A stretch of DNA of 64,000 bases from Halobacteriales archaeon QS_1_68_17 (GTDB lineage: Archaea > Halobacteriota > Halobacteria > Halobacteriales > Haloarculaceae), in NCBI GenBank assembly GCA_003021105.1, contig PXRG01000015.1, positions 62,001-126,000 on the forward strand, in the 5' to 3' direction. Position numbers and translations under genes: made by a program. The notes under the pieces are model-generated. The model worked only from the letters and a program-made list of their open reading frames with translations. It was not told where the DNA came from and did no database searches. Positions 1 to 64,000 of this stretch are shown in pieces (the stretch's first letter is position 1; each line of letters begins with the position of its first letter).

Positions 1-789
1 CCGGTCCTCCGGGACGCTGTCGCCGGCTCCCCGGACGGCGCGCTCGCCGGCCGGGGGCAAGGAGACGCTGTCCTCGGCGGGCAGTCCCGGGTCGTCGTAG
101 GGCAACACGCCCACCACCGGCACGCCCGTCCTGGCTTCCAGTTCCGCGACGCCCGGATCGAGCAACGATTCGTCGCCGCGGAACTTCGTGATCAGGCAGC
201 CGGCCACCCGGTCGCGGACCCCGGCGGGCATCAGTTCGAGCGTCCCGTACAGCGAGGCGAAGACGCCGCCCCGCTCGATGTCGCCCACCAGGAGCACGTC
301 GGCGTCGGCGAACCGCGCCGTCTCGACGTTCGCCAGGTCGCGGTCGTGGAGGTTGATCTCCCCGAGCGACCCCGCTCCCTCGGCGACGATCACCTCGTGG
401 TCGGCGGCCAGTCGCCGGTAGGACGCCGCCGCCGCGCGGCGGGCCCGTTCCCAGTGGTCCTCGTAGTACGACCCGGCCGTGTAGTGGCCGCCGGCCTGAC
501 CCTGGATCACGACCTGGGACTCGCCGTCGCCGCGGGGTTTCAACAGGACCGGGTTCATGTCCGTCGTCGCGGTCACGCCGGCCGCCCGCGCCTGGACGTA
601 CTGGGAGACGCCGATCTCGCCGTAGCCGCCCTCGGGCGAGACGACCGCGCGGGCGTTGTTGCTCATGTTCTGGGCCTTGAACGGCGCGACCGACACTCCC
701 TGCCGCGCCAGGTGACGGCACAGCCCCGCGGCGACGGTGCTCTTGCCGACGTGGCTGGCGGTCCCCGCGACGAGGACGGTCCGGGTCAT
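1..789 (-). CDS. cbiP: Cobyric acid synthase CbiP/CobQ (N-terminal part, runs off left edge)
   Basis: Glutamine-dependent amidation of adenosylcobyrinic a,c-diamide to adenosylcobyric acid (side chains b, d, e, g). The 263 visible residues start [18 protein letters not shown], the dethiobiotin-synthetase-like P-loop of the family. Further in are [24 protein letters not shown] and [14 protein letters not shown], all typical CobQ motifs. The glutaminase C-terminal half lies outside the window. The ATG overlaps the stop of the adenosyltransferase gene upstream (ATGA type), so it is the fourth gene of the cobT-cbiA-cobO-cbiP unit. Family assignment is secure; the truncation is only the window edge. 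Confidence 0.95.
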
Positions 790-1640
790 CAGTACTCGGT
801 GCCCTTGCGCGCGCCCTGTCCGGCGTCCATCGGGTGTTTCTCCTTTTCGACGCGGGTGATCAGGTCGGCGACGTCCGCGAGGTAGTCCGGTTCCTCGTGC
901 CCGCCGGTCAACACCAGTTCGAGGTCGGCGGGGGCGTCCCGGACCAGCGCGAGCAGGTCGTCGACCGCCACCAGCCCGCGGTTGGCCGCGTAGACCACCT
1001 CGTCGAGAATCAGCATGTGGACCCCCTCGTCGGCCGGCGCGTCGAGCGGGATCGGGGCCGTCAGGTCGGCCTCGCTGGCGGCCGCGACCAGCCGTTCCGC
1101 CCGCTCGAACCCCGCGCGGGCCTCCATCTCGTGGGCGTCCTCGTCGGTCTCGTCGAGGCGGCCGTGCCAGCCGTAGTGGCCCGCGTTCTCGTAGGAGAAC
1201 CCCGGGAGCGCGTCGACGGCGTTGTACTCGCCGCGAACGTCCTCGACGCTGGAGGCCCCGCCCTTCATGAACTGGAGCATGTGGACCCGGAAGCCGTGGC
1301 CCGCCGCGCGAAAGCCCATCCCCAGCGCGGCCGTCGTCTTTCCCTTGCCGTCGCCCCACCAGACCTGGATCAGGCCGAACTCCTCGGGCGCGCTCGGTTC
1401 GATTGGCCGCGCCTCGGGCGTCCGACCTCCACCGGGCGTGCGCTCGACGGTGCCCGCCCTGTCGTCGCCATCGCGGTCCTCGCAGGCAGGGCCATCACCC
1501 TCGCCGCCGGCGTCGTCTCGCCCGGTGTCGCGGTCCTCGCCGGCGTCACCATCCTCGCCGGCGGCGTGTCCCCCGGTGTTGCGTTCATCGGTGGCGGCGT
1601 CATCGTCACCGTCCGCTCCGGCGTCGGCGTTTCGCCTCAT
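789..1640 (-). CDS. cobO: Cob(I)yrinic acid a,c-diamide adenosyltransferase (CobO/BtuR type)
   Basis: Transfers the adenosyl group of ATP to Co(I) corrinoid. The 283-aa product has a catalytic C-terminal domain with P-loop GDGKGKTT (residues 96-103), then [11 protein letters not shown] and the LILDEV block. The first ~85 residues are an acidic Asp/Gly/Thr-rich tail absent from bacterial BtuR (~200 aa); it is low complexity and probably a disordered haloarchaeal extension. The ATG overlaps the cbiA stop by 4 nt and the gene overlaps cbiP, so translation is likely coupled. An internal start after the tail would give a normal-length enzyme, so the exact start is less sure than the function. A second, unrelated PduO-type adenosyltransferase lies at 60572. 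Confidence 0.93.
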
Positions 1641-2935
1641 AGTGCCTCCACGAACGCGTCGAACGCGCCGCTCTCGGCGTGGAGGTGGCAGTACGTCCCG
1701 ACGGCGTCGTACTCGGTGAGGCCGTCGTGGTCGCCGTCGACGCCGTCGCCCCGCTCGACGTCGAACGCGAAACGGGCGTCGGTGCCGACCGACGCCGACG
1801 AGTAGTGGAACTCGTGGCCCCGGAGGCGGTCGCCAGCGCTCGCGGTCGGCCCGCCGTCGCGCGCTCGCAACTCGACGTGGTCGAGCGCCTGGTAGCGGTC
1901 CCGCATCTCGACGTCGGCGGGGAGGATACCCGCCATGCCGTGGGCGTCGCCGTCGGCGGTCGTCAGCGTCCCGGCCATCGCCATGAACCCGCCGCACTCG
2001 CCGACGACCGGGAGGCCGTCGGCCGCGCGGTCGGAAAGCGCCGCCAGCGCGGGACTGTCCGCGAGGTCCGCGGCGTGGAGTTCGGGGTAGCCGCCGGGCA
2101 GGTAGACGCCGTCGCAGGCGGGGAGGTCGTCGCCCGCCGTCGGCGCGAACGTCACCACCTCTGCCCGCTCGCGGAGGCGTTCGACGGTCGCCGGATAGCA
2201 AAAGCAAAACGCCCGGTCGCGGGCGACGGCGACCGTCCGGTCCGTCACCGCGCGGGCGCTTTCGAACTCGGCGGCCGGCGGTTCGCGCGCCGCGGCCAGC
2301 AGCCGCCCGGTCCGGACGTGTTCGGCCGCCGCGTCGAGCGTCCCGTCGTCCAGCGGCGCTTCCTCGCCCATGTGCAGGCCGAGGTGCCGGTCGGGAATCT
2401 CCAGGTCCGCGGTCGGCGGGATACGCCCGAAGTAGGTCATCCCGTCCGGCAGCGCCTCGCGGATGCCCTCGGCGTGGCGGCCGCCGTGGGCGCGCTGCGC
2501 GAGCACGCCCGCCACCTCGATGTCCCGGCCGGCCGCGTCGGCGTACTCCCGGAAGCCCAGCGCGGTCGCGGCGACGCTCTCCATGCCCGCCTTCGCGTCC
2601 ACGACCAGGACCACCGGCAGGTCGAGCGCCTCCGCGACCATCGCTGTCGAGGAGCCGTCGCCGTCGTACAGCCCCATCACGCCCTCGACGACGCAGACCT
2701 CGCCCGCGCCGCGGTGGTAGTTGCGCCGGAGGCCGTCCGCGCCCTCCAGCCACAGGTCCAGCGTCCGGGACGGCCGCCCCGTCACCGCTTCGTGGTGGCT
2801 CGGGTCGATGAAGTCCGGGCCGGCCTTGGCCGGCTGGACCGCGATCCCCTCGGATTCGAGCGCCCGCATGGTCGCCAGCGCCGCGACTGTCTTCCCGACG
2901 CCCGAACTCGTCCCCCCGAGGACGACGCCTTTCAT
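1637..2935 (-). CDS. cbiA: Cobyrinic acid a,c-diamide synthase CbiA
   Basis: Glutamine- and ATP-dependent amidation of carboxylates a and c of cobyrinate, the step before adenosylation. The product is 432 aa, normal for the family. The N-terminal synthetase domain begins [16 protein letters not shown] (P-loop), followed by [12 protein letters not shown] and [10 protein letters not shown]. The C-terminal class-I glutaminase-like domain contains [11 protein letters not shown], the nucleophile region [11 protein letters not shown] and the HEFHYS motif. The start ATG overlaps the stop of cobT and the stop overlaps the ATG of cobO. Order and overlaps place it second in the cobT operon. Confidence 0.96.
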
Positions 2936-3969
2936 CCGGACTCGACCCCCGTGCCGCGGGTCGCGGGATGGTCCTCGGGCGCGCCGTCGAGCAGGCGGTC
3001 GTAGATGGCGAGCACGCGCTCCCGGACCACCTCCATCGACGCGCCGCGGCGGTCGGCCAGCGCGAGCGCCCCGCCCATGCCGACGCCCTCCTTGGCCTCG
3101 CCGCGCCGGTAGGCGTTCGTCGCCGGGTGGTCGACGGCGTCGAACCCCGGGTCGGTGACCGTCACGTCCAGCCCGAGGTCCGCGGCCGTCCCCGCCACGT
3201 CCGCGGTGTCGTCGTCGGCGACGAACGTCGTCGTCGCCAGGCTCATCCCGTCGTCGACGCCCGCGTGCCGGACCAACGCCGCGGCCGCGACCAGCTGCGA
3301 GCCGCCCGCGAGCGTGACGGCCGTGCCGGATTCGAGCGCACCGACTGCGAGCCCGGCGATGGTCGCCAGCACCGGACCCCCGACCTCCCGGATCGCGGTC
3401 AGCGGCTCGCCCGCCGCGCCGCCCGGGTCGAGGCCGCTGGCGGCCAGCCCCTCCTCGACGATCCGCCGTTTCCGCTCGACGGGGTTCTCGGCCAGCGAGG
3501 ACGACACCGACGCCGGTTCGCCCAGCGCCGTCAGGACGCCCAGGGCCGTCGTCGTCCCGCCGGGGACCGTCTCCCCGACCACCAGTTCCTCGTCGGGGAG
3601 CGCCGCGCCGACCGACCGGGCGGCCTCGAAGGCCCGCGAGGCCGCCGGCACCGGCGACGGCTCCCTGATGTCCCTGCCGGGCTCGGCACCCACGTCGACG
3701 GTCGGCGCGGCGGTCGGTTCGGCCAGCCCCGCGTCGATCACGACTGGAGCGAGGCCGACCTGTTCGCCCACCGCCCGGGTGACGACCGCCGGCGTCGGAC
3801 ACCCCGACGGACTCACCGGGACGACGGGCGCGCGAACCGGCCGGCCGTACGCCAGTATCTCGGCGTCGGCGCTCGGCGTGTGTCCCATCTGCGACGGGGT
3901 CGCCCCGGCGGCGCTGATCCCCTCGATCCGGGCCGTCCGCGTCGTCCCGGCCGCGACGAAAAACCTCAT
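2932..3969 (-). CDS. cobT: Nicotinate-nucleotide-dimethylbenzimidazole phosphoribosyltransferase, archaeal CobT type
   Basis: Activates the lower-ligand base (alpha-ribazole phosphate synthesis) for nucleotide loop assembly. The 345-aa product matches the archaeal TIGR00303/UPF0284 branch: [17 protein letters not shown] near the N-terminus, [18 protein letters not shown] in the middle, and a glycine-rich block around [13 protein letters not shown]. The C-terminal [20 protein letters not shown] region ends the active-site domain. It is the first large gene of the unit A operon. Its ATG overlaps (ATGA) the stop of a 24-codon leader frame, see 3966-4040. The GC-rich sequence directly before the ATG has no TATA box, so transcription probably starts further upstream. 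Confidence 0.93.
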
Positions 3970-4040
3970 CCGCCCTGTCCCCGGTGCCGACCGTCCGGCC
4001 GTCGGCTCCCGCGCGGGCTGTGCTCTCCGCGTTGTTCCAT
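3966..4040 (-). CDS. Putative leader peptide (24 aa) translationally coupled to cobT
   Basis: A 25-codon frame starts at ATG 4040 and its TGA overlaps the cobT ATG by four nucleotides, the same overlap used between genes inside the operon. A TATA-like GATTAAAG (4065-4072, minus strand) ends 24 nt before this ATG, the usual spacing for a leaderless haloarchaeal mRNA, whereas nothing similar precedes the cobT ATG. The peptide starts [14 protein letters not shown] and is rich in Arg, His and Gly with few acids, unlike the rest of the proteome. I see no homologue. Either a true regulatory or coupling uORF, or simply an untranslated 5' leader. Confidence 0.35.
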
Positions 4041-4049
4041 GTCTTCGTA

Positions 4050-4072
4050 ATTAGTTCAACCAGACTTTAATC
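4050..4072 (-). promoter_or_regulatory. cobT-operon promoter with B12-cluster motif
   Basis: Read on the minus strand, a TATA-like GATTAAAG (4072-4065) is followed by TTGAACTAAT (4059-4050) and then, nine nucleotides on, by the ATG of the leader frame. TTGAACTAAT is one copy of the motif found at the other control regions of the B12 cluster. The motif lies between TATA box and start codon, where a bound repressor could block initiation. Promoter role is inferred from spacing only. Confidence 0.55.
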
Positions 4073-4146
4073 ATTCGGTCGGTTACGAAGATACAGTTGC
4101 GTAGCGGGGGCAAGGCAGTTGCCGACCCGGTCCGTCGGTCAACGCG

Positions 4147-4254
4147 ATGGTCGCACGCGAACCCCGGTGTGATTGCTGTGACGACCCGGTGCCGGTCGGG
4201 CAGTGCGTCTGTCCGGACTGCATCGAGCGGTACGGTCCCGACCTCGGTTCGTAG
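4147..4254 (+). CDS. Small CxCC/CxCxxC zinc-finger-like protein (35 aa)
   Basis: ATG at 4147, TAG at 4252-4254. The 35-residue product has six cysteines arranged as CDCC (residues 8-11) and CVCPDC (20-25), the knuckle pair of a small zinc ribbon; the second contains CPxC. It resembles the CPxCG-type zinc-finger micro-proteins common in haloarchaea. It sits alone between the divergent cobT promoter and the CBS-domain gene on the same strand. No distinct promoter was identified. The cysteine spacing makes chance unlikely, but function is unknown; a role in nucleic-acid or protein binding would be a guess. Confidence 0.55.
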   Translation: MVAREPRCDCCDDPVPVGQCVCPDCIERYGPDLGS

Positions 4255-4423
4255 ATCACGACGTGGGCCGATGTCGACGGGTCGTAGATCGCCACGCGGG
4301 CCGCTAGCGACGATCCGACTCCGGCAAGTCGCGGTCGGACGCTCCGGGTTCGCGGCGGCGGTCTCGATTACCGGCGGTCCGGGTGTGCGAAAGTGACACG
4401 TGCCTCCGCCCGTTACCGTCCGC

Positions 4424-4849
4424 ATGTTCGTCCGGGAGATCATGACGACCGACGTCGTCACCATCAATGCCGACGCGACGCTCAGGGAGGGCGTCGGTCT
4501 CATGCTCCGGGAAGGGATCGGGAGTCTCGTCGTCACCAGTGACGGGGTTCCTGCGGGCATCGTGACACACGGCGACGTCCTCCGGGCGACGTACGCCACC
4601 CGGCGGCCGCTCGCACAGTTGGCCGTCCGGAAGGCCGCCAGCGGCGACCTCGTCACCGTCGCCCCCGACGCCACGGTCGGGAGCGCCGTCTCCGAGATGA
4701 CGTCACACGACGTCGCACACCTGCCCGTCGTCGACGACTTCGAGGTCGTGGGGATCGTCACCACGACGGACCTGGTGGTCTACTACCCGGAGATCGTTTC
4801 CGAGGCCGGCGAGGCCGGCGAGTTGCGCGCACTCTGGGAATCCCGGTAG
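4424..4849 (+). CDS. CBS-domain pair protein
   Basis: A 141-aa protein made of two CBS repeats: residues ~5-60 (MTTDVVTINADATLREG ... VTHGDVLR) and ~72-130 (VTVAPDATVGSAVSEM ... TTTDLVVYY). Such stand-alone pairs bind adenine nucleotides or SAM and act as energy or ligand sensors. No partner domain is present. A GTG eight codons upstream (4400) is an alternative start, but ATG 4424 begins right at the domain. It is surrounded by B12 genes but has its own orientation, so a link to cobalamin (for example SAM sensing) is conceivable, not shown. Confidence 0.85.
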   Translation: MFVREIMTTDVVTINADATLREGVGLMLREGIGSLVVTSDGVPAGIVTHGDVLRATYATRRPLAQLAVRKAASGDLVTVAPDATVGSAVSEMTSHDVAHLPVVDDFEVVGIVTTTDLVVYYPEIVSEAGEAGELRALWESR

Positions 4850-4937
4850 CGCGCCGGGGACTCGGCCAGCAGTGCGCGCCGGACTCGCTCGCCCCGTAGT
4901 GGCGCTGGCGTCACTCTGCCCGTGGTGTTCGTGGGGG

Positions 4938-5711
4938 TTACCCGTCCCGCACGGCCAGCACCGACAGGTCGGAAAACCGCGTGTCATCGCGGCCGTCGCC
5001 GCCGGCCTCGGCGGCCAGGTCGCCCAGCGTCGTCGTCGTGATCCGCTCGTCCTCGTGGGTCAGCCGTTCCAGCACGAGCGCGGTCTGTGAGGGCTCGCCC
5101 CCCGCGTCCAGCAGGTCCGCGGCCACGTCGCCGGGCATCCAGTCGAACGGCCGCGGCAACACCAGCAGGTGCCGGTCGCCCACGTCCCGGCGGAGCCGAT
5201 CGAAGTCGGCCGCGAGGTCGCCGCTCTTGTGGAGAGTGACGAACGTCGTCGCCTCCATCGGCGTCCGCGCCCGCGAGGCGGCCACCTGGAGCGACGAGAC
5301 CCCCGGCAGTACCCTGAGCGGGCGGTCGACGGCGCGCTCGACCTTCCCGACGAACTGGTAGCCCGAGTGGTTCGGGTCGCCCATCAGGACCGCCGTCCCG
5401 GCCTCGCCGTCGGCCACGCGGTCGGCGAACGCCGAGAGCGCGGCGGCCTCGTCGTCGTACCCGCAGGTCAGCAGGTCGGCGTCGGTCAGGTCGGCGACGT
5501 ACTCGACGACCGTCGAGAAGCCGACGACCACGTCCGCGTCCGCGATGGCCCGCCGGCCCCGCGGCGCGAGGTACTCGCGGTTGCCCGGCCCGATGCCCAC
5601 CGCGTAGACCGGCGCGTCGGGGTCGGGGTCCTCCGGCGCGGCCGCGGCGACCGTCGCCGGGTCGGGGCCGGCGTCGAGGTCGTAGTCGTCGGTCGCGCCC
5701 TCGCTGCTCAC
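4938..5711 (-). CDS. cbiE: Cobalt-precorrin-7 (C5)-methyltransferase CbiE
   Basis: SAM-dependent methylation at C5 of the corrin ring; the partner activity at C15 with decarboxylation is CbiT, encoded separately at 23229. The 257-aa product carries the tetrapyrrole methylase fold: VYAVGIGPGNREYLAPRG near residue 35, GDPNHSGYQFVGKVE, and VLPGVSSLQVAASR. A ~30-residue Ala/Asp/Pro-rich tail precedes the domain. The start is GTG (5711), chosen because it overlaps the cbiC stop and no ATG is nearby. Third gene of the cobN-cbiC-cbiE unit. Confidence 0.9.
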   Translation of the reverse strand: MSSEGATDDYDLDAGPDPATVAAAAPEDPDPDAPVYAVGIGPGNREYLAPRGRRAIADADVVVGFSTVVEYVADLTDADLLTCGYDDEAAALSAFADRVADGEAGTAVLMGDPNHSGYQFVGKVERAVDRPLRVLPGVSSLQVAASRARTPMEATTFVTLHKSGDLAADFDRLRRDVGDRHLLVLPRPFDWMPGDVAADLLDAGGEPSQTALVLERLTHEDERITTTTLGDLAAEAGGDGRDDTRFSDLSVLAVRDG

Positions 5712-6406
5712 AGTTCGACCTCGCCCGCCCGGACGTCCGAGGCGACGTGGACCAGTTCGTTCGTCAGCGCGGCGGCGAGGCCGCTCCCGCCCCGGCGGCC
5801 GACGGTCGTGATCGCGGGCACGCCGTGGTCGGCGGCGACCTCGCGGACCCGTTCGCGGCTCTCCTCGGCCTTGACGAACCCGACCGGCGTGGCGACCACG
5901 CAGGCCGGGCGGGTGCCGTCGTCGATGCAGTCCGACAGCGCCAGCGCCGCGGTCGGGGCGTTGCCCACGACCGCGATCGCGCCGTCGTAGACGCCCTGCC
6001 GGTCCAGTTCCAGCACCGAGGCGGCGGTGCGGGTCATCCCGGTCTCCGCGGCGAGTTCGGCCCCGTTGCCGATGGCCTTCTTCGTCTCGCAGTCGTGGCC
6101 GCGGCCGGTGATGCCCGCCTTGGCCATGGTGATGTCGGTGACGATGTCGGCCACGTCGAGCACCGCCCGTGCGCCCGCCGGCACGGGGTCGTTCGAAAAG
6201 CGGACCAGGTGCTGGAACTCGATGTCGCCCGTCGCGTGGACGGCCTTCTGTCTGATCCTGTCCTCGAGTGTCTCGTCGGGGACGAACTGCCGGACGATGT
6301 CCAGGCTCGTCTCCGCGATGTCCATCGCCGCCTCGGTCGTCGCGCCGAGGTCGGCGTACGCCTCGTCGATGTCGGAGTCGGATTCGGTGTCGTCTGCTGT
6401 CGCCAT
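5708..6406 (-). CDS. cbiC: Cobalt-precorrin-8 methylmutase CbiC/CobH
   Basis: Moves the C11 methyl group to C12 to give (hydrogeno)cobyrinic acid. The 232-aa protein shows the family blocks RIRQKAVHATGDIEF, the active-site region DITMAKAGITGR, then VVGNAPTAALAL and ATPVGFVKAEESRE. The ATG at 6406 lies 11 nt after the cobN stop; the stop overlaps the GTG of cbiE. The N-terminal ~25 residues are Asp/Ser-rich. A long frame on the same strand crosses this gene and much of cobN but is only a shadow frame. Confidence 0.95.
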   Translation of the reverse strand: MATADDTESDSDIDEAYADLGATTEAAMDIAETSLDIVRQFVPDETLEDRIRQKAVHATGDIEFQHLVRFSNDPVPAGARAVLDVADIVTDITMAKAGITGRGHDCETKKAIGNGAELAAETGMTRTAASVLELDRQGVYDGAIAVVGNAPTAALALSDCIDDGTRPACVVATPVGFVKAEESRERVREVAADHGVPAITTVGRRGGSGLAAALTNELVHVASDVRAGEVEL

Positions 6407-6417
6407 AGTTGTGGTGT

Positions 6418-9400
6418 TCAGTCGTCGTCGCTCGCGGCCGCCGGGCGGTCGGTCTGTCTGGCCTCGATGTCGCCGTCGACCCGGAGGTTCGCGTCCCGGA
6501 GGCGGCGTTCGGTCTCCGCGTCGGCGTCCCAGAGGTCCCGTTCGATGGCCTCCAGGAGCGTGTCGGTGATCGATTCGAGCGCCCAGGGGTTGACGTCGCG
6601 CATCCAGTCGGCCAGTTCCTCGTCGAGTGCGAACTTCTCCGCCGTCTCCTCCCAGAGCGCGTCCGAGACGACGCCGGTCGTGGCGTCCCAGCCCAGCACG
6701 ACGTCGACCGTCGTCGAGAGGTCGCCCGCGCCCTTGTAGTCGTGGTCCCGCATGCTCTCGATCCAGTCGGGGTTGAGCACGCGGGCGCGCATCGCCTTCC
6801 GGACCTTCTCCTCGTTGGTGTAGACGTCGACGTTGTCGGGGTCGCTGGAGTCGCCGACGTACGACGCGGGTTCCGCGCCCGCGATCCCGGTGACCGCGGA
6901 GATAAAGCCGCCGTGGAAGGCGTACCAGTCCGAGGAGTCGAACTCGTCCTGTTCGGCCGTGTCCTCGATCTTGACGGTCGCCTCGACACTCCCGAGGCGG
7001 CGCTCGAAGGCCTCGCGGGCCTCGGAGACCCGCCCGCGCGACCCGAGCGCGTAGCCGCCCCACTGGACGTACACCTCGGCGAGGTCGCCGCGGTCCTCCC
7101 AGTTGCCCTCGTCGACGGCCTTGTTCGTGCCCGCGCCGTAGCCGCCCGGCCGGGTCGTGAACACGCGGTGTGTGGCCGCGGCGCGCGCGTCGGATTCGTC
7201 CATGCCGTCGGCGGCCAGGTCCGCGGCCTCTTCCTCGACGTGCTTTTTCACGTAGTTCGTGTCGTGCGGTTCGTCGAGGTCGACAACGGCGTCGACGGCG
7301 TCGTGGATCACGCCGGCGGCCTGCGGGAAGGCGTCGCGGAACAGCCCGGAGACGCGGGTAGTCACGTCGATCCGCGGGCGGCCGAGTTCCTCCAGGGTAA
7401 TCGGGTGAACGTCGTCGATCCGGCCGGCGTCGGTCCACTCCGGTTCGACGCCCATCAGCGCGAGCACCTGCGCGACGGTCTCGCCGCGCGTCCGGACCGT
7501 CGGGGTACCCCACGCGACGACGCCGATCTCCTCGGGGTACTCGCCTTCCTCGCTTTCGTGTCGCGCGGCCACGCCCTCTGCGACCTCGCGGCCGACCTCC
7601 CAGGCGGCCTTCGCGGGCACCTTGCGGGGATCGAGCGTGTAGAAGTTCCGCCCCGTCGGCAGCAGGTCGACCCCGCCGCGGGTGGGTGCGCCCGACCCGC
7701 CGGGTTCGACGTACTCGCCGTTCAGCGCGTCGGCCGTCTGCGGGATCTCCGCCTCGGCACCCCGTACGCGCGGGGCGGCCTCCTCGCAGATGAAAGCGAG
7801 CGCCTCCCGCAGGTCGTCGTGTGCGCCGCCCCGCACCCGGGCGTCGCCCAGCGGCTCGATGTCCACGACGAGGAGGTTCATGTTCAGTTCGTCGTCCGGC
7901 CCGGCCTCGACTTCCGAGGCCGGCAGGTCGAAGTCGTGTGCGGCCAGCGTCTCCACGAGGTCGACGCTCGTCTCGTAGACCTCGTCGGCGGCCTCGGCGT
8001 AGGTCATGCCCAGTCGCTCGTCGTACGCGCCGGGGTCGTCGAGCATCCGCCGGTAATCGACGCCGAGCACGCCCGCGACTGACTCCCGGAGGCTCGGCGC
8101 ACCGGGGTTCTCCAGGCGCGTCAGCGCGACGAGATACTCCACGAGGCGGTCGCCAGCGGGCGGTTCGCTCATCGTGTGCAGCCCCATCCGGATCTGGGTG
8201 GTCTTGATGTCTGTCAGGTACTCGTGGACCCGCTCGACGAGTTCGTCGATCCCCACCTCGTCGCCGGCCACCTCGCCGTCCGCGAGCGACGACCCGGCCT
8301 CGTCGGGGCCGCGCACGTCGGCTTTCTCGTCGATCTCGCCGGCGATCCCGAGTTCCACCGCGAGGTCGAGGTCGTCGACTTTCTCGCGGAGCAGGGCCTC
8401 GAGGTGGTCGCCACTGTCGGTCCGGGCGTCCTCCATCCCGGCCTCGCGGTACTGGTCGGCCAGGTCCTCTAGCTCGGCGAGTTCGTCGTACGTGCCGGCG
8501 TTGCGCATCACCGGCGTGAGGTAGTCGACGATCGCCGCGTACGACCGGCGTTTCGCCTGCGTCCCCTCGCCGGGGTTGTTGACGATGTAGGGGTAGACGT
8601 TCGGCAGGTCGTCGATCAGCTGGTCGGGCGCGCTCGCGCCGTCCAGGCCGACGGTCTTGCCGGGCAACCACTCGAGGCTGCCGTGGGTGCCGAGGTGGAC
8701 GACCGCGTCGGCCGCGAAGCTGTTCCGGAGCCAGCCGTAGAAGGCCACGTAGTCGTGGGGCGGCTGGAGGTCCGAGTCGTGGTAGACCTTCGATGGGTCC
8801 ATCCCGAACCCGCGGGGGGGCTGGACCGTGACGAGGACGTTCCCGAACTCCACGCCGGGGATGGCGAACGGCCGGTCGGGCGGGTCGCCCCACTCCTCGA
8901 CGACGGCCTCCCGGAACCGCTCGTCGGTCGCCTCGAACCACTCGCGGTACGTGTCCGTCGACACCACGTCGACCGACTGCTCCCGGACGTCCTCGGGGGC
9001 GACCCACCTGTCGTCGAGCGTGAGCTGGGCGGTGAGCCGCTCGACCAGCGACTGGCCGCTCTCGGGACGCTCGCCGCCGAGGTCGTATCCCCGCGCGCCC
9101 AGTTCGTCCAGCAGATTGACCGTGCTCTCCGGGCTGTCGAGCCCGAAGGCGGTCCCGATGCCGTCGTCGCTCGGCGGGTAGTTGTGGAGGACGACCGCCA
9201 CGCGCTTGTCCTCGTTGTCGAGGTAGCGCAGGCGCGCCCAGTTGACCGCGAGGCGCGCGGCGTGGTCCACGCGGTCCTCGATGGGGAAGTGTTGCTTCGG
9301 GGCGCTCCCGATGCCGGCGGCGTCGTCCATCCGCTCCTTGCCGCTTATCGGGTGGGTGATGACGTTGCCGTCGAACTCCGGCAGCGCGACCGACAGCGCG

Positions 9401-10299
9401 AGTTCGAACCCCATCACGCCCGTGTCGCTCGACGCGTACCGCGACCGCGACCGCATCGTCGTGACCGTCTGGAGGACGGGCACGCCCAGGCGGTCCAGGA
9501 ACACGTCCTCGGCCGACTCGCCCTCGTCGCTGGCGCTCCGGCCCCGCTCGTCCATCGACAGCGAGAACATGAACGACGACAGCACGGCGTCGACGACCGG
9601 TTCGCCGTCCTCGACGAGCCAGGTGTCTGTCACCCACTCCGCGTCCTGCTGTTCGTCGGTGTCGGTCGCCGGGTTGCAGAAGATCGGTAGCGCGTCCGCA
9701 CCCCGCGATTCGACGGCCCGCACCTGCGCGTCCACGTAGCGGGTGTTCTCGTGGGTCCAGTGGGACTCGTAGAACCACACCGCGACGGTCGGCGTCTCCG
9801 GGTCGAAGGTGGCCACGAGGTCCTCGTACTCCGCCCCCGGGTGGTCGGGGTGGTAGACCCCCTCGGTCGGCAACGCCACCGGATCGTCGTAGGCGACCGA
9901 CGCCCCGCCGTACTCGTCGGCCAGGAACCTGACGAGGTTGGCGACGTTCGCGCTGCCGCCGTACTCCAGGTATTCGTAGGCGCGCTCGCGGTCGGCGTCC
10001 GGGACGGACGTGTCCTCGAACGCGTAGGCGTCGCCGGTCGATTTGACAACCAGCGGGACGCCCGCCTCGCGCAGGCGCTCGACCGCCCGGTCGTAGCCGG
10101 GCATGCTGTCCTCCCCGCCGTGGAGCCAGAAGACCGCCGCCGTCGCGTCGACGAGTTCGTCCACGAACGCCTCGACGTCCGTCTCGTCGTCGAAGTCGCT
10201 CTCGGAGCGCACCACCAGGTCGGCGTCGACCTCCCCGGCGGCCCGCTGGACGGCCCCTAGCTCGTTCTCCGTCGCGGTGTACAGGCCGATAGTAGGCAT
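6418..10299 (-). CDS. cobN: Cobaltochelatase large subunit CobN
   Basis: Large subunit of the ATP-dependent, late-insertion cobaltochelatase (CobN with AAA+ partners), homologous to ChlH/BchH. The 1,293-aa product has the family length. Recognisable stretches include FWLHGGEDSMPGYDRA near the N-terminus, GVEFGNVLVTVQPPRG, HLGTHGSLEWLPGK in the central domain and AGTNKAVDEGNWEDR towards the C-terminus. Start ATG 10299 is preceded 21-27 nt upstream by CTAATAC inside the shared 34-bp divergent promoter with chlID, consistent with leaderless transcription. The AAA+ partner is the divergent gene at 10334. Confidence 0.95.
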   Translation of the reverse strand: MPTIGLYTATENELGAVQRAAGEVDADLVVRSESDFDDETDVEAFVDELVDATAAVFWLHGGEDSMPGYDRAVERLREAGVPLVVKSTGDAYAFEDTSVPDADRERAYEYLEYGGSANVANLVRFLADEYGGASVAYDDPVALPTEGVYHPDHPGAEYEDLVATFDPETPTVAVWFYESHWTHENTRYVDAQVRAVESRGADALPIFCNPATDTDEQQDAEWVTDTWLVEDGEPVVDAVLSSFMFSLSMDERGRSASDEGESAEDVFLDRLGVPVLQTVTTMRSRSRYASSDTGVMGFELALSVALPEFDGNVITHPISGKERMDDAAGIGSAPKQHFPIEDRVDHAARLAVNWARLRYLDNEDKRVAVVLHNYPPSDDGIGTAFGLDSPESTVNLLDELGARGYDLGGERPESGQSLVERLTAQLTLDDRWVAPEDVREQSVDVVSTDTYREWFEATDERFREAVVEEWGDPPDRPFAIPGVEFGNVLVTVQPPRGFGMDPSKVYHDSDLQPPHDYVAFYGWLRNSFAADAVVHLGTHGSLEWLPGKTVGLDGASAPDQLIDDLPNVYPYIVNNPGEGTQAKRRSYAAIVDYLTPVMRNAGTYDELAELEDLADQYREAGMEDARTDSGDHLEALLREKVDDLDLAVELGIAGEIDEKADVRGPDEAGSSLADGEVAGDEVGIDELVERVHEYLTDIKTTQIRMGLHTMSEPPAGDRLVEYLVALTRLENPGAPSLRESVAGVLGVDYRRMLDDPGAYDERLGMTYAEAADEVYETSVDLVETLAAHDFDLPASEVEAGPDDELNMNLLVVDIEPLGDARVRGGAHDDLREALAFICEEAAPRVRGAEAEIPQTADALNGEYVEPGGSGAPTRGGVDLLPTGRNFYTLDPRKVPAKAAWEVGREVAEGVAARHESEEGEYPEEIGVVAWGTPTVRTRGETVAQVLALMGVEPEWTDAGRIDDVHPITLEELGRPRIDVTTRVSGLFRDAFPQAAGVIHDAVDAVVDLDEPHDTNYVKKHVEEEAADLAADGMDESDARAAATHRVFTTRPGGYGAGTNKAVDEGNWEDRGDLAEVYVQWGGYALGSRGRVSEAREAFERRLGSVEATVKIEDTAEQDEFDSSDWYAFHGGFISAVTGIAGAEPASYVGDSSDPDNVDVYTNEEKVRKAMRARVLNPDWIESMRDHDYKGAGDLSTTVDVVLGWDATTGVVSDALWEETAEKFALDEELADWMRDVNPWALESITDTLLEAIERDLWDADAETERRLRDANLRVDGDIEARQTDRPAAASDDD

Positions 10300-10333
10300 A
10301 ACGTTGTTAAACCCGGATTGTATTAGTCCAAGT
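10300..10333. promoter_or_regulatory. Divergent cobN/chlID promoter with 14-bp imperfect palindrome
   Basis: Only 34 bp separate the two ATGs. TTGTATTAGTCCAA (10318-10331) is an imperfect palindrome of form TTG-N8-CAA. For chlID it lies between a TATA-like GTTAAA (10306-10311) and the ATG; for cobN the same bases overlap the TATA position (CTAATAC, 21-27 nt before ATG). One protein bound there could control both chelatase genes at once. It matches the copy at 23841-23854 at 13 of 14 positions. Confidence 0.65.
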
Positions 10334-12670
10334 ATGGTTGATTTGGGCAGGGACAAAAAGGCTTCGCCGGCCCGGGCGGACGTGCCGTTCCCGGCGGTGG
10401 TCGGCCAGTCGGAGTTGAAGGAGGCGTTGCTGGCGGTCGCCGCCAACGACGCGCTCGACGGCCTGTTGATCCGCGGCGAGAAGGGGACGGCGAAGTCGAC
10501 GGCGGTCCGGGCGCTGGCGGACCTGTTGCCCGCGCAGGCGGCCGTGGCGGACTGTCCCTACGGCTGTCCGCCGGCGGACCCGGACTCGCAATGTGCGTCC
10601 TGTCGCGGGCGCGACGATCCGTCGGTCGAGCGCCGGCCGGTACCGCTGGTGACCCTGCCGCTCGGGGCTACCCGCGAGCGCGTCGTCGGGACGCTCTCGG
10701 TCGAGAAGGCCCTGGACGGCGACCCGGAGTTCGAGCCGGGTCTCCTGGCGCGGGCCAACCGCGGCATCCTCTACGTCGACGAGGTGAACCTGCTGGACGA
10801 CCACCTCGTGGACGTGTTGCTGGACGCCGCGGCCAGCGGCGTCAACCGCGTCGAACGGGACGGCGTCAGCGTCACTCACCCCGCGGAGTTCACGCTGATC
10901 GGGACCATGAACCCCGAGGAGGGCGACCTCCGGCCGCAGTTGCGCGACCGGTTCGCCCTCCAGGCGACGGTGGCCGGCTGCCGCGACGTCGACGACCGCG
11001 TGGCGATCATCGACCGGGCACTCGACCGCGATGCGGCGGCCCGAAGCGGCGGGGACGGCGCTGGAAACGCGCACAGTCGGACCGGAGCGAGCGCGGCCGA
11101 TCCGGTCGCGGACGCGGCCACTGGCGACGCGTCGATCCGGGCCAGCGGGGATTGCGCCGCCGATCCCTCGCTCCCGGGAGACGAGTGGCGGGCCGGGTTC
11201 GCGGCGGCGACGGCCGAGCGCCGCGACCAGCTCCGCGAGGCGCGCGAACGCGTCGGGGAAGTGACCCTGCCCGACGAGTTCGCCGCGGAGATCGCCGAAC
11301 TCTGCCGTGACGCCGGCGTCGACGGCCACCGCGGCGACATCGCCACCGCCCGGACCGCGCTGGCGCTGGCCGCCCTCGACGGCCGCCCGAAGGTCCTCGA
11401 ATCGGACGTCCGCCGCGCCGCCGAACTGGCCCTCCCCCACCGCCTCCAGTCGACGCCCTTCGAGGACGCCCCGGACCCCGAAGACGTGATCGACGACCAC
11501 TTCGAGGACGCGGATGCCGACGGCGAGGACGGCGAAGGGAGCGGAGACCGCGGTGACGCCAGCGACGGGGAGAACTCCGGTGACGGGACCGACGCCGAGA
11601 CCGGGGACGACGAGGACGACGCAGGCCCGGAGCAGGTCGACGACGGCGACGACGACCCGGAGCAGTCCGGGGACGACGGCTCGCGGGAGGAATCTGGCCG
11701 CCCGGACGACGCGGCCGACGGCGAGTCTCCCGGCGGGCGGTCCCCCTCGCGGCCGGACGCGGCCGGCGGCGACGGCGGCGACGGCGGGACGGAGGGCGAA
11801 CGGACGGGCGAGGACGCCGACGCGCCCGGCGAGAGCGACGAAAAGCGGGATGGCACGCCGCTCGTGCCCGGCCAGGCCCGGACCGGCGTGGGTCGGGCGC
11901 GCGCGCCGGACATCGAGGGACCGGACGCGCCGGACGAGGCCGGACCGGGTGGCGGGTCGCGGTCGGGCGCGTGCCCGAGCGCCGACAACAGGGGTGCCCG
12001 GGTCCGGACCGAGCGGACCGACTCCGGCGGGTCGGTCGACGCAGCGGCGTCCGTCCGCGTGGCGGCAACGCGCGGGTCGACGGCGGTCGAGTCGCGGGAC
12101 CTCCGCCGGTCGGTCCGGGCCGGCGACGCCGCGGCGCTGGTCGTGTTCGCGGTCGACGCCAGCGCCTCGATGCGCGGCCCGATGCGGACCGCGAAGGGCG
12201 TCGCCATCGAACTCCTGCGGGACGCCTACGAGCAACGCGACGAGGTGGCGCTCGTGGCCTTCGCCGGCGACGACGCCGACGTGCTCTTGCCCCCGACCGA
12301 CAGCGTCGCGCTGGCGGCCCGCCACCTCAAGGACCTCCCGACCGGCGACCGGACGCCGCTGCCGGCGGGGATACGGACCGCGGGCGAGGTGATAGAGCGA
12401 GCCGACCCCGACGTGGGCATCGTGGTGCTGGTCACCGACGGCCGCGCGAACGCCGCCGACGGGAGCCCCACGGCCGAGACCCACGCGGCCGCACAGCGCC
12501 TCGCCGACCGGGGGACCCACGTCGTCGTGGTCGACGCCGGCCGCCAGGACGACCGCGGCCTGGCGACCGAGGTGGCCGCCCTGACGACCGGCGAACACGT
12601 CCCGCTCTCGGCGCTCTCGCCCGAGCGCGTCGAGACGGCCGTGGCCCGCGCCCGGTCCGAACAGCGGTAG
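10334..12670 (+). CDS. chlID: ChlI/ChlD-type AAA+ ATPase-VWA fusion, presumed CobN partner
   Basis: Motor and linker subunits of a metal chelatase fused in one 778-aa chain. The N-terminal AAA+ domain has Walker A GEKGTAKST (residues 48-56), Walker B ILYVDEVN (145-152) and a four-cysteine insert (Cys74, 78, 87, 90; C-x3-C-x8-C-x2-C) that looks metal-binding. A ~190-residue Asp/Glu/Gly-rich linker follows. The C-terminal VWA domain has a MIDAS motif DASAS. Divergent from cobN with a shared promoter, so cobalt insertion is the likely role; in this lineage no chlorophyll is made. ATG 10334 is chosen because the TATA-like GTTAAA fits a leaderless start. Confidence 0.92.
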   Translation: MVDLGRDKKASPARADVPFPAVVGQSELKEALLAVAANDALDGLLIRGEKGTAKSTAVRALADLLPAQAAVADCPYGCPPADPDSQCASCRGRDDPSVERRPVPLVTLPLGATRERVVGTLSVEKALDGDPEFEPGLLARANRGILYVDEVNLLDDHLVDVLLDAAASGVNRVERDGVSVTHPAEFTLIGTMNPEEGDLRPQLRDRFALQATVAGCRDVDDRVAIIDRALDRDAAARSGGDGAGNAHSRTGASAADPVADAATGDASIRASGDCAADPSLPGDEWRAGFAAATAERRDQLREARERVGEVTLPDEFAAEIAELCRDAGVDGHRGDIATARTALALAALDGRPKVLESDVRRAAELALPHRLQSTPFEDAPDPEDVIDDHFEDADADGEDGEGSGDRGDASDGENSGDGTDAETGDDEDDAGPEQVDDGDDDPEQSGDDGSREESGRPDDAADGESPGGRSPSRPDAAGGDGGDGGTEGERTGEDADAPGESDEKRDGTPLVPGQARTGVGRARAPDIEGPDAPDEAGPGGGSRSGACPSADNRGARVRTERTDSGGSVDAAASVRVAATRGSTAVESRDLRRSVRAGDAAALVVFAVDASASMRGPMRTAKGVAIELLRDAYEQRDEVALVAFAGDDADVLLPPTDSVALAARHLKDLPTGDRTPLPAGIRTAGEVIERADPDVGIVVLVTDGRANAADGSPTAETHAAAQRLADRGTHVVVVDAGRQDDRGLATEVAALTTGEHVPLSALSPERVETAVARARSEQR

Positions 12671-12710
12671 TTTTACAAGCACGGTTGTTCATAGTGCAAT
12701 CAGACTTTCA
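12668..12710 (+). promoter_or_regulatory. cbtBA promoter with B12-cluster motif
   Basis: Sequence right after the chlID stop holds a TATA-like TTTTACAAG (12671-12679) and TTGTTCATAGTGCAA (12685-12699), a 15-bp version of the cluster motif (TTG...TAGTGCAA). CAGACTTT then leads to the cbtB ATG at 12711. The stretch TAGTGCAATCAGACTTTCAAT is nearly the same as the cobT-promoter copy at 4053-4072. Motif position downstream of the TATA box again suits repression. Confidence 0.6.
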
Positions 12711-12896
12711 ATGTCCCACGACGAAACCGTTCGCGACCGCTTCGACGACGCCCGTGCGACGCTGACGCCGGTCCAGATCGCCATGGGGATCGGTCTCCTG
12801 GCCCTGCTGGGTGTGACCCTGCTTTTCGTCCAGGAGCCGATGGTCCACGACGCGATGCACAACTTCCGGCACGCCGCTGGCGTGACCTGCCACTGA
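12711..12896 (+). CDS. cbtB: Cobalt transporter subunit CbtB
   Basis: A 61-aa membrane protein with one hydrophobic helix (residues ~21-40) and a C-terminal tail VHDAMHNFRHAAGVTCH with four His and one Cys, the family's putative metal ligand. CbtB and CbtA form a predicted cobalt importer found next to B12 genes in bacteria and archaea. Its TGA overlaps the cbtA ATG by one base (TGATG), so the two are translated together. Start ATG 12711 directly follows the motif-bearing promoter. Confidence 0.9.
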   Translation: MSHDETVRDRFDDARATLTPVQIAMGIGLLALLGVTLLFVQEPMVHDAMHNFRHAAGVTCH

Positions 12897-13549
12897 TGGT
12901 CTTGGACTACCTCAAGCGCGGATTCGCCACCGGCGCCGTCGGTGGCGTCGCCTTCGGGCTGTATGTGGCGTTCGTCGCCAATCCACTGGTGACGTACGTC
13001 GACGACCTCGCCCACGGGGGCCACGCCGCGGAGGCGGGCCACAGTGCGGAGCCGGCGGTGTCGGTGGCGGTCACGAAGCTCGTCAGCGTCGGCTCGGGCC
13101 TGTTCTGGGGCCTGCTGTTCGGCGTGGCGGCCTTCGGCATCGCCTTCTACTTCCTGGAGCCGTCGATCCCCGGCGGTCCGGACGCGAAACCCTACCTGCT
13201 GGCGGGCGCGGGCTTCGGCGGGATGATGGTCGCCGGCGCGCTCGCCTGCGGGCTGGCCGGCGCGGTCTACAACCGACTCGCCGCCCGGGGCGGCCGGCTC
13301 CGCGCGGCGGGCGCGGCCGTCCTCCCGTTCGGCCTGCTGGCAGTCCCCGTCCTGCTGGCCCCCGCCAACCCCGTCACGGGGTCGGTCCCGGGCCACCTGG
13401 CGGCGGCCGTCCGCGGGCTGACGGTCTTCAGCCAGCTCGGCCTCTGGTTCGCGCTTGCGAGCGCGCACGCCTGGCTCGACCGCCGGGCCGGCGAGGCCGG
13501 GATCGACATCGACGCCCCCGTCACGGACGCGCCGGCGGCCGCGGACTGA
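12896..13549 (+). CDS. cbtA: Cobalt transporter subunit CbtA
   Basis: A 217-aa integral membrane protein with about five to six hydrophobic segments (roughly residues 9-30, 60-82, 98-125, 140-160, 168-190). A His-rich extracytoplasmic loop HGGHAAEAGHSAE (residues ~41-53) could collect Co2+. Sequence and tandem arrangement with CbtB match the CbtA family. The stop overlaps the ATG of the following ferredoxin-like gene by one base, so all three form one operon under the 12,670-12,710 promoter. Confidence 0.9.
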   Translation: MVLDYLKRGFATGAVGGVAFGLYVAFVANPLVTYVDDLAHGGHAAEAGHSAEPAVSVAVTKLVSVGSGLFWGLLFGVAAFGIAFYFLEPSIPGGPDAKPYLLAGAGFGGMMVAGALACGLAGAVYNRLAARGGRLRAAGAAVLPFGLLAVPVLLAPANPVTGSVPGHLAAAVRGLTVFSQLGLWFALASAHAWLDRRAGEAGIDIDAPVTDAPAAAD

Positions 13550-13902
13550 TGCGCCGCCGGACTGCGGAGGTCCGGGAGCGCGGCTTCACCGACCACGTGC
13601 TCGTCTGTACGAACGACCGCGACGAGCACGCCTGCTGTGCGGACGCCGGCGGACGGGCGGTCCACGAGGCCGTCGTCGGGTGGCTCCGCGACCGCGGCGT
13701 CCTCTGGTCGGAGGTCTACGTCGCCACCACGTCCTGTCTCGCGCTCTGCAGCGAGGACGGGACCGCCGTCGCAATCCACCCCCGCGGGGAGTGGTACTCG
13801 GACGTGACGCCCGCGGACGTCCCGGAGTTGCTGGCCCGCGAGTTCGGCCCCGAGGCCGGACGGCTCGGTCGCTCCGGCCCGGCGGTGGCCGACGGCGGGT
13901 GA
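13549..13902 (+). CDS. Thioredoxin-fold [2Fe-2S] ferredoxin-like protein
   Basis: A 117-aa protein with the four-cysteine pattern of thioredoxin-like 2Fe-2S ferredoxins: VCTNDRDEHACC (Cys20, Cys29/30) and TSCLALC (Cys63, Cys67), ending in the VAIHPRGEWYSDVTP strand typical of the group. The same domain is fused to CbiX at 16667. It may supply electrons for corrin ring reduction or Co(II) reduction; that role is inferred from location in the cbtBA operon. The C-terminal ~20 residues are low complexity. Confidence 0.85.
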   Translation: MRRRTAEVRERGFTDHVLVCTNDRDEHACCADAGGRAVHEAVVGWLRDRGVLWSEVYVATTSCLALCSEDGTAVAIHPRGEWYSDVTPADVPELLAREFGPEAGRLGRSGPAVADGG

Positions 13903-13924
13903 GAGCGCCGGACGGCGGACGCGA

Positions 13925-14033
13925 CTACCGGACGTGCCTCCCGGCGCACGTCGACATTGGTCCTACGGACGCGTACTCCCGGCGTACGTCGACATTCCGT
14001 GGACTACCGGACGCGTACTCCCCGCGCACGTCG
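13925..14033 (+). repeat. Three degenerate ~35-bp direct repeats
   Basis: Copies begin at 13925, 13963 and 14004 and share the core ACGCGTACTCCC-GCG-ACGTCG, with 80% or better identity between neighbours. They fill the gap between the ferredoxin gene and the nitronate monooxygenase gene. No gene is supported here in any frame. Confidence 0.7.
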
Positions 14034-14117
14034 GCTCCCCGCGGTGTGGATTTTCGGTTCGATAGCCAACGCTCGCCGCATCGCAACGCCTTTTCTTCCG
14101 TCCCGCGTCGTGGCGGT

Positions 14118-14963
14118 ATGCAACGACTGGCGACGCGACTGACGGCGTTGCTCGGCACCGACCTGCCGATCGTGCAGGCACCCGTCGGCAGCGCCACCTG
14201 CCCGGCGCTGGCGGCCGCGGTCGCCGACGCCGGGGCGCTGGGTACCCTCGCGGTCACCTGGCGCGACGAGGCGACGACACGCGAGTTGCTGGCCGCCACG
14301 CTCGACCGGACCGACGGCGTCGTCGCCGCGAACGTCGTGGTCGATCCCGACGCCAAGCAGGTTCCGACGGAGCGACACGTCGAAGCCTGCCTGGACGCGG
14401 GCGTCGAGGTCGTGTCGTTCTCGTTCGGCGACGCCGGACCGTACGTCGACCGGGTCCACGAGCGGGGCGGTCTCGTCCTCGGGACGGTCGGGAGCGCGGC
14501 CGAGGCGGAACGGGCGGTCGCGGCCGGCGTCGACGCCGTCGTCGCCCAGGGGTGGGAGGCCGGCGGTCACGTCCAGAGCGAGGTGGCGACGATGCCGCTC
14601 GTCCCGCGGGTGGTCGACGCCGTCTCGGAGACGCCCGTGATCGCCGCCGGGGGCATCGCGGACGGCCGCGGCGTCGCGGCCGCGCTGACCCTCGGTGCGG
14701 ACGGGGCCTGGCTGGGAACCCGGTTTCTCGCCACGGCCGAGGCCCGCGTCCACCGTCGCTACCGGGACCGCGTCACCGACGCAGAGGAGACGGAGACGGT
14801 CTACGGGACGCCCTTCGACGGGGGGTGGCCCGGCACGCCCCACCGGGTGATCGAGAACGAGACCGTCGCGGAATGGCGGGCGGCGGGCGAACCCGACGCC
14901 GACCGCCCCGGCGAGGGCGACGTGGTCGCCCGGGGACCGGACCGGGCCAGAGCGCGGGGCTGA
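14118..14963 (+). CDS. Nitronate monooxygenase / NPD-type FMN oxidoreductase (C-terminus frameshifted)
   Basis: TIM-barrel FMN enzyme of the 2-nitropropane dioxygenase family, which oxidises alkyl nitronates; relatives include FabK-like enoyl reductases. The 281-aa frame shows PIVQAPVGSATCPALAAAV at the N-terminus, the substrate-loop GWEAGGHV (about residue 143), then IAAGGIADGRGVAAAL and GADGAWLGTRF of the FMN-phosphate site. The last residues (GPDRARARG) are wrong for the family. The expected tail GQSAGLTDEVVPAGELV is encoded in the next frame, to 15046, after a one-base deletion near 14931-14936. No operon partner. Confidence 0.85.
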   Translation: MQRLATRLTALLGTDLPIVQAPVGSATCPALAAAVADAGALGTLAVTWRDEATTRELLAATLDRTDGVVAANVVVDPDAKQVPTERHVEACLDAGVEVVSFSFGDAGPYVDRVHERGGLVLGTVGSAAEAERAVAAGVDAVVAQGWEAGGHVQSEVATMPLVPRVVDAVSETPVIAAGGIADGRGVAAALTLGADGAWLGTRFLATAEARVHRRYRDRVTDAEETETVYGTPFDGGWPGTPHRVIENETVAEWRAAGEPDADRPGEGDVVARGPDRARARG

Positions 14964-15046
14964 CCGACGAGGTGGTCCCCGCCGGCGAACTCGTAGCGAC
15001 GCTCGCCGACGAGACCGTCGACGCACTCGACGGCGCGACGGCCTGA
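14937..15046 (+). pseudogene. Out-of-frame C-terminal tail of the nitronate monooxygenase
   Basis: Reading one base back from the main frame gives GTGPGQSAGLTDEVVPAG and then ELVATLADETVDAL to a TGA at 15046, the conserved end of this enzyme family. The break falls at CCCGGGGACC (14929-14938), so a missing G or C is the simplest cause. Either a sequencing deletion or a recent mutation that removes ~35 residues. Confidence 0.75.
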
Positions 15047-15049
15047 GAA

Positions 15050-16306
15050 TCAGCGGAGGTGGAGCCGGTACGCGCCGCGGCGCTCGCCCTCGTCGTGGTA
15101 GACGACCGGTTCCTCGACGACCGCGAGGGTCCCGCCGGCCAGTGCGGCCGCCGTGGCGACGCCCGCGGTCCCGAAACCGGACTGTTCCCCCTCGCGGACG
15201 TCGACGGTCCGGCAGCCGTGGACGGCGGCGTCGCGTTCCCGGAAGTTCTGGGCGACGGGAACCGCGACCCGGTCGCCGTCGGTCCCGATCCCGCTGGCGA
15301 AGCCGCTGACCGGCGCGGTCCAGCGGCGCTTTCCGTCCGGCGCGTAGCCGAACGCGGTGTGCTCGTCGGGGTGGCGCGACTCGGTCTCGCGGCCCTCCTC
15401 GGGGTAGGTGTTTCCCGTGACGAAACAGACGCCCGCGTCGGTCGCGTGGACGTGGTTCGGGTAGGCGTACAGCGTCTCCTCCCCCACGCGCGTCTCGGTC
15501 GCCAGGTCGGCCGCCCAGGCCGGCTCGCAGTCCGCGTCGAGTCGGTAGCCCCGATAGTCGCCGTGGCTCGTGACCGCGAGGCCATCGTCCAACAGGGAGA
15601 CGTCGCCGACCCGGCGCTGGCCGTCGTTCCCCGGGTCCCACGAGCCGCGTTCCTCGCCGGTGCCGGCGTCGAGGACGACGAGTCCGCGCTGGTGGTCGCC
15701 GGGACACCGGTTGTACCCGACCGCGACCCGGCCGTCGCTGACGTCCAGGCTGATCGGCGAGGCGTCGGTCCGGTAGCGCCAGCGGACGCCGCCGCCGGCC
15801 TCGAAGGCGTAGACGACGCTCTCGAAGGTCCGGCTCCCGTCTCTGCCGCGTTCGTACCGGCGGGCGGCCGCGTAGACGGCCTCCCCGTCGGCCGCGAGGT
15901 CGGCGACGAACGGCAGGAAAAAGCGGGTGTCCTTCGTCGCCTCGCCGACGTCGTCGGCAGTCCGGTAGCGCCAGCGGACGTGTCCGTCCGACCCGTGGAG
16001 GCGGACCTCGCCGGCGGGGCCGCGCTCGCCGACGGCGACGCCACCGCCGAGTGGCACGGCCGAAACCAGTGCGGCGTCGCCCGCGCCGGCGGTCCATTGC
16101 TGTTCGCCCGACGTCGCGTCGACCGCACGGACGGTTCCGCTGGATGTTCCCACGAAGGCAATACTTTCGGCGACGGCGACCGCCGACTGCCGGCCGGCGT
16201 GGCGCGACCCCCGCGGGTCTACCTCGCCCAGGTCGACGGTGGCGCGGTCGGCCGGCTCTCCGGCCCCCGGGTCGGCCGCGGAGTCCTGCGGCAGGTCGCT
16301 ATTCAT
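15050..16306 (-). CDS. PQQ-like beta-propeller repeat protein of the B12 operon
   Basis: A 418-aa protein built of about seven WD/PQQ-like blades. Recurrent elements such as GTSSGTVRAVDATSGEQQW, GSDGHVRWRYRT, EAGGGVRWRYRT and VVLDAGTGEERGSW each pair an aromatic strand end with a Gly/Asp turn. No signal peptide, so cytoplasmic. It is the last gene of the eleven-gene cbiT operon and its ATG (16306) lies within the last codons of the DUF3209 gene. Its biochemical role in cobalamin synthesis is unknown; a scaffold or a corrinoid/metal carrier would fit but is guesswork. Confidence 0.85.
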   Translation of the reverse strand: MNSDLPQDSAADPGAGEPADRATVDLGEVDPRGSRHAGRQSAVAVAESIAFVGTSSGTVRAVDATSGEQQWTAGAGDAALVSAVPLGGGVAVGERGPAGEVRLHGSDGHVRWRYRTADDVGEATKDTRFFLPFVADLAADGEAVYAAARRYERGRDGSRTFESVVYAFEAGGGVRWRYRTDASPISLDVSDGRVAVGYNRCPGDHQRGLVVLDAGTGEERGSWDPGNDGQRRVGDVSLLDDGLAVTSHGDYRGYRLDADCEPAWAADLATETRVGEETLYAYPNHVHATDAGVCFVTGNTYPEEGRETESRHPDEHTAFGYAPDGKRRWTAPVSGFASGIGTDGDRVAVPVAQNFRERDAAVHGCRTVDVREGEQSGFGTAGVATAAALAGGTLAVVEEPVVYHDEGERRGAYRLHLR

Positions 16307-16670
16307 CGGCCGGGAACGCCTCGTGGAGCACGTCGTGGGACGCGGCGAGTCCATCGAAGACGCTCTCGCCCTGCCGGGTGAGCCGCCGGACCGCCCGCTC
16401 GGCGTCCCGGACGGCCACGAGGCGGCCCCGGAGGTAGTCGTATGCCGGGTCGTCCTCGTCGGTGGCCGCGATCTCTTCTTCGAGGTCTACCAGCGCCGCG
16501 TCGAGGTGGCGCTCTACCTCCGAGAGCGTCTCCGCGTCGGCGAGCGCACCGATCGGCCCGTCGAGGTGTCCTTCGAGTTCCTGTTCTGCGTGTTCGCGCG
16601 CGGCCGGGTCCTCCGTCCCGAGGACGTTCAGCAGTCCGAGCCGCAGTGCTTCGAGTTCGTGGCAGGTCAT
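16299..16670 (-). CDS. DUF3209 family protein
   Basis: A 123-aa, acidic, all-helical protein starting MTCHELEALRLGLLNVLG, the signature of the haloarchaeal DUF3209 family, which occurs in B12 gene clusters. No catalytic motif is evident; the CHE near the start could bind metal. It overlaps cbiX by 4 nt (ATGA) and the propeller gene by 8 nt, so it is translated as part of the same operon. Function unknown. Confidence 0.85.
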   Translation of the reverse strand: MTCHELEALRLGLLNVLGTEDPAAREHAEQELEGHLDGPIGALADAETLSEVERHLDAALVDLEEEIAATDEDDPAYDYLRGRLVAVRDAERAVRRLTRQGESVFDGLAASHDVLHEAFPADE

Positions 16671-17911
16671 AGTGTCTGATCGACGATGTCGGAGACGATG
16701 CGGTCCCTGTCGAGGTGGGACGAGACGATGCGTTCGGCGTCCTCGTCGGCGACGCCGCCGTACCAGACGCCGTCGGGGTAGACGGCGACGATCGGCCCTT
16801 CGCCACAGCGCCCGAGACACGACGAGCGGGTGATCCGGGCGTCGCAGGCCTCGGAATCCCGGGCTTCCTGGCGGAGGCGTTCGAGCACGGCCGGCGCGCC
16901 GTCGGCCGCGCAGGTCTGGTTCGTGCAGACGGCGACGTGCTTCTCGGGGGCATCGTGGACGTGCGGGTCGTCGTCGACATCCTCGCGGTCCTCGTGGGCC
17001 TCCTGGTGGGTCAGCGCCCGGAGCATGGCGCGCGCGCCGCCGACGTCCTCCTCGTAGCCGTCGAGTTCCACCTTGTACTTGCAGGTGTCACAGGACATCT
17101 CGACGCTGCCGGTCCGGGCTTCCTGCCAGCGGTCGGCCAGCACGTCCAGAAGCCGGGAGTCGGTCCCCAGCGGGTCGCCCGCCGCGGCCGCGACGTAGGG
17201 GTACTCCGCGTCGAACTCGGCCGCGCCGTCGCGGATGCGCCCGGTGAGCACGCCGTCCCCGAGCATGTACGGGACGACGACGACGGCGTCGGGGCGGGTC
17301 TTGGCGACGTCGTGGAGCGCCCCGTCGAGCAGCGGTTCCGTCACGCCGACGAACGCCGCCTCGACGCGGGCGAACTCGCGTCCCTCGTAGAGGAGCCGCG
17401 CGAGCTTGTGGATGTCGGCGTTGGCGTCCGGGTCGCTCGATCCCCGGGCACAGAGGACGACCGCCACCTCGTCGTCGGCGCGGTCGACGCCCATCTCGGC
17501 CTCGACGGCGGCGGCGCGGTCGTCCAGCAGGTCGACGATGGCCGGGTGGATGCCCAGATGCGAGCCGTTGTTCAGCGCCAGCCCCTCGTGGGTCGCCCGC
17601 GCCCGCTGGACCGCCAGCGGGACGTCGGTTTTGACGTGGCTGGCGGCGAACAGCGACAGCTGGACGACCGTCAGCTCCGAGACGGTCCCTGCCAGCCCGG
17701 CGATGGCGTCGGGGATCGACGGCTCCGCGAGTTCGAGGAAGCCGGCGTCGACGGGGATACCGAGCCGCGACTCCAGGGCGGCCGCCAGCTCCCGGACCTG
17801 GTCGTTGGACTTCTCCCTGCGGGAGCCGTGCCCGACGAGCACCACGGCCTCGTCGTCGAGCCCCGCGGTCGGGGTGCCGGCCGCCTCGTCGCCGTCGGTG
17901 CTCTGGCTCAC
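16667..17911 (-). CDS. cbiX: Sirohydrochlorin cobaltochelatase CbiX with C-terminal 2Fe-2S ferredoxin domain
   Basis: Inserts Co2+ into sirohydrochlorin at the start of the early-insertion (anaerobic) route. The 414-aa chain has two CbiX halves: residues ~20-145 with VLVGHGSRREK (His28) and AASHVKTD (His92), and ~148-265 with LCARGSSDPDAN. An extra CDTC (274-277) follows. Residues ~325-410 form a thioredoxin-like 2Fe-2S domain with Cys329, Cys334, Cys365 and Cys369. Bacterial CbiX lacks this whole last domain. GTG start at 17911 overlaps the stop of the preceding gene. Confidence 0.93.
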   Translation of the reverse strand: MSQSTDGDEAAGTPTAGLDDEAVVLVGHGSRREKSNDQVRELAAALESRLGIPVDAGFLELAEPSIPDAIAGLAGTVSELTVVQLSLFAASHVKTDVPLAVQRARATHEGLALNNGSHLGIHPAIVDLLDDRAAAVEAEMGVDRADDEVAVVLCARGSSDPDANADIHKLARLLYEGREFARVEAAFVGVTEPLLDGALHDVAKTRPDAVVVVPYMLGDGVLTGRIRDGAAEFDAEYPYVAAAAGDPLGTDSRLLDVLADRWQEARTGSVEMSCDTCKYKVELDGYEEDVGGARAMLRALTHQEAHEDREDVDDDPHVHDAPEKHVAVCTNQTCAADGAPAVLERLRQEARDSEACDARITRSSCLGRCGEGPIVAVYPDGVWYGGVADEDAERIVSSHLDRDRIVSDIVDQTL

Positions 17912-18573
17912 GTGTCTGCCCTGTCGAGACTCTTCTCTAGTTTGCGTTTCCGCGCGGGGGCGAACAGGCCGGTCGACTCGCACCCCTCGTAGAGCCACGG
18001 CCCCACGTCGGGGACGGCGTCGTCGGCGATCCCGAACCAGTAGCCGCCCGAGGAGGTCTCGGCCACCTCGCCGGTCGGGGTCTCGACCGGGAGGTCGCCG
18101 AGCAGTCCCTCGATTGCCTCCAGCACCGCACGGTCGTCGTGGACGAACGAGATGCCGACGGTCCCCGAGGAACTCTTGAAACAGACCGTGCCACAGCCCT
18201 CCAGCAGGCCCCGCAGCAACTGCCGGTCGTGGTCCGCGAGGGCGTCCAGCCGGTACCCGCCAGCCTGCCCGTCGATGGGGAGGCCGAGCGCCGCGGCCGC
18301 CCGGTCGGCCAGGCCGCCGAACACCTGGACGGTGTACTCGTCTTCCGTCCGGGTGATCGACGTGTCGTGAGCGTAGTCGCGCTCGATGATCCGGTGGTCG
18401 ACCTGTTCGGCCCCGGCGATGGCCGCCAGCCGCCGGGCCGCCGTCTCGTCGGCCGCCCGGACGGTCACACACTCCGCCGAGAGGTCGCCGTCGCCGACGA
18501 CCCGGCCCCAGAAGTATGCCGTCTCGGGGTGGCTCGCCAGCATGTCGCCGGGAGTGCCGATCTCGATGCTCAT
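17908..18573 (-). CDS. Uncharacterised protein of the haloarchaeal B12 operon
   Basis: A 221-aa protein I cannot assign with certainty. It has two similar halves: residues ~20-100 (FWGRVVGDGDLS ... DEYTVQVFGGL) and ~115-210 (LLRGLLEGCGTVCFK ... GISFVHDDRAVLEA), each with the alternating pattern of LAGLIDADG-like/WhiA-type domains, but no nuclease Asp pair is obvious. It lies between the 3-Cys ferredoxin and CbiX in the cbiT operon, overlapping both by 4 nt. Since no CbiJ (precorrin-6A reductase) or CbiD is visible in the cluster, it is a candidate for a missing step; this is inference from position only. Confidence 0.7.
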   Translation of the reverse strand: MSIEIGTPGDMLASHPETAYFWGRVVGDGDLSAECVTVRAADETAARRLAAIAGAEQVDHRIIERDYAHDTSITRTEDEYTVQVFGGLADRAAAALGLPIDGQAGGYRLDALADHDRQLLRGLLEGCGTVCFKSSSGTVGISFVHDDRAVLEAIEGLLGDLPVETPTGEVAETSSGGYWFGIADDAVPDVGPWLYEGCESTGLFAPARKRKLEKSLDRADT

Positions 18574-18806
18574 AGTTCCTCCACGCTGATCGCGCCCGGC
18601 GGGCAGGCCGCGGCGGCCTGGCGGGCCCGGTCGATCCGGGCGTCGTCGAACTCCGCGACGACGCGTCCGTCCTCCCGCCGGACCGATCCCTCGTCGGCGT
18701 CGACCGTCGCCAGGCCGTCCCCGTCCTCGACGAACCGCGGGTCCCGGGTCAGGCAGGCGAAGATCCCCTCGCAGGCGTCCGTATCCACGGTGACTCTGTA
18801 GGCCAT
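18570..18806 (-). CDS. Small [3Fe-4S]-type ferredoxin
   Basis: A 78-aa ferredoxin with Cys12-x5-Cys18 (ACEGIFAC) and a distal Cys68-Pro (AACPPGAISVEEL). The second Cys of a 4Fe-4S motif is absent, leaving three ligands as in 3Fe-4S ferredoxins. Strands VTVDTDA and GAISVEE frame the cluster as in the family. It is embedded in the cbiT operon directly after cbiH2 and may deliver electrons to a ring-reduction step or to the 2Fe-2S domain of CbiX. Confidence 0.88.
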   Translation of the reverse strand: MAYRVTVDTDACEGIFACLTRDPRFVEDGDGLATVDADEGSVRREDGRVVAEFDDARIDRARQAAAACPPGAISVEEL

Positions 18807-18807
18807 G

Positions 18808-19800
18808 TCAGTAGTCGTACTTGCTCTCGTACCCGCGCGGGGTGACCATCCGGTCGTCCCACACGTAGGTGTCCTCGTTGCCCACGAGGAGCGTGGTCGT
18901 CATGTCCACGAGGTCGGTCTCGCCCAGTTCCTCCAGGTTCTGGAGTTCGACGATCTCGACTGTTTCGTCGTCGCGGCCGGCCCCGTGGACGATTCCGACC
19001 GGCGTCTCGGGGTCACGGTGCTCCATGAGGATCTCGCAGGCCTTCTCGTAGTTGTCGCGGCGCTTCCGGCTCCAGGGGTTGTAGATGGCGATCGTGAACC
19101 CCTCCTTGGCGGCGGCGTGGAGCCGCGACTCGATGGTCGGCATGTCCGTCAGGTGGTCCGACAGCGAGATCGAGACCGTGTCGTTGACCAGCGGCGCGCC
19201 GACCCGCGCGGCACACGACTGGGCCGCCGGCACGCCGGGGACGACCTCGAAGTCGACCATCGAGGCCGTCGCGTCCTTCGATTCGAGGATCTCCAGCGCG
19301 AGGCCGGCCAGCGCGTAGACGTTCGGATCGCCCGAGCCGATGATCGCCACGTCGTTGCCCGCCAGCGCGCGGTCGACCGACTCCTCGGTCCGCGAGACCT
19401 CGCCGCACATCGGCGTGTCGTAGATGTCCTCGGCCGCCCCGGTGACCTCGTCGGGCAGCAACTCCACGTAGGTCGTGTAGCCGACGATGTGGTCGGCCTC
19501 CAGGAGTGCTGACCGCGCCCGCGCGGTCATGCCCTCCGGCTGGCCCGGCCCCAGGCCGACCGCGATCAACTGGCCCGGGTCGGCGTCGAAGTCCTCGACC
19601 GTCGCGCCGACATTCTCGTCGTCGCCGCTCGCGCCACACGAGGAGCTCGACTCCGAACTCGTCGCGCCGCCGCGCGAGGAACTCGATTCCGTCGTCGCGC
19701 CGCCGCACTTCGAGGCCGCGTCGGCGTCGGTGCTCGCGTCCGCTTTTGATTCGGTCGTCGATGCGCCGCAGTTCGATGTCGTGGTGTCGTCCGTGCTCAT
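18808..19800 (-). CDS. cbiH2: Cobalt-precorrin-3 C17-methyltransferase CbiH, second copy, with Cys/Ser-rich N-terminal repeats
   Basis: SAM-dependent C17 methylation and ring contraction. The catalytic domain begins at ~residue 78 (LIAVGLGPGQPEGMTARA), with IIGSGDPNVYALAG, VVPGVPAAQSCAARVGAP, IAIYNPWSRKR and the C-terminal VTPRGYESKYDY. The preceding ~65 residues are unusual: short repeats of CGASTTES, CGGATTES, RGGATSSES and CGASG type, with Cys11, Cys32 and Cys55. The gene's ATG overlaps the cbiH1 stop (TGATG). The two adjacent CbiH paralogues are normal for haloarchaea; how they divide the work is not known from sequence. Confidence 0.92.
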   Translation of the reverse strand: MSTDDTTTSNCGASTTESKADASTDADAASKCGGATTESSSSRGGATSSESSSSCGASGDDENVGATVEDFDADPGQLIAVGLGPGQPEGMTARARSALLEADHIVGYTTYVELLPDEVTGAAEDIYDTPMCGEVSRTEESVDRALAGNDVAIIGSGDPNVYALAGLALEILESKDATASMVDFEVVPGVPAAQSCAARVGAPLVNDTVSISLSDHLTDMPTIESRLHAAAKEGFTIAIYNPWSRKRRDNYEKACEILMEHRDPETPVGIVHGAGRDDETVEIVELQNLEELGETDLVDMTTTLLVGNEDTYVWDDRMVTPRGYESKYDY

Positions 19801-20705
19801 CAGAAATCCTCCACGTCACGCCCGCCGCGCGGGGTGACGAGAAACTCGCGGTAGTCGTTCGCCCAGATCTCGGTCTCGTGGTTGCCCACGATGATCGAGG
19901 TGCCCATGCCGCCGACTTCCTCGTCGTGGTCGGTCGCCTCGTCCAGCCGGCAGATGGTGTGCGTCTCGTCCTCCAGGTTCCGGCCGGCCTCGCCGCGGCC
20001 GGCGTCGTTGAAGATGGCGACGGGCACGTCGTCGGCCCGCTCCTCGCGGATCACCTCGATGGCCCGCTCGTAGTCCCGCCAGCAGTTGTACAGGACGATC
20101 ACGAACCCGGAGATAGCGGCCGCCCGTAGCTTCTCGGCGATCTCGTCCCAGCCGCGCCACTTGTCCGACAGCGACACGGTACAGAAGTCGTTCGACAGCG
20201 GCGCGCCGACGTTGGCCGCCCCGCCCAGCGCCGCCGTGACGCCGGGGACGATCTCGATCGGCACGTCCGTCGCCGTCTCCTCTTTCGCCATCACGAACAG
20301 CAGGTCGGACTTCCCGTAGACGTTCGGGTCGCCCCCGGAGACGTGGGCGACGTCCTCGCCGTCCCGGACCCGCTCGAAGGCCTCGCGGGCCAGTTCGACC
20401 TGCCGGCCCATCGACGACCGGACGATCTCCTGGCGGGTGCCGTCCGGCCGGGCCGCGACACCGCCGTCGGTCACCGCCTCCTCGGGCGGGAGCGTGCCGT
20501 CCCGCCGGAGGAACTCCTGGTAGAGGTTCGAGGCGATCACGCAGTCGGCGGTCCGGATTACGTCTTTCGCCCGCTGGGTCATCCCGCCCGGCAGGCCCGG
20601 TCCGATCCCGACGACGTACAGCGTCCCCAGGTCGTCCCCGTGAGCGTCGCCGGCTACCGCGGTCTCGGACCCGCCGGCGTCGGCCCCGGTCGATCCGTCG
20701 CTCAT
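19800..20705 (-). CDS. cbiH1: Cobalt-precorrin-3 C17-methyltransferase CbiH, first copy
   Basis: A 301-aa tetrapyrrole methylase of the CbiH/CobJ branch: LYVVGIGPGLPGGMTQRA at ~residue 29, HVSGGDPNVYGKSDL, IVPGVTAALGGAANVGAP and FVIVLYNCWRDYE, ending REFLVTPRGGRD. The SAM-binding glycine loops are intact. A ~26-residue Gly/Asp/Ser N-terminal tail precedes the domain. ATG at 20705 overlaps the cbiG stop by 4 nt and its own stop shares a base with the cbiH2 ATG. It likely arose with cbiH2 by duplication, but the two are now clearly diverged. Confidence 0.92.
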   Translation of the reverse strand: MSDGSTGADAGGSETAVAGDAHGDDLGTLYVVGIGPGLPGGMTQRAKDVIRTADCVIASNLYQEFLRRDGTLPPEEAVTDGGVAARPDGTRQEIVRSSMGRQVELAREAFERVRDGEDVAHVSGGDPNVYGKSDLLFVMAKEETATDVPIEIVPGVTAALGGAANVGAPLSNDFCTVSLSDKWRGWDEIAEKLRAAAISGFVIVLYNCWRDYERAIEVIREERADDVPVAIFNDAGRGEAGRNLEDETHTICRLDEATDHDEEVGGMGTSIIVGNHETEIWANDYREFLVTPRGGRDVEDF

Positions 20706-21676
20706 CGGCCGACCGCCACCGTCACCGCGTCGTCGTGGCTCGTCTTCTCGACTATCAGTTCGTTCTCGCGGCCGCCCGCGATGGCCGACGCCTCGGAGAT
20801 GCCGGGCCAGCCGATCAGTTCCTTCGACCGCGAGGGGGTCGGCCCCTCGTGGGCCTCGAGGGTCTCCTTCTCGAAGGCCACGACGCCCAGGCCGAGCTCC
20901 TCGGCGGCCGCCAGCAGTCCCGCCTCGTCCTCCTTGCGGGTGCCGGTGGCGACGAACTCCACGTCCTCGATTCCGTAGTCGGTCCGGTCCAGGGCCGCCC
21001 GCCAGGCCGCCAGGAACTGCTCCTCTTTCGCGCCGGCGACGCTGCCGGTCCCGAGGACGACGCCGTCGTCTTTGTTCCGCTTGAGGACGGTCACGTCGTC
21101 GCCGACGAGGACCGCCCGCGGGCCGTCCAGGCGGGCGATGGGCCCGAGTTCGTCGTCCAGCACCGCGAGGTTGGTCGCCACCGTCGAGTCGCCGTTGACG
21201 ACGTGTGCGTCCAGTGCCTTCGCCTGCTTCTCGACGCCCTGCTTGTCCGCCGCCTCGGAGGCCGTCGTCATCGCCGGGACCGCGCCCATCGTCGCCAGGT
21301 CCTCCGCGACCTGGTTCGCGCCGTGGTGGCCGCCCGTGATCGGGATCGCCCACGTCAGTTCCTCGTCGACGACGCAGATCGCGGGGTCGTCCCACTTGTC
21401 GTCTAACAGGCCCGCGGTCTTCCGCATCGCGATGCCCGAGGCCATCAGCCCGACGAAACAGTCGTACTCGCCCCAGTGGTCCGCGAAGACCTCGCCGTAG
21501 TACTCGATCAGGTCGATCCGGTCGTAGCGGTCGCCCAGTTCCGCGGCGATTTCCTCCGCTGTGTCCCACTTTCGCTCGAAGGAAACAATTGCGATCTCCT
21601 CCGCGACCTCGCCGTCGCTGTCGGGTGCTTTGCAACTGCCGCTCTCGCCGTCCGCGTCGTTCGTGTCTGTGCTCAT
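20702..21676 (-). CDS. cbiG: Cobalt-precorrin-5A hydrolase CbiG
   Basis: Opens the delta-lactone of cobalt-precorrin-5A with release of acetaldehyde. The 324-aa product shows the family core: YDCFVGLMASGIAMRKTAG (~residue 70-88), AICVVDEELTWAIPITGGHHGAN, and a C-terminal domain with GTGSVAGAKEEQFL and FVATGTRKEDEAGL. A short N-terminal tail has SCKAPDSDGE. Located between cbiF and cbiH1 with a 4-nt overlap to cbiH1 and one base between its ATG and the cbiF stop, so it is translated with its neighbours. Confidence 0.94.
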   Translation of the reverse strand: MSTDTNDADGESGSCKAPDSDGEVAEEIAIVSFERKWDTAEEIAAELGDRYDRIDLIEYYGEVFADHWGEYDCFVGLMASGIAMRKTAGLLDDKWDDPAICVVDEELTWAIPITGGHHGANQVAEDLATMGAVPAMTTASEAADKQGVEKQAKALDAHVVNGDSTVATNLAVLDDELGPIARLDGPRAVLVGDDVTVLKRNKDDGVVLGTGSVAGAKEEQFLAAWRAALDRTDYGIEDVEFVATGTRKEDEAGLLAAAEELGLGVVAFEKETLEAHEGPTPSRSKELIGWPGISEASAIAGGRENELIVEKTSHDDAVTVAVGR

Positions 21677-21677
21677 G

Positions 21678-22538
21678 TCAGTCGTCGGCCTCCGATTGGC
21701 CGCGGTTGGCCCAGTCGCCGTAGAGGTAGGACCGCTCGTAACCCGACCCGGTCGCGGCCTCGCCGATGATCACCATCGCGGAGGCGCGGTAGCCGGCCTC
21801 CTCGACCTGGTCGGCGATGGTCCCGATGGTCCCCTCGATGACGTCCTCGTCGGGCCAGGATGCGTGGTAGACGACCGCGACCGGCGTCTCCGGGTCGTGG
21901 CCGTCCGCCAGCAGCCGGTCCATCGTGTCCCGGACCGCGTGTGTCCCCAGGTAGATGCAGGTCGTCACGTCGCCCATCCCGACGAACTCGCCGATGTGGT
22001 CTTCCTCCGCCGTCAGTGTCTTCCCCTGCGGTCGGGTGAACGCGACGTGGTTGGCGACCTCGTTGAGCGTCAGTTGCGTCCTGAGGGTGGCGCTCGCGGC
22101 GAACGCCGAGGTGACGCCGGGCACGAAGTAGGTCGGCACGCCCTCGTGTTCGAGGGCGTCCATCTGCTCGAGCGCGGCCCCGTAGATGGCCGGGTCGCCG
22201 CTGTGGAGCCGCACGACCGTGTCGCCGGCCTCGTAGGCGTCCCGCATCAGCGGGACGAGTTCCTCTAAGTCCTTCCCGATCGAGTTGACCTGTTCGGCGT
22301 GGCTACAGAACTCGTCGAGTAGTTCGCTGTTGACCAGCGACCCCGCGTGGACCACCAGGTCGGCCGCCTCGCAGAGTCGCTTCCCGGTCACCGTCAGCAG
22401 GCCGGGGTCGCCCGGGCCGGCACCGACGAAAGGGATGCCCTCCTGTTCGTCGCCGGCGGTGTGGTCGTAGACCCGCGGGTCGCGGTCGCGGGTCCGCCCG
22501 GCCTGCTCGTCGATGGCGTCCTGTGGGTCCTCAGTCAT
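21678..22538 (-). CDS. cbiF: Cobalt-precorrin-4 (C11)-methyltransferase CbiF
   Basis: SAM-dependent methylation at C11. The 286-aa product contains PFVGAGPGDPGLLTVTGKRL at ~residue 35, VVRLHSGDPAIYGAALEQM, YFVPGVTSAFAASATL and the C-terminal GEAATGSGYERSYLYG. All are standard CbiF/CobM blocks, and the length is about 25 residues above the bacterial enzyme owing to an Asp/Arg-rich N-terminal tail. Its start overlaps the cbiL 3' end by 8 nt. Assignment is secure. Confidence 0.95.
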   Translation of the reverse strand: MTEDPQDAIDEQAGRTRDRDPRVYDHTAGDEQEGIPFVGAGPGDPGLLTVTGKRLCEAADLVVHAGSLVNSELLDEFCSHAEQVNSIGKDLEELVPLMRDAYEAGDTVVRLHSGDPAIYGAALEQMDALEHEGVPTYFVPGVTSAFAASATLRTQLTLNEVANHVAFTRPQGKTLTAEEDHIGEFVGMGDVTTCIYLGTHAVRDTMDRLLADGHDPETPVAVVYHASWPDEDVIEGTIGTIADQVEEAGYRASAMVIIGEAATGSGYERSYLYGDWANRGQSEADD

Positions 22539-23232
22539 CGGACGGCACCCCGTCGCCGTGTTCCGCGCCCCGATCCTTTTCGAGGCCGCGCTTCTCGGCG
22601 TACGCGAGCGTGTAGTAGTCCCGCTCGGCGACCTCGGTGGGGTCGTCCGTCACGAGCGTCTCGCCTTGCTCCATGTAGAGCCGCCGGCCGTAGGTCACGT
22701 CGTAGTCCGCCGCGACCAGTCCCTCGTGGGTCGCCGGCGCGTCGGTCACCTTGAACAGGATCATGCGGTCGGGACCCGTCGGGGACGCGCCGCCGGCGGC
22801 CTCGCGGAGCGCCAGGCCCGCGCCGGCGTCGACCTCGACGCCCAGCGCTGTCGTGAACGCGGTCACGGCGCTCACGCCCGGGACGATCTCGGTTTCCACG
22901 TCCGGGTGGAAGGTCTCCATCGTCCGCCGGAGGTGACCGAACGTCGAGTAGACGTTCGGGTCGCCCAGCGTCACGAAGGCGACCTCGCCCTCCCGGGCGC
23001 GCGGCGCGACCGCCGCGGCGGCCTCCTTCCAGGCCGACCGCAGTTTCTCCGGGTCGCGGGTCATCGGGAACGAGAGGTCGCCGATCCGGGACTCGGGGAC
23101 GTGTTCGGTCGCCACCGTCTTCGAGAGCCGCCCCGGCGAGTAGACCACGTCGGCCGACTCCAGGACCGCCTTCCCGCGGACGGTCACGAGGCCGGCGTCG
23201 CCGGGGCCGAGGCCCACGCCGTACAGCGTCAC
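22531..23232 (-). CDS. cbiL: Cobalt-factor II C20-methyltransferase CbiL
   Basis: Methylates C20 of cobalt-precorrin-2/factor II. The 233-aa product begins VTLYGVGLGPGDAGLVTVRG; later are FVTLGDPNVYSTFGHLRRTM, EIVPGVSAVTAFTTALG and ILFKVTDAPATHE, all characteristic of CbiL/CobI. The start is GTG (23232), which overlaps the cbiT stop by 4 nt; no in-frame ATG is closer to the domain edge. A long frame continues far upstream on this strand but enters the regulator gene in antisense and is not real. Confidence 0.93.
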   Translation of the reverse strand: MTLYGVGLGPGDAGLVTVRGKAVLESADVVYSPGRLSKTVATEHVPESRIGDLSFPMTRDPEKLRSAWKEAAAAVAPRAREGEVAFVTLGDPNVYSTFGHLRRTMETFHPDVETEIVPGVSAVTAFTTALGVEVDAGAGLALREAAGGASPTGPDRMILFKVTDAPATHEGLVAADYDVTYGRRLYMEQGETLVTDDPTEVAERDYYTLAYAEKRGLEKDRGAEHGDGVPSDD

Positions 23233-23801
23233 GGCCGGCCCCCGTCTGCCGCCGTCTCCGGCGCGCTCCCGACGAGCATGTACACCGGGTTGTCCGAGTC
23301 GAAACTCGTCGCCCCGGCGAGTTCGTAGCCGTGGCTCACCTGGAACTGGACGACGTCGTCTACCATCCCGCGTTCGCGGAACGCCGCCGCGGCCGCGCCG
23401 GCCACTTCGAGCCGCGAGACGTTCATCACCACGCGGTCGACGCCCGTCTCGCGGGCGTGGTCGAGGACGGCCTCGTAGTTGCGGCTCCCGCCCAGAAAGA
23501 GGGCGTCGGCGTCGTCGGGCAACCCATCGGGGGCCTCGGCCCGGCGGAGTTCGACGTCCGCGTCGATCCCGTCGTTCGCGTCGAGGTTCCGCCGCGTGGT
23601 TTCGAGCCTGTTCTCCTTGCGTTCGAGCGCAGTGACCCGCCCGGCCGCCCGGGCCGCCTCGACCGTGACGGCCCCGGTACAGGACCCGACCTCCGCGAAG
23701 TGGTCGGACGGCCCCAGGGCGAGTTTGCTCATCAGCACGGCCCGGACTTCCGCCTTCGTCGGGCCGGCCTTCGCGTCGTGCGGCAGCGCCACTCGCGTCA
23801 T
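23229..23801 (-). CDS. cbiT: Cobalt-precorrin-6B C15-methyltransferase (decarboxylating) CbiT
   Basis: Methylates C15 and decarboxylates the C12 acetate. A 190-aa class-I methyltransferase: GPTKAEVRAVLMSKL, then the SAM loop EVGSCTGAVTVEAAR (motif I), VTALERKENRLE (motif II) and ADALFLGGSRNYEAVL. Start ATG 23801 fits a leaderless mRNA, because TTTTATG (23825-23831, minus strand) is centred ~27 nt upstream. A longer frame from a TTG at 23834 would begin inside this TATA box and is not favoured. First gene of the eleven-gene unit E. Confidence 0.93.
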   Translation of the reverse strand: MTRVALPHDAKAGPTKAEVRAVLMSKLALGPSDHFAEVGSCTGAVTVEAARAAGRVTALERKENRLETTRRNLDANDGIDADVELRRAEAPDGLPDDADALFLGGSRNYEAVLDHARETGVDRVVMNVSRLEVAGAAAAAFRERGMVDDVVQFQVSHGYELAGATSFDSDNPVYMLVGSAPETAADGGRP

Positions 23802-23824
23802 CGACCAGTACAACGTGACTGTGG

Positions 23825-23854
23825 CATAAAACAATTGTGCTTGTATTAGTGCAA
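23825..23854 (-). promoter_or_regulatory. cbiT-operon promoter and 14-bp B12-cluster motif
   Basis: TATA-like TTTTATG (23831-23825, minus strand) is spaced correctly for the cbiT ATG. Upstream of it lies TTGCACTAATACAA (minus strand), equal to TTGTATTAGTGCAA on plus (23841-23854). This is the best TTG-N8-CAA palindrome of the set. Here the motif is upstream of the TATA box rather than downstream, so its effect on cbiT could be activation; for the divergent regulator it lies ~100 nt upstream. Confidence 0.6.
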
Positions 23855-23911
23855 CTCGGGTTGGTTCGAATCGGGGATCGCCGGCGTGGAGCGCAATTCC
23901 GTCGGGACAAG

Positions 23912-23927
23912 TGCAAAGATACTTGCA
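23912..23927. promoter_or_regulatory. TGCAA-N6-TTGCA inverted repeat before the regulator gene
   Basis: TGCAAAGATACTTGCA with 5-bp perfect arms ends 24 nt before the regulator ATG at 23951, overlapping its core promoter. The flank AAGTGCAA repeats the AGTGCAA half-site of the B12-cluster motif. Suggests autoregulation; not proven. Confidence 0.5.
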
Positions 23928-23950
23928 TTCGCGGTCCGAAGCCGGGGTCG

Positions 23951-24763
23951 ATGGCGAAGCAGGCCCACCCGGGGCGGGACCTGAGCGTCCTCAGGAGCAA
24001 ACGCGCGGCCACGAAGTACCAGATTCTCGTCGAGATCGCCGAGCGCCAGCCGGCGGTCAACCAGGGCGAGATCGCCGACCAGATCGGCGTCTCGCCCCAG
24101 GCGGTCAGCGACTACCTGCAGGACCTGCTCGAACGCGGCCACGTCCACAAGCACGGCCGCGGGCGGTACGAGGTCACGAAGGAGGGCGTCGACTGGCTCA
24201 TCTCGCGGACGGACGACCTCTCGGGGTACACGCGGTACGTCTCCGAGGAGGTCATCGGCCAGGTCGACATCGAGACCGCGATCGCCACCGCCGAGATCGA
24301 CGAGGGACAGCCGGTCTCGCTGTCCATGCACGGGGGCGTCCTCCGGGCGACGCCCGGCGCGACGGGCGAGGCGACCGCCGTGGCCGTGACCGACGCCGCC
24401 GCGGGGACCGACGTGGGCGTCACCGACTTCGAGGGCATCCTCGACCACGAGCCGGGAGCCGTCACCGTGCTGTCGGTGCCGGCCGTCCAGGACGGCGGGA
24501 GTCGCGCGGTCGACCCGTCCGCGGTCGCCTCGCGGGCCGCGGACCACCAGCTGGTCGCGGCCGCCGACCCCGAGTCGCTGGCGGCCGCGCGGGCCGCAGA
24601 CGTCGATCCCGACGCCTCCTTCGGCACGGAGGCCGTCGTCGCGGAGGCGGCCACGAAGGGGCTGGACGTGCTCTTGCTCTCGACGCCGGACCGCCTCTCG
24701 GCACACACCGACCGCCTCCGGGAGCACAACGTCTCCTACGAGGTCGTCGACGGCGCGGCATGA
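23951..24763 (+). CDS. Winged-helix transcriptional regulator, candidate B12-cluster regulator
   Basis: A 270-aa protein with an N-terminal MarR/ArsR-like winged helix: KYQILVEIAERQPAVNQGEI, then ADQIGVSPQAVSDYLQDLLE as the recognition helix-turn-helix, and YEVTKEGVDWL. The C-terminal ~190 residues form an Ala/Val/Asp-rich domain that may sense a ligand (corrinoid or nucleotide), but I recognise no pocket. It diverges from the cbiT operon across a region holding the cluster motif. Position makes it the best candidate to bind that motif. Its stop overlaps the ATG of the decarboxylase gene (ATGA), linking it oddly to isoprenoid synthesis. Confidence 0.82.
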   Translation: MAKQAHPGRDLSVLRSKRAATKYQILVEIAERQPAVNQGEIADQIGVSPQAVSDYLQDLLERGHVHKHGRGRYEVTKEGVDWLISRTDDLSGYTRYVSEEVIGQVDIETAIATAEIDEGQPVSLSMHGGVLRATPGATGEATAVAVTDAAAGTDVGVTDFEGILDHEPGAVTVLSVPAVQDGGSRAVDPSAVASRAADHQLVAAADPESLAAARAADVDPDASFGTEAVVAEAATKGLDVLLLSTPDRLSAHTDRLREHNVSYEVVDGAA

Positions 24764-25722
24764 AGTCGACGGCGCGCGCCCACCCGATCCAGGGTCTCCT
24801 CAAGTACCACGGCCTCCGCGACCCGCGGCGGAACGTCCCCTACCACGATTCGATCTCCGTGTGTACCGCGCCCTCGCGGACCACCACGACGGTCGCGTTC
24901 GGGCACGACGCCGACACCTGCCTGGTGAACGGCGAGCGGATCGACGACGAGGGGGCCGACCGGGTGGCGACGGTGCTGGACCTGGTCCGGGAGCGCGCGG
25001 ACGTCGGGAGCGGCGCGCGCGTCGAATCGGAGAACACCTTCCCGTCGAACGTCGGCCTCGGGGCCTCGGCGTCGGCCTACGCCGCGCTCGCGCTGGCGGC
25101 CGCGGACGCCGCGGGCCTCGATTGCTCCCGGCCGGCCCTCTCGGCGCTGGCCCGCCGCGGTGCGACCTCCGCGGCCCGGAGCGTCGCGGGCGGGTTCGCC
25201 CACCTCCGGACGAGCCTCGACGACCGCGAGTGCGTCGCCGAACGCCTCGACGCACCCTTCGAGGAGGAGATTCGGATCGTCGTCGGCTACGTCCCCGACG
25301 AGAAGTACACTTCCCGCGCACACGCGGAGACGGCGGCGTCGCCGTACTTCGAGGACCGACTCGCCCACGTCCACGAGGTGCTGTCGGAGATGCGGGCGGC
25401 CGTCCGGGCCGGCGCGTTCGACCGGACCTTCCGGCTGGCCGAGCGCGACTCGCTGTCGCTGTTGGCGGCGACGATGACCGGCCCCGACGGCTGGGTCTAC
25501 TGGCAACCCGAGACGGTGGCGATGCTACACACCGCCCGCCGCCTCCGCGAGGAGGCCGACCTGCCGGTCTACTTCTCGGGCGATACCGGCGCGACGGCGT
25601 ACCTGAACACGACCGCGACCCACGCCGACCGCGTGGTCGTGGCACTCCGGGACCTGGGCGTCGAGACGGACGTCTGGCGCGTCGGCGGCCCCGCCCGACT
25701 CGTCGACGACCACCTGTTCTAG
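24760..25722 (+). CDS. mvaD: Phosphomevalonate decarboxylase (MvaD/PMD-type, GHMP family)
   Basis: ATP-dependent decarboxylation in the archaeal mevalonate route. The 320-aa product has AHPIQGLLKYHG near the start (substrate loop), the GHMP ATP motif SNVGLGASASAYAAL (~residue 91) and the C-terminal VYFSGDTGATAYLN. In Haloferax volcanii the orthologous type uses mevalonate 5-phosphate and produces isopentenyl phosphate; the same is likely here but cannot be told from sequence alone. ATG 24760 overlaps the regulator stop by four bases. HMG-CoA synthase of the same pathway lies at 32059. Confidence 0.9.
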   Translation: MKSTARAHPIQGLLKYHGLRDPRRNVPYHDSISVCTAPSRTTTTVAFGHDADTCLVNGERIDDEGADRVATVLDLVRERADVGSGARVESENTFPSNVGLGASASAYAALALAAADAAGLDCSRPALSALARRGATSAARSVAGGFAHLRTSLDDRECVAERLDAPFEEEIRIVVGYVPDEKYTSRAHAETAASPYFEDRLAHVHEVLSEMRAAVRAGAFDRTFRLAERDSLSLLAATMTGPDGWVYWQPETVAMLHTARRLREEADLPVYFSGDTGATAYLNTTATHADRVVVALRDLGVETDVWRVGGPARLVDDHLF

Positions 25723-25800
25723 GTCACGTCCCTCCGAGCGCCTCCGCCACTGCGGTCGCCCACCGTGGCGTCTAAGGTGCCGGCCGGTCCACCCGGGGAC

Positions 25801-26541
25801 ATGGACATCGTGACCGCCCTGGCGGCCGAAGGGACGACCTGCGTCGTCGGGGCCGGCGGGAAGAAGACGACGCTGTACGCGCTGGCCGACCGGATCGACC
25901 GGGCGGTCGTCACGGCGACGGTCCGCATCCCGATTTTCGACGACGAAGTGGCCGACGTGGTCGTGACCGACGACCCGGTCGCGGCCGTCTCGGCGGCGGA
26001 CGCGTGGCCGGTCGGCGTCGTCCCGGAGCGCGAGCGGTCGGACCGGTACCTCGGCTACGATCCCGGGGTCGTCGACGACCTCGCGGCCGCCGGGGTCGCC
26101 GACGCCGTGCTGGTGAAAGCCGACGGCGCGCGGATGCGCCAGTTCAAGGCACCGGCCGACCGCGAGCCGCGACTCCCCCGCTCGGCCGACACCGTGATCC
26201 CGATCGCCAGCGCCCGGGTCGTCGGTGCCGCGCTGGCCGAGGAGCACGTCCACCGCCCGGAACGCGTCGCCGCGATCACCGGCCTCTCGGCGGGCGAGCG
26301 GATCGGCCCCGACGACGTGGCGGCCGTCCTCGCCAGCGAGCGGGGCGGGCTGAAGGACGTTCCGCCCGGCGCGCGGGCCGTGCCGCTAGTCAACATGGTC
26401 GACGACGCGAAACTGGAAGCGACGGGCCGGGAAATCGCGCGAGCGGTCCTCGACCGCACCGCGGACGGCCCGGTCGACGTGCCGCGGGTCGTGCTCGCGC
26501 GGATGATCGACGACGACCCGCTGGTCGCCGTCGTCGACTAG
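25801..26541 (+). CDS. yqeC: YqeC-like putative selenium/molybdenum hydroxylase accessory protein
   Basis: A 246-aa protein of the YqeC (TIGR03172) type: CVVGAGGKKTTLYALADR is a P-loop-like motif near residue 15, then ADAVLVKADGARMRQFKAP and IPIASARVVGAAL. Family members sit with Mo-hydroxylase maturation genes and are thought to act in cofactor insertion. Here it faces mobA (convergent; the stop codons overlap by 3 bp) and precedes an AOR-like gene. ATG 25801 is preferred to an upstream in-frame GTG at 25765 because the domain begins at once. No hydroxylase gene is in view. Confidence 0.82.
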   Translation: MDIVTALAAEGTTCVVGAGGKKTTLYALADRIDRAVVTATVRIPIFDDEVADVVVTDDPVAAVSAADAWPVGVVPERERSDRYLGYDPGVVDDLAAAGVADAVLVKADGARMRQFKAPADREPRLPRSADTVIPIASARVVGAALAEEHVHRPERVAAITGLSAGERIGPDDVAAVLASERGGLKDVPPGARAVPLVNMVDDAKLEATGREIARAVLDRTADGPVDVPRVVLARMIDDDPLVAVVD

Positions 26542-27143
26542 AAGCGGCTCTTGGCGGCCTCGAACTCCTCGCGGGTGTTGAGGTTCTCGAAGGTGCCGGG
26601 ATCGGCGTGCTCGCGGAGTTCGTCGTCGACGACGACGTAATCGAGGTCGGATAGCGGTTCGACGATCTTGCGCTCGCCGCGGGCCAGTGCCTCCTCGCAG
26701 GCGTCGGCCATCGCGCGGGCGCGGTAGACCGTCTGCGTCGTCTGGTACCACTTGTCCTCCAGTTGGACGACCGCAGCGTCGTGGCCGTCCGCGCGGTCGA
26801 ACAGGTACTCGGCCAGCCCCGGGTCGACGAACGGCATGTCGCAGGCGACCACAAACGCGTATTCGGTCTCGACCGCCCCGAGTCCGGTCATGATGCCGGC
26901 CATCGGCCCGAGGTCCGGTTCCCGATCGAGCGCGTACCGCACCCCGTGCTCGTAGCCGTCCATCGCCGCCCGGATCGCCGGTTCCTGGTCCTCCCGGCAG
27001 TTGACCACCAGTTCGTCGACGACGCCCGCGATGCGGTCCGCGACCCGCCGGATCATCGGGGTCCCCGCCAGGTCGGCCACCGCCTTGTCCGTGTCGCCGA
27101 AGCGCGTCGAGCGCCCCCCGGCGACGATCACGCCCGCGCTCAT
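26538..27143 (-). CDS. mobA: Molybdenum cofactor guanylyltransferase MobA
   Basis: Attaches GMP to molybdopterin. The 201-aa product has the nucleotidyltransferase signature AGVIVAGGRSTRFGDTDKA at the N-terminus, DLGPMAGIMTGL, the metal-binding FVVACDMPFVDP and a C-terminal LNTREEF motif typical of MobA. The gene ends convergently with yqeC, sharing 3 bp at the stop codons. It lies next to the AOR-like gene, in keeping with a Mo/W cofactor patch. Confidence 0.93.
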   Translation of the reverse strand: MSAGVIVAGGRSTRFGDTDKAVADLAGTPMIRRVADRIAGVVDELVVNCREDQEPAIRAAMDGYEHGVRYALDREPDLGPMAGIMTGLGAVETEYAFVVACDMPFVDPGLAEYLFDRADGHDAAVVQLEDKWYQTTQTVYRARAMADACEEALARGERKIVEPLSDLDYVVVDDELREHADPGTFENLNTREEFEAAKSRF

Positions 27144-27304
27144 GTGCCAATCTGTGCCCCCGATCCCCAAACGCCTTGTCCCGGCGGACCGCCCGGCACC
27201 CATAACGCATCCTGCGCCTGCCCCGCCGGGCCGACGCCATCCCCTGCCGGCGTATCGGGCCGTCGGGACAGCCCTTTATGCGGGCATCTCGTAGCCGCGG
27301 CCGG

Positions 27305-29074
27305 ATGGATTACGAGTTGCCGACGAGACTCCTCCGGGTCGATCTCTCGGCCGGCACCGTCGACAGCGAGCGGGTGCCGGCGGCGTGGCGACGCGACTTC
27401 GTCGGCGGGAAGGGACTCGGGGCGCGGTACCTCTACGAGGAACTCGACGGGAAGACCGACCCCCTCGGCCCCGGGAACGCGCTGTTGTTCCTCCGCGGGC
27501 CGCTGACGGGCGTGTTGCCCGGCGAGGCGCGCTTCGCGGTCGTCACGAAGTCGCCGCTGACCGGGACCTTCCTCGATTCGTACAGCGGCGGCGCGTTCGC
27601 GGAGGCGCTGGCCGGCGGCCTCGGGGAGCACGTCGGCCTGCTTGTGACCGGTCGGGCCGCCGATCCCGTCCGGATCGACGTCGCGGGGGGCACGGCCAGC
27701 CTCGCCCCGGCGGCCGACCTCTGGGGGCTGGACGCCCGCGAGACGGACGCCGCCGTCCCGGACGCGGAGGTGGCCTGTGCCGGACCGGCCGGCGAGAACC
27801 TGGTCGCCTACGCGACCGTCGCCTCGGAGGGCGGCGACCACCAGGCGGGTCGGGGCGGCGCGGGCGCGGTCATGGGTGCCAAGCGGCTCAAGACCGTCAC
27901 CGCGCGCGGCGACCCGCCGGACGACCCCGCCTTCGCCGGCCTCCGGGAGCGGTTCACCGTCCTGTTCGCCGACGACGCCGACAGCCAGTGGTTCCTCACG
28001 AGCGAGACCTTAGAGAGCGTCGACTTCGCCAACGAGGTGGGGGCGCTGTCGACGCGGGGCTGGCAGGAGAGCCGGTTCGAGGGCACCGACGACATCGGCA
28101 TCGAGTCCGTGCACGAGGCCGCCAGCGGGCGCGAGCGCGCCGACGACCCGATCCCCGGGGGCTTCCGGGTCGAGACGCGGGACGGCGAGAGCGTCCCGCG
28201 GGGCGCGACACAGATCACGCTCGGTGCCGGCCTGGGGATCGACGACTTCGACGCCGTGGCGACGCTTGGCGAGCAGTGCGACCGCCTGGGCGTCGACGTG
28301 ATCAGCGCGGGCACCGCCGTCGCGTGGGCGATCCGGGCCGCCGGGGAGGGCGTGATCGACCGCGACCTCTCGTTCGGCGATCCCGGGGACGCGCGGGGAT
28401 TGCTGGACGAGATCGCCGCCCGGTCGACCCTGCTGGGCGACGCGCTCGCGGAGGGGATCGAGACCGCCGCCGGGACGTTCGGCGGTGCGGACCTCGTCCC
28501 GACCGCGAAGGGGATGGAACTGCCGGGGTACGATCCGCGGGGCGCGACGAGCATGGCGCTGGCGTACGCGACCAGCGACCGGGGTCCCTGCCACCGGCGC
28601 TCCCGGCCGGTCGAACAGGAGGCGTTCGTGGCCGACCCCTGGGACGCGGCCGACGTCGCGGCGTTCGTGATCGAGGAACAGGACGCCCGGTCGCTGCTCT
28701 GGAGCCTGATCGCCGACGACTTCGCGGGCATGGCGCTGTGGGACTCGCTGGGCGCGGAGTGGCTCGCCGCCGTCGGCCTCGACTACGATCCCGCGGAACT
28801 GCGGGCGACCGGCGATCGGATCTGGAACCTGACGCGGCTGTTCAACGTCAGGGCGGGCTTTACCCGGGCCGACGACCGCCTCCCCCCGATGCTCGCCGGC
28901 GCGATCGGCGACTCGACCGACGGCCCGGTCCGGGTCGACTCCTTCGCGGCGATGCTCGACGCCTACTACGACGCCCGCGGGTGGAGCGCCGACGGCGTCC
29001 CGACCCGCGGGACGCTCGACCGCCTCGATCTGCTCGAAGCCGTCGACGACGAGACGCCCGTCGCCGGGACGTGA
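27305..29074 (+). CDS. Aldehyde ferredoxin oxidoreductase-family protein lacking the Fe-S cysteines
   Basis: A 589-aa protein with the AOR fold: N-terminal domain (RDFVGGKGLGARYLYEEL, VTKSPLTGTFLDSYSGGAF), tungstopterin-binding AGRGGAGAVMGAKRLK (181-196) and KGMELPGYDPRG (402-413), C-terminal WNLTRLFNVRAGFTR. Classical AORs bind a 4Fe-4S cluster through CxxCxxxC in the middle domain plus a distal Cys. Here the middle region (270-300) has no Cys, and the three cysteines present (158, 325, 429) do not fit the pattern. It may bind the pterin without electron transfer via the cluster, or have another role. ATG 27305 chosen; ATG 27278 adds nine residues. Confidence 0.87.
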   Translation: MDYELPTRLLRVDLSAGTVDSERVPAAWRRDFVGGKGLGARYLYEELDGKTDPLGPGNALLFLRGPLTGVLPGEARFAVVTKSPLTGTFLDSYSGGAFAEALAGGLGEHVGLLVTGRAADPVRIDVAGGTASLAPAADLWGLDARETDAAVPDAEVACAGPAGENLVAYATVASEGGDHQAGRGGAGAVMGAKRLKTVTARGDPPDDPAFAGLRERFTVLFADDADSQWFLTSETLESVDFANEVGALSTRGWQESRFEGTDDIGIESVHEAASGRERADDPIPGGFRVETRDGESVPRGATQITLGAGLGIDDFDAVATLGEQCDRLGVDVISAGTAVAWAIRAAGEGVIDRDLSFGDPGDARGLLDEIAARSTLLGDALAEGIETAAGTFGGADLVPTAKGMELPGYDPRGATSMALAYATSDRGPCHRRSRPVEQEAFVADPWDAADVAAFVIEEQDARSLLWSLIADDFAGMALWDSLGAEWLAAVGLDYDPAELRATGDRIWNLTRLFNVRAGFTRADDRLPPMLAGAIGDSTDGPVRVDSFAAMLDAYYDARGWSADGVPTRGTLDRLDLLEAVDDETPVAGT

Positions 29075-29185
29075 TGCCCGCCCGATGATGCCTACCCGGC
29101 GAGGCCCGGTCGTTCCTCAGCGTCGGTTTCAGCGTCCGAAACCGAACGCTTCATTTTACCCTACCCGTGAGTGCTATGGAAGGGC

Positions 29186-29833
29186 ATGCCAGTCATCGCA
29201 GCCATCCACATTTCGCACCCGGATCTCGTCCTCACGCCGACCATTCGGTCGGTGTCGGAGGCGACTATCAGGGTCGTGCCGCAGTCGGCCACGGATCCGG
29301 AGACGCGGTCGTTCGCCTACCTCGTCGATGGCTGCGATCCCGGCCGGTTCGAGACGGCACTGACGTCCGACCACACGGTGGTCGACTACGAACACGTCGC
29401 GACCGTCGACGGCCAGCGGATCTACCAGATCACCTACGCCGAGGACGTGGTGCTCATCTCGCCGACCGTCTCGGAACTCGGGGGGCTGTCGCTCGAATCG
29501 CGCAGCGACGACGACGGGTGGGCGGTCAAGCTCCAGTTGCCCGACCGCGACGCGCTTGCCGCGCTCAACGACTTCTGTCAGTCCGAGGACGTGACCATCG
29601 CGGTCAACCACGTGGTGGGGGGCGAGGACGTCTCGTTCGACCAGCAGGTGGGGGTAACGGCACCCCAGCGCGAGGCGCTGCTGACGGCGCTGGAACTGGG
29701 GTACTTCGAACAGCCGCGCGACGCCACCCTCGAGGACGTGGCCGACGAGATGAACATCTCCTCGACGGCGGCCAGCGGCCGGCTCCGGCGCGGGATGGCC
29801 ACCCTCGTCGAGCGGACGCTGGCCGACCAGTGA
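29186..29833 (+). CDS. HTH-10 (Bat-like) transcriptional regulator
   Basis: A 215-aa protein whose C-terminus is the bacterio-opsin-activator HTH: VTAPQREALLTALELGYFEQ, then RDATLEDVADEMNISSTAAS and GRLRRGMATL. The N-terminal ~150 residues resemble the non-catalytic sensory part of this family (IHISHPDLVLTPTI at the start). Targets unknown. AT-rich TTCATTTTACC (29151-29161) upstream is a plausible TATA region, ~25-35 nt before the ATG. Confidence 0.88.
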   Translation: MPVIAAIHISHPDLVLTPTIRSVSEATIRVVPQSATDPETRSFAYLVDGCDPGRFETALTSDHTVVDYEHVATVDGQRIYQITYAEDVVLISPTVSELGGLSLESRSDDDGWAVKLQLPDRDALAALNDFCQSEDVTIAVNHVVGGEDVSFDQQVGVTAPQREALLTALELGYFEQPRDATLEDVADEMNISSTAASGRLRRGMATLVERTLADQ

Positions 29834-29966
29834 CCTGCCGGCGCGTCGTCACGGTTCGTCGACGGCCGGCGGCCGTCTTCCGGCGGTGACCGGTCGCCCC
29901 AGGATGCGGGCGGGTGCCGTGCCGGCTCCAAAACCCTCTTAGCGCCACCAGACCTTTGCTCGTTCG

Positions 29967-31229
29967 ATGACGGCGACCAGAACGGTCGAACTCGAGGGGC
30001 ACATCATCGACTCGGGCATCATGGGCCGGGCCTTCCGCATCGTGATGGAGATGGGGGGATCGTTCGAGGTCCAGCAGTTCGAGATCGGCCACCACCAGGA
30101 CGAGGAGTCGTACTGCCGGATGGACGTCTCCGCGGACACCGAGGACCACCTCCAGCGCATCCTCCACGAACTCCACCAGACCGGGGCGACGCTCTCGGAC
30201 CCCTACGACGCGACGCTGGAACCGGCACCGGCCGACCAGGTGGTCCCGCCGGGTTTCTACTCGACGACCAACCACCCGACGTTCGTCCGCCACGACGGCG
30301 AGTGGCTCGAAGTCGAGAACATCGAGATGGACTGTGCGGTCGTCGTCGACCCGGACGGCCCGGACGGTCCCCGGGCGTACACGAAGGTACTCAACGCCAT
30401 CGAGGAGGGCGACCTGGTCGTCGCCGGCGACGGGGGCGTCCGCGTCGAACCGCCCGAACACCCCCGCGGGAGCGACAACGCCTTCGGGTTCATGCAGGGC
30501 GGCGTCTCCAGCGAGCGCCCCTCGGAGTCGCTCATCCGCCGGATCGCCGAGGCCATGGAACAGACCAGGCGGGACGGCGGCAACATCCTCGCGGTCTGTG
30601 GGCCGGCGCTGATCCACTCCGGCGCGGGCGACGCGTTCGCCCGCCTCGTGCGCGAGGGGTACGTCGACGCCCTCTCGGCCGGCAACGGCTTCGCCGTCCA
30701 CGACCTCGAACGGGACCTCTATGGCACCTCGCTGGGCATGGACATCGAGGACCTCGAACACCCCCGGAAGGGCCACAAACACCACATCTACACGATCAGC
30801 GAGATCATCCGCGCGGGCGGTATCGAGGCGGCCGTCGAGAACGGACTCGTCGAGAAGGGCGTTATGTACGAGTGCGTCGAGAACGACGTGCCGTTCGTCC
30901 TGGCGGGATCGATCCGCGACGACGGCCCGCTGCCGGACACGATCACGGACTCTATCGAGGCCCAGAACGCCATCCGCGAACAGGCCCGCGGGGCCGACAT
31001 GGTGATCATGCTTGCGACCCTCCTGCACTCGGTCGCCGTGGGCAACTGTCTCCCCTCGAACACGAAGGTCGTCTGCGTCGACATCAACCCCTCGACGGTG
31101 ACCCAGTTGATCGACCGCGGGTCGGCCCAGGCCATCGGGATGGTCTCCGACATCGGCACCTTCGTCCCTTCGCTGGCCTCGAAACTCCTCGACGAGGAAC
31201 TGCAGGTGCCCGACGCCTCGGCCGACTGA
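29967..31229 (+). CDS. TIGR00300 family protein, archaeal ornithine cyclodeaminase-like
   Basis: A 420-aa protein of the LOR/SDH-domain family (TIGR00300). N-terminal part: VELEGHIIDSGIMGRAFRIV and NHPTFVRHDGEWLEVENIEMD. C-terminal part, Rossmann-like: GNILAVCGPALIHSGAGDA, AGNGFAVHDLERDLYG, NCLPSNTKVVCVDINPSTV. Relatives include the non-canonical ornithine cyclodeaminase of methanogens and the C-terminal half of cyanobacterial ArgZ/AgrE, so NAD-dependent proline formation from ornithine is the likely reaction. Expression from its own promoter; no operon partner. Confidence 0.85.
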   Translation: MTATRTVELEGHIIDSGIMGRAFRIVMEMGGSFEVQQFEIGHHQDEESYCRMDVSADTEDHLQRILHELHQTGATLSDPYDATLEPAPADQVVPPGFYSTTNHPTFVRHDGEWLEVENIEMDCAVVVDPDGPDGPRAYTKVLNAIEEGDLVVAGDGGVRVEPPEHPRGSDNAFGFMQGGVSSERPSESLIRRIAEAMEQTRRDGGNILAVCGPALIHSGAGDAFARLVREGYVDALSAGNGFAVHDLERDLYGTSLGMDIEDLEHPRKGHKHHIYTISEIIRAGGIEAAVENGLVEKGVMYECVENDVPFVLAGSIRDDGPLPDTITDSIEAQNAIREQARGADMVIMLATLLHSVAVGNCLPSNTKVVCVDINPSTVTQLIDRGSAQAIGMVSDIGTFVPSLASKLLDEELQVPDASAD

Positions 31230-31350
31230 TCGGGCGATTCGCCGGCCCGTCGGCCGGTCGTCGTGGCTCGTCGTCAGTACCGGGAAGCGGACGTCGATCG
31301 TCGAGTGGGGTTTCGACACCGTTTTGTGCGCCGCCGGGTGCTACAGGCGT

Positions 31351-32058
31351 ATGTCGCAGGGACCGCGGCGCGAACTGGCCGAGAAGATCGCGGGGGAGAT
31401 CACCCTCAGCGACGAACCCGGGGCGACGCTCCGGAAGTGGCGGACGGACTTCGGCGTCTCCCAGACCGAGCTGGCCGGCGAACTCGGCGTCTCCTCGTCG
31501 GTGATCTCGGACTACGAGAGCGGCCGCAGGAAGAGCCCCGGCATCGGCGTGGTCCGGCGGGTGGTGACGGCGCTTCTGGACATCGACCAGCAACGCGGCG
31601 GCAGCCGCATCCGCCAGTACGCGCGGGTCATCTCGGCCGGCTTCGAGAGCGACATCGTCCACGACCTCCGGGAGTACCCCGCTACGATCCCGCTGGGCCG
31701 GTACTACGACGCCATCGACGCGACCGAACTCGCGCCCGGGTCCGGGGAGACCATCGCCGGCCACACCGTGATCGACTCCATCGAGGCGATCACGCGCCTC
31801 TCCTCCCAGGAGTTCTACCGGCTCTACGGCCAGTCGACCAACCGCGCGCTCGTGTTCACGAACGTCACCCGCGGCGAGTCGCCGCTGGTCGCCATGCGCG
31901 TGGTCAATCCCACGCCCAGCGCGGTCGTCCTCCACGGGCTGACCGAGGAGGACCTCTGGGACCACGCGGCCGACCTCGCGCGCATCGACGGCTTCTCGCT
32001 CGCTATCTCCGACCTCGACCTCGATGAGATGCTAGACAGGCTTCGGGAACTGCCCTGA
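31351..32058 (+). CDS. XRE-type HTH regulator with C-terminal sensor domain
   Basis: A 235-aa regulator. Residues ~25-85 form a Cro/cI helix-turn-helix (LRKWRTDFGVSQTELAGELG, VSSSVISDYESGRRKSPG). The remainder carries the archaeal companion domain seen in such regulators (FYRLYGQSTNRALVFTNVTR near residue 155). The gene ends at 32058 and the HMG-CoA synthase gene ends head-on at 32059 with no intergenic base. Target genes unknown. Confidence 0.87.
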   Translation: MSQGPRRELAEKIAGEITLSDEPGATLRKWRTDFGVSQTELAGELGVSSSVISDYESGRRKSPGIGVVRRVVTALLDIDQQRGGSRIRQYARVISAGFESDIVHDLREYPATIPLGRYYDAIDATELAPGSGETIAGHTVIDSIEAITRLSSQEFYRLYGQSTNRALVFTNVTRGESPLVAMRVVNPTPSAVVLHGLTEEDLWDHAADLARIDGFSLAISDLDLDEMLDRLRELP

Positions 32059-33396
32059 CTACTCGACGAACCGGTACTTCCGTTCGCCCATCCGGCCCCA
32101 GCCGTCGAAGACGAACTCGCGCTCGGGCGTGGTGAACGCCTCCACGTCGGCGTCCTCTGCGTGGTTGTGGACGTCGTGGATCTGTTCGTACTCCTCGAAG
32201 GAGAGACCCCGACGCCCGTTGAGCTGTTCGTCGACGTTCAGGTCGGCGATCTCCTCTGTCCAGCCGGGCTGGACGGTCTCGGCGTGGATCTCGGCCTGTG
32301 CCCCGCTGCCGTACGACCCTACGAGGAGGCGCTTCCCGGTCAGTTCCCGGCCGTTCTCGCGCGCCCACTTCAGCCCGCCCGCGCGGGCGACGTGGACCGA
32401 TCCCGTGTACCAGTTGCCGACGTGCCGGGAGATGGTCAGGGTCGGTTTGATCACCCGCTCGTACCAGTCGCGGTACTGTTCGGTGTCCTTCAGGCGGTCC
32501 GTGTACTCGGAGATGGCGTCGAGGTGCTCCTCCTCGGTGTCGAACGCCTCCGGGCGGGGCTGGCGGCCGATGTCGTCCGCCAGCGCGTCCTCGACCTCGG
32601 TGTCCCGGATGATGTGCCGGTAGGCCAGGACCGCCGCCTTCCGGACCATCCCCGGGAACGGCGTGTGGAACGGCCCGAGTTCGTAGTCGTCGGGGTGGAT
32701 GTCGCCGGCGACGCTCTCGAAGTCCTCCATGGCCTCCCGCATCCTGGCGAGGTACACCTGGACGGAGCGTTTGCCGTCGACGCTCGGGAACTGCTGGTTC
32801 GGCTTGAGGAAGTCGGTCTCGTCGGCGCTGCCGTACCCCTGTTCGGGCGACAGTTCCACGAGGTCCGGGTCCTCGCTGACGAGCATGGCCACCGCGCCCG
32901 CACCCTGGGTCGCCTCGCCCGCGTCGCCCCGGGCGTACAGCGCCGTGTCGGTCGCGATCACCAGCGCCGATCGACCCCGGTTGCGCCCCGCCCGGATCCA
33001 GTTGTACGCGTCGTCGACGCTCTGGGTGCCCGACACGCAGGCGAACTTCCGCTCGCCCTTGTTGGCGTGGTGGAAGTCCCCGTCGAAGACCTGCTCCAGA
33101 CAGCCCGCGATGTACGTCGACACCGGCTTGGAGTTGTCGAACGAACTCTCCGTGGCCACGTCGATCCGGCCGATGTCCTGGGGGTGGAGGTCCTTCCGCT
33201 CCATCAGCCGCCGGGCGGCGTTCGCCCCCATCGTCACGATGTCCTCGTAGACGTCGGGGAGCGAACTGCTGTAGAGCCCCAGCCCTTTCGTGTACTTCGC
33301 GGGATCCTCGCCTTTCTCCGGCGCGAACGTCTCCGCCAGGTCCAGTTCGAGCTTGCCTGTCCAGATGTCGATTGCGTCGATGCCGACACTCGCCAT
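32059..33396 (-). CDS. mvaS: Hydroxymethylglutaryl-CoA synthase
   Basis: Condenses acetoacetyl-CoA with acetyl-CoA, first committed step to archaeal isoprenoid lipids. The 445-aa chain contains the general acid region ATESSFDNSK (Glu83), catalytic Cys120 in KFACVSGTQSVDDAYNW, and the His-containing ELGPFHTPFPGM block. Length and motifs match haloarchaeal/bacterial-type MvaS. Upstream, ACTAATAG (33434-33441 region, minus strand reading CTATTAGT) could serve as TATA. It works with the decarboxylase encoded at 24760, though the two genes are not linked in an operon. Confidence 0.95.
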   Translation of the reverse strand: MASVGIDAIDIWTGKLELDLAETFAPEKGEDPAKYTKGLGLYSSSLPDVYEDIVTMGANAARRLMERKDLHPQDIGRIDVATESSFDNSKPVSTYIAGCLEQVFDGDFHHANKGERKFACVSGTQSVDDAYNWIRAGRNRGRSALVIATDTALYARGDAGEATQGAGAVAMLVSEDPDLVELSPEQGYGSADETDFLKPNQQFPSVDGKRSVQVYLARMREAMEDFESVAGDIHPDDYELGPFHTPFPGMVRKAAVLAYRHIIRDTEVEDALADDIGRQPRPEAFDTEEEHLDAISEYTDRLKDTEQYRDWYERVIKPTLTISRHVGNWYTGSVHVARAGGLKWARENGRELTGKRLLVGSYGSGAQAEIHAETVQPGWTEEIADLNVDEQLNGRRGLSFEEYEQIHDVHNHAEDADVEAFTTPEREFVFDGWGRMGERKYRFVE

Positions 33397-33434
33397 GGTT
33401 CCAGTGTGCGCGACCTGGTATAAGGGTTTGTCGA

Positions 33435-35080
33435 CTAATAGTTCGTCGATCGTCGAAATACATCGCCCTCTCGTACGCGCCGGAGTCCCGGTTCTCGGGG
33501 GTTATTATTGTTCTCCTGGTCGGTGTCGGAAGCCCCCTCGGTGTCGGTGATCGTCAGGGTCACGTCGTAGCTTTTCGGCGGCGGCCCGCTGAGCGTGATC
33601 GTCAGCGTCTCCGTACCGCTCGACGAACTGCCCGAGACCGCCGACGAAATAGACGCCGTTTCCGTGTTGCTGGCCGGGCCGCCGTCCTCGACGGTGATGG
33701 TCCCGGTATCGAGATTCCCGTCCGGATCGGTTGCGCTCCAATCGACTGTGACTTCGTAGGTGTCGCCGCCGGTGTTGGTCGCGCTGACAGAGTGGATCGA
33801 TGCCGTCGGGGCCTGGTTGCCGGTCTGTCCCGATGGGTCCTGCCAGTTTACCTCGAACGTCCCGCCGCCACTGCCACCGCCGTCCGCGTCCGTCACCTCG
33901 ATGGTGGCGCTGACGTTCTCAGGTGTGGTGGCGTCGAATCTGCTCGTCGGCTCGACCGCGAACTCCCGTTGACCGACGCCGTGGTCGTGCTGGTGACCGG
34001 GGGCGGGTCGTACTCGAACGCGCCCGTCCCTGGTTGTCGCTCTCGTTCGTGCCGACCGCCGAGACGGTCCCCACGTCCGCGCTCGCGTTCACCTCGACGC
34101 CACTGACGGGGTTGTTGTAGCGGTCGCGCACCTCGACGACGACCCGCTGGGTCCCGTCGTCGGGGACCTTCGTCCCGTTGCCCGTGACGTCGGTCAGAGA
34201 CGCCGAGCCCGGCGACCGCGTGCGCGTCCCGACGCCCACTCTTGCCATGGCGAGCGTGTAGGTCACGCCCGGTTCGAGGTGGACGTGGACCAGATCGAAC
34301 GCCCGGTCGGGGAGCGGTTCGCCCGTCAGGCCGACCACGTGTCCCCCGTTGGTGACCCGCTCGTCCGCGAGCCACGACCGCCAGGTGCTCGCCGACCGCC
34401 GGGTCGGAATCGTCAGCGTGACGTTGCTGGTGGCGTTTCGCACGCTGACCCGCCTGTCGGAACTGCTCAGCGGCTCCACGTCCACGGGTAGGCTCCCCTG
34501 TTCGGTCCGGCCGAGCGACCCGTTCAGGGCGATCACGCGCACGCGCTTCCCGTCGATCAACGCCTGGTCCCTGATGGTGGTGTTCCCCTGCCGGAACTCG
34601 TTGTACAGCACCGTGTTCTCGTAGACCGTCTCGGGGGCGCTCCTGTACTCGTTGTACCGGGGCCGGTAGACCAGCCCGCCGGTACTGTAGGCGCGCGTGG
34701 TGCCGTTCCAGAAGTCGCCGGTCTCGCCCGTCACCGTCGCGTTCGAAAGCGAGACGTTGACCGCGGCCGACCCGGTGCCGACCGTCCGTAGCGACCCTAC
34801 CGGCGGCTCGGTGTTCAGCGCCACCAGCCGGCTCGGGTAGCTGGTCCCGAGCGGGACCGTCACCGATCCTGTCGACTGGCGGTTCGGCATCGAAACGATC
34901 GCGCCACGGAGCTCCTGGAGCTGTTGCTGGACGTTCCGGTTGTAGGTGAACTCGACCTGGCGGTTCCGGTCCGGCACGACGACGGCCTGGCAGGACGTAA
35001 ACGCGACGACGAGAATCCCGAACAACAGGATCGCGCCGATCTGGATTGATTACGCGCGTCTGTCCTCCAGGAACGGGATT
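33435..35080 (-). pseudogene. Pilin-like/Ig-like surface protein gene, broken
   Basis: Three successive minus-strand frames give one protein: (35025-34021) a hydrophobic start GAILLFGILVVAFTSCQAVVVP typical of haloarchaeal pilin-like proteins, then a ~300-residue beta-rich region and an Ig-like VRDRYNNPVSGVEVNASAD; (34020-33966) FEYDPPPVTSTTTASVNG; (33965-33435) FAVEPTSRFDATTPENVSAT and a Ser/Thr-rich Ig-like end. Single-base deletions near 34020 and 33965 separate the frames. In addition a TAA interrupts the conserved N-terminal DRRA..IQIGA stretch (35050 region), and no ATG is found upstream. Decay is likely, unless several bases are misread. Confidence 0.65.
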
Positions 35081-35127
35081 GTTAACCGCGAGTAGGAGTT
35101 AAAAATCTGTTTGCCCGCCGCCGGCCG

Positions 35128-35709
35128 CTAGTCCTCGTCCTCTTCGACGACCTCGGGGTCGCTCATGGCCGTCTGGAGGCTGTCGAGGCCGTTGACCCAC
35201 TCGGCGACCAGTCCGAACTCGAGGTCCTCTGCCAGCCCCATGTCCAGTTCCGCGCCGTCGATGATCAGCGTGCCCGCCTGGGCGCAGTAGCCGAGCGCCG
35301 CGTCGAGTTCTTCCTCGGCCTCGGCGTCGCTGGCCGCGCGGACGTACCCCTCGACGGTCCCCTCCTCGGCGGGGCCGTCCGCGACGTACTCCTCGGCGGC
35401 GTAGAAGACACAGACAAGCGAGGTCTGCACGCCGTCGACGAGCATCAGTTTCTCCTCGTCGTCAATCTCGACCTCGTCGAGGACGATCTCGCGGATGTCG
35501 GCCAGTTCGGCCAGCGCGGTCTCCTCGTCGATCTCGCCTTCCTCGTGGGCCGTGATGATCTTGGCGACCGCGATGGCGGTGTCGTCCTGCAGGTTCAACA
35601 GCAGTCGCGCAGAGTCCTCGTCCTCCGGGTCGAGTTCCTCTTCCCGTATCCTGTCGATCCAGTTTTGCCACCGTTCCTCGGTGTAGAACTCCCCGGGCGG
35701 CGTGCTCAT
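35128..35709 (-). CDS. DUF2150 family protein
   Basis: A 193-aa, strongly acidic protein starting MSTPPGEFYTEERWQNWIDR, the hallmark of archaeal DUF2150. LLLNLQDDTAIAVAKI and VQTSLVCVFYAAEEY follow. Predicted mostly helical, cytoplasmic. No enzymatic motif. ATG 35709 is chosen because the conserved start is present; an in-frame extension to 35808 adds unrelated sequence. Function unknown. Confidence 0.88.
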   Translation of the reverse strand: MSTPPGEFYTEERWQNWIDRIREEELDPEDEDSARLLLNLQDDTAIAVAKIITAHEEGEIDEETALAELADIREIVLDEVEIDDEEKLMLVDGVQTSLVCVFYAAEEYVADGPAEEGTVEGYVRAASDAEAEEELDAALGYCAQAGTLIIDGAELDMGLAEDLEFGLVAEWVNGLDSLQTAMSDPEVVEEDED

Positions 35710-35823
35710 ACCTGCCCCTACGGTCGCCCGCTGATAGTCCTTTCCCTTGAGGCGCTCGCTCGGGCCGCGGCCGTCGCTCGACACCGTCGCGTCTCCCGGA
35801 ACGGCCACCGGGCCGGTCGCCTG

Positions 35824-36027
35824 TCACCTGTCCTCGGCGTACAACCGCACCAACCCACACTCCGGACACAACACGGCGGTGACCTCCCGTTTCTCGTTCA
35901 TCCCGAGCCGGCCGAGAATCCCGCCCCGTCTCTCGTCGGTCTTGACGTGTGGCTGGTAGGCGTCCGTCATCCCGAAGGTCACCGGCTCCATGGTCACGCC
36001 GCAGTCCGGACACCGGCGCGTCGTCAC
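35824..36027 (-). CDS. Zinc-ribbon protein (67 aa)
   Basis: VTTRRCPDCGVTMEPVTFG ... VLCPECGLVRLYAEDR: two CPxCG knuckles spaced ~45 residues apart make one zinc ribbon. GTG start at 36027 overlaps the TGA of the TatD-like gene by 3 bp (GTGA), so the two are co-translated; no ATG lies near. Function unknown; such small ribbons often join RNA- or protein-binding complexes. Confidence 0.8.
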   Translation of the reverse strand: MTTRRCPDCGVTMEPVTFGMTDAYQPHVKTDERRGGILGRLGMNEKREVTAVLCPECGLVRLYAEDR

Positions 36028-36866
36028 GGTTCGTCGAGCGTGGCCGCGGTGTCGATGCCGTACACGCGGGCGGGCGTCTCGACGTGGGCCGTCCGGATGG
36101 CGTCGTCGTACCCCCGTTCGCGGAGCCAGCGGACCCGCCGCGGAACGGTTTTCGGACCGAGCACCGCCCCCGGCCGGTCGGGGTCGTCGAGGAAGTCCGT
36201 CTCCATCAGGAACGGCCCTTCGTCCCCTGCGGCGGTTTCCAGTTCGTCCTTGTCGGAAATGACGCTGGGGATCGGTCCCTGCAGGCGACCGCCCGAGTAG
36301 TGTTTGACCACGCGCTCGCGGGGCAGGCCGCGGTCCTCGGCCCACTCGGCGACCCGGGTGAAGTCCTCGCCGCCCTCGGTGTGGAGTTGCACCGCACACC
36401 CCGTCTCCGCCCCGAGTTCGAAGGCGTGTTTCATCACGTCGTTCGAGGCCGCCCATACGTCGTCGTCGACCTCGTAGTGCGGCCGTCCGGACTTCAGGGC
36501 CAGCGCCGGTCCGTCCGCGACGTACTCCGCGGCCACGTCGAGGCCGGCCTGCATCAGGTCCCGGGCCTCGGCGGCGGTGTACCCCCGGTCCGTCAGTTGC
36601 GAGATCAGCGCCGGGTGGACGCCGAGCACCGGCCAGGCACGCCCCGGCAGGCGGTCGCTGGCCGCCACGACCACGTCGACTGTGAGGTCGAACACCTCGC
36701 GGAAGCCGTCGGCGTCGTCGACCTCGCCCACGAGGTGCCACGACGGTTTGTTCACGACCAGGAGGTGTGTACCCCCGGCCTCGGCGAACGTCTCGGCGGC
36801 CGCCCCCCCGCGCCCGTTGACCGGATCGAGGTGGAGGTGGTTGTCGAGAACGGGCGTCCCGTCCAT
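36024..36866 (-). CDS. TatD-family metal-dependent hydrolase
   Basis: A 280-aa TIM-barrel hydrolase. The N-terminal metal motif VLDNHLHLDP (His9, His11), then WPVLGVHPALISQ, GCAVQLHTEGGEDF, VVKHYSGG and FLMETDFLDDPDRP (the C-terminal Asp ligand) match the archaeal TatD branch. Likely a 3'-5' exonuclease or other phosphoesterase/amidohydrolase; substrate unknown. It overlaps the downstream zinc-ribbon gene, so the two may work together. Confidence 0.88.
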   Translation of the reverse strand: MDGTPVLDNHLHLDPVNGRGGAAAETFAEAGGTHLLVVNKPSWHLVGEVDDADGFREVFDLTVDVVVAASDRLPGRAWPVLGVHPALISQLTDRGYTAAEARDLMQAGLDVAAEYVADGPALALKSGRPHYEVDDDVWAASNDVMKHAFELGAETGCAVQLHTEGGEDFTRVAEWAEDRGLPRERVVKHYSGGRLQGPIPSVISDKDELETAAGDEGPFLMETDFLDDPDRPGAVLGPKTVPRRVRWLRERGYDDAIRTAHVETPARVYGIDTAATLDEP

Positions 36867-36926
36867 ACGCCCGCTGGGTCGCCGCGGGGCAAAAACGGTT
36901 CGTCTCAGAGACCGTCCCGCCGGGAG

Positions 36927-37370
36927 TTACTCGAGCGTGACGGCCTTGTGGGCCGCGTTCCTGAGCGCGTCCGAGCGGCCGTACTCCCCGGGAGCGATGG
37001 CGACCGTCTCCATCCCCCGGCGGGCGGCCGCCTCGACGACCGGCTTGAAGTCAGTATCGCGGGAGGCGATCACCAGCACGTCGATGTCGCCGTCGACGAG
37101 CAGTTCGGTCGCTTCGACGGCGAGTTTCACGTCCACGTCGCCGCTGGTGACGACCACGTCGAACCCGCGGGCTTCGGCGGCCTGGATCAGCCCCGGCGTG
37201 GCGTGCTCGTCGAGGTAGAGCCGCGCGGCCGCGAGCGTCCCCTGGTCGGCCGCGGCCGCCCTGACGTCGTCCAAGTCCACGTCGAACTCGCTCCGCAGGA
37301 CGTTCGGCCCATCGACGAATAGTCCGACGCGATCGGCCCCGCTGCCGAACAGCCACCCGGGTCGACGCAT
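36927..37370 (-). CDS. NYN-domain (PIN-like) nuclease family protein
   Basis: A 147-aa NYN/LabA-like protein: VGLFVDGPNVLRSEFDVD provides the first Asp and Asn of the active site, GDVDVKLAVEA and VIASRDTDFKPVVEAA provide the others, as in PIN-type ribonucleases. Belongs to the TIGR00288-like archaeal group. The start MRRPGWLFG at 37370 keeps the complete domain. Presumed RNA-cleaving; no partner gene. Confidence 0.87.
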   Translation of the reverse strand: MRRPGWLFGSGADRVGLFVDGPNVLRSEFDVDLDDVRAAAADQGTLAAARLYLDEHATPGLIQAAEARGFDVVVTSGDVDVKLAVEATELLVDGDIDVLVIASRDTDFKPVVEAAARRGMETVAIAPGEYGRSDALRNAAHKAVTLE

Positions 37371-37505
37371 GCGGGTGGCTACACCGCCACCCGATATATC
37401 AGTACTGATGGTCCCCCCGACCACGGAATCGGCCTCTGTGCGCGTCCACCGGACCGACGGTCGGGAAGTCAGAACGCATTTACTTTCCGGCAGATGATTT
37501 TGGCC

Positions 37506-38324
37506 ATGGAACGCCGTGCCCTCCTCTCTGCTCTCGGCGTCGTCGGCCTGTCGACTCTCGCCGGATGTGACGAGAGTCGGTCCCCGGACGAACCGACGAC
37601 TGATAGCCGGGCAACCCCCCGTCGGGACTACCCCGACGGAGCGGGACCGGACCATATCGACTTCTCGACGCTCGAATCGGACGACGAGACGGTTCTGCAG
37701 GCACCCCGAGTGCACTGGGATTCGTTCGCCATCGTCTACAGCGAACCGCCCGGCCGCCGGCGCGTCGAGGGGGACTACTACGTCAACTCCTCGACCGGCG
37801 CGGTCATCTCCCACCTCTGGTACGGCGCGAAGGACTACCGGAACGGCGACGCCTACGCGTACGTCCAGCCCGCGGAGCGGATCCCCGACGACCGCCGACG
37901 CGAGGAGTACGAATCGGATCCGTCGTTCGTCTACGACGACGAAACCGACGCGTACTACCGGTACGACCGCCAGTACGGGCAGGTCGCTCCCACGAACGTC
38001 GGCCGGCACACGGAAATTCTCGAACACTACGGCTGGGAGGCGACCGACACGAGCACCCACTACGGCGTCCCCGTGATAGAGTACCAACTATCCGCGGGCG
38101 AGCCGGGCGACTCCCGCGTCCCGCCAGCGACCGAAGGCACCCTCCTGCTCGGGGTCGAGAACGGGATTATCTACGCTTTCGATCTCACCGTCGACGGCGA
38201 CGAGGGGGAGCTTCGTTACACCTACAGCGTTCGTCCGGCCCCGTTTCCGGACCACAGCTGGGTAGAGACGGCCCGAACGGTCGCCGGGGCGAACAGTTCC
38301 GCGGAGCGTACAGAATCCGGATGA
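37506..38324 (+). CDS. Secreted lipoprotein, function unknown
   Basis: A 272-aa exported protein. Signal MERRALLSALGVVGLSTLAGC ends in a lipobox LAGC (Cys21), and the ERRALL start hints at Tat export. The mature part is acidic and Tyr-rich, with residues such as DAYYRYDRQYGQ and a beta-sandwich-like alternation, but I recognise no family. A second in-frame ATG at 37494 would add four residues. AT-rich TTTACTTTCC about 30 nt upstream may be the TATA box. Confidence 0.75.
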   Translation: MERRALLSALGVVGLSTLAGCDESRSPDEPTTDSRATPRRDYPDGAGPDHIDFSTLESDDETVLQAPRVHWDSFAIVYSEPPGRRRVEGDYYVNSSTGAVISHLWYGAKDYRNGDAYAYVQPAERIPDDRRREEYESDPSFVYDDETDAYYRYDRQYGQVAPTNVGRHTEILEHYGWEATDTSTHYGVPVIEYQLSAGEPGDSRVPPATEGTLLLGVENGIIYAFDLTVDGDEGELRYTYSVRPAPFPDHSWVETARTVAGANSSAERTESG

Positions 38325-38334
38325 GTACACCGCG

Positions 38335-38425
38335 GTGACAGGTGCAACACCCGGCGGACCAGCGGCGACAGGTGCAACACTCGTCGGACCAGCGGCGACA
38401 GGTGCAACACCCGTCGGACCACTGG
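38335..38425 (+). repeat. Three tandem copies of a 30-bp repeat
   Basis: GGTGCAACACCCGTCGGACC plus AGCGGCGACA repeats at 38341, 38371 and 38401 with one or two mismatches each; a partial copy precedes. It fills the start of the 296-bp gap between the lipoprotein gene and the antiporter gene. The unit length is a multiple of three and open in several frames, but no start signal supports translation. The rest of the gap (38426-38620) shows nothing recognisable except the antiporter promoter region. Confidence 0.85.
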
Positions 38426-38620
38426 GGAAGGAGCGCGAACTGGCGTCTGCGAACCGGCTCCTCCCACTGCCTCTCACACTTTTCCTCCGACTCCCACCGG
38501 CGTCCGGCCTCGTGGCCGGCGGTAGCGGACGCGTCGGACCGGGGCGGGAGTCGGGCGAGGCCGCCCCGGTCGGCCTCGACGACAATCCCTATCAGCGTCC
38601 CGTCGGTAGGTGCGGGTACA

Positions 38621-40327
38621 ATGGTAACTGGCGGCATCGACGTGGCGCTGTTGGTCGATCTGCTCGCGGTGTTCATCATCGCCGCGGTCGTCGGAATCCT
38701 CGTCGCAAAGGTGGGTCGATTCCCCTACACGGTCGCGCTTTTGCTCGCGGGGGTCGCCGCCTCCGTCCTGGGGGTGACCGTCGACATCGAACTCTCCCAC
38801 GACCTCATTCTGCTCGTTTTGCTCCCGCCGCTCCTCTTCGAGGGGGCGGCGACGACCGACCTGGAACGGTTCCGCCGGAACCTGGCCCCGATCCTGACGC
38901 TGGCGGTCCCCGGGCTTTTGATCTCGATCGCGGTCCTCGGGACTCTCGGGACCGTCGCCTTCGGGTTCGCGCCGCTGGTGGCGTTGCTTTTCGCCGCGAT
39001 GATCCTGCCGACCGACCCCGTCTCGGTGCTGGCGCTGTTCGAGGAACTGGGCGCGCCCGACAGGCTGGCGGTGCTCGTCGAGGGCGAGAGCCTCATCAAC
39101 GACGGCGTCGGGGTCGTCGTGTTCACCGCGTTGCTGACGCTCGTCGTCGAGGGCGCGACCACGAGTACGCTGCTCGATCCCGCGACGCTCTGGAACACGG
39201 CCGTCGAGATCGCCGTGGTGAGCGCGGGGGGCCTGATCGTCGGCCTCGGGGCCGGCTACGTCGTCTACCGGGTAATGGTGAACCTCGACGAGCACATGAC
39301 CGAGATCGTGCTGACGATCGTCCTCGCCTACGGATCGTTCATCCTCGCGGAGCACTACCTCGGCGTCAGCGGCGTCATTGCGACCGTCGTCGCCGGCCTG
39401 TTCGTCGGGAACCGCGGCGCGGACTACGCGATGAGCTCGCGGACGAAGATCTCCGTCTTCAACACCTGGGAGACCGGCGCGTTCATCGTCAACACGTTCA
39501 TCTTCGTGATGATCGGCGTCGTCACGCCGATCCGGAACCTCCTGGCCCACGCCGACATGATTCTCGTCGCCATCCCGCTGGTGCTGGTCGCGCGTGCGGC
39601 CGTGGTCTACCCCCTGACCGCGCTGGTCAACCGGTTCTCAGAACCGACCGTCTCCCGGTCGTACCAGCACGTCATGGTGTGGGGCGGGCTCCACGCCTCG
39701 ATCCCAATCGCGCTGGTGCTCGGCCTGCCGACCGAGGGCATCCTCACGCCCGACCTCCGGACCGACCTGCGGGCGATGGTGTTCGCGGTCGCCGCGTTCA
39801 GTCTCGTCGTCCAGGGGCTGACGATGGGGCGGTTGCTCGACCGCCTCGGCGTCGTCACCAGGAGCGACGCCGAGGAACTGTTCGAGTTGCTCGTCGGCCG
39901 GTCCAGGGCCGTCGACGCCGCCCTGGAGGCCGCGGCCGAACTCCACGACCGGGGGGACATCCCGCGCGAGGTCTACGAGGACTTCACCGCCGAGTACGAA
40001 CGCGAGAAGGCCGACCTCGACGACGCCATCTCCCAACTGCTCGACGAGAACCCCCAACTGCGACGCGAACAGCTGCTGACGGCCGAACGACAGGTGCTCC
40101 AGCGGGAGAAGAGCGCGATCATGGGTACCGTCCGGACTGGCACCGTCGGCGACGACGTCGGGGAACGGCTGCTCGAAGAGGTCTACATCAAGCTCGACCG
40201 GCTTCACGAGGGCGAAAGTACCGTGGAGGCCGACCGGGAGGCCTACGAGGAGTTCTGGCGCTCGCGGGCCGCCGACTACGGCCTCGACGGCGTCGCCGTC
40301 CCGGACGCCGAGCCGGCCGAACGGTAG
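38621..40327 (+). CDS. Na+/H+ antiporter, CPA1/NhaP type
   Basis: A 568-aa membrane protein with about 12 hydrophobic helices in residues ~5-400 and a soluble, acidic C-terminal region (~410-568). The ion-binding region of CPA1 antiporters is visible as MILPTDPVSVLALFEE (Asp) and EGESLINDGVGVVVF (Asn-Asp). Exports Na+ in exchange for H+, important for pH and salt balance. ATG 38621 puts the first helix at residue 7. No regulator domain such as TrkA-C or CBS is recognised in the tail. Confidence 0.92.
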   Translation: MVTGGIDVALLVDLLAVFIIAAVVGILVAKVGRFPYTVALLLAGVAASVLGVTVDIELSHDLILLVLLPPLLFEGAATTDLERFRRNLAPILTLAVPGLLISIAVLGTLGTVAFGFAPLVALLFAAMILPTDPVSVLALFEELGAPDRLAVLVEGESLINDGVGVVVFTALLTLVVEGATTSTLLDPATLWNTAVEIAVVSAGGLIVGLGAGYVVYRVMVNLDEHMTEIVLTIVLAYGSFILAEHYLGVSGVIATVVAGLFVGNRGADYAMSSRTKISVFNTWETGAFIVNTFIFVMIGVVTPIRNLLAHADMILVAIPLVLVARAAVVYPLTALVNRFSEPTVSRSYQHVMVWGGLHASIPIALVLGLPTEGILTPDLRTDLRAMVFAVAAFSLVVQGLTMGRLLDRLGVVTRSDAEELFELLVGRSRAVDAALEAAAELHDRGDIPREVYEDFTAEYEREKADLDDAISQLLDENPQLRREQLLTAERQVLQREKSAIMGTVRTGTVGDDVGERLLEEVYIKLDRLHEGESTVEADREAYEEFWRSRAADYGLDGVAVPDAEPAER

Positions 40328-40481
40328 CTGGTCGACCGCCTCGGCAGCGGCGTCTCGTCGGAACGGTCCCGCCGCTCGCGCGGCGACCCCGCGGTTTGCT
40401 ATAGCGGATAGCGGTGTACGCGTCCCGCCTCGGGGACCGGGATGGCAAAGAGTTACGGCTCTCGGCGGTCGATTCGGGGGT

Positions 40482-41573
40482 ATGCCCCAACGGGAAACCC
40501 CCCTGCACGACGCACACGCCGACTCCGGGGCGTCGTTTACGGATTTCGGCGGGTGGGACATGCCGGTCGAGTTCGACTCGATCCGGACCGAACACGCCGC
40601 GGTCCGCGAGTCGGCCGGCAAGTTCGACGTCTCGCACATGGGCGAGATCGCCGTGTCGGGTCCCGACGCGGCCGCCCTGATGCAACGGCTCGTGACGAAC
40701 GACGTCGAGCGTCTCGATCCCGGCGAGGCGCTGTACGCGGCTATCGTCGACCCCAAGGGGATCATGCTCGACGACACCATCGTCTACCGACCGCCCGAGG
40801 AGGGAAACCACGACTGGCTGTTCGTGCCCAACGCCGGCCACGACGGGGAGATGTACGACCGCTGGCAGTCACACCGCGACGAGTGGGGACTCGACGCCAC
40901 GGTCGAGAACGTGACCGAATCGTACGGCATGATCGCCCTCCAGGGGCCGGACAGCGAGTCGTTGCTGGCCGCCGAGACGGACGCCGACCTCGCCGCTCTC
41001 GGCCACAACGACCACGTCTTCGCCGACGTGGCGGGCGTCGAGTCGATGGTCGCACGCGGCGGCTACACCGGCGAGGACGGCTTCGAGTTGCTGGTCCCGT
41101 GGGACGAGGCCGGGACCGTCTGGTCTGCGCTGGACTGCCAGCCCTGCGGGCTGGGCGCGCGCGACACGCTCCGGCTGGAGATGGGTTTTCTCCTCTCGGG
41201 CCAGGAGTTCGATCCCGAATCCGAACCCCGCACCCCCTACGAGGCCGGGATCGGGTGGACGGTCGCCCTCGACACCCCGTTCGTCGGGCGGGACGCCCTC
41301 GAACGCGTCGACGCCGAGGGCGTCGCGGAGGAACTGGTCGGCGTCGAGATGATCGACCGCGGCATCCCCCGCCACGGGTACGACCTCAGAATCCCCGGAG
41401 GCGACGACGTCGGCCACCTCACGAGCGGCACCATGAGCCCGACGCTCGGGCGCGGGATCGGCCTCGGGTACGTCGGGGTCGATCACGCCGACCCCGGGAC
41501 GGAGGTCCGGGTCGTCGTCCGCGGCGAACCGAAAAAGGCACGGATCACCGTGCCCCCATTCCTAGACCGATGA
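40482..41573 (+). CDS. gcvT: Glycine cleavage system T protein (aminomethyltransferase)
   Basis: Takes the methylamine group from lipoyl-H protein to tetrahydrofolate, releasing ammonia. The 363-aa product contains [62 protein letters not shown] and [18 protein letters not shown], all conserved in GcvT. Its TGA overlaps the gcvH ATG. The P-protein genes are 7 kb away on the other strand (49088-51844). Confidence 0.96.
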
Positions 41574-41953
41574 GCTTCGAGATTCCCGAGGACTGCCGGT
41601 TCCTGGAGTCCCACGAGTGGGCGCGCGCCGAGAACGGGACCGTCCGGGTCGGCATCTCCGACTTCGCACAGGACGAACTCGGCGACATCGTCTTCGTGGA
41701 ACTGCCGGGGGAAGGCGACGCGGTCGCCAGGGGCGAGGACTTCGGCGTCATCGAGAGCATCAAGGCCGTCTCGGACCTCTACACGCCGGTCTCGGGGACG
41801 GTCGCGGCCGCCAACGACGACCTCGTCGACGCGCCGGAACTGGTCAACGACGACCCGTACGGCGACGGCTGGATGATCGAGGTCGACCCCGACGACGAGT
41901 CGGAACTCGACGACCTGCTCTCGCCCGACGAGTACGAGGCACAGATCGACTGA
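41570..41953 (+). CDS. gcvH: Glycine cleavage system H protein
   Basis: Lipoyl carrier that shuttles aminomethyl groups between P, T and L proteins. The 127-aa product has the lipoyl-lysine motif [19 protein letters not shown] and the upstream [20 protein letters not shown]. Length is standard. The ATG overlaps the gcvT stop (ATGA), so the two are translationally coupled. Confidence 0.97.
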
Positions 41954-42078
41954 TCCTTCTCGCCACGTCCGGGATCGCCACCGGTCGAGGGCCCCCGTTT
42001 CGCTCCCGGCGATAAATCACATGCCTGTTTATCGATCCCGTTGCGCGCTGTATCGGTCGCGCCAGGATCTGGATGGGC

Positions 42079-42172
42079 GCGTCGACCCCGGTCTCTGGAT
42101 CGCGCCGACGACGGCCTCTCGATCGCGTCGACCCCGGTCGGTCGCGCCGACGAGGCCGGGACGGGATCGGTC
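42079..42172 (+). repeat. Degenerate 46-bp direct repeat
   Basis: GCGTCGACCCCGGTC occurs at 42079 and 42125, each followed by a degenerate TCGCGCCGACGA block. It lies in the gap 41954-42177 between gcvH and the convergent lipoprotein gene; nothing else is seen in this gap apart from an AT-rich GATAAATCACATGCCTGTTT at 42011, possibly an old promoter. Confidence 0.5.
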
Positions 42173-42177
42173 GCGGT

Positions 42178-43227
42178 CTAGACCGTCAGCGTCGCCGGCG
42201 AGAACTCGAAGAAGGCGGTCTCGTAGCCCTCGTGGCGGGCCACCTGCGGCGGCGCGCCGACGGAGAGTTCGAGCGCGTCACCCGACTCGATCCCGTCGAC
42301 GACCGCGCCGTAGTGGTACCGGAGGTCCGGGTCGAGCGTGGCGTCGAGGGGTCCCTCGAAGACCGTCTCGCCCTCCCGTTCTATCGTCCCGGACAGCGAC
42401 ATCATCGGGATCGGATAGCGGTTGTACGGCGTGCGCGCCGAGACGGCCAGGTACGACCCCGACCCGTCCACGCCCGCCGGCGTCGAGTCCAGGACTGTGG
42501 CGACGAACGCCGCGTCCCCGCTTTTCGTCTCCCCGATGACACGGCCCGGCAACTGGTCGGCCGGCGGGAGCTGCGTCGCCATCTCTCCCATGGGCTCGAC
42601 GGCCCCGCGCTGGCCCTTCCGGTCGTCGAGCGTCCGGAAGTCGATGTTCTCGACCGCGTCGCTGCTGTACTCCAGCGGGACGGTAATCGAGCGCGACTCG
42701 GCGAATGCCCCCTGGAAGTCGCCGGTCTTCCTGGCTCCGACCGGGCCGAACGTGACGCCCACCTCGTAGGTGCCGTCGCCGTCCAGCGCAACGTTGTCCC
42801 CGAAGTGCATCCCCATGTTCTGCGAGAGCATCGGCCACATCGACTTCGAGACGACCGTCTCCCCGCCCTTCCGGACCTCGATGCCGGCGTTCGACGTCGG
42901 GAGCGCGACGCCGGTCTCGGTGTCCCGGACGGTCACCATCAGGTGGACCGAGTCGTTTTCGCCGATCCGGATCCGTTTGCGGTTCGTCCCGGTGACGACC
43001 CAGAACCGGTGTGGATAGCTGTACGAGAGCCCGAACCGGTAGCGGCCGGCGGTGCTCCCGTCGACCATCTTCATCCCCTCGACGTGGGTCGGGACGTAGA
43101 CCGCATCCGGACGATCCTCCACCAGCGGCGGCGTGCGGACCGACCGCGTCTGGAGGAGTCCCCCGCACCCCGCGGTCACCCCCCCCGCGGCGGTCGCACC
43201 CGCCGCCAGGAAGCTACGCCTGTTCAT
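42178..43227 (-). CDS. P19/Tpd-like iron-binding lipoprotein
   Basis: A 349-aa exported lipoprotein: MNRRSFLAAGATAAGG with twin Arg and lipobox TAGC (Cys21) shows Tat export and lipid anchoring. The mature N-terminal domain has HVEGMKMVDG and LSYSYPHRFWVVTG, then GMHFGDNVALDGDGTYEVGV, the His/Met copper-iron site pattern of P19/Tp34 (PF10634-like) Fe2+ transport proteins. A second domain (~190-349) is beta-rich and unassigned. It shares an upstream element with the DyP-like gene next to it, suggesting joint control by iron. Confidence 0.78.
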   Translation of the reverse strand: MNRRSFLAAGATAAGGVTAGCGGLLQTRSVRTPPLVEDRPDAVYVPTHVEGMKMVDGSTAGRYRFGLSYSYPHRFWVVTGTNRKRIRIGENDSVHLMVTVRDTETGVALPTSNAGIEVRKGGETVVSKSMWPMLSQNMGMHFGDNVALDGDGTYEVGVTFGPVGARKTGDFQGAFAESRSITVPLEYSSDAVENIDFRTLDDRKGQRGAVEPMGEMATQLPPADQLPGRVIGETKSGDAAFVATVLDSTPAGVDGSGSYLAVSARTPYNRYPIPMMSLSGTIEREGETVFEGPLDATLDPDLRYHYGAVVDGIESGDALELSVGAPPQVARHEGYETAFFEFSPATLTV

Positions 43228-43250
43228 ACGCCGCCCTTGGGAGCGGCCAC

Positions 43251-43278
43251 CTAAGCGGGTTCTGGTACGGAACTCGAA
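43251..43278 (-). promoter_or_regulatory. Promoter element shared with the DyP-like gene (copy 1)
   Basis: Minus strand TTCGAG-N3-CGTACCAGAAC followed by CGCTTAGG, the last part ~25 nt before the ATG at 43227, that is at TATA distance for a leaderless transcript. Nearly the same sequence stands before the gene at 43412-44698 (copy 2). Confidence 0.6.
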
Positions 43279-43411
43279 CGTGCTCGGCGCGCTCTGTCGG
43301 CCACACGCTGGCGGGCCCGTCGTCCCGGTACCGGATGAGCCGGTCCCCGGACGACGACGTCACGCCGTCAACCGGCCGGCGGACGCGCCAGTTACGCCGT
43401 CGGCGGGTCCG

Positions 43412-44698
43412 TCAGCCGGTCGGTGTCGGGAGCGCGCGGCGGTCGCGCGGCGGGAGGAGGTAGTTCCCGCGCCGTTCGACGGTCAGGTACTGGAGGATGC
43501 CGTTGTTGGTACGCTGTCCGACGGCGGCCGAGTCGGCCACGTCCGTGCCGTTCATCCGGCTCCGCGTGGCCACGAAGTCGCCGATCGACCGCTGGAGCGA
43601 GAGGAAATGGACCGTCGCCGCGTCGTCGTCCGTCGAGTCGAAGTCCCGGCGGAGGATCACCGGCGAGCCGTCTTCCCTGGCCCGCGCGGCCTTCTGCGCG
43701 TGGCCGACGACGCCCGTCTCGCGGGCGTCTTCCCCGGCGTGGGCCGGACAGCCGGTCGCCGCCATCCCGTTGTCGTCGCCGAGGTTCTCGCCGACCCCCT
43801 CGACGCGGTTCTCCTCGGCGTGGGCCGGACAGAACATCGTGGCGACGCGGTGGTAGCGGCTGTCCTGTTCGTACCACTGCTGGAGGTGGAGCCTGATTTT
43901 CGAGATGTGCTGGGTCGTGCCGCCCGCGAACGGGCCCTCCCGGATGGTGACCCGGTCCTCACTGGCCTGGCTCTTCTCGAACCCCGACTTGAACCCCATG
44001 TAGAGGGGGGCGTCCTCGTCGACCGGCTCCGACTCCGGGATGCCCTCGACGTCCTGGTTCTCGGCCGGGAGTCCGGGGCCGATAAATCCCGTCCGGCGGT
44101 CGGACTGCTCGAACACCCCTTCGAGGGTCGCATCGACCGCGACCCCGTTGAGGGTCTCTCTCTCCCCGAACAGCGCCTGTTCGGCCGCCAGTACGACCGA
44201 GCCGTAGTTGCTCGCCAGGTGGACGACGGCGTCGGGCGTGTCCAGGTCGGGGTCCTCGAAGGGAGCCAGCGCCGTCGGCTCCGGCAACCCGACCGACCCG
44301 GGGAGCGACTCGTCGAACCGGTCGAAGTACGCCCGGGAGTAGCTGACGGTCCACAGCAGTCCCTCGCCACCGCGCGCGTAGGCCCGGTCCAGCGAGGCCA
44401 GCGCCCGCTCGACGGTCTCGCGGTCCCCGGCGGTCGGCGATCCGTCGCGCCCGTAGTCGAGGTAGAGCATCAGTCGGTGTCGCGGCGGCACGTGGTTGCC
44501 GTGGTCGTCGGTTTCGAGCGCCCCGTTCCAGGCGTGCTGGCGGTCGGGAAGCGACGACGGGTCCGACCCCCGGTCGAGGTCGGGCGACCCCTCGCGGTCG
44601 AGACAGGCCGCGAGGGCTGCCGACCCTCCGATCGCCACCGCGGACTTCACGAACGCGCGCCGCGACAACCCCCGTTTCCCGCCGTGCCGTGTCATCAC
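43412..44698 (-). CDS. Tat-exported DyP-like (peroxidase-fold) protein
   Basis: A 428-aa protein. Signal SRRAFVKSAVAIGGSAALAAC with twin Arg and lipobox-like AAC. The body recalls Dyp-type peroxidases in its arrangement (LMLYLDYGRDG ... ERALASLDRAY; later HYHRVATMFCPAHAEENRVE and FLSLQRSIGDFVATRSRMNG), but the catalytic GxxDG Asp is not evident; a GFIGPGLP loop is in its place. Family is a haloarchaeal DUF (DUF7405-like). It neighbours the P19-like lipoprotein and shares its promoter element; an EfeUOB/FtrABCD-like iron-uptake role is inferred. Confidence 0.68.
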   Translation of the reverse strand: MMTRHGGKRGLSRRAFVKSAVAIGGSAALAACLDREGSPDLDRGSDPSSLPDRQHAWNGALETDDHGNHVPPRHRLMLYLDYGRDGSPTAGDRETVERALASLDRAYARGGEGLLWTVSYSRAYFDRFDESLPGSVGLPEPTALAPFEDPDLDTPDAVVHLASNYGSVVLAAEQALFGERETLNGVAVDATLEGVFEQSDRRTGFIGPGLPAENQDVEGIPESEPVDEDAPLYMGFKSGFEKSQASEDRVTIREGPFAGGTTQHISKIRLHLQQWYEQDSRYHRVATMFCPAHAEENRVEGVGENLGDDNGMAATGCPAHAGEDARETGVVGHAQKAARAREDGSPVILRRDFDSTDDDAATVHFLSLQRSIGDFVATRSRMNGTDVADSAAVGQRTNNGILQYLTVERRGNYLLPPRDRRALPTPTG

Positions 44699-44720
44699 TC
44701 CCGCTAGGGGGCTGTCGACA

Positions 44721-44747
44721 AAGTGCGTTCTGGTACGCGTCTCGAAG
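44721..44747 (-). promoter_or_regulatory. Promoter element shared with the P19-like gene (copy 2)
   Basis: Minus strand TTCGAG-N3-GCGTACCAGAAC then GCACTTTG, ~23 nt before the ATG at 44698. Copy 1 is at 43251-43278. About 20 of 26 positions agree and the spacing to the start codon is nearly equal, so this is more than chance. Confidence 0.6.
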
Positions 44748-44800
44748 TCGCGCGACCGGAAACCACCATCTTCAATTACGACAGCCGCCCATCAAGACAC

Positions 44801-44971
44801 ATGAGCCTGGAACTGGAGCACGACTGTCCGGTCTGTGGGGAATCGAAGACCTTCTACAAAGCCGGCAGTACGACCATGTACCTCGGGACGAAGGTGAAGT
44901 GGCACTGTCCGGACTGCGACTACGGGTTCGTCCGCATCGACGGCACGGTCGACACCAGCACCACGGCCTGA
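44801..44971 (+). CDS. Small zinc-ribbon protein (56 aa)
   Basis: MSLELEHDCPVCGESKTFYK ... VKWHCPDCDYGFVRIDG: a CPVCG/CPDC pair makes a zinc ribbon of the kind common as stand-alone haloarchaeal proteins (DUF7838-like). ATG is preceded by a TTCAATTACG stretch ~30 nt upstream that could be TATA. The TGA stop forms the left target duplication of the inverted-repeat element at 44972. Function unknown. Confidence 0.8.
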   Translation: MSLELEHDCPVCGESKTFYKAGSTTMYLGTKVKWHCPDCDYGFVRIDGTVDTSTTA

Positions 44972-45051
44972 TAGTGATTGCTGTAACGAATCACCGCGTC
45001 GACCGCGTTTCGTCGTGCGGTCGATCCGGTACCGGCCTACAGCAATCACTA
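44972..45051. mobile_element. MITE-like inverted-repeat element 1 (80 bp)
   Basis: Perfect 14-bp terminal inverted repeats (TAGTGATTGCTGTA at 44972-44985 and its complement at 45038-45051) enclose 52 bp with a second nested pair (GTCGACCGC / GCGGTCGA). TGA occurs immediately outside each end (44969-44971, 45052-45054), as a 3-bp TNA target duplication would. Non-coding. Related to element 2 at 52100: the repeat ends agree at 12 of 15 positions. Could also act as a bidirectional terminator between two convergent genes. Confidence 0.65.
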
Positions 45052-45060
45052 TGACAGGGG

Positions 45061-45693
45061 TCAGTCCGGCGAGCCGTTCTCCGGGATGTCGAGCGCTATC
45101 TCGAAGGCTTCCTCGTAGTCGAGCGATCCCAGTGCGTCGGCCAGTTCGTCCCGGAGCGTCTGCAGTCGGTCGTCGAGCGTCGCGGCGTCCTCGCCGGCCC
45201 CGCTCGCCGCGAGCGACGCCCGTCGCCTCGACAGCGCGTAGTACTTCTCTAGTTTCGCCCGGTAGGTCGCCCTGAGCAGGAGGCGTTCGACCGTCCCCTC
45301 GAGTTCCGTTCTCGAAACTGGTTTCCGGAGTCTCGCGTCTGGAGGTGACCCCAGCGCCACGTCGCTGTCGACGTCGTGGGTGAGCACGCACACCTGACAA
45401 AGCAGTTCCCGGTTCCGGATCCGGTCGACAATCGACGCCGAGTCCAGGTCGGACATCTCGTCGTCGATGATGACGACGCCGACGTCGTCGTCGAGACTGT
45501 CCAGCGTCTCCCGGGCCGTGTACGCAGTCCGGACGGTGTACTGATCCCGCAGCGACGACGCGATGCGGTCGGTGACGGCCGGATCGCCGTCGGCGACCAG
45601 GATGACGCCGGGCGTCACGGCCCTGCCGTCCATTCTGCCTCCGTCTTTTCGTGATGTATCGTCGGTGTCTGCCACATTGCTCTCCCCGATCAC
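45061..45693 (-). CDS. HalX-type response regulator
   Basis: A 210-aa receiver protein. Residues ~28-140 form a CheY-like domain (VILVADGDPAVTDRIA; VVIIDDEMSD with likely phospho-Asp77; LRKPVSRTEL with Lys124). The C-terminal ~65 residues (KLEKYYALSRRRASLAAS) are a HalX coiled-coil output domain, specific to haloarchaea. No kinase is adjacent. The start MIGESNVADT at 45693 is 8 bp after the stop of the DUF7504-like gene, so these are one operon. An internal ATG (residue 21) is an alternative start. Confidence 0.9.
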   Translation of the reverse strand: MIGESNVADTDDTSRKDGGRMDGRAVTPGVILVADGDPAVTDRIASSLRDQYTVRTAYTARETLDSLDDDVGVVIIDDEMSDLDSASIVDRIRNRELLCQVCVLTHDVDSDVALGSPPDARLRKPVSRTELEGTVERLLLRATYRAKLEKYYALSRRRASLAASGAGEDAATLDDRLQTLRDELADALGSLDYEEAFEIALDIPENGSPD

Positions 45694-45700
45694 TCCGGTG

Positions 45701-46330
45701 TCATCCCTCGGCGTCCTGCACCGAGGGGTCGCTGTCCCGGAGGTCGATCACGACGTCGAACAGACCCTCCAGCGTCGCGACCGTCTCGCGGTCGCAGGCG
45801 TCCGCGTCGAGGTGGTAGTGGGCGAGCCTACCCGCGCGGTCTACCTGGTCGGTGAGCACCTGGAGGAAGTAAAAGGCGGTCTCGACGCCGGTGTACTGGA
45901 GCACGTCGGTCAGGGAATGAAAACAAAACAGCGGACGGCCGTCGCCGGACACCGGGGCTAGGAACCGACCCAGGGTCGTCCCCAGTTCCCGGAGGTCCGT
46001 CGGATCGTCGACCGGTTCGACGTGGTAGCGGGCCTCGCCGTCGGGGAACGTCGATCCGTCGCCGGCGACCCCGTCCGCGGCGGCCGAGCGGGTCACGCTC
46101 TCGACGTCCACGACGGTCGTCGTCTCGAACGCCCCGGGATCGATACCGCTCCGGCGCAGGCGGTCCGCGGGCGACTCCACGAACGTACAGAACAGTGCGT
46201 GTGCGCCGGCAGGATCGTCCAGCAGCCGGGCACAGGCCTCGGATTCGCTGTTCGACATTGACGAGGACAGCAACAGCACGTTCGAAACGTCGTCGAACCG
46301 TTCCGTCTCGGCGTTGGCCTTCGTACTCAT
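45701..46330 (-). CDS. DUF7504-like protein (degenerate RecA/KaiC-like fold)
   Basis: A 209-aa protein with the alternating strand pattern of a RecA/KaiC-like domain: NVLLLSSSMSNSESEAC where a P-loop would be (no GKT), LFCTFVESPADRLRR, TTVVDVESVTRS, and LFCFHSLTDVLQYTG as a Walker-B-like strand, then VIDLRDSDPSV at the end. Such proteins stand next to HalX regulators and small membrane proteins in haloarchaea. No nucleotide binding is expected without the P-loop. ATG 46330 chosen; an earlier GTG adds 12 residues. Function unknown. Confidence 0.72.
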   Translation of the reverse strand: MSTKANAETERFDDVSNVLLLSSSMSNSESEACARLLDDPAGAHALFCTFVESPADRLRRSGIDPGAFETTTVVDVESVTRSAAADGVAGDGSTFPDGEARYHVEPVDDPTDLRELGTTLGRFLAPVSGDGRPLFCFHSLTDVLQYTGVETAFYFLQVLTDQVDRAGRLAHYHLDADACDRETVATLEGLFDVVIDLRDSDPSVQDAEG

Positions 46331-46371
46331 GGTTTGTTTTGACGCTTCCGCCGTTCGCTCTAGCACTCAAT

Positions 46372-46387
46372 TAATCCCCAGGGATTA
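46372..46387. promoter_or_regulatory. Palindrome TAATCCC-CA-GGGATTA upstream of the DUF7504-like gene
   Basis: Perfect 7-bp arms with a 2-bp centre, about 42 bp upstream of the ATG at 46330. A palindrome at this place could be an operator for the DUF7504-HalX operon; a HalX protein or another regulator may bind. It stands at the edge of an unusually AT-rich stretch (46388-46566). Confidence 0.5.
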
Positions 46388-46566
46388 GTAATTTGTGAAT
46401 TTCATACCCAAAACATGTTGTTTCTATTTGACAATAAAATCCAAAACCGACCGCAATGGCCGGTAACAATGATTATCGCATATTTATCTTATTTTATATT
46501 CGCTTAATTTCTGTTATTAAATTTTAGAAAAATTGAATCCAGATCGGGCCGATGGCCTAACTGGCT
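46388..46566. promoter_or_regulatory. AT-rich intergenic block between divergent genes
   Basis: About 180 bp, roughly 70% A+T by eye, in a window where genes are near 70% GC. Several TATA-like runs are present (TATTTATCTTATTTTATATT at 46481-46500 and TTAAATTTTAG near 46520). It separates the minus-strand DUF7504-HalX pair from the plus-strand 46-aa gene. Composition suggests foreign origin or a strongly bent regulatory region. Confidence 0.6.
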
Positions 46567-46707
46567 ATGAGCCAAGCACAAGACGCGGTCCGGAGCTACC
46601 TCGAAGAGAACCCCAAAATGATCGGCGTCCTCTTTACGATCCTGCTCCTCCTGGCGGAGGCGGGCCAGGTCGCCGGTGCCGGCATGTCGAGTACTGCTGG
46701 TCCCTGA
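46567..46707 (+). CDS. Small single-span membrane protein (46 aa), DUF7503-like
   Basis: MSQAQDAVRSYLEENPKMIG, then a hydrophobic helix VLFTILLLLAEAGQVAGAG (residues ~21-39) and a short tail ending AGP. The pattern (amphipathic start, ENPKMIGVLFT, Gly/Ala tail) recalls DUF7503 micro-proteins that accompany DUF7504 genes in haloarchaea. ATG 46567, TGA 46705-46707, one base from the convergent CHAT stop. Could be a toxin-like membrane peptide or an anchor; unknown. Confidence 0.65.
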   Translation: MSQAQDAVRSYLEENPKMIGVLFTILLLLAEAGQVAGAGMSSTAGP

Positions 46708-46708
46708 A

Positions 46709-48847
46709 TTACAGTTCGTCGAGTACGAGTTCGTCGCTCCACAGCAGATCCTCGTCTGTTTCTACGGGCATCATCTCCATCGCGAGGTACTCCTGTAGTT
46801 CCGCGGTCCCCAGACCGACAGTGTCGACGTGACCGGAATTGAGGTAGTGTTCGGTCAGTTTGTCAAGGTGGACGCTGAGTAGCGATCCGATCGAGTAATT
46901 CTTTGACGGATACGCGTACAGTTCCACCTCGAACTCGTCGTCGCTTGTCCGGTCGACGGCCACGGAGTAGGGGGTCCCGGACTCGCTCTCGACGATGGTC
47001 GCGTTGCCGTCGCCGACGACCATGTAGTGGCGGGCCAGCAGGTGGGTCTTGTCGAGGAGGCTAAAGGCCGAGGACAGCGAGAAGCCGCTGTTGAGCAGGC
47101 GCGCGATGGTGTGGCCGATTTCGGTGGCGGTCTTGTTGAGCACCTCCTTGAGCGTCACGATCCCGCCGAGGGCACCCCGTTCGACGAGGGCTTTGCCCTG
47201 CTCGTAGGACTGGCAGGCGTTCAGCAGGAACGCGCTGACCGACGTCTCCTCCAGCGAGCGCGCGTCGAGATAGCCGTCCGCACACCGGATGCCGTACTCG
47301 TCGACGTGGCCGATGTAGTGAAGGAAGTCGGCGTCGGTCCGCAGTATCTCGGCCATCTCGTCGATGGTGAGTTCCTCGCGGATGGTGATGTCGAACTCCA
47401 GCCAGTCGCGGGTCCCGTACACTTCCGAGACGACGTTCTCGTCGTTCATCTGCGGGTCGTTGCAGACGACGATCACCCGCGTCCGCGTACCGGTGGCGGG
47501 TTCGTGGTCGAGACGCTGGTAGTACGCCTCGACGGTCATCTTGCTGGCCCCCAGGGGGATGCCGTCCCCGACGAACGTCTGTTCGATGCTTTCGGTCGGT
47601 TCGGGCCGGAACACCTGGTCGTCGACGGACTGCTCGGTGGCCGCTTCTCCCGATTCCTGTCCTCTCGTGTCGCTGGCCGACCGGGTGAACGCCCCCGCGC
47701 CCCGGCTGAAAAACTGCTCGAACTCCGTCGGGAGCGAGTCGACCGACCGTTCCGCGGCGGCGGTCACGTTTCTGGCCCTGATCATCGCCAGTTCCTTCGC
47801 CAAGAACGGGAGCGTGCTGACGTGTTCCGGGGCCGTCGTGACGTCGGCGGTCAGTTTCCACCGCGGGACCGCGTCGGCGATCCGGTCGTACGGGACGGAC
47901 AGGTACCGGTCGACCTGGGCCGCGATGGGCCGGTCGTACAGGTCGGCGAAGTCCAGGTCGACGCGGTCCGCGATCACCCGTCGCTCGTGCAGGTCGACCT
48001 GGTAGTATCCCTCCGTCCGCGTCACGCAATCCAGGAGGAACACCTGCTCGAGGATCTCCGCGACCCTGGTCTCGAACCCCTCCCCGCCGGTCAGCGGGTG
48101 GGTCGTTCCGCCGGTCACGAGGAGGGGATCCGGCCCGGGTTCGACGCGAGCGCCGAGGTAGTACGCCAGCGACGCGACGGGGAAGATCGCCTCCAGTTGG
48201 GGCGGAATCTCGATGGTGACGTCCGTCTCCGGCCGGTCGATCGTCGCCGGTACATCCAACTCGTCGCCGAGTTCGATCAGCGGGGGGTGACCGCGGAGCG
48301 TCGGGAACGACCGCTCGCAGGAGGTCGTCTTCAGCGCCGAGCCGAGCCACGAGACCGCCCGCATCATCTCTCGGGGGTCCGTGCCGGTCGTGATCGTCGC
48401 GGCGGGCTGGTCGTGTAACGAACGGACGCCGATCCGGACGCCCGGCGACCCCGGGAACGACAACCTCACCCGATCCTCGCGCGGTTCGACCTCGACGCCG
48501 CCGTCGACCGAGAGGTAGAGTTTCATCCGGGCGGACGCCACCTCGACGTTGTAATCGCCCGGCAACACCGAGATGGGCTCGCTGTTCGTGCTCTCGGCCA
48601 CGAGCCTGCCGTCGGCGTCCCGCACCCAGATGTCGACGAGATACGGGGTCTCGAACTCGGTCGCACAGACTTCTGCGGCGGCGTCGACCGGGAAGTAGAA
48701 CTGGTCCGCGTCGCAGTCGTCGGGTTCGACCTGGTGTTGAGTCAGCAGCGTGAACTGCGAACCCTCGATCGGATCGACGAGCCGGACGCCGTTTGGCGTC
48801 AGGTGACCTTCGATCTGCGGCGTCGTCGTTGGTGGTTCGGTTGACAT
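46709..48847 (-). CDS. CHAT-domain (caspase-like) protease
   Basis: A 712-aa protein. The C-terminal region (~455-615) is a CHAT peptidase: RVIVVCNDPQMN, catalytic His514 in DFLHYIGHVDEYG and Cys545 in FLLNACQSYEQGK, then GGIVTLKEV. Residues 1-450 are an acidic beta-rich region (PGDYNVEVASARMKLYLSVD) without TPR repeats, which may recognise the trigger or substrate. CHAT proteases act in conflict systems and programmed cell death. Adjacent are the membrane micro-protein (convergent), the DUF7504-like protein and the HalX regulator. TATA-like TATATTAG (49051 region, minus strand) lies ~200 nt upstream. Confidence 0.85.
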   Translation of the reverse strand: MSTEPPTTTPQIEGHLTPNGVRLVDPIEGSQFTLLTQHQVEPDDCDADQFYFPVDAAAEVCATEFETPYLVDIWVRDADGRLVAESTNSEPISVLPGDYNVEVASARMKLYLSVDGGVEVEPREDRVRLSFPGSPGVRIGVRSLHDQPAATITTGTDPREMMRAVSWLGSALKTTSCERSFPTLRGHPPLIELGDELDVPATIDRPETDVTIEIPPQLEAIFPVASLAYYLGARVEPGPDPLLVTGGTTHPLTGGEGFETRVAEILEQVFLLDCVTRTEGYYQVDLHERRVIADRVDLDFADLYDRPIAAQVDRYLSVPYDRIADAVPRWKLTADVTTAPEHVSTLPFLAKELAMIRARNVTAAAERSVDSLPTEFEQFFSRGAGAFTRSASDTRGQESGEAATEQSVDDQVFRPEPTESIEQTFVGDGIPLGASKMTVEAYYQRLDHEPATGTRTRVIVVCNDPQMNDENVVSEVYGTRDWLEFDITIREELTIDEMAEILRTDADFLHYIGHVDEYGIRCADGYLDARSLEETSVSAFLLNACQSYEQGKALVERGALGGIVTLKEVLNKTATEIGHTIARLLNSGFSLSSAFSLLDKTHLLARHYMVVGDGNATIVESESGTPYSVAVDRTSDDEFEVELYAYPSKNYSIGSLLSVHLDKLTEHYLNSGHVDTVGLGTAELQEYLAMEMMPVETDEDLLWSDELVLDEL

Positions 48848-49087
48848 GGCGGGTGGGTGGCAGCTGACCTGTCGACGACCGCGTCACGCGCCCGGCGAGC
48901 GTCCCGGCACGCACACCGTGGCTTCGGTCGGAGGGCTGGCTGCCGCGAACCGCACCTTCTGGCTCGACGGCCCCCGTCCGTTCGACCTCCCCCTCCGTCG
49001 GCTTCCCCGGCCGCTGACGTGGCTGTCAACAGAACATTACGCGCTACTAATATAGATTTGTTGCCGAAAGTGGCAGTTCCCGTATGT

Positions 49088-50512
49088 CTACTCCTGGTCG
49101 AGCGCCTGCCAGGACAGCCGGGGGGACCTGGCGGCCGTCGCCTGGTCGATCCGGCGTGCGGTGGTGCGGTGTGGCGCTGCCGCCAGCGTCTCGTCGGCCT
49201 CCTCGGCGACGGCCTCGAAGGCCGCCGCGAGCTGGTCTAGCGTCTCCCGGTTTTCGATTTCGGTCGGTTCGGTCATCAGCGCCTCCGCGACGATCTCCGG
49301 CCACTTCGTCGTCGGCGGGTGCACGCCGTAGTCGAGCATCCGCTTTGCCGCGTCGCCGGCGTCCTGGTCGCCCGCGCTGGCGACGAACTCGTGGTGGAAC
49401 GGTTCGAAGGGGATCTCGTAGTCGATCCGGCTCGCCAGGTAGTTGGCGTTCAGCACGGCCTTCGCGCTGGCGTCCGCGAGCCCGGGATCGCCCAGCCGCG
49501 CGATGTAGGCGTAGGCCTTCACGAGCACCAGCCAGTTGCCCTGGAAGCCGTGGACCTTCCCGATGGAGTGTTCGGGCTCGTACAGTTCGTAGTCGCCGTC
49601 GGCCTCGCGGACGTGCGGGTCGGGCAGGAACGGCTCCAGGGTCTCGACGACGCCGACCGGTCCCGCACCCGGGCCGCCGCCGCCGTGGGGCGTCGCGAAC
49701 GTCTTGTGGACGTTGTAGTGCATGATGTCGAACCCCATATCGCCGGGACGGGCCCGGCCCAGCAGGGCGTTCAGGTTCGCGCCGTCGTAGTAGAGGAGTC
49801 CGCCTGCCTCGTGGACGATGTCGGCGATCTCGGAGATTTCGCGCTCGAACAGCCCGAGCGTGTTCGGGTTCGTCAGCATCAGCGCCGCGGTGTCGTCGCC
49901 GACGGCGGCGTTCAGCGCCTCCGAGTCGACCCGCCCGTCGTCGCCGCTGGGGAGTTCGACCACGTCGAAGCCGGCCAGGGCGGCGCTGGCGAAGTTGGTC
50001 CCGTGGGCGGTGTCCGGGATGATCACCTCCGACCGGTCGTCGTCGTTGTGGTCGTGGTAGGCTCGCGCGATCAGCAGTCCCGTGTACTCGCCGGCGGCCC
50101 CCGCGGGCGGCTGGAGCGTCACCGCGTCCATCCCGCCGATCCGGCCCAGGTAGTCCTGGAGACCCGCCAGCATCGCCAGGGTTCCCTGGACCGTCTCCTC
50201 GCGGCGGTCGGGGTGGACCGCACCCGCCTCCAGGGCGGCCACGTCCTCGGTGAACTTGGGGTTGTACTTCATCGTACAGCTACCGAGCGGGAACGGTCCC
50301 TGCTCGACGCCGTAGTTCATCTGGGACAGCCGGGTGTAGTGGCGGGCCAGTTCCGGTTCCGACAGGTCGGGCAGTTCGAGCGAGTCCCGCGTGAGGTCGT
50401 CGGGCAGCGGCGCGTCCTCGATCGGTTCCTCGCGGCTCTTCTTCTCGGAGAGCAGCGGTTCGTAGGCCTCGCCCTCGTCGTCTTTCCACCGCGCCTGGTC
50501 GTAGAACTGCAT
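49088..50512 (-). CDS. gcvPB: Glycine dehydrogenase (decarboxylating) subunit 2
   Basis: PLP-dependent P-protein, beta subunit of the split form used by archaea. The 474-aa product includes SQMNYGVEQGPFPLGSCTMK, NPKFTEDVAALEAGAVHP, the PLP-lysine motif NVHKTFATPHGGGGPG, and FHHEFVASAGDQD. It follows gcvPA directly (its ATG at 50512 abuts the gcvPA stop at 50513). Works with GcvT and GcvH encoded at 40482-41953. Confidence 0.96.
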   Translation of the reverse strand: MQFYDQARWKDDEGEAYEPLLSEKKSREEPIEDAPLPDDLTRDSLELPDLSEPELARHYTRLSQMNYGVEQGPFPLGSCTMKYNPKFTEDVAALEAGAVHPDRREETVQGTLAMLAGLQDYLGRIGGMDAVTLQPPAGAAGEYTGLLIARAYHDHNDDDRSEVIIPDTAHGTNFASAALAGFDVVELPSGDDGRVDSEALNAAVGDDTAALMLTNPNTLGLFEREISEIADIVHEAGGLLYYDGANLNALLGRARPGDMGFDIMHYNVHKTFATPHGGGGPGAGPVGVVETLEPFLPDPHVREADGDYELYEPEHSIGKVHGFQGNWLVLVKAYAYIARLGDPGLADASAKAVLNANYLASRIDYEIPFEPFHHEFVASAGDQDAGDAAKRMLDYGVHPPTTKWPEIVAEALMTEPTEIENRETLDQLAAAFEAVAEEADETLAAAPHRTTARRIDQATAARSPRLSWQALDQE

Positions 50513-51844
50513 TCAGGCCACCTCCTCGATTGCCGCCACGAAGCCGTCGACGGCCGGTTCGTTCGTCTCCGTGACACAGACCCCGAGCAGGTGGTCGTCG
50601 ACCACGTGGACGGCGTACCTCTCGCTTTCGAGGTCCTCGGCGATCGCGGCCGCCGGCTGGTCCGTCCGGGCGACGAACTCCCGGAAGTGGTGGCGGTCGT
50701 GGACGGGGGCCCGGACGCCGGTGACGTCGTCGAGCCGCGCCGCGAGGCCGGCGGCCCGCCGCACGCACGACTCCGCGAGGTCCACGAGGCCGTCCGGCCC
50801 GAGCATCGCGGCGTGCATCGCCATCCGGAGCGCGACCCAGGCCTGGTTGGTGCAGATGTTGCTCGTGGCCCGCTCCTTCCGGATGTGCTGTTCGCGGGTC
50901 TGGAGCGTGAGGGTGTAGGCCCGGCGGCCGTCCTCGTCGGTGCTCGCGCCGACGAGCCGTCCCGGCACCTGGCGGAGGAACTCCTCGCGGCAGGCGAACA
51001 TCCCCAGGCCCATGCCGTAGCTCGTCGGCAGGCCGAGGACGCTCGCGTCGCCGACGACCACGTCGGCACCGACCGCGGCCGGTTCCTCCAAAAGGGAGAG
51101 CGCGACGGGGTCCGAGCCGAGACAGAACAGCGCGTCGTGGTCGGCCGCGAGATCGCCGATGGCGGCGAGGTGTTCCTCGATCGTCCCGCGGACGGTCGGG
51201 CTCTCCGCGTAGACCATCGCCACGTCGTCGTCGAGCGCGTCGGCCACCCCGTCCAGGTCGGCGTTGCCGTCGTCCATCGGGTAGCTGTCGACGGTCACGC
51301 CGGTCCCGCTCGCGTAGTTTTCGAGCACGCCGCGGCGGCCCTCGGCGAGCAGGGCCGGCACCACGACGCGCGACCCGTCGACCGACCGCACGCGTTGCGA
51401 GAGCGTCGCCGCCTCGCCCAGTGCGGTCGCGGCGTCGTACATCGAACAGTTGGCGATCCCCAACCCCGTGAGTTCGACCAGCATCGACTGGTACTCGAAG
51501 AGGGCCTGGAGGAAGCCCTGTGCGACCTCGGGCTGGTACTGGGTGTAGGAGGTGAGAAACTCCGACCGGAGCGAGAGCTGGTCGACGAGCGACGGGACGT
51601 AGTGGTCGTAGTGGCCGCGGCCGAGAAACTCGACGAGGTCGTCGTTTCGCCCGAGCAGCTCCCGGAGTTCGCGGCGCACCTCCTGTTCGTCCCGCTGCGG
51701 GATGTCGAACGCCTCGGTGAACCGCACGGCCTCGGGGATGTCGAACAGTTCCTCCTCGCTTTCCGCGCCCACCGCGTCGAGCATCGCTACGGTTTCCTCG
51801 GGGGTGTGGGGAGCGAACGGACTCCCGCGCGCATCCTGACTCAT
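50513..51844 (-). CDS. gcvPA: Glycine dehydrogenase (decarboxylating) subunit 1
   Basis: Alpha subunit of the split P-protein. The 443-aa product begins with the typical [20 protein letters not shown] and has [53 protein letters not shown] and [17 protein letters not shown], all standard. It lacks the PLP lysine, as expected. No clear TATA box is seen immediately upstream. The MITE-like element 2 is 255 bp upstream. Confidence 0.96.
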
Positions 51845-52386
51845 GGTTGGAACGGGGTGAGTTCGGTCTCAGAACGCCGTCCTGTCCGTGAATCGGACAT
51901 TGATGGATCTAACGACTGGTCGCATATCATACTGCCGATTGCCCGGGACCCCAGACGGTTCGGCGGGGCCGGGAGCCGGACGCACGGCATCCACCTAGGG
52001 TGGGCCGACCCCGATCGACGAGGGTCCTCGCGCGAGCCGGGACGGCGTCGCCTCCCGGATCGAGGGGGAGCAGGACGCGAGGAACCGGCGGACTGCTCAT
52101 ACTGGTGGCTGTAAGTACGTGAAAACTCGAATTGAGAATCCAGGCGGAAAGGGTCTGTATCCGCAGATAGCAGAGACTGTTGAGTAAAAGAATTACAGCC
52201 ACCAGTATCAGTGGGCCGTTTCGAAGAGGACAGATGTTCGACATTTGTGGGGGAGATCCGCACAATAATTCGAAAAATCGGAAAGGAGCGGACTCACAGC
52301 ACCTGTTCAGCCTCTCTTTCCTTTCGGGACAGACGGGAGGGGTTTTGATTAGATTAATAGTCTTCGATTCGGTATCCAAAAATGGT
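51845..52386. other. 542-bp gap: MITE-like element 2 and the promoter of the solute-binding gene
   Basis: 51845-52099 shows no coding frame with haloarchaeal codon use. 52100-52207 is the inverted-repeat element. 52330-52386 is AT-rich with TTAGATTAATAG (52347-52358), a likely TATA box ~30-40 nt before ATG 52387. No other feature seen. Confidence 0.6.
52100..52207. mobile_element. MITE-like inverted-repeat element 2 (108 bp)
   Basis: Perfect 15-bp terminal inverted repeats: TACTGGTGGCTGTAA (52100-52114) and TTACAGCCACCAGTA (52193-52207), around a 78-bp non-coding centre with lower GC than its surroundings. TCA lies immediately outside both ends (52097-52099, 52208-52210), again a 3-bp TNA duplication as for element 1. 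The terminal repeats of the two elements agree at 12 of 15 positions, the interiors differ. No transposase in the window; TNA duplications occur with some IS5-family groups, so that family is a candidate parent. Confidence 0.65.
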
Positions 52387-53688
52387 ATGTCTGGACAAAG
52401 CAGACGCACGGTCCTCAAACGACTCGGTGCCACGGGTGCCGCGGGTATGCTCACGCTCGCGGGCTGTGCACAGCAACAGGACGACGGCGACGGCGGTGGC
52501 GAGACGATGACCGAGGGCGACGGCGGCGACGGCGGCGGCGGCGAAGCCATCACGATCGGCACTCTGTTCCCGATCACGGGTACCAACAGCCCGTACGGTG
52601 GCGGCCACCAGCGCGCTGCCAACCTCGCGGTCGAGGAGATCAACTCGGCGGGTGGTCCCATGGGCCGGCAGCTCAACGTCATCAACCGGGACACGGAGGG
52701 CAACCCTTCGCGCGCGGCCCAGAAGTTCCGGACCATGATCAACGAGGAAGGCATCGTCGGCCTCGTCGGGCCCTACTCCAGCGGGATCGGGACCACGCTC
52801 GCGCCCATTGCCCGGGACAACCGGGTCATGGAGGTCAGCAACGGCAACACCTCGCCGGCGCTGGCGACCGCGGGGGTCAACGAGGACAACGACGTGAAGT
52901 ATTACGGCCGGACGTCCCCGAACGACGTCCAGCAGGCGCTGGTGATGGGGCGCATTCTCAACCAGCGGGTCGAGGCCGATACCGCGTCGTTCCTCTACGT
53001 CGACAACCCCTACGGCCAGGGACTGGCCGAGGCCGCCAGCCAGAACTTCGACGGCGAGACCCTGAACATGGTCGGCTACTCCCAGCAGACCAGCGACTAC
53101 TCCTCGACGCTCGACTCGGTGTTCGAGGGCAACCCCGACGCCGTCGGCGCGGTCATGTACCCCGGCAACGGCCGGACGATCCTCAACCAGTGGGACCAGG
53201 GCGGCTACGGCGGCCAGTGGGTCGCCGCCGAGGCGATCCTCTCGCCGCAGTTGCTCTCTGACCTCGCCGATATCGTCGAGGGGATGTACATCACCTCGCC
53301 CCAGACCGCCCAGAGCGAGACCTTCATCGAGGGGATGGGCGGCGAGGACAACGTCACGCAGTTCGCCCCGCACGCCTACGATGCCACCTACCTCGAAGCG
53401 CTGGCGATGCACAAGGCCGGCGAGGCCAGCGGCACCGGTATCGCCGAGAACATCCAGAGCGTCTCCCGCCCCAACGACGGCGACACCGCGGTCGGCGTCG
53501 GCGAGATCCAGGCCGGCTTCGACGCGCTCGACAACGGCGAGAACGTCAACTACGACGGCGCGTCCGGGAACGTCGACCTGAACGAGAACCTCGAACCCAT
53601 CGTCCCCTACCGCATCCTGCAGGTCGAGGGCGGCGAAGCCAGCGTCATCGAGGAGGTTCCGCTCTCGTTCTTCGAGGGCAAGATGTAA
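52387..53688 (+). CDS. Branched-chain amino acid/amide-type ABC transporter substrate-binding lipoprotein
   Basis: A 433-aa exported protein: SRRTVLKRLGATGAAG with twin Arg and lipobox LAGC (Cys24), a Asp/Gly linker, then a Leu/Ile/Val-binding-protein fold: ITIGTLFPITGTNSPYGGGH, ATLAVEEIN-like NLAVEEINSAGG, IVGLVGPYSSGIGT, and WVAAEAILSPQLL. Collects the substrate (branched-chain amino acids, amides or urea) outside the membrane for the LivHMGF permease encoded convergently at 55695-60422. Own promoter; opposite strand to the permease operon. Confidence 0.9.
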   Translation: MSGQSRRTVLKRLGATGAAGMLTLAGCAQQQDDGDGGGETMTEGDGGDGGGGEAITIGTLFPITGTNSPYGGGHQRAANLAVEEINSAGGPMGRQLNVINRDTEGNPSRAAQKFRTMINEEGIVGLVGPYSSGIGTTLAPIARDNRVMEVSNGNTSPALATAGVNEDNDVKYYGRTSPNDVQQALVMGRILNQRVEADTASFLYVDNPYGQGLAEAASQNFDGETLNMVGYSQQTSDYSSTLDSVFEGNPDAVGAVMYPGNGRTILNQWDQGGYGGQWVAAEAILSPQLLSDLADIVEGMYITSPQTAQSETFIEGMGGEDNVTQFAPHAYDATYLEALAMHKAGEASGTGIAENIQSVSRPNDGDTAVGVGEIQAGFDALDNGENVNYDGASGNVDLNENLEPIVPYRILQVEGGEASVIEEVPLSFFEGKM

Positions 53689-53839
53689 CGCCCGGCCGAC
53701 TCGCCGTTTCGCGTTTTTCGAGCGATTCCGCGATACGACGAACGGTCCATCGTCACGATCCCGCGCGAGTCGGGGCGGGTGTCGTCGGCACGCGGCCGGG
53801 TTCCACGCGATTTAATTCGGCCGCACGACTACGCCGGCT

Positions 53840-55072
53840 ATGGGCGTCGAACTCGAACCGGAGTGGCAGCCGGCGACGAAACTGAACGTCATCGCCGGCG
53901 AACTCGACTTCGGGGCGCTCGATCCGCTCCCGGAGGGGGTCTCCCGGGACCGGATCGAGGAGATCTGTTACACGCTCCGGGAGCTGTACGGCGATTACGT
54001 CGACGAGATCGTCGCGGAGACGACCCTCTCCAGGCGGGAGGCACAGACCTGGGTGCTCCGGAACCTCGCCCACGAGGGAACCGAGCGGCTCACCTGCGAG
54101 GCGGTCGGGCTCTACATCTGGGCCATCGGCCGGGCGACGGAGGGCGACCCGCTCTCCCGGACGATCGTCACAGACTACGCCGACCGCGCCGAGGCGAAGA
54201 TCGCCGCCGCCGAGGCGACGGTCAAGCGGACCGGCCCGCCGCCGTATCCCGACGACGTCTACGACGACCCGGCGTTGCTGTGGGTCGAGGGGTCGGTCGG
54301 CGAACGACTCCGGGCGCGCACGGGACCGGACGAGACGTACGGCGAGGCCATCGAGCGCCTGCTCGACGGGACGCTGTCGTCGGTGTCGATGGCGGACCTC
54401 GTCGACGCCTACCGCGAGCGGGGGGCCGACTACATCGCCGTCGATACCGTCTATCCCGACTGGGACACCGAGTTGCGGATCGCCGTCCGGACCGGCGCGG
54501 ACCCGCCGCCGGCCGTGGCCGACGCCGACGCCGTGACCGTCGACGGAACGCCGTACGACCTGCGCGTGACGGCCGACCCCGATCTCTCGCCGGCCCGATC
54601 CCACCTGGTCGTCTTCGACGCGAGCGACGGCGCGGACGCCGGGGACGGCGGCGAGGAACCCCGGGACCCGGACGGCGTCGAACCCGCGGCCGGCCTGGAC
54701 CGGCTCCGGACGGCGCTCGACGGCGTCGAACAGTCGCTCCCGGAGGCGGTCGAGCGCGCCCGGGCGGCCGGCGCGACGGCGCTGGCGGTCGGGAACCAGC
54801 CCGCCGGTGCCGGCGCGCACCTCTACCCGGTGTTCCCCGACGAGCGCGAGGACCCCTTCGCGTTCCTCGAACGCCTCGCGCTCGACGACCGGACGCTCGA
54901 CGTCGGGTCGGTGTCGCCGGTCACCGGGGCGGAGTACGACGCCGTCGCCGACGAGACGACGCTGCTGTGGGCGGGCGAGGAGTCCGGGATCGGCCGGTCG
55001 CTCGCGCTCCCCGACGACCCCGCCGAGCGCCGCGAGCGGTTCCCCGACCGCGTGCTCCGGACGGCGACCTGA
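53840..55072 (+). CDS. Haloarchaeal protein of unknown function
   Basis: A 410-aa soluble, acidic protein. I do not recognise the family. The N-terminal ~110 residues are helical (CYTLRELYGDYVDEIVAETT, TLSRREAQTWVLRNLAHEGT) and could bind DNA or a partner; a middle part (LLDGTLSSVSMADLVDAYRE) and a C-terminal alternating alpha/beta part (TALAVGNQPAGAGAHLYPVF) follow. No signal, no membrane segment, no catalytic motif seen. TTTAATTCGG ~28 nt upstream of ATG 53840 is a good TATA match. Stands between the transport genes without overlap. Confidence 0.75.
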   Translation: MGVELEPEWQPATKLNVIAGELDFGALDPLPEGVSRDRIEEICYTLRELYGDYVDEIVAETTLSRREAQTWVLRNLAHEGTERLTCEAVGLYIWAIGRATEGDPLSRTIVTDYADRAEAKIAAAEATVKRTGPPPYPDDVYDDPALLWVEGSVGERLRARTGPDETYGEAIERLLDGTLSSVSMADLVDAYRERGADYIAVDTVYPDWDTELRIAVRTGADPPPAVADADAVTVDGTPYDLRVTADPDLSPARSHLVVFDASDGADAGDGGEEPRDPDGVEPAAGLDRLRTALDGVEQSLPEAVERARAAGATALAVGNQPAGAGAHLYPVFPDEREDPFAFLERLALDDRTLDVGSVSPVTGAEYDAVADETTLLWAGEESGIGRSLALPDDPAERRERFPDRVLRTAT

Positions 55073-55155
55073 ATCTGGTTCTCTTTCTCCGGAAACGGTC
55101 GTTCGTTCCGGCGACACTTTTCGGTCGTGGCCGTCTCGCGTCTCCGATGTGGTTT

Positions 55156-55293
55156 CGAGCCGCTGGACTCGCTCCGGTGCGGGTTTCGGTGGGTGGGGTG
55201 TATCGAAGCCGGAAAGCTCCGCGTCGCTGGACTCGCTTTGGTGCCGGTGACGGCGTGACAGCAAACCGGAAAGCCCCGCGTCGCTGGACTCGC
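55156..55293 (+). repeat. Degenerate direct repeats with core CGCTGGACTCGC
   Basis: Two well-matched 28-bp copies (CCGGAAAGC-CCGCGTCG and then CTGGACTCGC; 55209 and 55266) and one weaker copy at 55156, spaced ~57-60 bp. They lie downstream of the unknown 410-aa gene and are not part of it. Confidence 0.65.
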
Positions 55294-55641
55294 GCGGCGT
55301 CGTCGCGGCCCCTCGGGCCGCCCGAAGCCGCGACAGCGCGCCAGGACGGCGGTTCAGGCGCTCGCGGGTGGCAATTCGCCGACGTGCAACGAGCGGGGGA
55401 AAGCGGGCGATCAGCAGTTTCGAGGCGGAGCCCCCGGCCTCAAGTCGAGAGGGACCTCTGGTCCCTCTGACCATTCGAACGGGCCTTCGGCCCGTGAGAA
55501 GAGAGCGCAACAAGTCCAGCGCAGTACGGGCCGCAGTAGCCCGGCCCCCGATGGTGGGTTTGCTAACCCCGAAGGGCGTCCGGTAGGCGGGACGCACAAG
55601 ACGCCCCGTCGCGCCAACTGAGGGCGAAAACCACATCAAAG

Positions 55642-55690
55642 CCCCACCCTCCACGAGCGAGGTCGTCGGACCGAGCGAAGTAGGGTGGGG
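55642..55690. terminator. Inverted repeat CCCCACCCT/AGGGTGGGG between convergent units
   Basis: Nine-bp perfect arms separated by 31 nt, four bp before the livF stop codon (minus strand). As RNA this would form a stem at the 3' end of the livHMGF transcript. No T-run follows directly, so a terminator role is tentative; it may be the end of an IS remnant. Confidence 0.4.
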
Positions 55691-55694
55691 TCGG

Positions 55695-56402
55695 TTACCC
55701 CCCCAGGTACAGTTCCGCGACCTCGTCGCTTTCGAGCAGATCCTGGCCGGTGCCTTCGAAGCGGTTCTCGCCCATGTCGAGCACGTACCCGCGGTCGGAG
55801 ATCGCCAGCGCCTGGCGGGCGTTCTGTTCGACCATGAGGATGGCGGTGTCGGTCTCCTCGCGGATGCGGACCAGGCGGTCGAACATGTCGTCGACGAGGT
55901 CCGGCGCGAGGCCGGCGGAGGGTTCGTCGACCAGGATCAGGTCGGGGTCGATCATCAGCGCCGAGGACAGCGCGACCATCTGTTGCTGGCCGCCGCTGAG
56001 GGTGCCCGCCTTCTGGTTCTGGCGCTCCTCCAGGATGGGGAACCGGTCGTACACGTCTCGGAGGTCCTCCTCGGTGACCCGTTCCTCGATGTACGCGCCC
56101 ATCTCCAGGTTCTCCCTGACGGTCAGCGACGGGAAGACGTTGTCGCGCTGGGGGACGTAACAGAGCCCCTGCTCGGTTACCTCGTCGGCCCGGAGGTCGG
56201 TGATGTCCTCGCCGTCGAAGGTGACCCGCCCCTCCCAGCAGTCGATGAGGCCGTAGATGGCCTTCATCATCGTCGACTTGCCGGCGCCGTTCGGGCCGAT
56301 GATCGTCACGATCTCCTCCCCGCCGACGTCGATGTCGACGCCGTGGAGGATCTGTGCGTCGCCGTACCCCGAGACCACGTTCCGTGCTTCCAGCAGCGCC
56401 AC
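55695..56402 (-). CDS. livF: Branched-chain amino acid ABC transporter ATPase LivF
   Basis: A 235-aa ABC ATPase: Walker A GPNGAGKS (36-43), Q-loop YVPQRDNVFP, signature TLSGGQQQM (134-142), Walker B LILVDEP (155-161), and MVEQNARQAL with the switch-type residue, all typical of LivF. Drives transport with LivG. Last gene of the livHMGF operon; its ATG is 2 bp after the livG stop. Confidence 0.94.
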   Translation of the reverse strand: MALLEARNVVSGYGDAQILHGVDIDVGGEEIVTIIGPNGAGKSTMMKAIYGLIDCWEGRVTFDGEDITDLRADEVTEQGLCYVPQRDNVFPSLTVRENLEMGAYIEERVTEEDLRDVYDRFPILEERQNQKAGTLSGGQQQMVALSSALMIDPDLILVDEPSAGLAPDLVDDMFDRLVRIREETDTAILMVEQNARQALAISDRGYVLDMGENRFEGTGQDLLESDEVAELYLGG

Positions 56403-56404
56403 GG

Positions 56405-57373
56405 TCAGACCCCCCCGAGGTAGGCGTCGATGACGCGCTCGTCGCTCCGTACGTCCTCGGGTGTGCCCTCCACGAGTTTCTTGCCCTCGTTCATGACGAT
56501 GATGGTGTCCGAGAGGTTCATGATGACTTCCATGTCGTGTTCGACGATACAGAAGGTGTATCCCTCGTCCCGGAGCGTCCGAATCCGGTCCATGAGCTTC
56601 TCGGTCAGCGTGGGGTTGACCCCGGCGACCGGTTCGTCCAGCAGGATGAGGTCGGGATCGAGCATCAGGACCCGACCGAGTTCGAGGAGTTTGCGCTGGC
56701 CGCCCGAGAGGTTGCCGGCCTCCTCATGGCGCACGTGGTCGATCTCGAGGAGTTCGAGCATCTCCTCGGCGCGCTCTCTGACCGCGGCCTCCTCGTCGGC
56801 GACGGCCCCGCGGCGGAGCCAGGTGTTTACGAGGTTCTCGCCGGCCTGTTCCTGGGGGGCCAGCATGAGGTTCTCCAGGGCCGTCATCTCGCTCAGTTCG
56901 CGCGTGATCTGGAAGGTGCGGGCGAGTCCCTCGCGGGCCAGCATGAACGGTCGGCTGTTCTTGTGGCCTTCGCGGGACTGCCTGATCTTCTCCTGGCCGA
57001 CGTAGACGCCCGCACCGACCCCCGCGCCGACGGCGAGGGTGCCGACGCTCGGGACCGGTCCGAGACCGAACAGTCCGAGGCCGGCGATCCCGCCCAGCGC
57101 GCCGAAGGTGATCCCCGACGCGCCGCCCCAGATGAGTTTCTCGTCGCGGCTCGGTTCCATCAGTTCCTGGAGGTCCCGCCCGTCGTAGCGGACGGTCCCG
57201 GAATCCGGCTCGTAGAAGCCGCTGATGAGGTTGAACGTCGTGGTCTTGCCGGCCCCGTTTGGGCCGATGAGGCCGGTGATCGACTCCTCCTCGATCTCGA
57301 AGGTCGCGCCGTCGACGGCGACGATACCACCGAACGTCTTCCGCAGGTTCTCGGCTTCCAGGATCGCGCTCAT
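56405..57373 (-). CDS. livG: Branched-chain amino acid ABC transporter ATPase LivG with a hydrophobic insertion
   Basis: A 322-aa ATPase: Walker A GPNGAGKT (37-44), family motif LARTFQITRELSEMTALENL, signature NLSGGQRKL (221-229), Walker B LILLDEP (242-248), IVEHDMEVIM switch. Between Walker A and the ARTFQ motif it has ~70 extra residues (75-146) not present in normal LivG (~255 aa): two Gly-rich hydrophobic stretches (GGASGITFGALGGIAGLGLF; VGTLAVGAGVGAGVYVG) like a membrane hairpin, then a basic region. Start ATG 57373 overlaps the livM stop by 4 nt. Confidence 0.92.
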   Translation of the reverse strand: MSAILEAENLRKTFGGIVAVDGATFEIEEESITGLIGPNGAGKTTTFNLISGFYEPDSGTVRYDGRDLQELMEPSRDEKLIWGGASGITFGALGGIAGLGLFGLGPVPSVGTLAVGAGVGAGVYVGQEKIRQSREGHKNSRPFMLAREGLARTFQITRELSEMTALENLMLAPQEQAGENLVNTWLRRGAVADEEAAVRERAEEMLELLEIDHVRHEEAGNLSGGQRKLLELGRVLMLDPDLILLDEPVAGVNPTLTEKLMDRIRTLRDEGYTFCIVEHDMEVIMNLSDTIIVMNEGKKLVEGTPEDVRSDERVIDAYLGGV

Positions 57374-59091
57374 TTCGCATCGACCTCCGTGTCCCCCCCG
57401 TCGGTCGCGGTCGGCTCGACGGCAGTGCTGTAGTCCTCGCGCCCGAGCAGCCCCTCCGGCAGGTAGTAAAGGACGACCAGGAACAGCAGGCCCATGACCA
57501 CCAGCCGGAAGGCCAGCACGTTCACCCGCAGGGCCGGCGGGAAGAAGGAGGCCAGCTGCGTGGTGGCCTGCTGGAACGCCCAGAAGACCGCCGCGCCGAG
57601 GATGGTGCCCTTGTTGTTGCTGGCCCCGCCGATGAAGATGATCAGGAGGGCGATGAACGTGACCCGCGGGGCGAACGTGACGAACACGAGCCCCTGGGTC
57701 CACATCGCCCAGAGCGCGCCGGCGAACCCGCCGAGTGCCGACCCGATGACCATGCTCTGGACCTTGTAGACGAACGGGTCCTTCCCGAGGGACTTGACCA
57801 CGTCCTCGTCGTTGCGGACCGCCCGGAGGACGCGGCCGAACGGCGACCGCACCGTCACCTCCAGCAGGTAGTAGGCCCCGAGCATGAACAGCGTGAACCC
57901 GGCCAGCAGGAACCGCTGGTAGTCGACGCGGATGGTCACCTCGCCGACGACCGCCACGAGGTAGTCGATCCCGACGTCGCCGCCGAACGCCAGCACCCAG
58001 ACGAGGTTCTGGAACAGCGGCTTGAGCGCCGCCACTGGACCGCCGCTGGTCACCGGCCCCACGACGGGGAGCACGAAGTACCACAGCGAGACGAACCACA
58101 GCGCGCCGACCCCGATGATCGATATCTTGGCCTCGTCGAACCACGACAGGCGGTCGACGGCGACGTAGAACCCGGCGACGAGCGCGCCCAGCATGACGAG
58201 CGTCCCGGCGATCTTCGCCGACACCTGCCCGAAGTACGGGATCGGCAACAGCGCGACCAGGAAGCCGGTCCCGAGGCCGACGCCGGTCGCCAGCACCCGG
58301 CGGCTCAGTTCCCCGAGCCGCCGGGACACCAGCACGGCCAGGACGAACCAGGAAAAAAGCGAAACGACGGTCCCGACCAGCAAAATCGCCTGCAGGGTCG
58401 CCAGCAGGGCCGCGGAGACGACGCCGGCGACGACCCCGGCCGCCGCGGCCACCTGGAGGTGGTTCGAGAGCGGGCCGTCCGGCCGGTCGAGGGTCGCGAG
58501 TCCGGCGGACGCGACCAGGTAGATCCCCGACAGCGGGAGCCTGGATTCCCGTTCGCTCTCCCGGGCCAGCACCGCCACCGCGACCATCCAGACGACGAAC
58601 GCGATCAACCCGAAGAGGACCGGGCCGGCCAGCGTGTCCAACGCCAGCGGGAAGAGGCCCTTCAGCGGGGGGCTGTACCCGCGTAGCGCGTCGGGGCCGT
58701 TCGCGAACCACGACTCGGCCTGGACGAACCGCTGGAAGATGACCGAGATGCCGAGCACCGTGATCGCGAGGTAGTCCTCGCGGAGTCGGATCGTCGGGAG
58801 CGCGACCAGGCCGCCGATCAGCCCCGCCAGCACCGTGGCGACGACGATGCCGACGATCCAGGTCCCGACGATCGGCACGTCACCCAGGCCGACGACGTAC
58901 GCGGTGAAGTCCGACGGATCGTCGGGCTGCAGGACGAAAAACACCGACGTGTAGGCTCCGACGAGGAAGAAGCCGACGTGGCCGAAATCGAGCAGGCCGG
59001 TGTGGCCGTACTTGAGCGTCAGTCCGTACGACAGGATGGCGTAGATCGCCACCAGTACCATAAACGAGATGACGACGTCGGATACTGCCAT
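57370..59091 (-). CDS. livM: Branched-chain amino acid ABC transporter permease LivM, enlarged
   Basis: A 573-aa inner-membrane permease; usual LivM are 300-400 aa. Start YGLTLKYGHTGLLDFGHVGF and IRLREDYLAITVLGISVIFQ are the family's N-terminal part; SPFGRVLRAVRNDEDVVKSLG and FIGGASNNKGTILGAAVFW are the C-terminal part with the EAA-like loop. Between them lie ~200 residues with four or five more hydrophobic segments (for example LLVGTVVSLFSWFVLAVLV). Co-transcribed with livH upstream (3 bp gap) and livG downstream. It forms the channel with LivH. Confidence 0.9.
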   Translation of the reverse strand: MAVSDVVISFMVLVAIYAILSYGLTLKYGHTGLLDFGHVGFFLVGAYTSVFFVLQPDDPSDFTAYVVGLGDVPIVGTWIVGIVVATVLAGLIGGLVALPTIRLREDYLAITVLGISVIFQRFVQAESWFANGPDALRGYSPPLKGLFPLALDTLAGPVLFGLIAFVVWMVAVAVLARESERESRLPLSGIYLVASAGLATLDRPDGPLSNHLQVAAAAGVVAGVVSAALLATLQAILLVGTVVSLFSWFVLAVLVSRRLGELSRRVLATGVGLGTGFLVALLPIPYFGQVSAKIAGTLVMLGALVAGFYVAVDRLSWFDEAKISIIGVGALWFVSLWYFVLPVVGPVTSGGPVAALKPLFQNLVWVLAFGGDVGIDYLVAVVGEVTIRVDYQRFLLAGFTLFMLGAYYLLEVTVRSPFGRVLRAVRNDEDVVKSLGKDPFVYKVQSMVIGSALGGFAGALWAMWTQGLVFVTFAPRVTFIALLIIFIGGASNNKGTILGAAVFWAFQQATTQLASFFPPALRVNVLAFRLVVMGLLFLVVLYYLPEGLLGREDYSTAVEPTATDGGDTEVDAK

Positions 59092-59094
59092 GTC

Positions 59095-60422
59095 TTATTC
59101 CCCCGTTATGCCCTCCGGTTTGACGAGCAGTACGATCAGCAGGACGACGAACGCCACGGGCACGCGGTAGGTGGCGCTGAGCCCCGGAATGGCGAAGATG
59201 CCGACCTCCATCGCCAGCCCGACGACGTAGCTCCCGAGGATGGCACCGTAGACCGAGATGCCACCGAGGATGACGCCGGCGAACATCGGCAACAGCAGGA
59301 AAAAGCCGAGGTTGATGGTGATGTTGCTGAAGAGGAATCCCAGCAACACGCCGGCGATGGCGGCGAACATCCCGGCGATGATCCAGACGGCCATCATCAC
59401 CCGGCGGGTGTTGATTCCCCGGATCATCGCCAGGTCGCGGTTGTCGCTGGTCGCGCGCATCGCCTTCCCGAGTTTCGTCGCCCGGAGCAGGTAGTGCAAC
59501 ACCGCCATCATCCCGAGCGCGATCAGGACGATCCCGATCCGGAGCGGCGAGATCGAGACGCGCGTCAGGTAGAGCGGGTCCGCGGGAACCCGCCCGCCGC
59601 CGGCGAAGACGATCCCGCCGACCAGGACGACCGCCAGCGCGCCCAGCGCGGCCGCCCGAGCCAGGCGTACCCCAGCGTGAGGAGGCTGGTCGGGTCGCCC
59701 CCGCCCGGGTTCAGGATGTCGACCACGAGTCCGTTGCCCGCCACCGAGATGTCGAAGAACTTCGCGTTGGCGATGTTGAGGGTGGATCCGGCCGCGTTGA
59801 CCGTCGCGTCCACCTCGTAAAACCGGATGTCGCCGCCGAAGACCGTCTGGATGCTAAAGCGGATGATAAACGCCATCGCCAGCGAGACGATCAGCATCAT
59901 CGCCAGTTCGACGTCCTTCTCGCGGAACTTCCGGAAGACGAACGATTCGGTCAGCGGTACCACCGCGCCCAGTAGCGCGACCGAAAACAGCAACGCCGAC
60001 GGGTACGTCGGGATGCCGGCGACGACCAGCCCGCCGACGACGACGGCCAGCGCGACGTGGACCCCGAGCGCGACCGCGGGGTTGACGTCGAACCCCCACC
60101 AGCTTCCCTTGAGGGCGTCGACGCCCCCGAGGTGATAGACCGCGCCGAGCACGCTCCCGACCGTGACGACGAACAGGAAGGCCGTCCCGGCGGTGCCGAC
60201 CGACCGGGTCCCGGTTGCGAGTACGTCGAACAGCGGTACCGTGTCCGGCTTGTTTACCAGGAGTGCCGCGTACGCGCCGAGCGTGAGCAGGTCCCCGTGT
60301 GCGAAGTTCGGTACCTCGGCGATGTCGTACACCAGGGCGAGGCCGATCGCACCCAGGGCGATGATACTTCCGGTCACCACGCCCGTCAGAATTGCGTTTA
60401 GTAATCCCGGTTCTGCTGCCAT
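59095..60422 (-). pseudogene. livH: Branched-chain amino acid ABC transporter permease LivH, interrupted by a frameshift
   Basis: First gene of the livHMGF operon. Residues from ATG 60422 read MAAEPGLLNAILTGVVTGSI with NFAHGDLLTLGAYAALLV, the LivH start, and run to LLTLGYAWL; the frame then degenerates and stops at 59565. The next frame continues AAALGALAVVLVGGIVFAGG and, to the stop at 59095, LGKAMRATSDNRDLAMIRGI and VAFVVLLIVLLVKPEGI, the normal end. One base is missing near 59657 (CTCGGGCG). Since livM, livG and livF are intact, a sequencing deletion is quite possible; if real, the transporter would lack a permease. TATA-like CATAACGATATTTAGG region lies before the ATG. Confidence 0.85.
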
Positions 60423-60571
60423 ATTCGGGACGACACGCTTCCACCTAAATATCGTTATGATCCCTAAAGTGTAGTATCATCGATACTACCGGTCCGGCAG
60501 CGGGTTCCCCGCGCGTGTGGTTCGCGCCGGGTCGTCGAGCATTTATAGGCCTCGGGACCGCGTGTGCCGAC

Positions 60572-61111
60572 ATGCCGATATACACGGGTCGCGGTGACGA
60601 CGGCAACACCGACCTGCGGAACATGGAGCGGGTATCGAAGGCCAGCCCGCGGATCGAAGCCTACGGGACCGTCGACGAGGCAAACGCGGCGGTCGGCGTC
60701 GTCAGACCCACCGGATACGACGACGTGGACGACGACCTGCGGTCGGTCCAGAACCACCTGCACGTCGTCCAGGCGGACTTTGCGAACCCGGATCCCGACG
60801 AGGACGACCCGCGCGTCCGCGAGCGCCACGTCGAGACGGTCGAGGGCTGGATCGACGGGTACGACGAGGAACTCGAACCGCTGGAGCAGTTTATCGTCCC
60901 GAGCGGGAGCCAGTCGGGCGCGAAACTCCACCAGGCGCGCGCCGTCTGCAGGCGGGCGGAACGCCGCGCGGTCGCGTTTGCCGAGGCCCACGAAGGGGTC
61001 AACCGGGCCGCACTGCTGTATCTCAACCGGCTGTCGGACCTCCTGTTCACGCTCGCGCGCGTCGTGAACCAGCGGGACGGCGTGAGCGAACTCAACCCGA
61101 CCTACTCGTAG
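60572..61111 (+). CDS. pduO: PduO-type ATP:cob(I)alamin adenosyltransferase
   Basis: A 179-aa enzyme that adenosylates cob(I)alamin: MPIYTGRGDDGNTDLRNMER with the TGxGDxGxT ATP motif, RIEAYGTVDEANAAVGV, FIVPSGSQSGAKLHQARAVC and RRAERRAVAFAE with the conserved Arg. Unrelated in fold to CobO at 789. ATG 60572 is chosen since MPIYTGRGD is the usual start. A TTATAGGC box ~30 nt upstream suits a leaderless mRNA. It ends convergently with the MBL-fold gene, overlapping it by 10 bp. Probably serves salvage of imported cobalamin. Confidence 0.93.
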   Translation: MPIYTGRGDDGNTDLRNMERVSKASPRIEAYGTVDEANAAVGVVRPTGYDDVDDDLRSVQNHLHVVQADFANPDPDEDDPRVRERHVETVEGWIDGYDEELEPLEQFIVPSGSQSGAKLHQARAVCRRAERRAVAFAEAHEGVNRAALLYLNRLSDLLFTLARVVNQRDGVSELNPTYS

Positions 61112-62082
61112 ACGATCAGTCCACCCTCTTCGCGGGGTGTCACCTCGCCGCGCGCTTCGAGCACGTCCAGGTAGCCGACGGCCTCGCTCATGCCCGCGAA
61201 GTACTCGGTGGCCGGGAGGTCGCCGAACAGCGCCTCCATCACCTCGACCGGCGTCGTCGGGCCGTCGACGATCCCTCTCACTTCGGCCGTCCGCTCGTCG
61301 TGTTCGGCCATGACGTCGTCGATGCGGCTCGCGGGGTCGGCGACCGGTTCCCGGTGGCCGGTCAGGAACTCGTCGTACCCCTGGTCGCGGAGCCACCGGA
61401 GCGAGCGGTTGTAGGCCGGGAGCACCCGCGGACGACTCCCGCCTGATTCCGGCGGCGGCTGGAGAAACGGGTTCGGGGTGATGTCGCCGAGGACGTTGTC
61501 GCCCACGATCGCCCGGCGGGTGTCCCCGTCCTCGTGAGCGAACAGCAACTCCCCGGGCGCGTGACCCTCGATTCCCTCGACCGTCACCGGTTCGTCGGCC
61601 ACCACCACCACGTCGTCGGGTTCGAGTTCCCGGTCGGTTTCGACGCTCCCGGCGTACGGGAGGAACGCTTCGGGGAGTTCCGTCACGGTCCGGGCGGTCG
61701 ACTCGGCCATGCCACAGCGGTCGAAGTACGACGCGAAAAAGGACTGTTCGTACGCCAGCCGCGACGGGAAGTCCGCCATGATCGAGGCTGCCGTCGGACT
61801 GGCGAGGACCCGTGCACCCGCGTCCCGGAGCCTGTGTGCCAGCCCGAAGTGATCCGGGTGGGGGTGCGTCACGAGTACCTGATCGACGTCGGCCGGGTGG
61901 AGGCCGCGCGCCTCCAGGCGGTCCAGGAGCGTCGACCAGGCTTCCTCGCTGTCGGGACCCGGATCGACGAGCGTACGGCCGGCGACGTAGGCGTTGACGG
62001 GACCGATCTGGAACGGCGTCGGGATCGACAGCCGGGTGAACACGCCGGCGGGTTGGGTACCCGCCGTCAAAACGGTTTGCAC
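61102..62082 (-). CDS. Metallo-beta-lactamase-fold hydrolase
   Basis: A ~326-aa MBL-fold protein: VDQVLVTHPHPDHFGLAHRL (HxHxDH metal motif), GHAPGELLFAHED (third His), AIVGDNVLGDITPN (Asp), TGHREPVADP (last His), and a C-terminal winged helix-like tail typical of the glyoxalase II/LACTB2 type. Substrate likely a thioester or similar. The frame starts with GTG at 62082; a GTG at 62043 (VFTRLSIPTPF) is an alternative. Overlaps the PduO gene by 10 bp at the 3' ends. Confidence 0.87.
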   Translation of the reverse strand: MQTVLTAGTQPAGVFTRLSIPTPFQIGPVNAYVAGRTLVDPGPDSEEAWSTLLDRLEARGLHPADVDQVLVTHPHPDHFGLAHRLRDAGARVLASPTAASIMADFPSRLAYEQSFFASYFDRCGMAESTARTVTELPEAFLPYAGSVETDRELEPDDVVVVADEPVTVEGIEGHAPGELLFAHEDGDTRRAIVGDNVLGDITPNPFLQPPPESGGSRPRVLPAYNRSLRWLRDQGYDEFLTGHREPVADPASRIDDVMAEHDERTAEVRGIVDGPTTPVEVMEALFGDLPATEYFAGMSEAVGYLDVLEARGEVTPREEGGLIVYE

Positions 62083-62271
62083 GGCAGCCCGGAGGACCCG
62101 CCCGTCGAATGGTGCCCACGGTAGCGACGGACGGCGCGAACAGCGGGGCCTGCCAGGGCGTGGCCGGCGCCCCGCCCACGTTTAGGTTGGCCTAAAAATA
62201 CAAAAACGTTGCGGTCGCGGGCGGGAACGGCCGCCACAAAGGTTATATTTGTCCTTAGCCAAAGAACAGAT

Positions 62272-62532
62272 ATGAACAAGCACTTCGAAGACACCCAGTA
62301 CTACCTGAAGCGAGCGGGCGAGACGGCAAAGCGCGGCGTCGCCGAGGAACTCGACGCGGTCGAGGAGCGGGTCCGGTCGCTGGCCGGCCAGGAGGAGGTC
62401 GAACCGGGCCGGATCGAGGAGTTGCGGACCGAACTCGACCGGATCGCCGAGCGCGCGGAAGCGGAAGCCACGGAGCGCATCGAGCGGGCCAGGGGAAAAC
62501 TCGACGAGTACCGCCAGTCGCCGGCGCAGTGA
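62272..62532 (+). CDS. Small acidic coiled-coil protein (86 aa, DUF7553-like)
   Basis: MNKHFEDTQYYLKRAGETAK then repeated Glu/Arg/Leu heptads (ELDAVEERVRSLAGQEEVEP, ELRTELDRIAERAEAEATER) that predict a long helix or coiled coil. Matches a common haloarchaeal small-protein family. GTTATATTTG (62241-62250) is a clear TATA box ~25 nt before the ATG. Followed at 62572 by tRNA-Val. Function unknown. Confidence 0.8.
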   Translation: MNKHFEDTQYYLKRAGETAKRGVAEELDAVEERVRSLAGQEEVEPGRIEELRTELDRIAERAEAEATERIERARGKLDEYRQSPAQ

Positions 62533-62571
62533 AGAAACGCTTAAGTCCGGCGGTCGGAAACTCCCGACACC

Positions 62572-62646
62572 GGGTTGGTGATCTAGTCCGGTTATGATAC
62601 CTCCTTCACACGGAGGAAGCCGGCGGTTCGAATCCGCCCCAACCCA
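62572..62646 (+). tRNA. tRNA-Val (CAC)
   Basis: 75 nt, cloverleaf by eye: acceptor GGGTTGG/CCAACCC, anticodon stem CCTCC/GGAGG around loop TTCACAC (anticodon CAC, Val), T arm GGCGG-TTCGAAT-CCGCC, discriminator A. No intron; no CCA encoded. A run of five T follows at once (62647-62651), a usual archaeal termination signal. Confidence 0.93.
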
Positions 62647-62715
62647 TTTTTGCGGCGAACGTCGGTGAGGCGCCAATGGGCAATTGGATTTGAGCCCAGA
62701 GAACGAGCGGAGCGA

Positions 62716-62752
62716 CGTTCTCGCGGTTCAAATCCGCCCCGCCCACCAGCGT
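62716..62752 (+). other. tRNA 3'-end-like fragment
   Basis: CGCGGTTCAAATCCGCCCCG then CCCACCA resembles a T arm and acceptor 3' end with CCA, 100 bp after tRNA-Val. It matches the tRNA-Val end at ~21 of 26 positions but has a different acceptor (CCCGCCCA). No 5' half is seen, so this is not a complete tRNA. Typical of an attachment-site remnant or a broken tRNA gene. Confidence 0.55.
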
Positions 62753-62774
62753 TTGAGATCTGTTCGTAATCGTG

Positions 62775-63248
62775 TTACAGCACTGTTCGCGGGTCGGCAA
62801 TCGTTACTGACTCGTGTAGTCCCCGTCGGGTAGCCACGTCCCGCACTATCCGGCGGAGTTTCTGATCTGCGGTCACCAGTTGAACGGTCCCGTCTTCAGC
62901 CAATTCACAGACGAGAGCGGGAATATACTGGTCAGCCTGGACAGCGTGCTCGGGGAGCGAGTCATCCGCAATCCGACATCTCGCCTCGTCAACGACTGCG
63001 CCGTAGGTTTCGAAGTCCGGCGAGCGAACCATGAGATATCCCTCCTTGACGAGGCCCTCGATAGCGCGGGCTGATTGCCGATGGTTTTCCGGTGCGTCAT
63101 CGTTCTCCAGCACGTCGTCGACGAGTTCTCGCTTCACGGCTGCAGGCAAAACGATTCGTGCCCCGTCTTGGAATCGTGTTTTGACACGCTGGGGAAACGC
63201 TCGACCGTGCACGATCACGGCGTTTGCGTCCAGAACGATCTGATTCAT
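62775..63248 (-). CDS. PIN-domain protein (VapC-like putative toxin)
   Basis: A 157-aa PIN domain: IVLDANAVIVHGRA (Asp7), AAVKRELVDDVLEN (Glu41), PEHAVQADQYIPALVCELAE (Asp106) and VQLVTADQKLRRIV (Asp128) give the acidic quartet of VapC-type ribonucleases. The ATG shares one base with the TGA of the preceding HTH gene (TGATG), toxin-antitoxin style. Lower GC than its neighbours, near the tRNA and its fragment: probably acquired. Confidence 0.85.
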   Translation of the reverse strand: MNQIVLDANAVIVHGRAFPQRVKTRFQDGARIVLPAAVKRELVDDVLENDDAPENHRQSARAIEGLVKEGYLMVRSPDFETYGAVVDEARCRIADDSLPEHAVQADQYIPALVCELAEDGTVQLVTADQKLRRIVRDVATRRGLHESVTIADPRTVL

Positions 63249-63721
63249 CAGCCCGGAAGTTCCAGTTCAGCGGCGACACGCAGGAAATCCGCGTGCTGCA
63301 TTTCCAACTCGGCGCTCGCCTCCCGGTAGGTCAACTCGCCCGCCTCGACCCGCTCCCAGATGTCGAGCATACCATCGACGATGTCATCGCCGTACCGGTC
63401 AGTTGCGTAGGCGAGTGTCTGATTCTCCGCTTCAACGGCGGACGCGATCCCATCCAGGGAGAGATGGATGTCGAACTCTACGGGCGTGTAGGCGGCTGGC
63501 TTTTCCTGGGTGCGGCGCAGCAAGCCAGCCCGTTGCAGGTCACGGCAGTACTCGTGTGCGGTCGTGTGGGGGATGTCGAGACTCTCGGTAAGTTCACTGA
63601 CCTGGAACTGCTCGTGCTCGGCGGCAAACCGCAGGATATCGAGCTTCCGGTCGTTCGCCAGTTGCTCACCGATTGTCCGCAATCGCTTCCGGGACAACGG
63701 AGGATCATCTGTCGCACTCAT
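63248..63721 (-). CDS. Winged-helix regulator, putative antitoxin of the PIN gene
   Basis: A 157-aa protein: N-terminal ArsR-like winged helix (LDILRFAAEHEQFQVSELTE, SLDIPHTTAHEYCRDLQRAG, LLRRTQEKPAAYTP), and a C-terminal helix-loop-helix (GELTYREASAELEMQHADFL) like that of UPF0175-type antitoxins. First gene of the pair with the PIN protein. GTATATATCC-type TATA (63730-63738, minus strand GGATATATAC) lies just upstream of the ATG at 63721, allowing leaderless or short-leader transcription. Targets: its own promoter and the PIN toxin by inference. Confidence 0.82.
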   Translation of the reverse strand: MSATDDPPLSRKRLRTIGEQLANDRKLDILRFAAEHEQFQVSELTESLDIPHTTAHEYCRDLQRAGLLRRTQEKPAAYTPVEFDIHLSLDGIASAVEAENQTLAYATDRYGDDIVDGMLDIWERVEAGELTYREASAELEMQHADFLRVAAELELPG

Positions 63722-63874
63722 ACGCTATTTGTATATATCCGATAGACTCGTATATCCATTTTGGTTGGACAAAGGACGGGACGCAAGCCCCCAAATGCCA
63801 CCGGGACCATTCTACGGGCGACCACGCGACTGGCGTACGGTTATACGCCCGGCCGGTCTTTGTCGTACTGTACC

Positions 63875-64000
63875 ATGTCATCGGGTTCGTTCGACCTCTC
63901 CCAGCCAGAACTGACGGCAGACGACCTCCTCGTGCTCGACGACGAGCGATTCGACCCGGAGACGGTGGCGGTCGTGACCGGCGCGGCCTCGGGTATCGGG
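63875..64000 (+). CDS. Short-chain dehydrogenase/reductase (N-terminal 42 aa, runs off right edge)
   Basis: MSSGSFDLSQPELTADDLLV, then PETVAVVTGAASGIG: the TGxxxGIG dinucleotide loop of the SDR family at residues ~34-42. The ~30-residue leader before the Rossmann strand is common in haloarchaeal SDRs such as 3-hydroxybutyrate dehydrogenase-like enzymes, but the substrate cannot be told. ATG 63875; GGTTATACG (63839-63847) is a TATA match 28 nt upstream. Confidence 0.85.
   Translation, partial: MSSGSFDLSQPELTADDLLVLDDERFDPETVAVVTGAASGIG

Follow-up and report, generated by a model that had tools for sequence, protein, structure and literature searches.

The cobalamin operon described here appears to represent a form of the cobalt-early route to B12 particular to haloarchaea, in which CbiD has been lost in the class and the methylation of cobalt-precorrin-5B at C1 has most likely passed to CbiH1, a divergent paralog of the C17-methyltransferase CbiH. 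In the same reading, a 221-aa protein, a 3-Cys ferredoxin, a DUF3209 protein, and a beta-propeller would not be missing ring-building enzymes, but rather the accessory set of the oxygen-respiring form of the operon, grouped around a CbiX cobaltochelatase with a 2Fe-2S domain. We estimate the probability of this overall explanation at roughly 55%.

The window, a 64,000-nucleotide stretch from a haloarchaeal assembly with a completeness of 60.8%, has a G+C content of 69.7%. A minus-strand run extending from 23.8 kb to 15.05 kb has the order cbiT-cbiL-cbiF-cbiG-cbiH1-cbiH2-ferredoxin-221-aa-cbiX-DUF3209-propeller, with neighboring genes mostly abutting or overlapping by a few bases. The genes for CobN and ChlID, adjoined by those for CbtB and CbtA, are located at 6.4-12.7 kb, and the region at 1.6-6.4 kb encodes CbiC, a CbiE-like methylase, and ORFs of the CbiA and CobT types. 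The features are as follows:

23229..23801, minus strand: cbiT, cobalt-precorrin C15-methyltransferase (TIGR02469, 91.7 bits, above the cut-off)
22531..23232, minus strand: cbiL, cobalt-factor II C20-methyltransferase (NF004063, 436 bits)
21678..22538, minus strand: cbiF, C11-methyltransferase (TIGR01465, 248 bits)
20702..21676, minus strand: cbiG, cobalt-precorrin-5A hydrolase (NF004465, 469 bits)
19800..20705, minus strand: cbiH1, divergent CbiH paralog, putative C1-methyltransferase in place of CbiD (TIGR01466, 176 bits, below the cut-off of 246; own clade; no SRKR loop; found in each of the 97 fully visible operons)
18808..19800, minus strand: cbiH2, canonical C17-methyltransferase/ring-contraction enzyme; acidic extension at the N terminus, rich in Ser and Cys (TIGR01466, 305 bits, above the cut-off; SRKR loop kept)
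18570..18806, minus strand: 3-Cys ferredoxin, HVO_B0056 position (PF13459, Fer4_15, 60.9 bits; absent only from compact operons)
17908..18573, minus strand: 221-aa protein with a predicted LAGLIDADG fold, nuclease acids not conserved, HVO_B0055 position (PF14528 in 12 of 28 relatives; model; Foldseek; residue conservation)
16667..17911, minus strand: cbiX, cobaltochelatase with an MSCDTC motif and a C-terminal 2Fe-2S thioredoxin-like domain (PF01903 twice; PF01257, 30.6 bits)
16299..16670, minus strand: DUF3209 helical protein, HVO_B0053 position, putative partner of the 2Fe-2S CbiX (PF11483, 176.7 bits; fold of TTHB059, PDB 2EHW; adjoins CbiX in Thermus)
15050..16306, minus strand: PQQ-type beta-propeller, HVO_B0052 position (PF13360)
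10334..12670, plus strand: chlID, chelatase small subunits (PF01078, PF13519, and others)
6418..10446, minus strand: cobN, large subunit of the late cobaltochelatase (PF02514, 1279 bits)
5708..6421, minus strand: cbiC, precorrin-8X methylmutase (PF02570, 172.8 bits)
4938..5765, minus strand: cbiE-like tetrapyrrole methylase, TP_methylase (PF00590, 84.6 bits)
2932-4050: CobT-type phosphoribosyltransferase
1637..2935, minus strand: CbiA/CobB-type amidating synthase, CbiA not told from CbiP (PF07685, GATase_3, 111 bits; PF01656)

Much of what an earlier note on this DNA had listed is borne out by this inventory: the genes of the early (CbiX) and late (CobN-ChlID) chelatases occur together in the window, as do CbiX, L, F, G, H1, H2, T, C, and the CbiE-like and CbiA-type ORFs, but the separate CbiP of that list does not, with only a single GATase_3/CbiA ORF found. 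The four unassigned genes of the operon, for the 221-aa protein, 3-Cys ferredoxin, DUF3209, and propeller, are likewise all present and have already been published. An ORF resembling nitronate monooxygenase (PF03060) occupies positions 13422-14963, between CbtA and the propeller, and a small Cys-containing ferredoxin-like ORF with a weak DUF1636 match (13549-13902), common to many operons, starts at the stop of CbtA. The N terminus of CbiH2 (19600-19800) is a Ser/Asp-rich stretch with several Cys residues in CGAS and CGGA repeats.

Section 3.3 of PMC8305020 (Pfeiffer & Dyall-Smith 2021) describes two consecutive pathway gaps in Haloferax volcanii, EC 2.1.1.195 and EC 1.3.1.106; HVO_B0052, B0053, B0055, and B0056 are proposed there as obvious candidates to fill them, and the late chelatase CobN-ChlID is discussed as puzzling. 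Halonotius likewise lacks CbiD and CbiJ (PMC6719526). The earlier note had also reported neither gene and had pointed to the rest of the genome as the place to look; profile searches of the host genome, 60.8% complete as assembled, found neither. Across the class, CbiD (PF01888) was detected in none of the 294 haloarchaeal genomes, including none of the 292 of good quality, with control genomes positive, and CbiJ (PF02571) in none of the 294 above the cut-off, a single weak match below it being found in one genome (G195, E=5e-4). The gap is real and class-wide, as previously in print. Divergence beyond the reach of Pfam profiles, or residence in unassembled sequence, could in principle hide both genes, and the incomplete host assembly and, for CbiJ, the match in G195 speak for this; against it stand the clean result in good-quality haloarchaea with positive controls and the detection of CbiD by the identical profile in 89 other Halobacteriota, such that this reading is largely refuted and we give it hardly any weight.

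The two gaps differ in their phyletic spread. CbiD was found in 89 of the 148 sampled Halobacteriota genomes, none of these 89 being one of the haloarchaea of that draw, whereas the CbiJ family of precorrin-6A reductases was found in none of the 148 (phylum sample G294-G415), including the 89 with CbiD. The CbiJ profile search was also negative in the Thermus, Sulfolobus, and Methanosarcina control genomes, all three of which encode CbiD. Thus, the loss of CbiD is class-specific, whereas the absence of the CbiJ family is phylum-wide, and the two gaps, formerly treated as one, represent two distinct problems. For CbiD, there is a concrete candidate, CbiH1.

CbiH1 and CbiH2, encoded by adjacent genes and 36% identical, occur together in every one of the 97 operons in full view, whereas the CbiD-bearing relatives examined have a single CbiH. 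In the maximum-likelihood tree, CbiH1 (92/94), CbiH2 (100/100), and the single CbiH (98/93) form separate clades, and CbiH1 was found only in CbiD-less haloarchaea. By score, CbiH2 is a regular member of TIGR01466, whereas CbiH1 falls well below the cut-off of that family and reaches merely 28.6 bits against TIGR02434 (CobF, precorrin-6A synthase), for which the cut-off is 195.8. An NPxSRKR-type loop, a feature defined in this analysis, is kept in CbiH2 and the single CbiH, with its S and R identical in every aligned sequence of the two groups, but is deleted in CbiH1, where all 15 sequences have gaps at the S and R positions. In RefSeq, CbiH1 is labeled merely as a SAM-dependent methyltransferase, and the earlier note had counted it as an ordinary pathway gene, overlooking the likeliest substitute for CbiD.

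The tetrapyrrole methylases already contain a C1-methylating member, CobF, and a CbiH duplicate shifted to C1 is therefore the simplest answer. Taken together, the distribution, phylogeny, and sequence of CbiH1 suggest that it is most likely the C1-methyltransferase acting on cobalt-precorrin-5B. An alternative is that CbiH1 and CbiH2 jointly form one hetero-oligomeric ring-contraction enzyme, with C1-methylation performed by a protein encoded outside the operon. The adjacency, sequence identity, and invariable pairing of the two genes are compatible with such an arrangement, as is the fact that CobJ/CbiH remains the closest family to CbiH1, but the CbiD-bearing relatives manage with one CbiH and CbiH1 is restricted to the CbiD-less class, which makes the hetero-oligomer unlikely. 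A few relatives outside the class (e.g., G346, locus L201) encode CbiG and a single CbiH with CbiD undetected, indicating that the loss of CbiD is not always coupled to CbiH1. CbiH-CbiC fusion proteins are encoded in other Halobacteriota (L185:5730-7190 and L201:5568-6923).

The 221-aa protein alone matched no Pfam family at E<=1 and no NCBIfam model; in particular, the CbiD (PF01888) and CbiJ/CobK (PF02571) profiles did not match it, and its predicted fold also differs from theirs. A link to LAGLIDADG emerged only through relatives rather than from the single sequence, with PF14528 (LAGLIDADG_3) matched by 12 of the 28 (best E 2.7e-5), and a profile search of PDB sequences returned nothing meaningful. 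The AlphaFold2 model obtained from a 62-sequence input (mean pLDDT 89.4, pTM 0.87) predicts a LAGLIDADG fold with confidence: in a Foldseek search of the PDB, every one of the 47 best matches was a LAGLIDADG protein, these being homing endonucleases, inteins, WhiA, and the bI3 maturase, with I-Tsp061I matched at an E value of 2.2e-7, and likeness to SAM-methyltransferases or NAD(P)H-reductases was absent among these best matches. The pseudo-twofold shape of the model is that of the monomeric LAGLIDADG fold and not a recognizable sequence duplication; the two similar halves of ~90 residues described in the earlier note did not reappear when they were compared (no blastp hit; hhalign E = 0.28).

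With the LAGLIDADG motif positions aligned within this analysis, the two catalytic-acid equivalents correspond to residue 127, which is Cys in 59 of the 62 sequences, and residue 28, which is Asp in just 39, whereas H69, R75, R108, R121, E125, C131, R208, and K211 are invariant. Thus, the fold and profile are those of LAGLIDADG homing endonucleases but the conserved catalytic acids at both motif ends are not found, and because these positions are not conserved, the protein is very probably not a nuclease. Signs of homing-endonuclease mobility, that is, an intron or intein location and a scattered distribution, are likewise lacking, the gene being free-standing in a conserved operon. Nor does the protein qualify as WhiA: the entire chain is taken up by the predicted LAGLIDADG fold, and no HTH profile was matched. 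We consider it a probable case of a domesticated LAGLIDADG-fold protein.

Domestication might have produced a transcription- or RNA-level regulator resembling the LAGLIDADG-derived WhiA, possibly one that reads redox state via the small Fe-S protein encoded alongside. WhiA (3hyi, 8dy9) is among the nearest folds, and the non-conservation of the nuclease acids and the conservation of the basic residues R121, R208, and K211 fit this possibility. However, 221 aa leave no space for a separate HTH domain, many of these operons have a separate divergent MarR-like regulator, and the 221-aa gene and the ferredoxin gene are apart in two genomes (G014 and G021), so that a regulatory role appears doubtful.

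The gene order of the Haloferax loci (L070-L080) equates the 221-aa protein with HVO_B0055, the ferredoxin with HVO_B0056, DUF3209 with HVO_B0053, and the propeller with HVO_B0052; for the function of HVO_B0055 and for the sibling locus tags, PMC8305020 is the sole mention found in the open literature. The 221-aa gene is present in 148 of the 153 haloarchaea with CbiG, and the 141 haloarchaea without CbiG yielded only two marginal matches. Chance co-occurrence with CbiG is rejected (Fisher p ~5e-75 over 294 genomes, which are related), and from this co-occurrence we conclude that the gene belongs to the pathway. Outside the haloarchaeal class, it was not found among 148 genomes of the phylum. 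In G014 (L048, L060), the operon is split between two genome places, with the ferredoxin accompanying cbiT-L-F-G and the 221-aa gene accompanying H1-H2-X; in G021 (L047, L059), a distant 221-aa homolog (34% identity) is encoded on a contig separate from the cobalamin operon. A Haloarcula rara plasmid (L120, L122) has the operon region in two copies.

Five genomes encode CbiG but not the 221-aa protein. Four of these (G271, G001, G007, and G130) have compact operons (L054/L069, L055, L056, and L058) with the order T-L-F-G-H1-H2-X, without the ferredoxin, 221-aa, DUF3209, and propeller genes, and no other inserted unassigned gene was found in the three compact operons with clearly callable ORFs. 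CbiD and CbiJ are absent from these genomes, as from all other haloarchaea, and therefore, the four accessory genes are not general gap fillers. This bears directly on the proposal of the earlier note that the 221-aa protein is a non-orthologous replacement of CbiD or CbiJ, which would require a LAGLIDADG fold to have acquired a corrinoid-modifying activity. The tight association with CbiG, the operonic position, the invariant H69, R75, E125, and C131, and the inclusion of HVO_B0055 among the candidates listed in PMC8305020 all accord with such a role, and the near-perfect pairing in aerobes would also be expected of a pathway enzyme whose place had been taken, in the compact lineages, by something unseen. 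Nevertheless, the compact operons and the fifth genome, G052, lack the 221-aa gene and CbiD/CbiJ alike, the absence of CbiJ extends to the remaining Halobacteriota, in which the 221-aa gene is not found either, and the closest folds belong to LAGLIDADG nucleases, a maturase, and WhiA. It is therefore very unlikely that the 221-aa protein fills either gap; for the one missing step, CbiH1 is the better candidate, and the phylum-wide CbiJ gap cannot generally be filled by any of the four accessory genes of the operon.

The distribution of the accessory genes also appears to follow that of the terminal oxidase. COX1 is missing in three of the four compact genomes, the one with COX1 being that of Halorhabdus amylolytica (G271). 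Only 4 of 206 haloarchaea lack COX1; the three among these that encode CbiG all lack the 221-aa gene, which is present in 108 of the 109 genomes with both COX1 and CbiG within the same set. G052 encodes COX1 and lacks, of the four accessory genes, the 221-aa gene alone. Because few lineages are involved, with about two independent oxidase-less ones, this pattern suggests but does not prove a link to oxygen.

The form of CbiX varies as well. In the usual operons, the C terminus of CbiX is a 2Fe-2S thioredoxin-like domain, whereas CbiX of the compact operons has a His-rich tail; in G052 (L057:11650-12650), a second, His-tailed CbiX occupies the exact slot of the 221-aa gene, next to the 2Fe-2S CbiX. 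The His-rich CbiX is found in all five operons without the 221-aa gene and in only one operon that has it, L104. This locus, from Haloarculaceae archaeon H-GB1-1, combines the 221-aa gene with a His-tailed CbiX and lacks DUF3209. Strict mutual exclusion of the 221-aa gene and the His-tailed CbiX is thereby ruled out, and their exclusion is only a strong tendency. DUF3209 tracks the 2Fe-2S CbiX, being missing in the compact operons and L104 and kept in G052; it is also missing in L141, a contig of just 6.3 kb. The protein scores above the cut-off of PF11483, is all-helical, and has the fold of TTHB059 (TM 0.83-0.85, 35-36% identity).

These associations suggest that the accessory genes form a module for cobalt insertion or redox upkeep around CbiX in respiring cells, within which the 221-aa protein would most likely act beside CbiX through binding of a partner, a metal, or nucleic acid. 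More tentatively, the pathway might have been rebuilt twice, with a CbiH duplicate becoming a C1-methyltransferase and a homing-endonuclease fold becoming a non-nuclease helper of CbiX that lets an oxygen-sensitive route run in respiring cells and is dispensable in oxidase-less lineages or where CbiX has a His-rich tail; we regard this broader scenario as possible rather than probable. For experiments, HVO_B0058, the CbiH1 of Haloferax volcanii, as a candidate methyltransferase accordingly takes priority over HVO_B0055 as an enzyme. The suggested role of the 221-aa protein, if true, would be an unusual instance of a vitamin pathway having domesticated a LAGLIDADG fold.

Among known systems, the closest is HVO_B0048-B0062 of Haloferax volcanii, which shares gene content and order, both gaps, and HVO_B0052, B0053, B0055, and B0056 with the operon studied here; the account of that region in the main text of PMC8305020 gives no fold for B0055, describes no compact operon, and assigns CbiH1 to no gap. 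The nearest family to CbiH1 is the CobJ/CbiH precorrin-3B C17-methyltransferases (TIGR01466), from which it differs by its score below the curated cut-off, separate clade, and deleted SRKR loop. The 221-aa protein resembles the LAGLIDADG homing endonucleases I-Tsp061I and I-DmoI and WhiA/DUF199 in its predicted fold and PF14528 match, but it lacks the conserved nuclease acids and the WhiA HTH, lies outside any intron or intein, and is fixed in a biosynthetic operon. Finally, the cobalamin operon of Thermus thermophilus pTT27 also encodes a CbiX whose C-terminal domain is Cys-rich and ferredoxin-like, with the DUF3209 gene next in line, and, as in the haloarchaeal operon, has no CbiJ annotated, but it includes CbiD, a single CbiH, and neither the ferredoxin nor the 221-aa gene.
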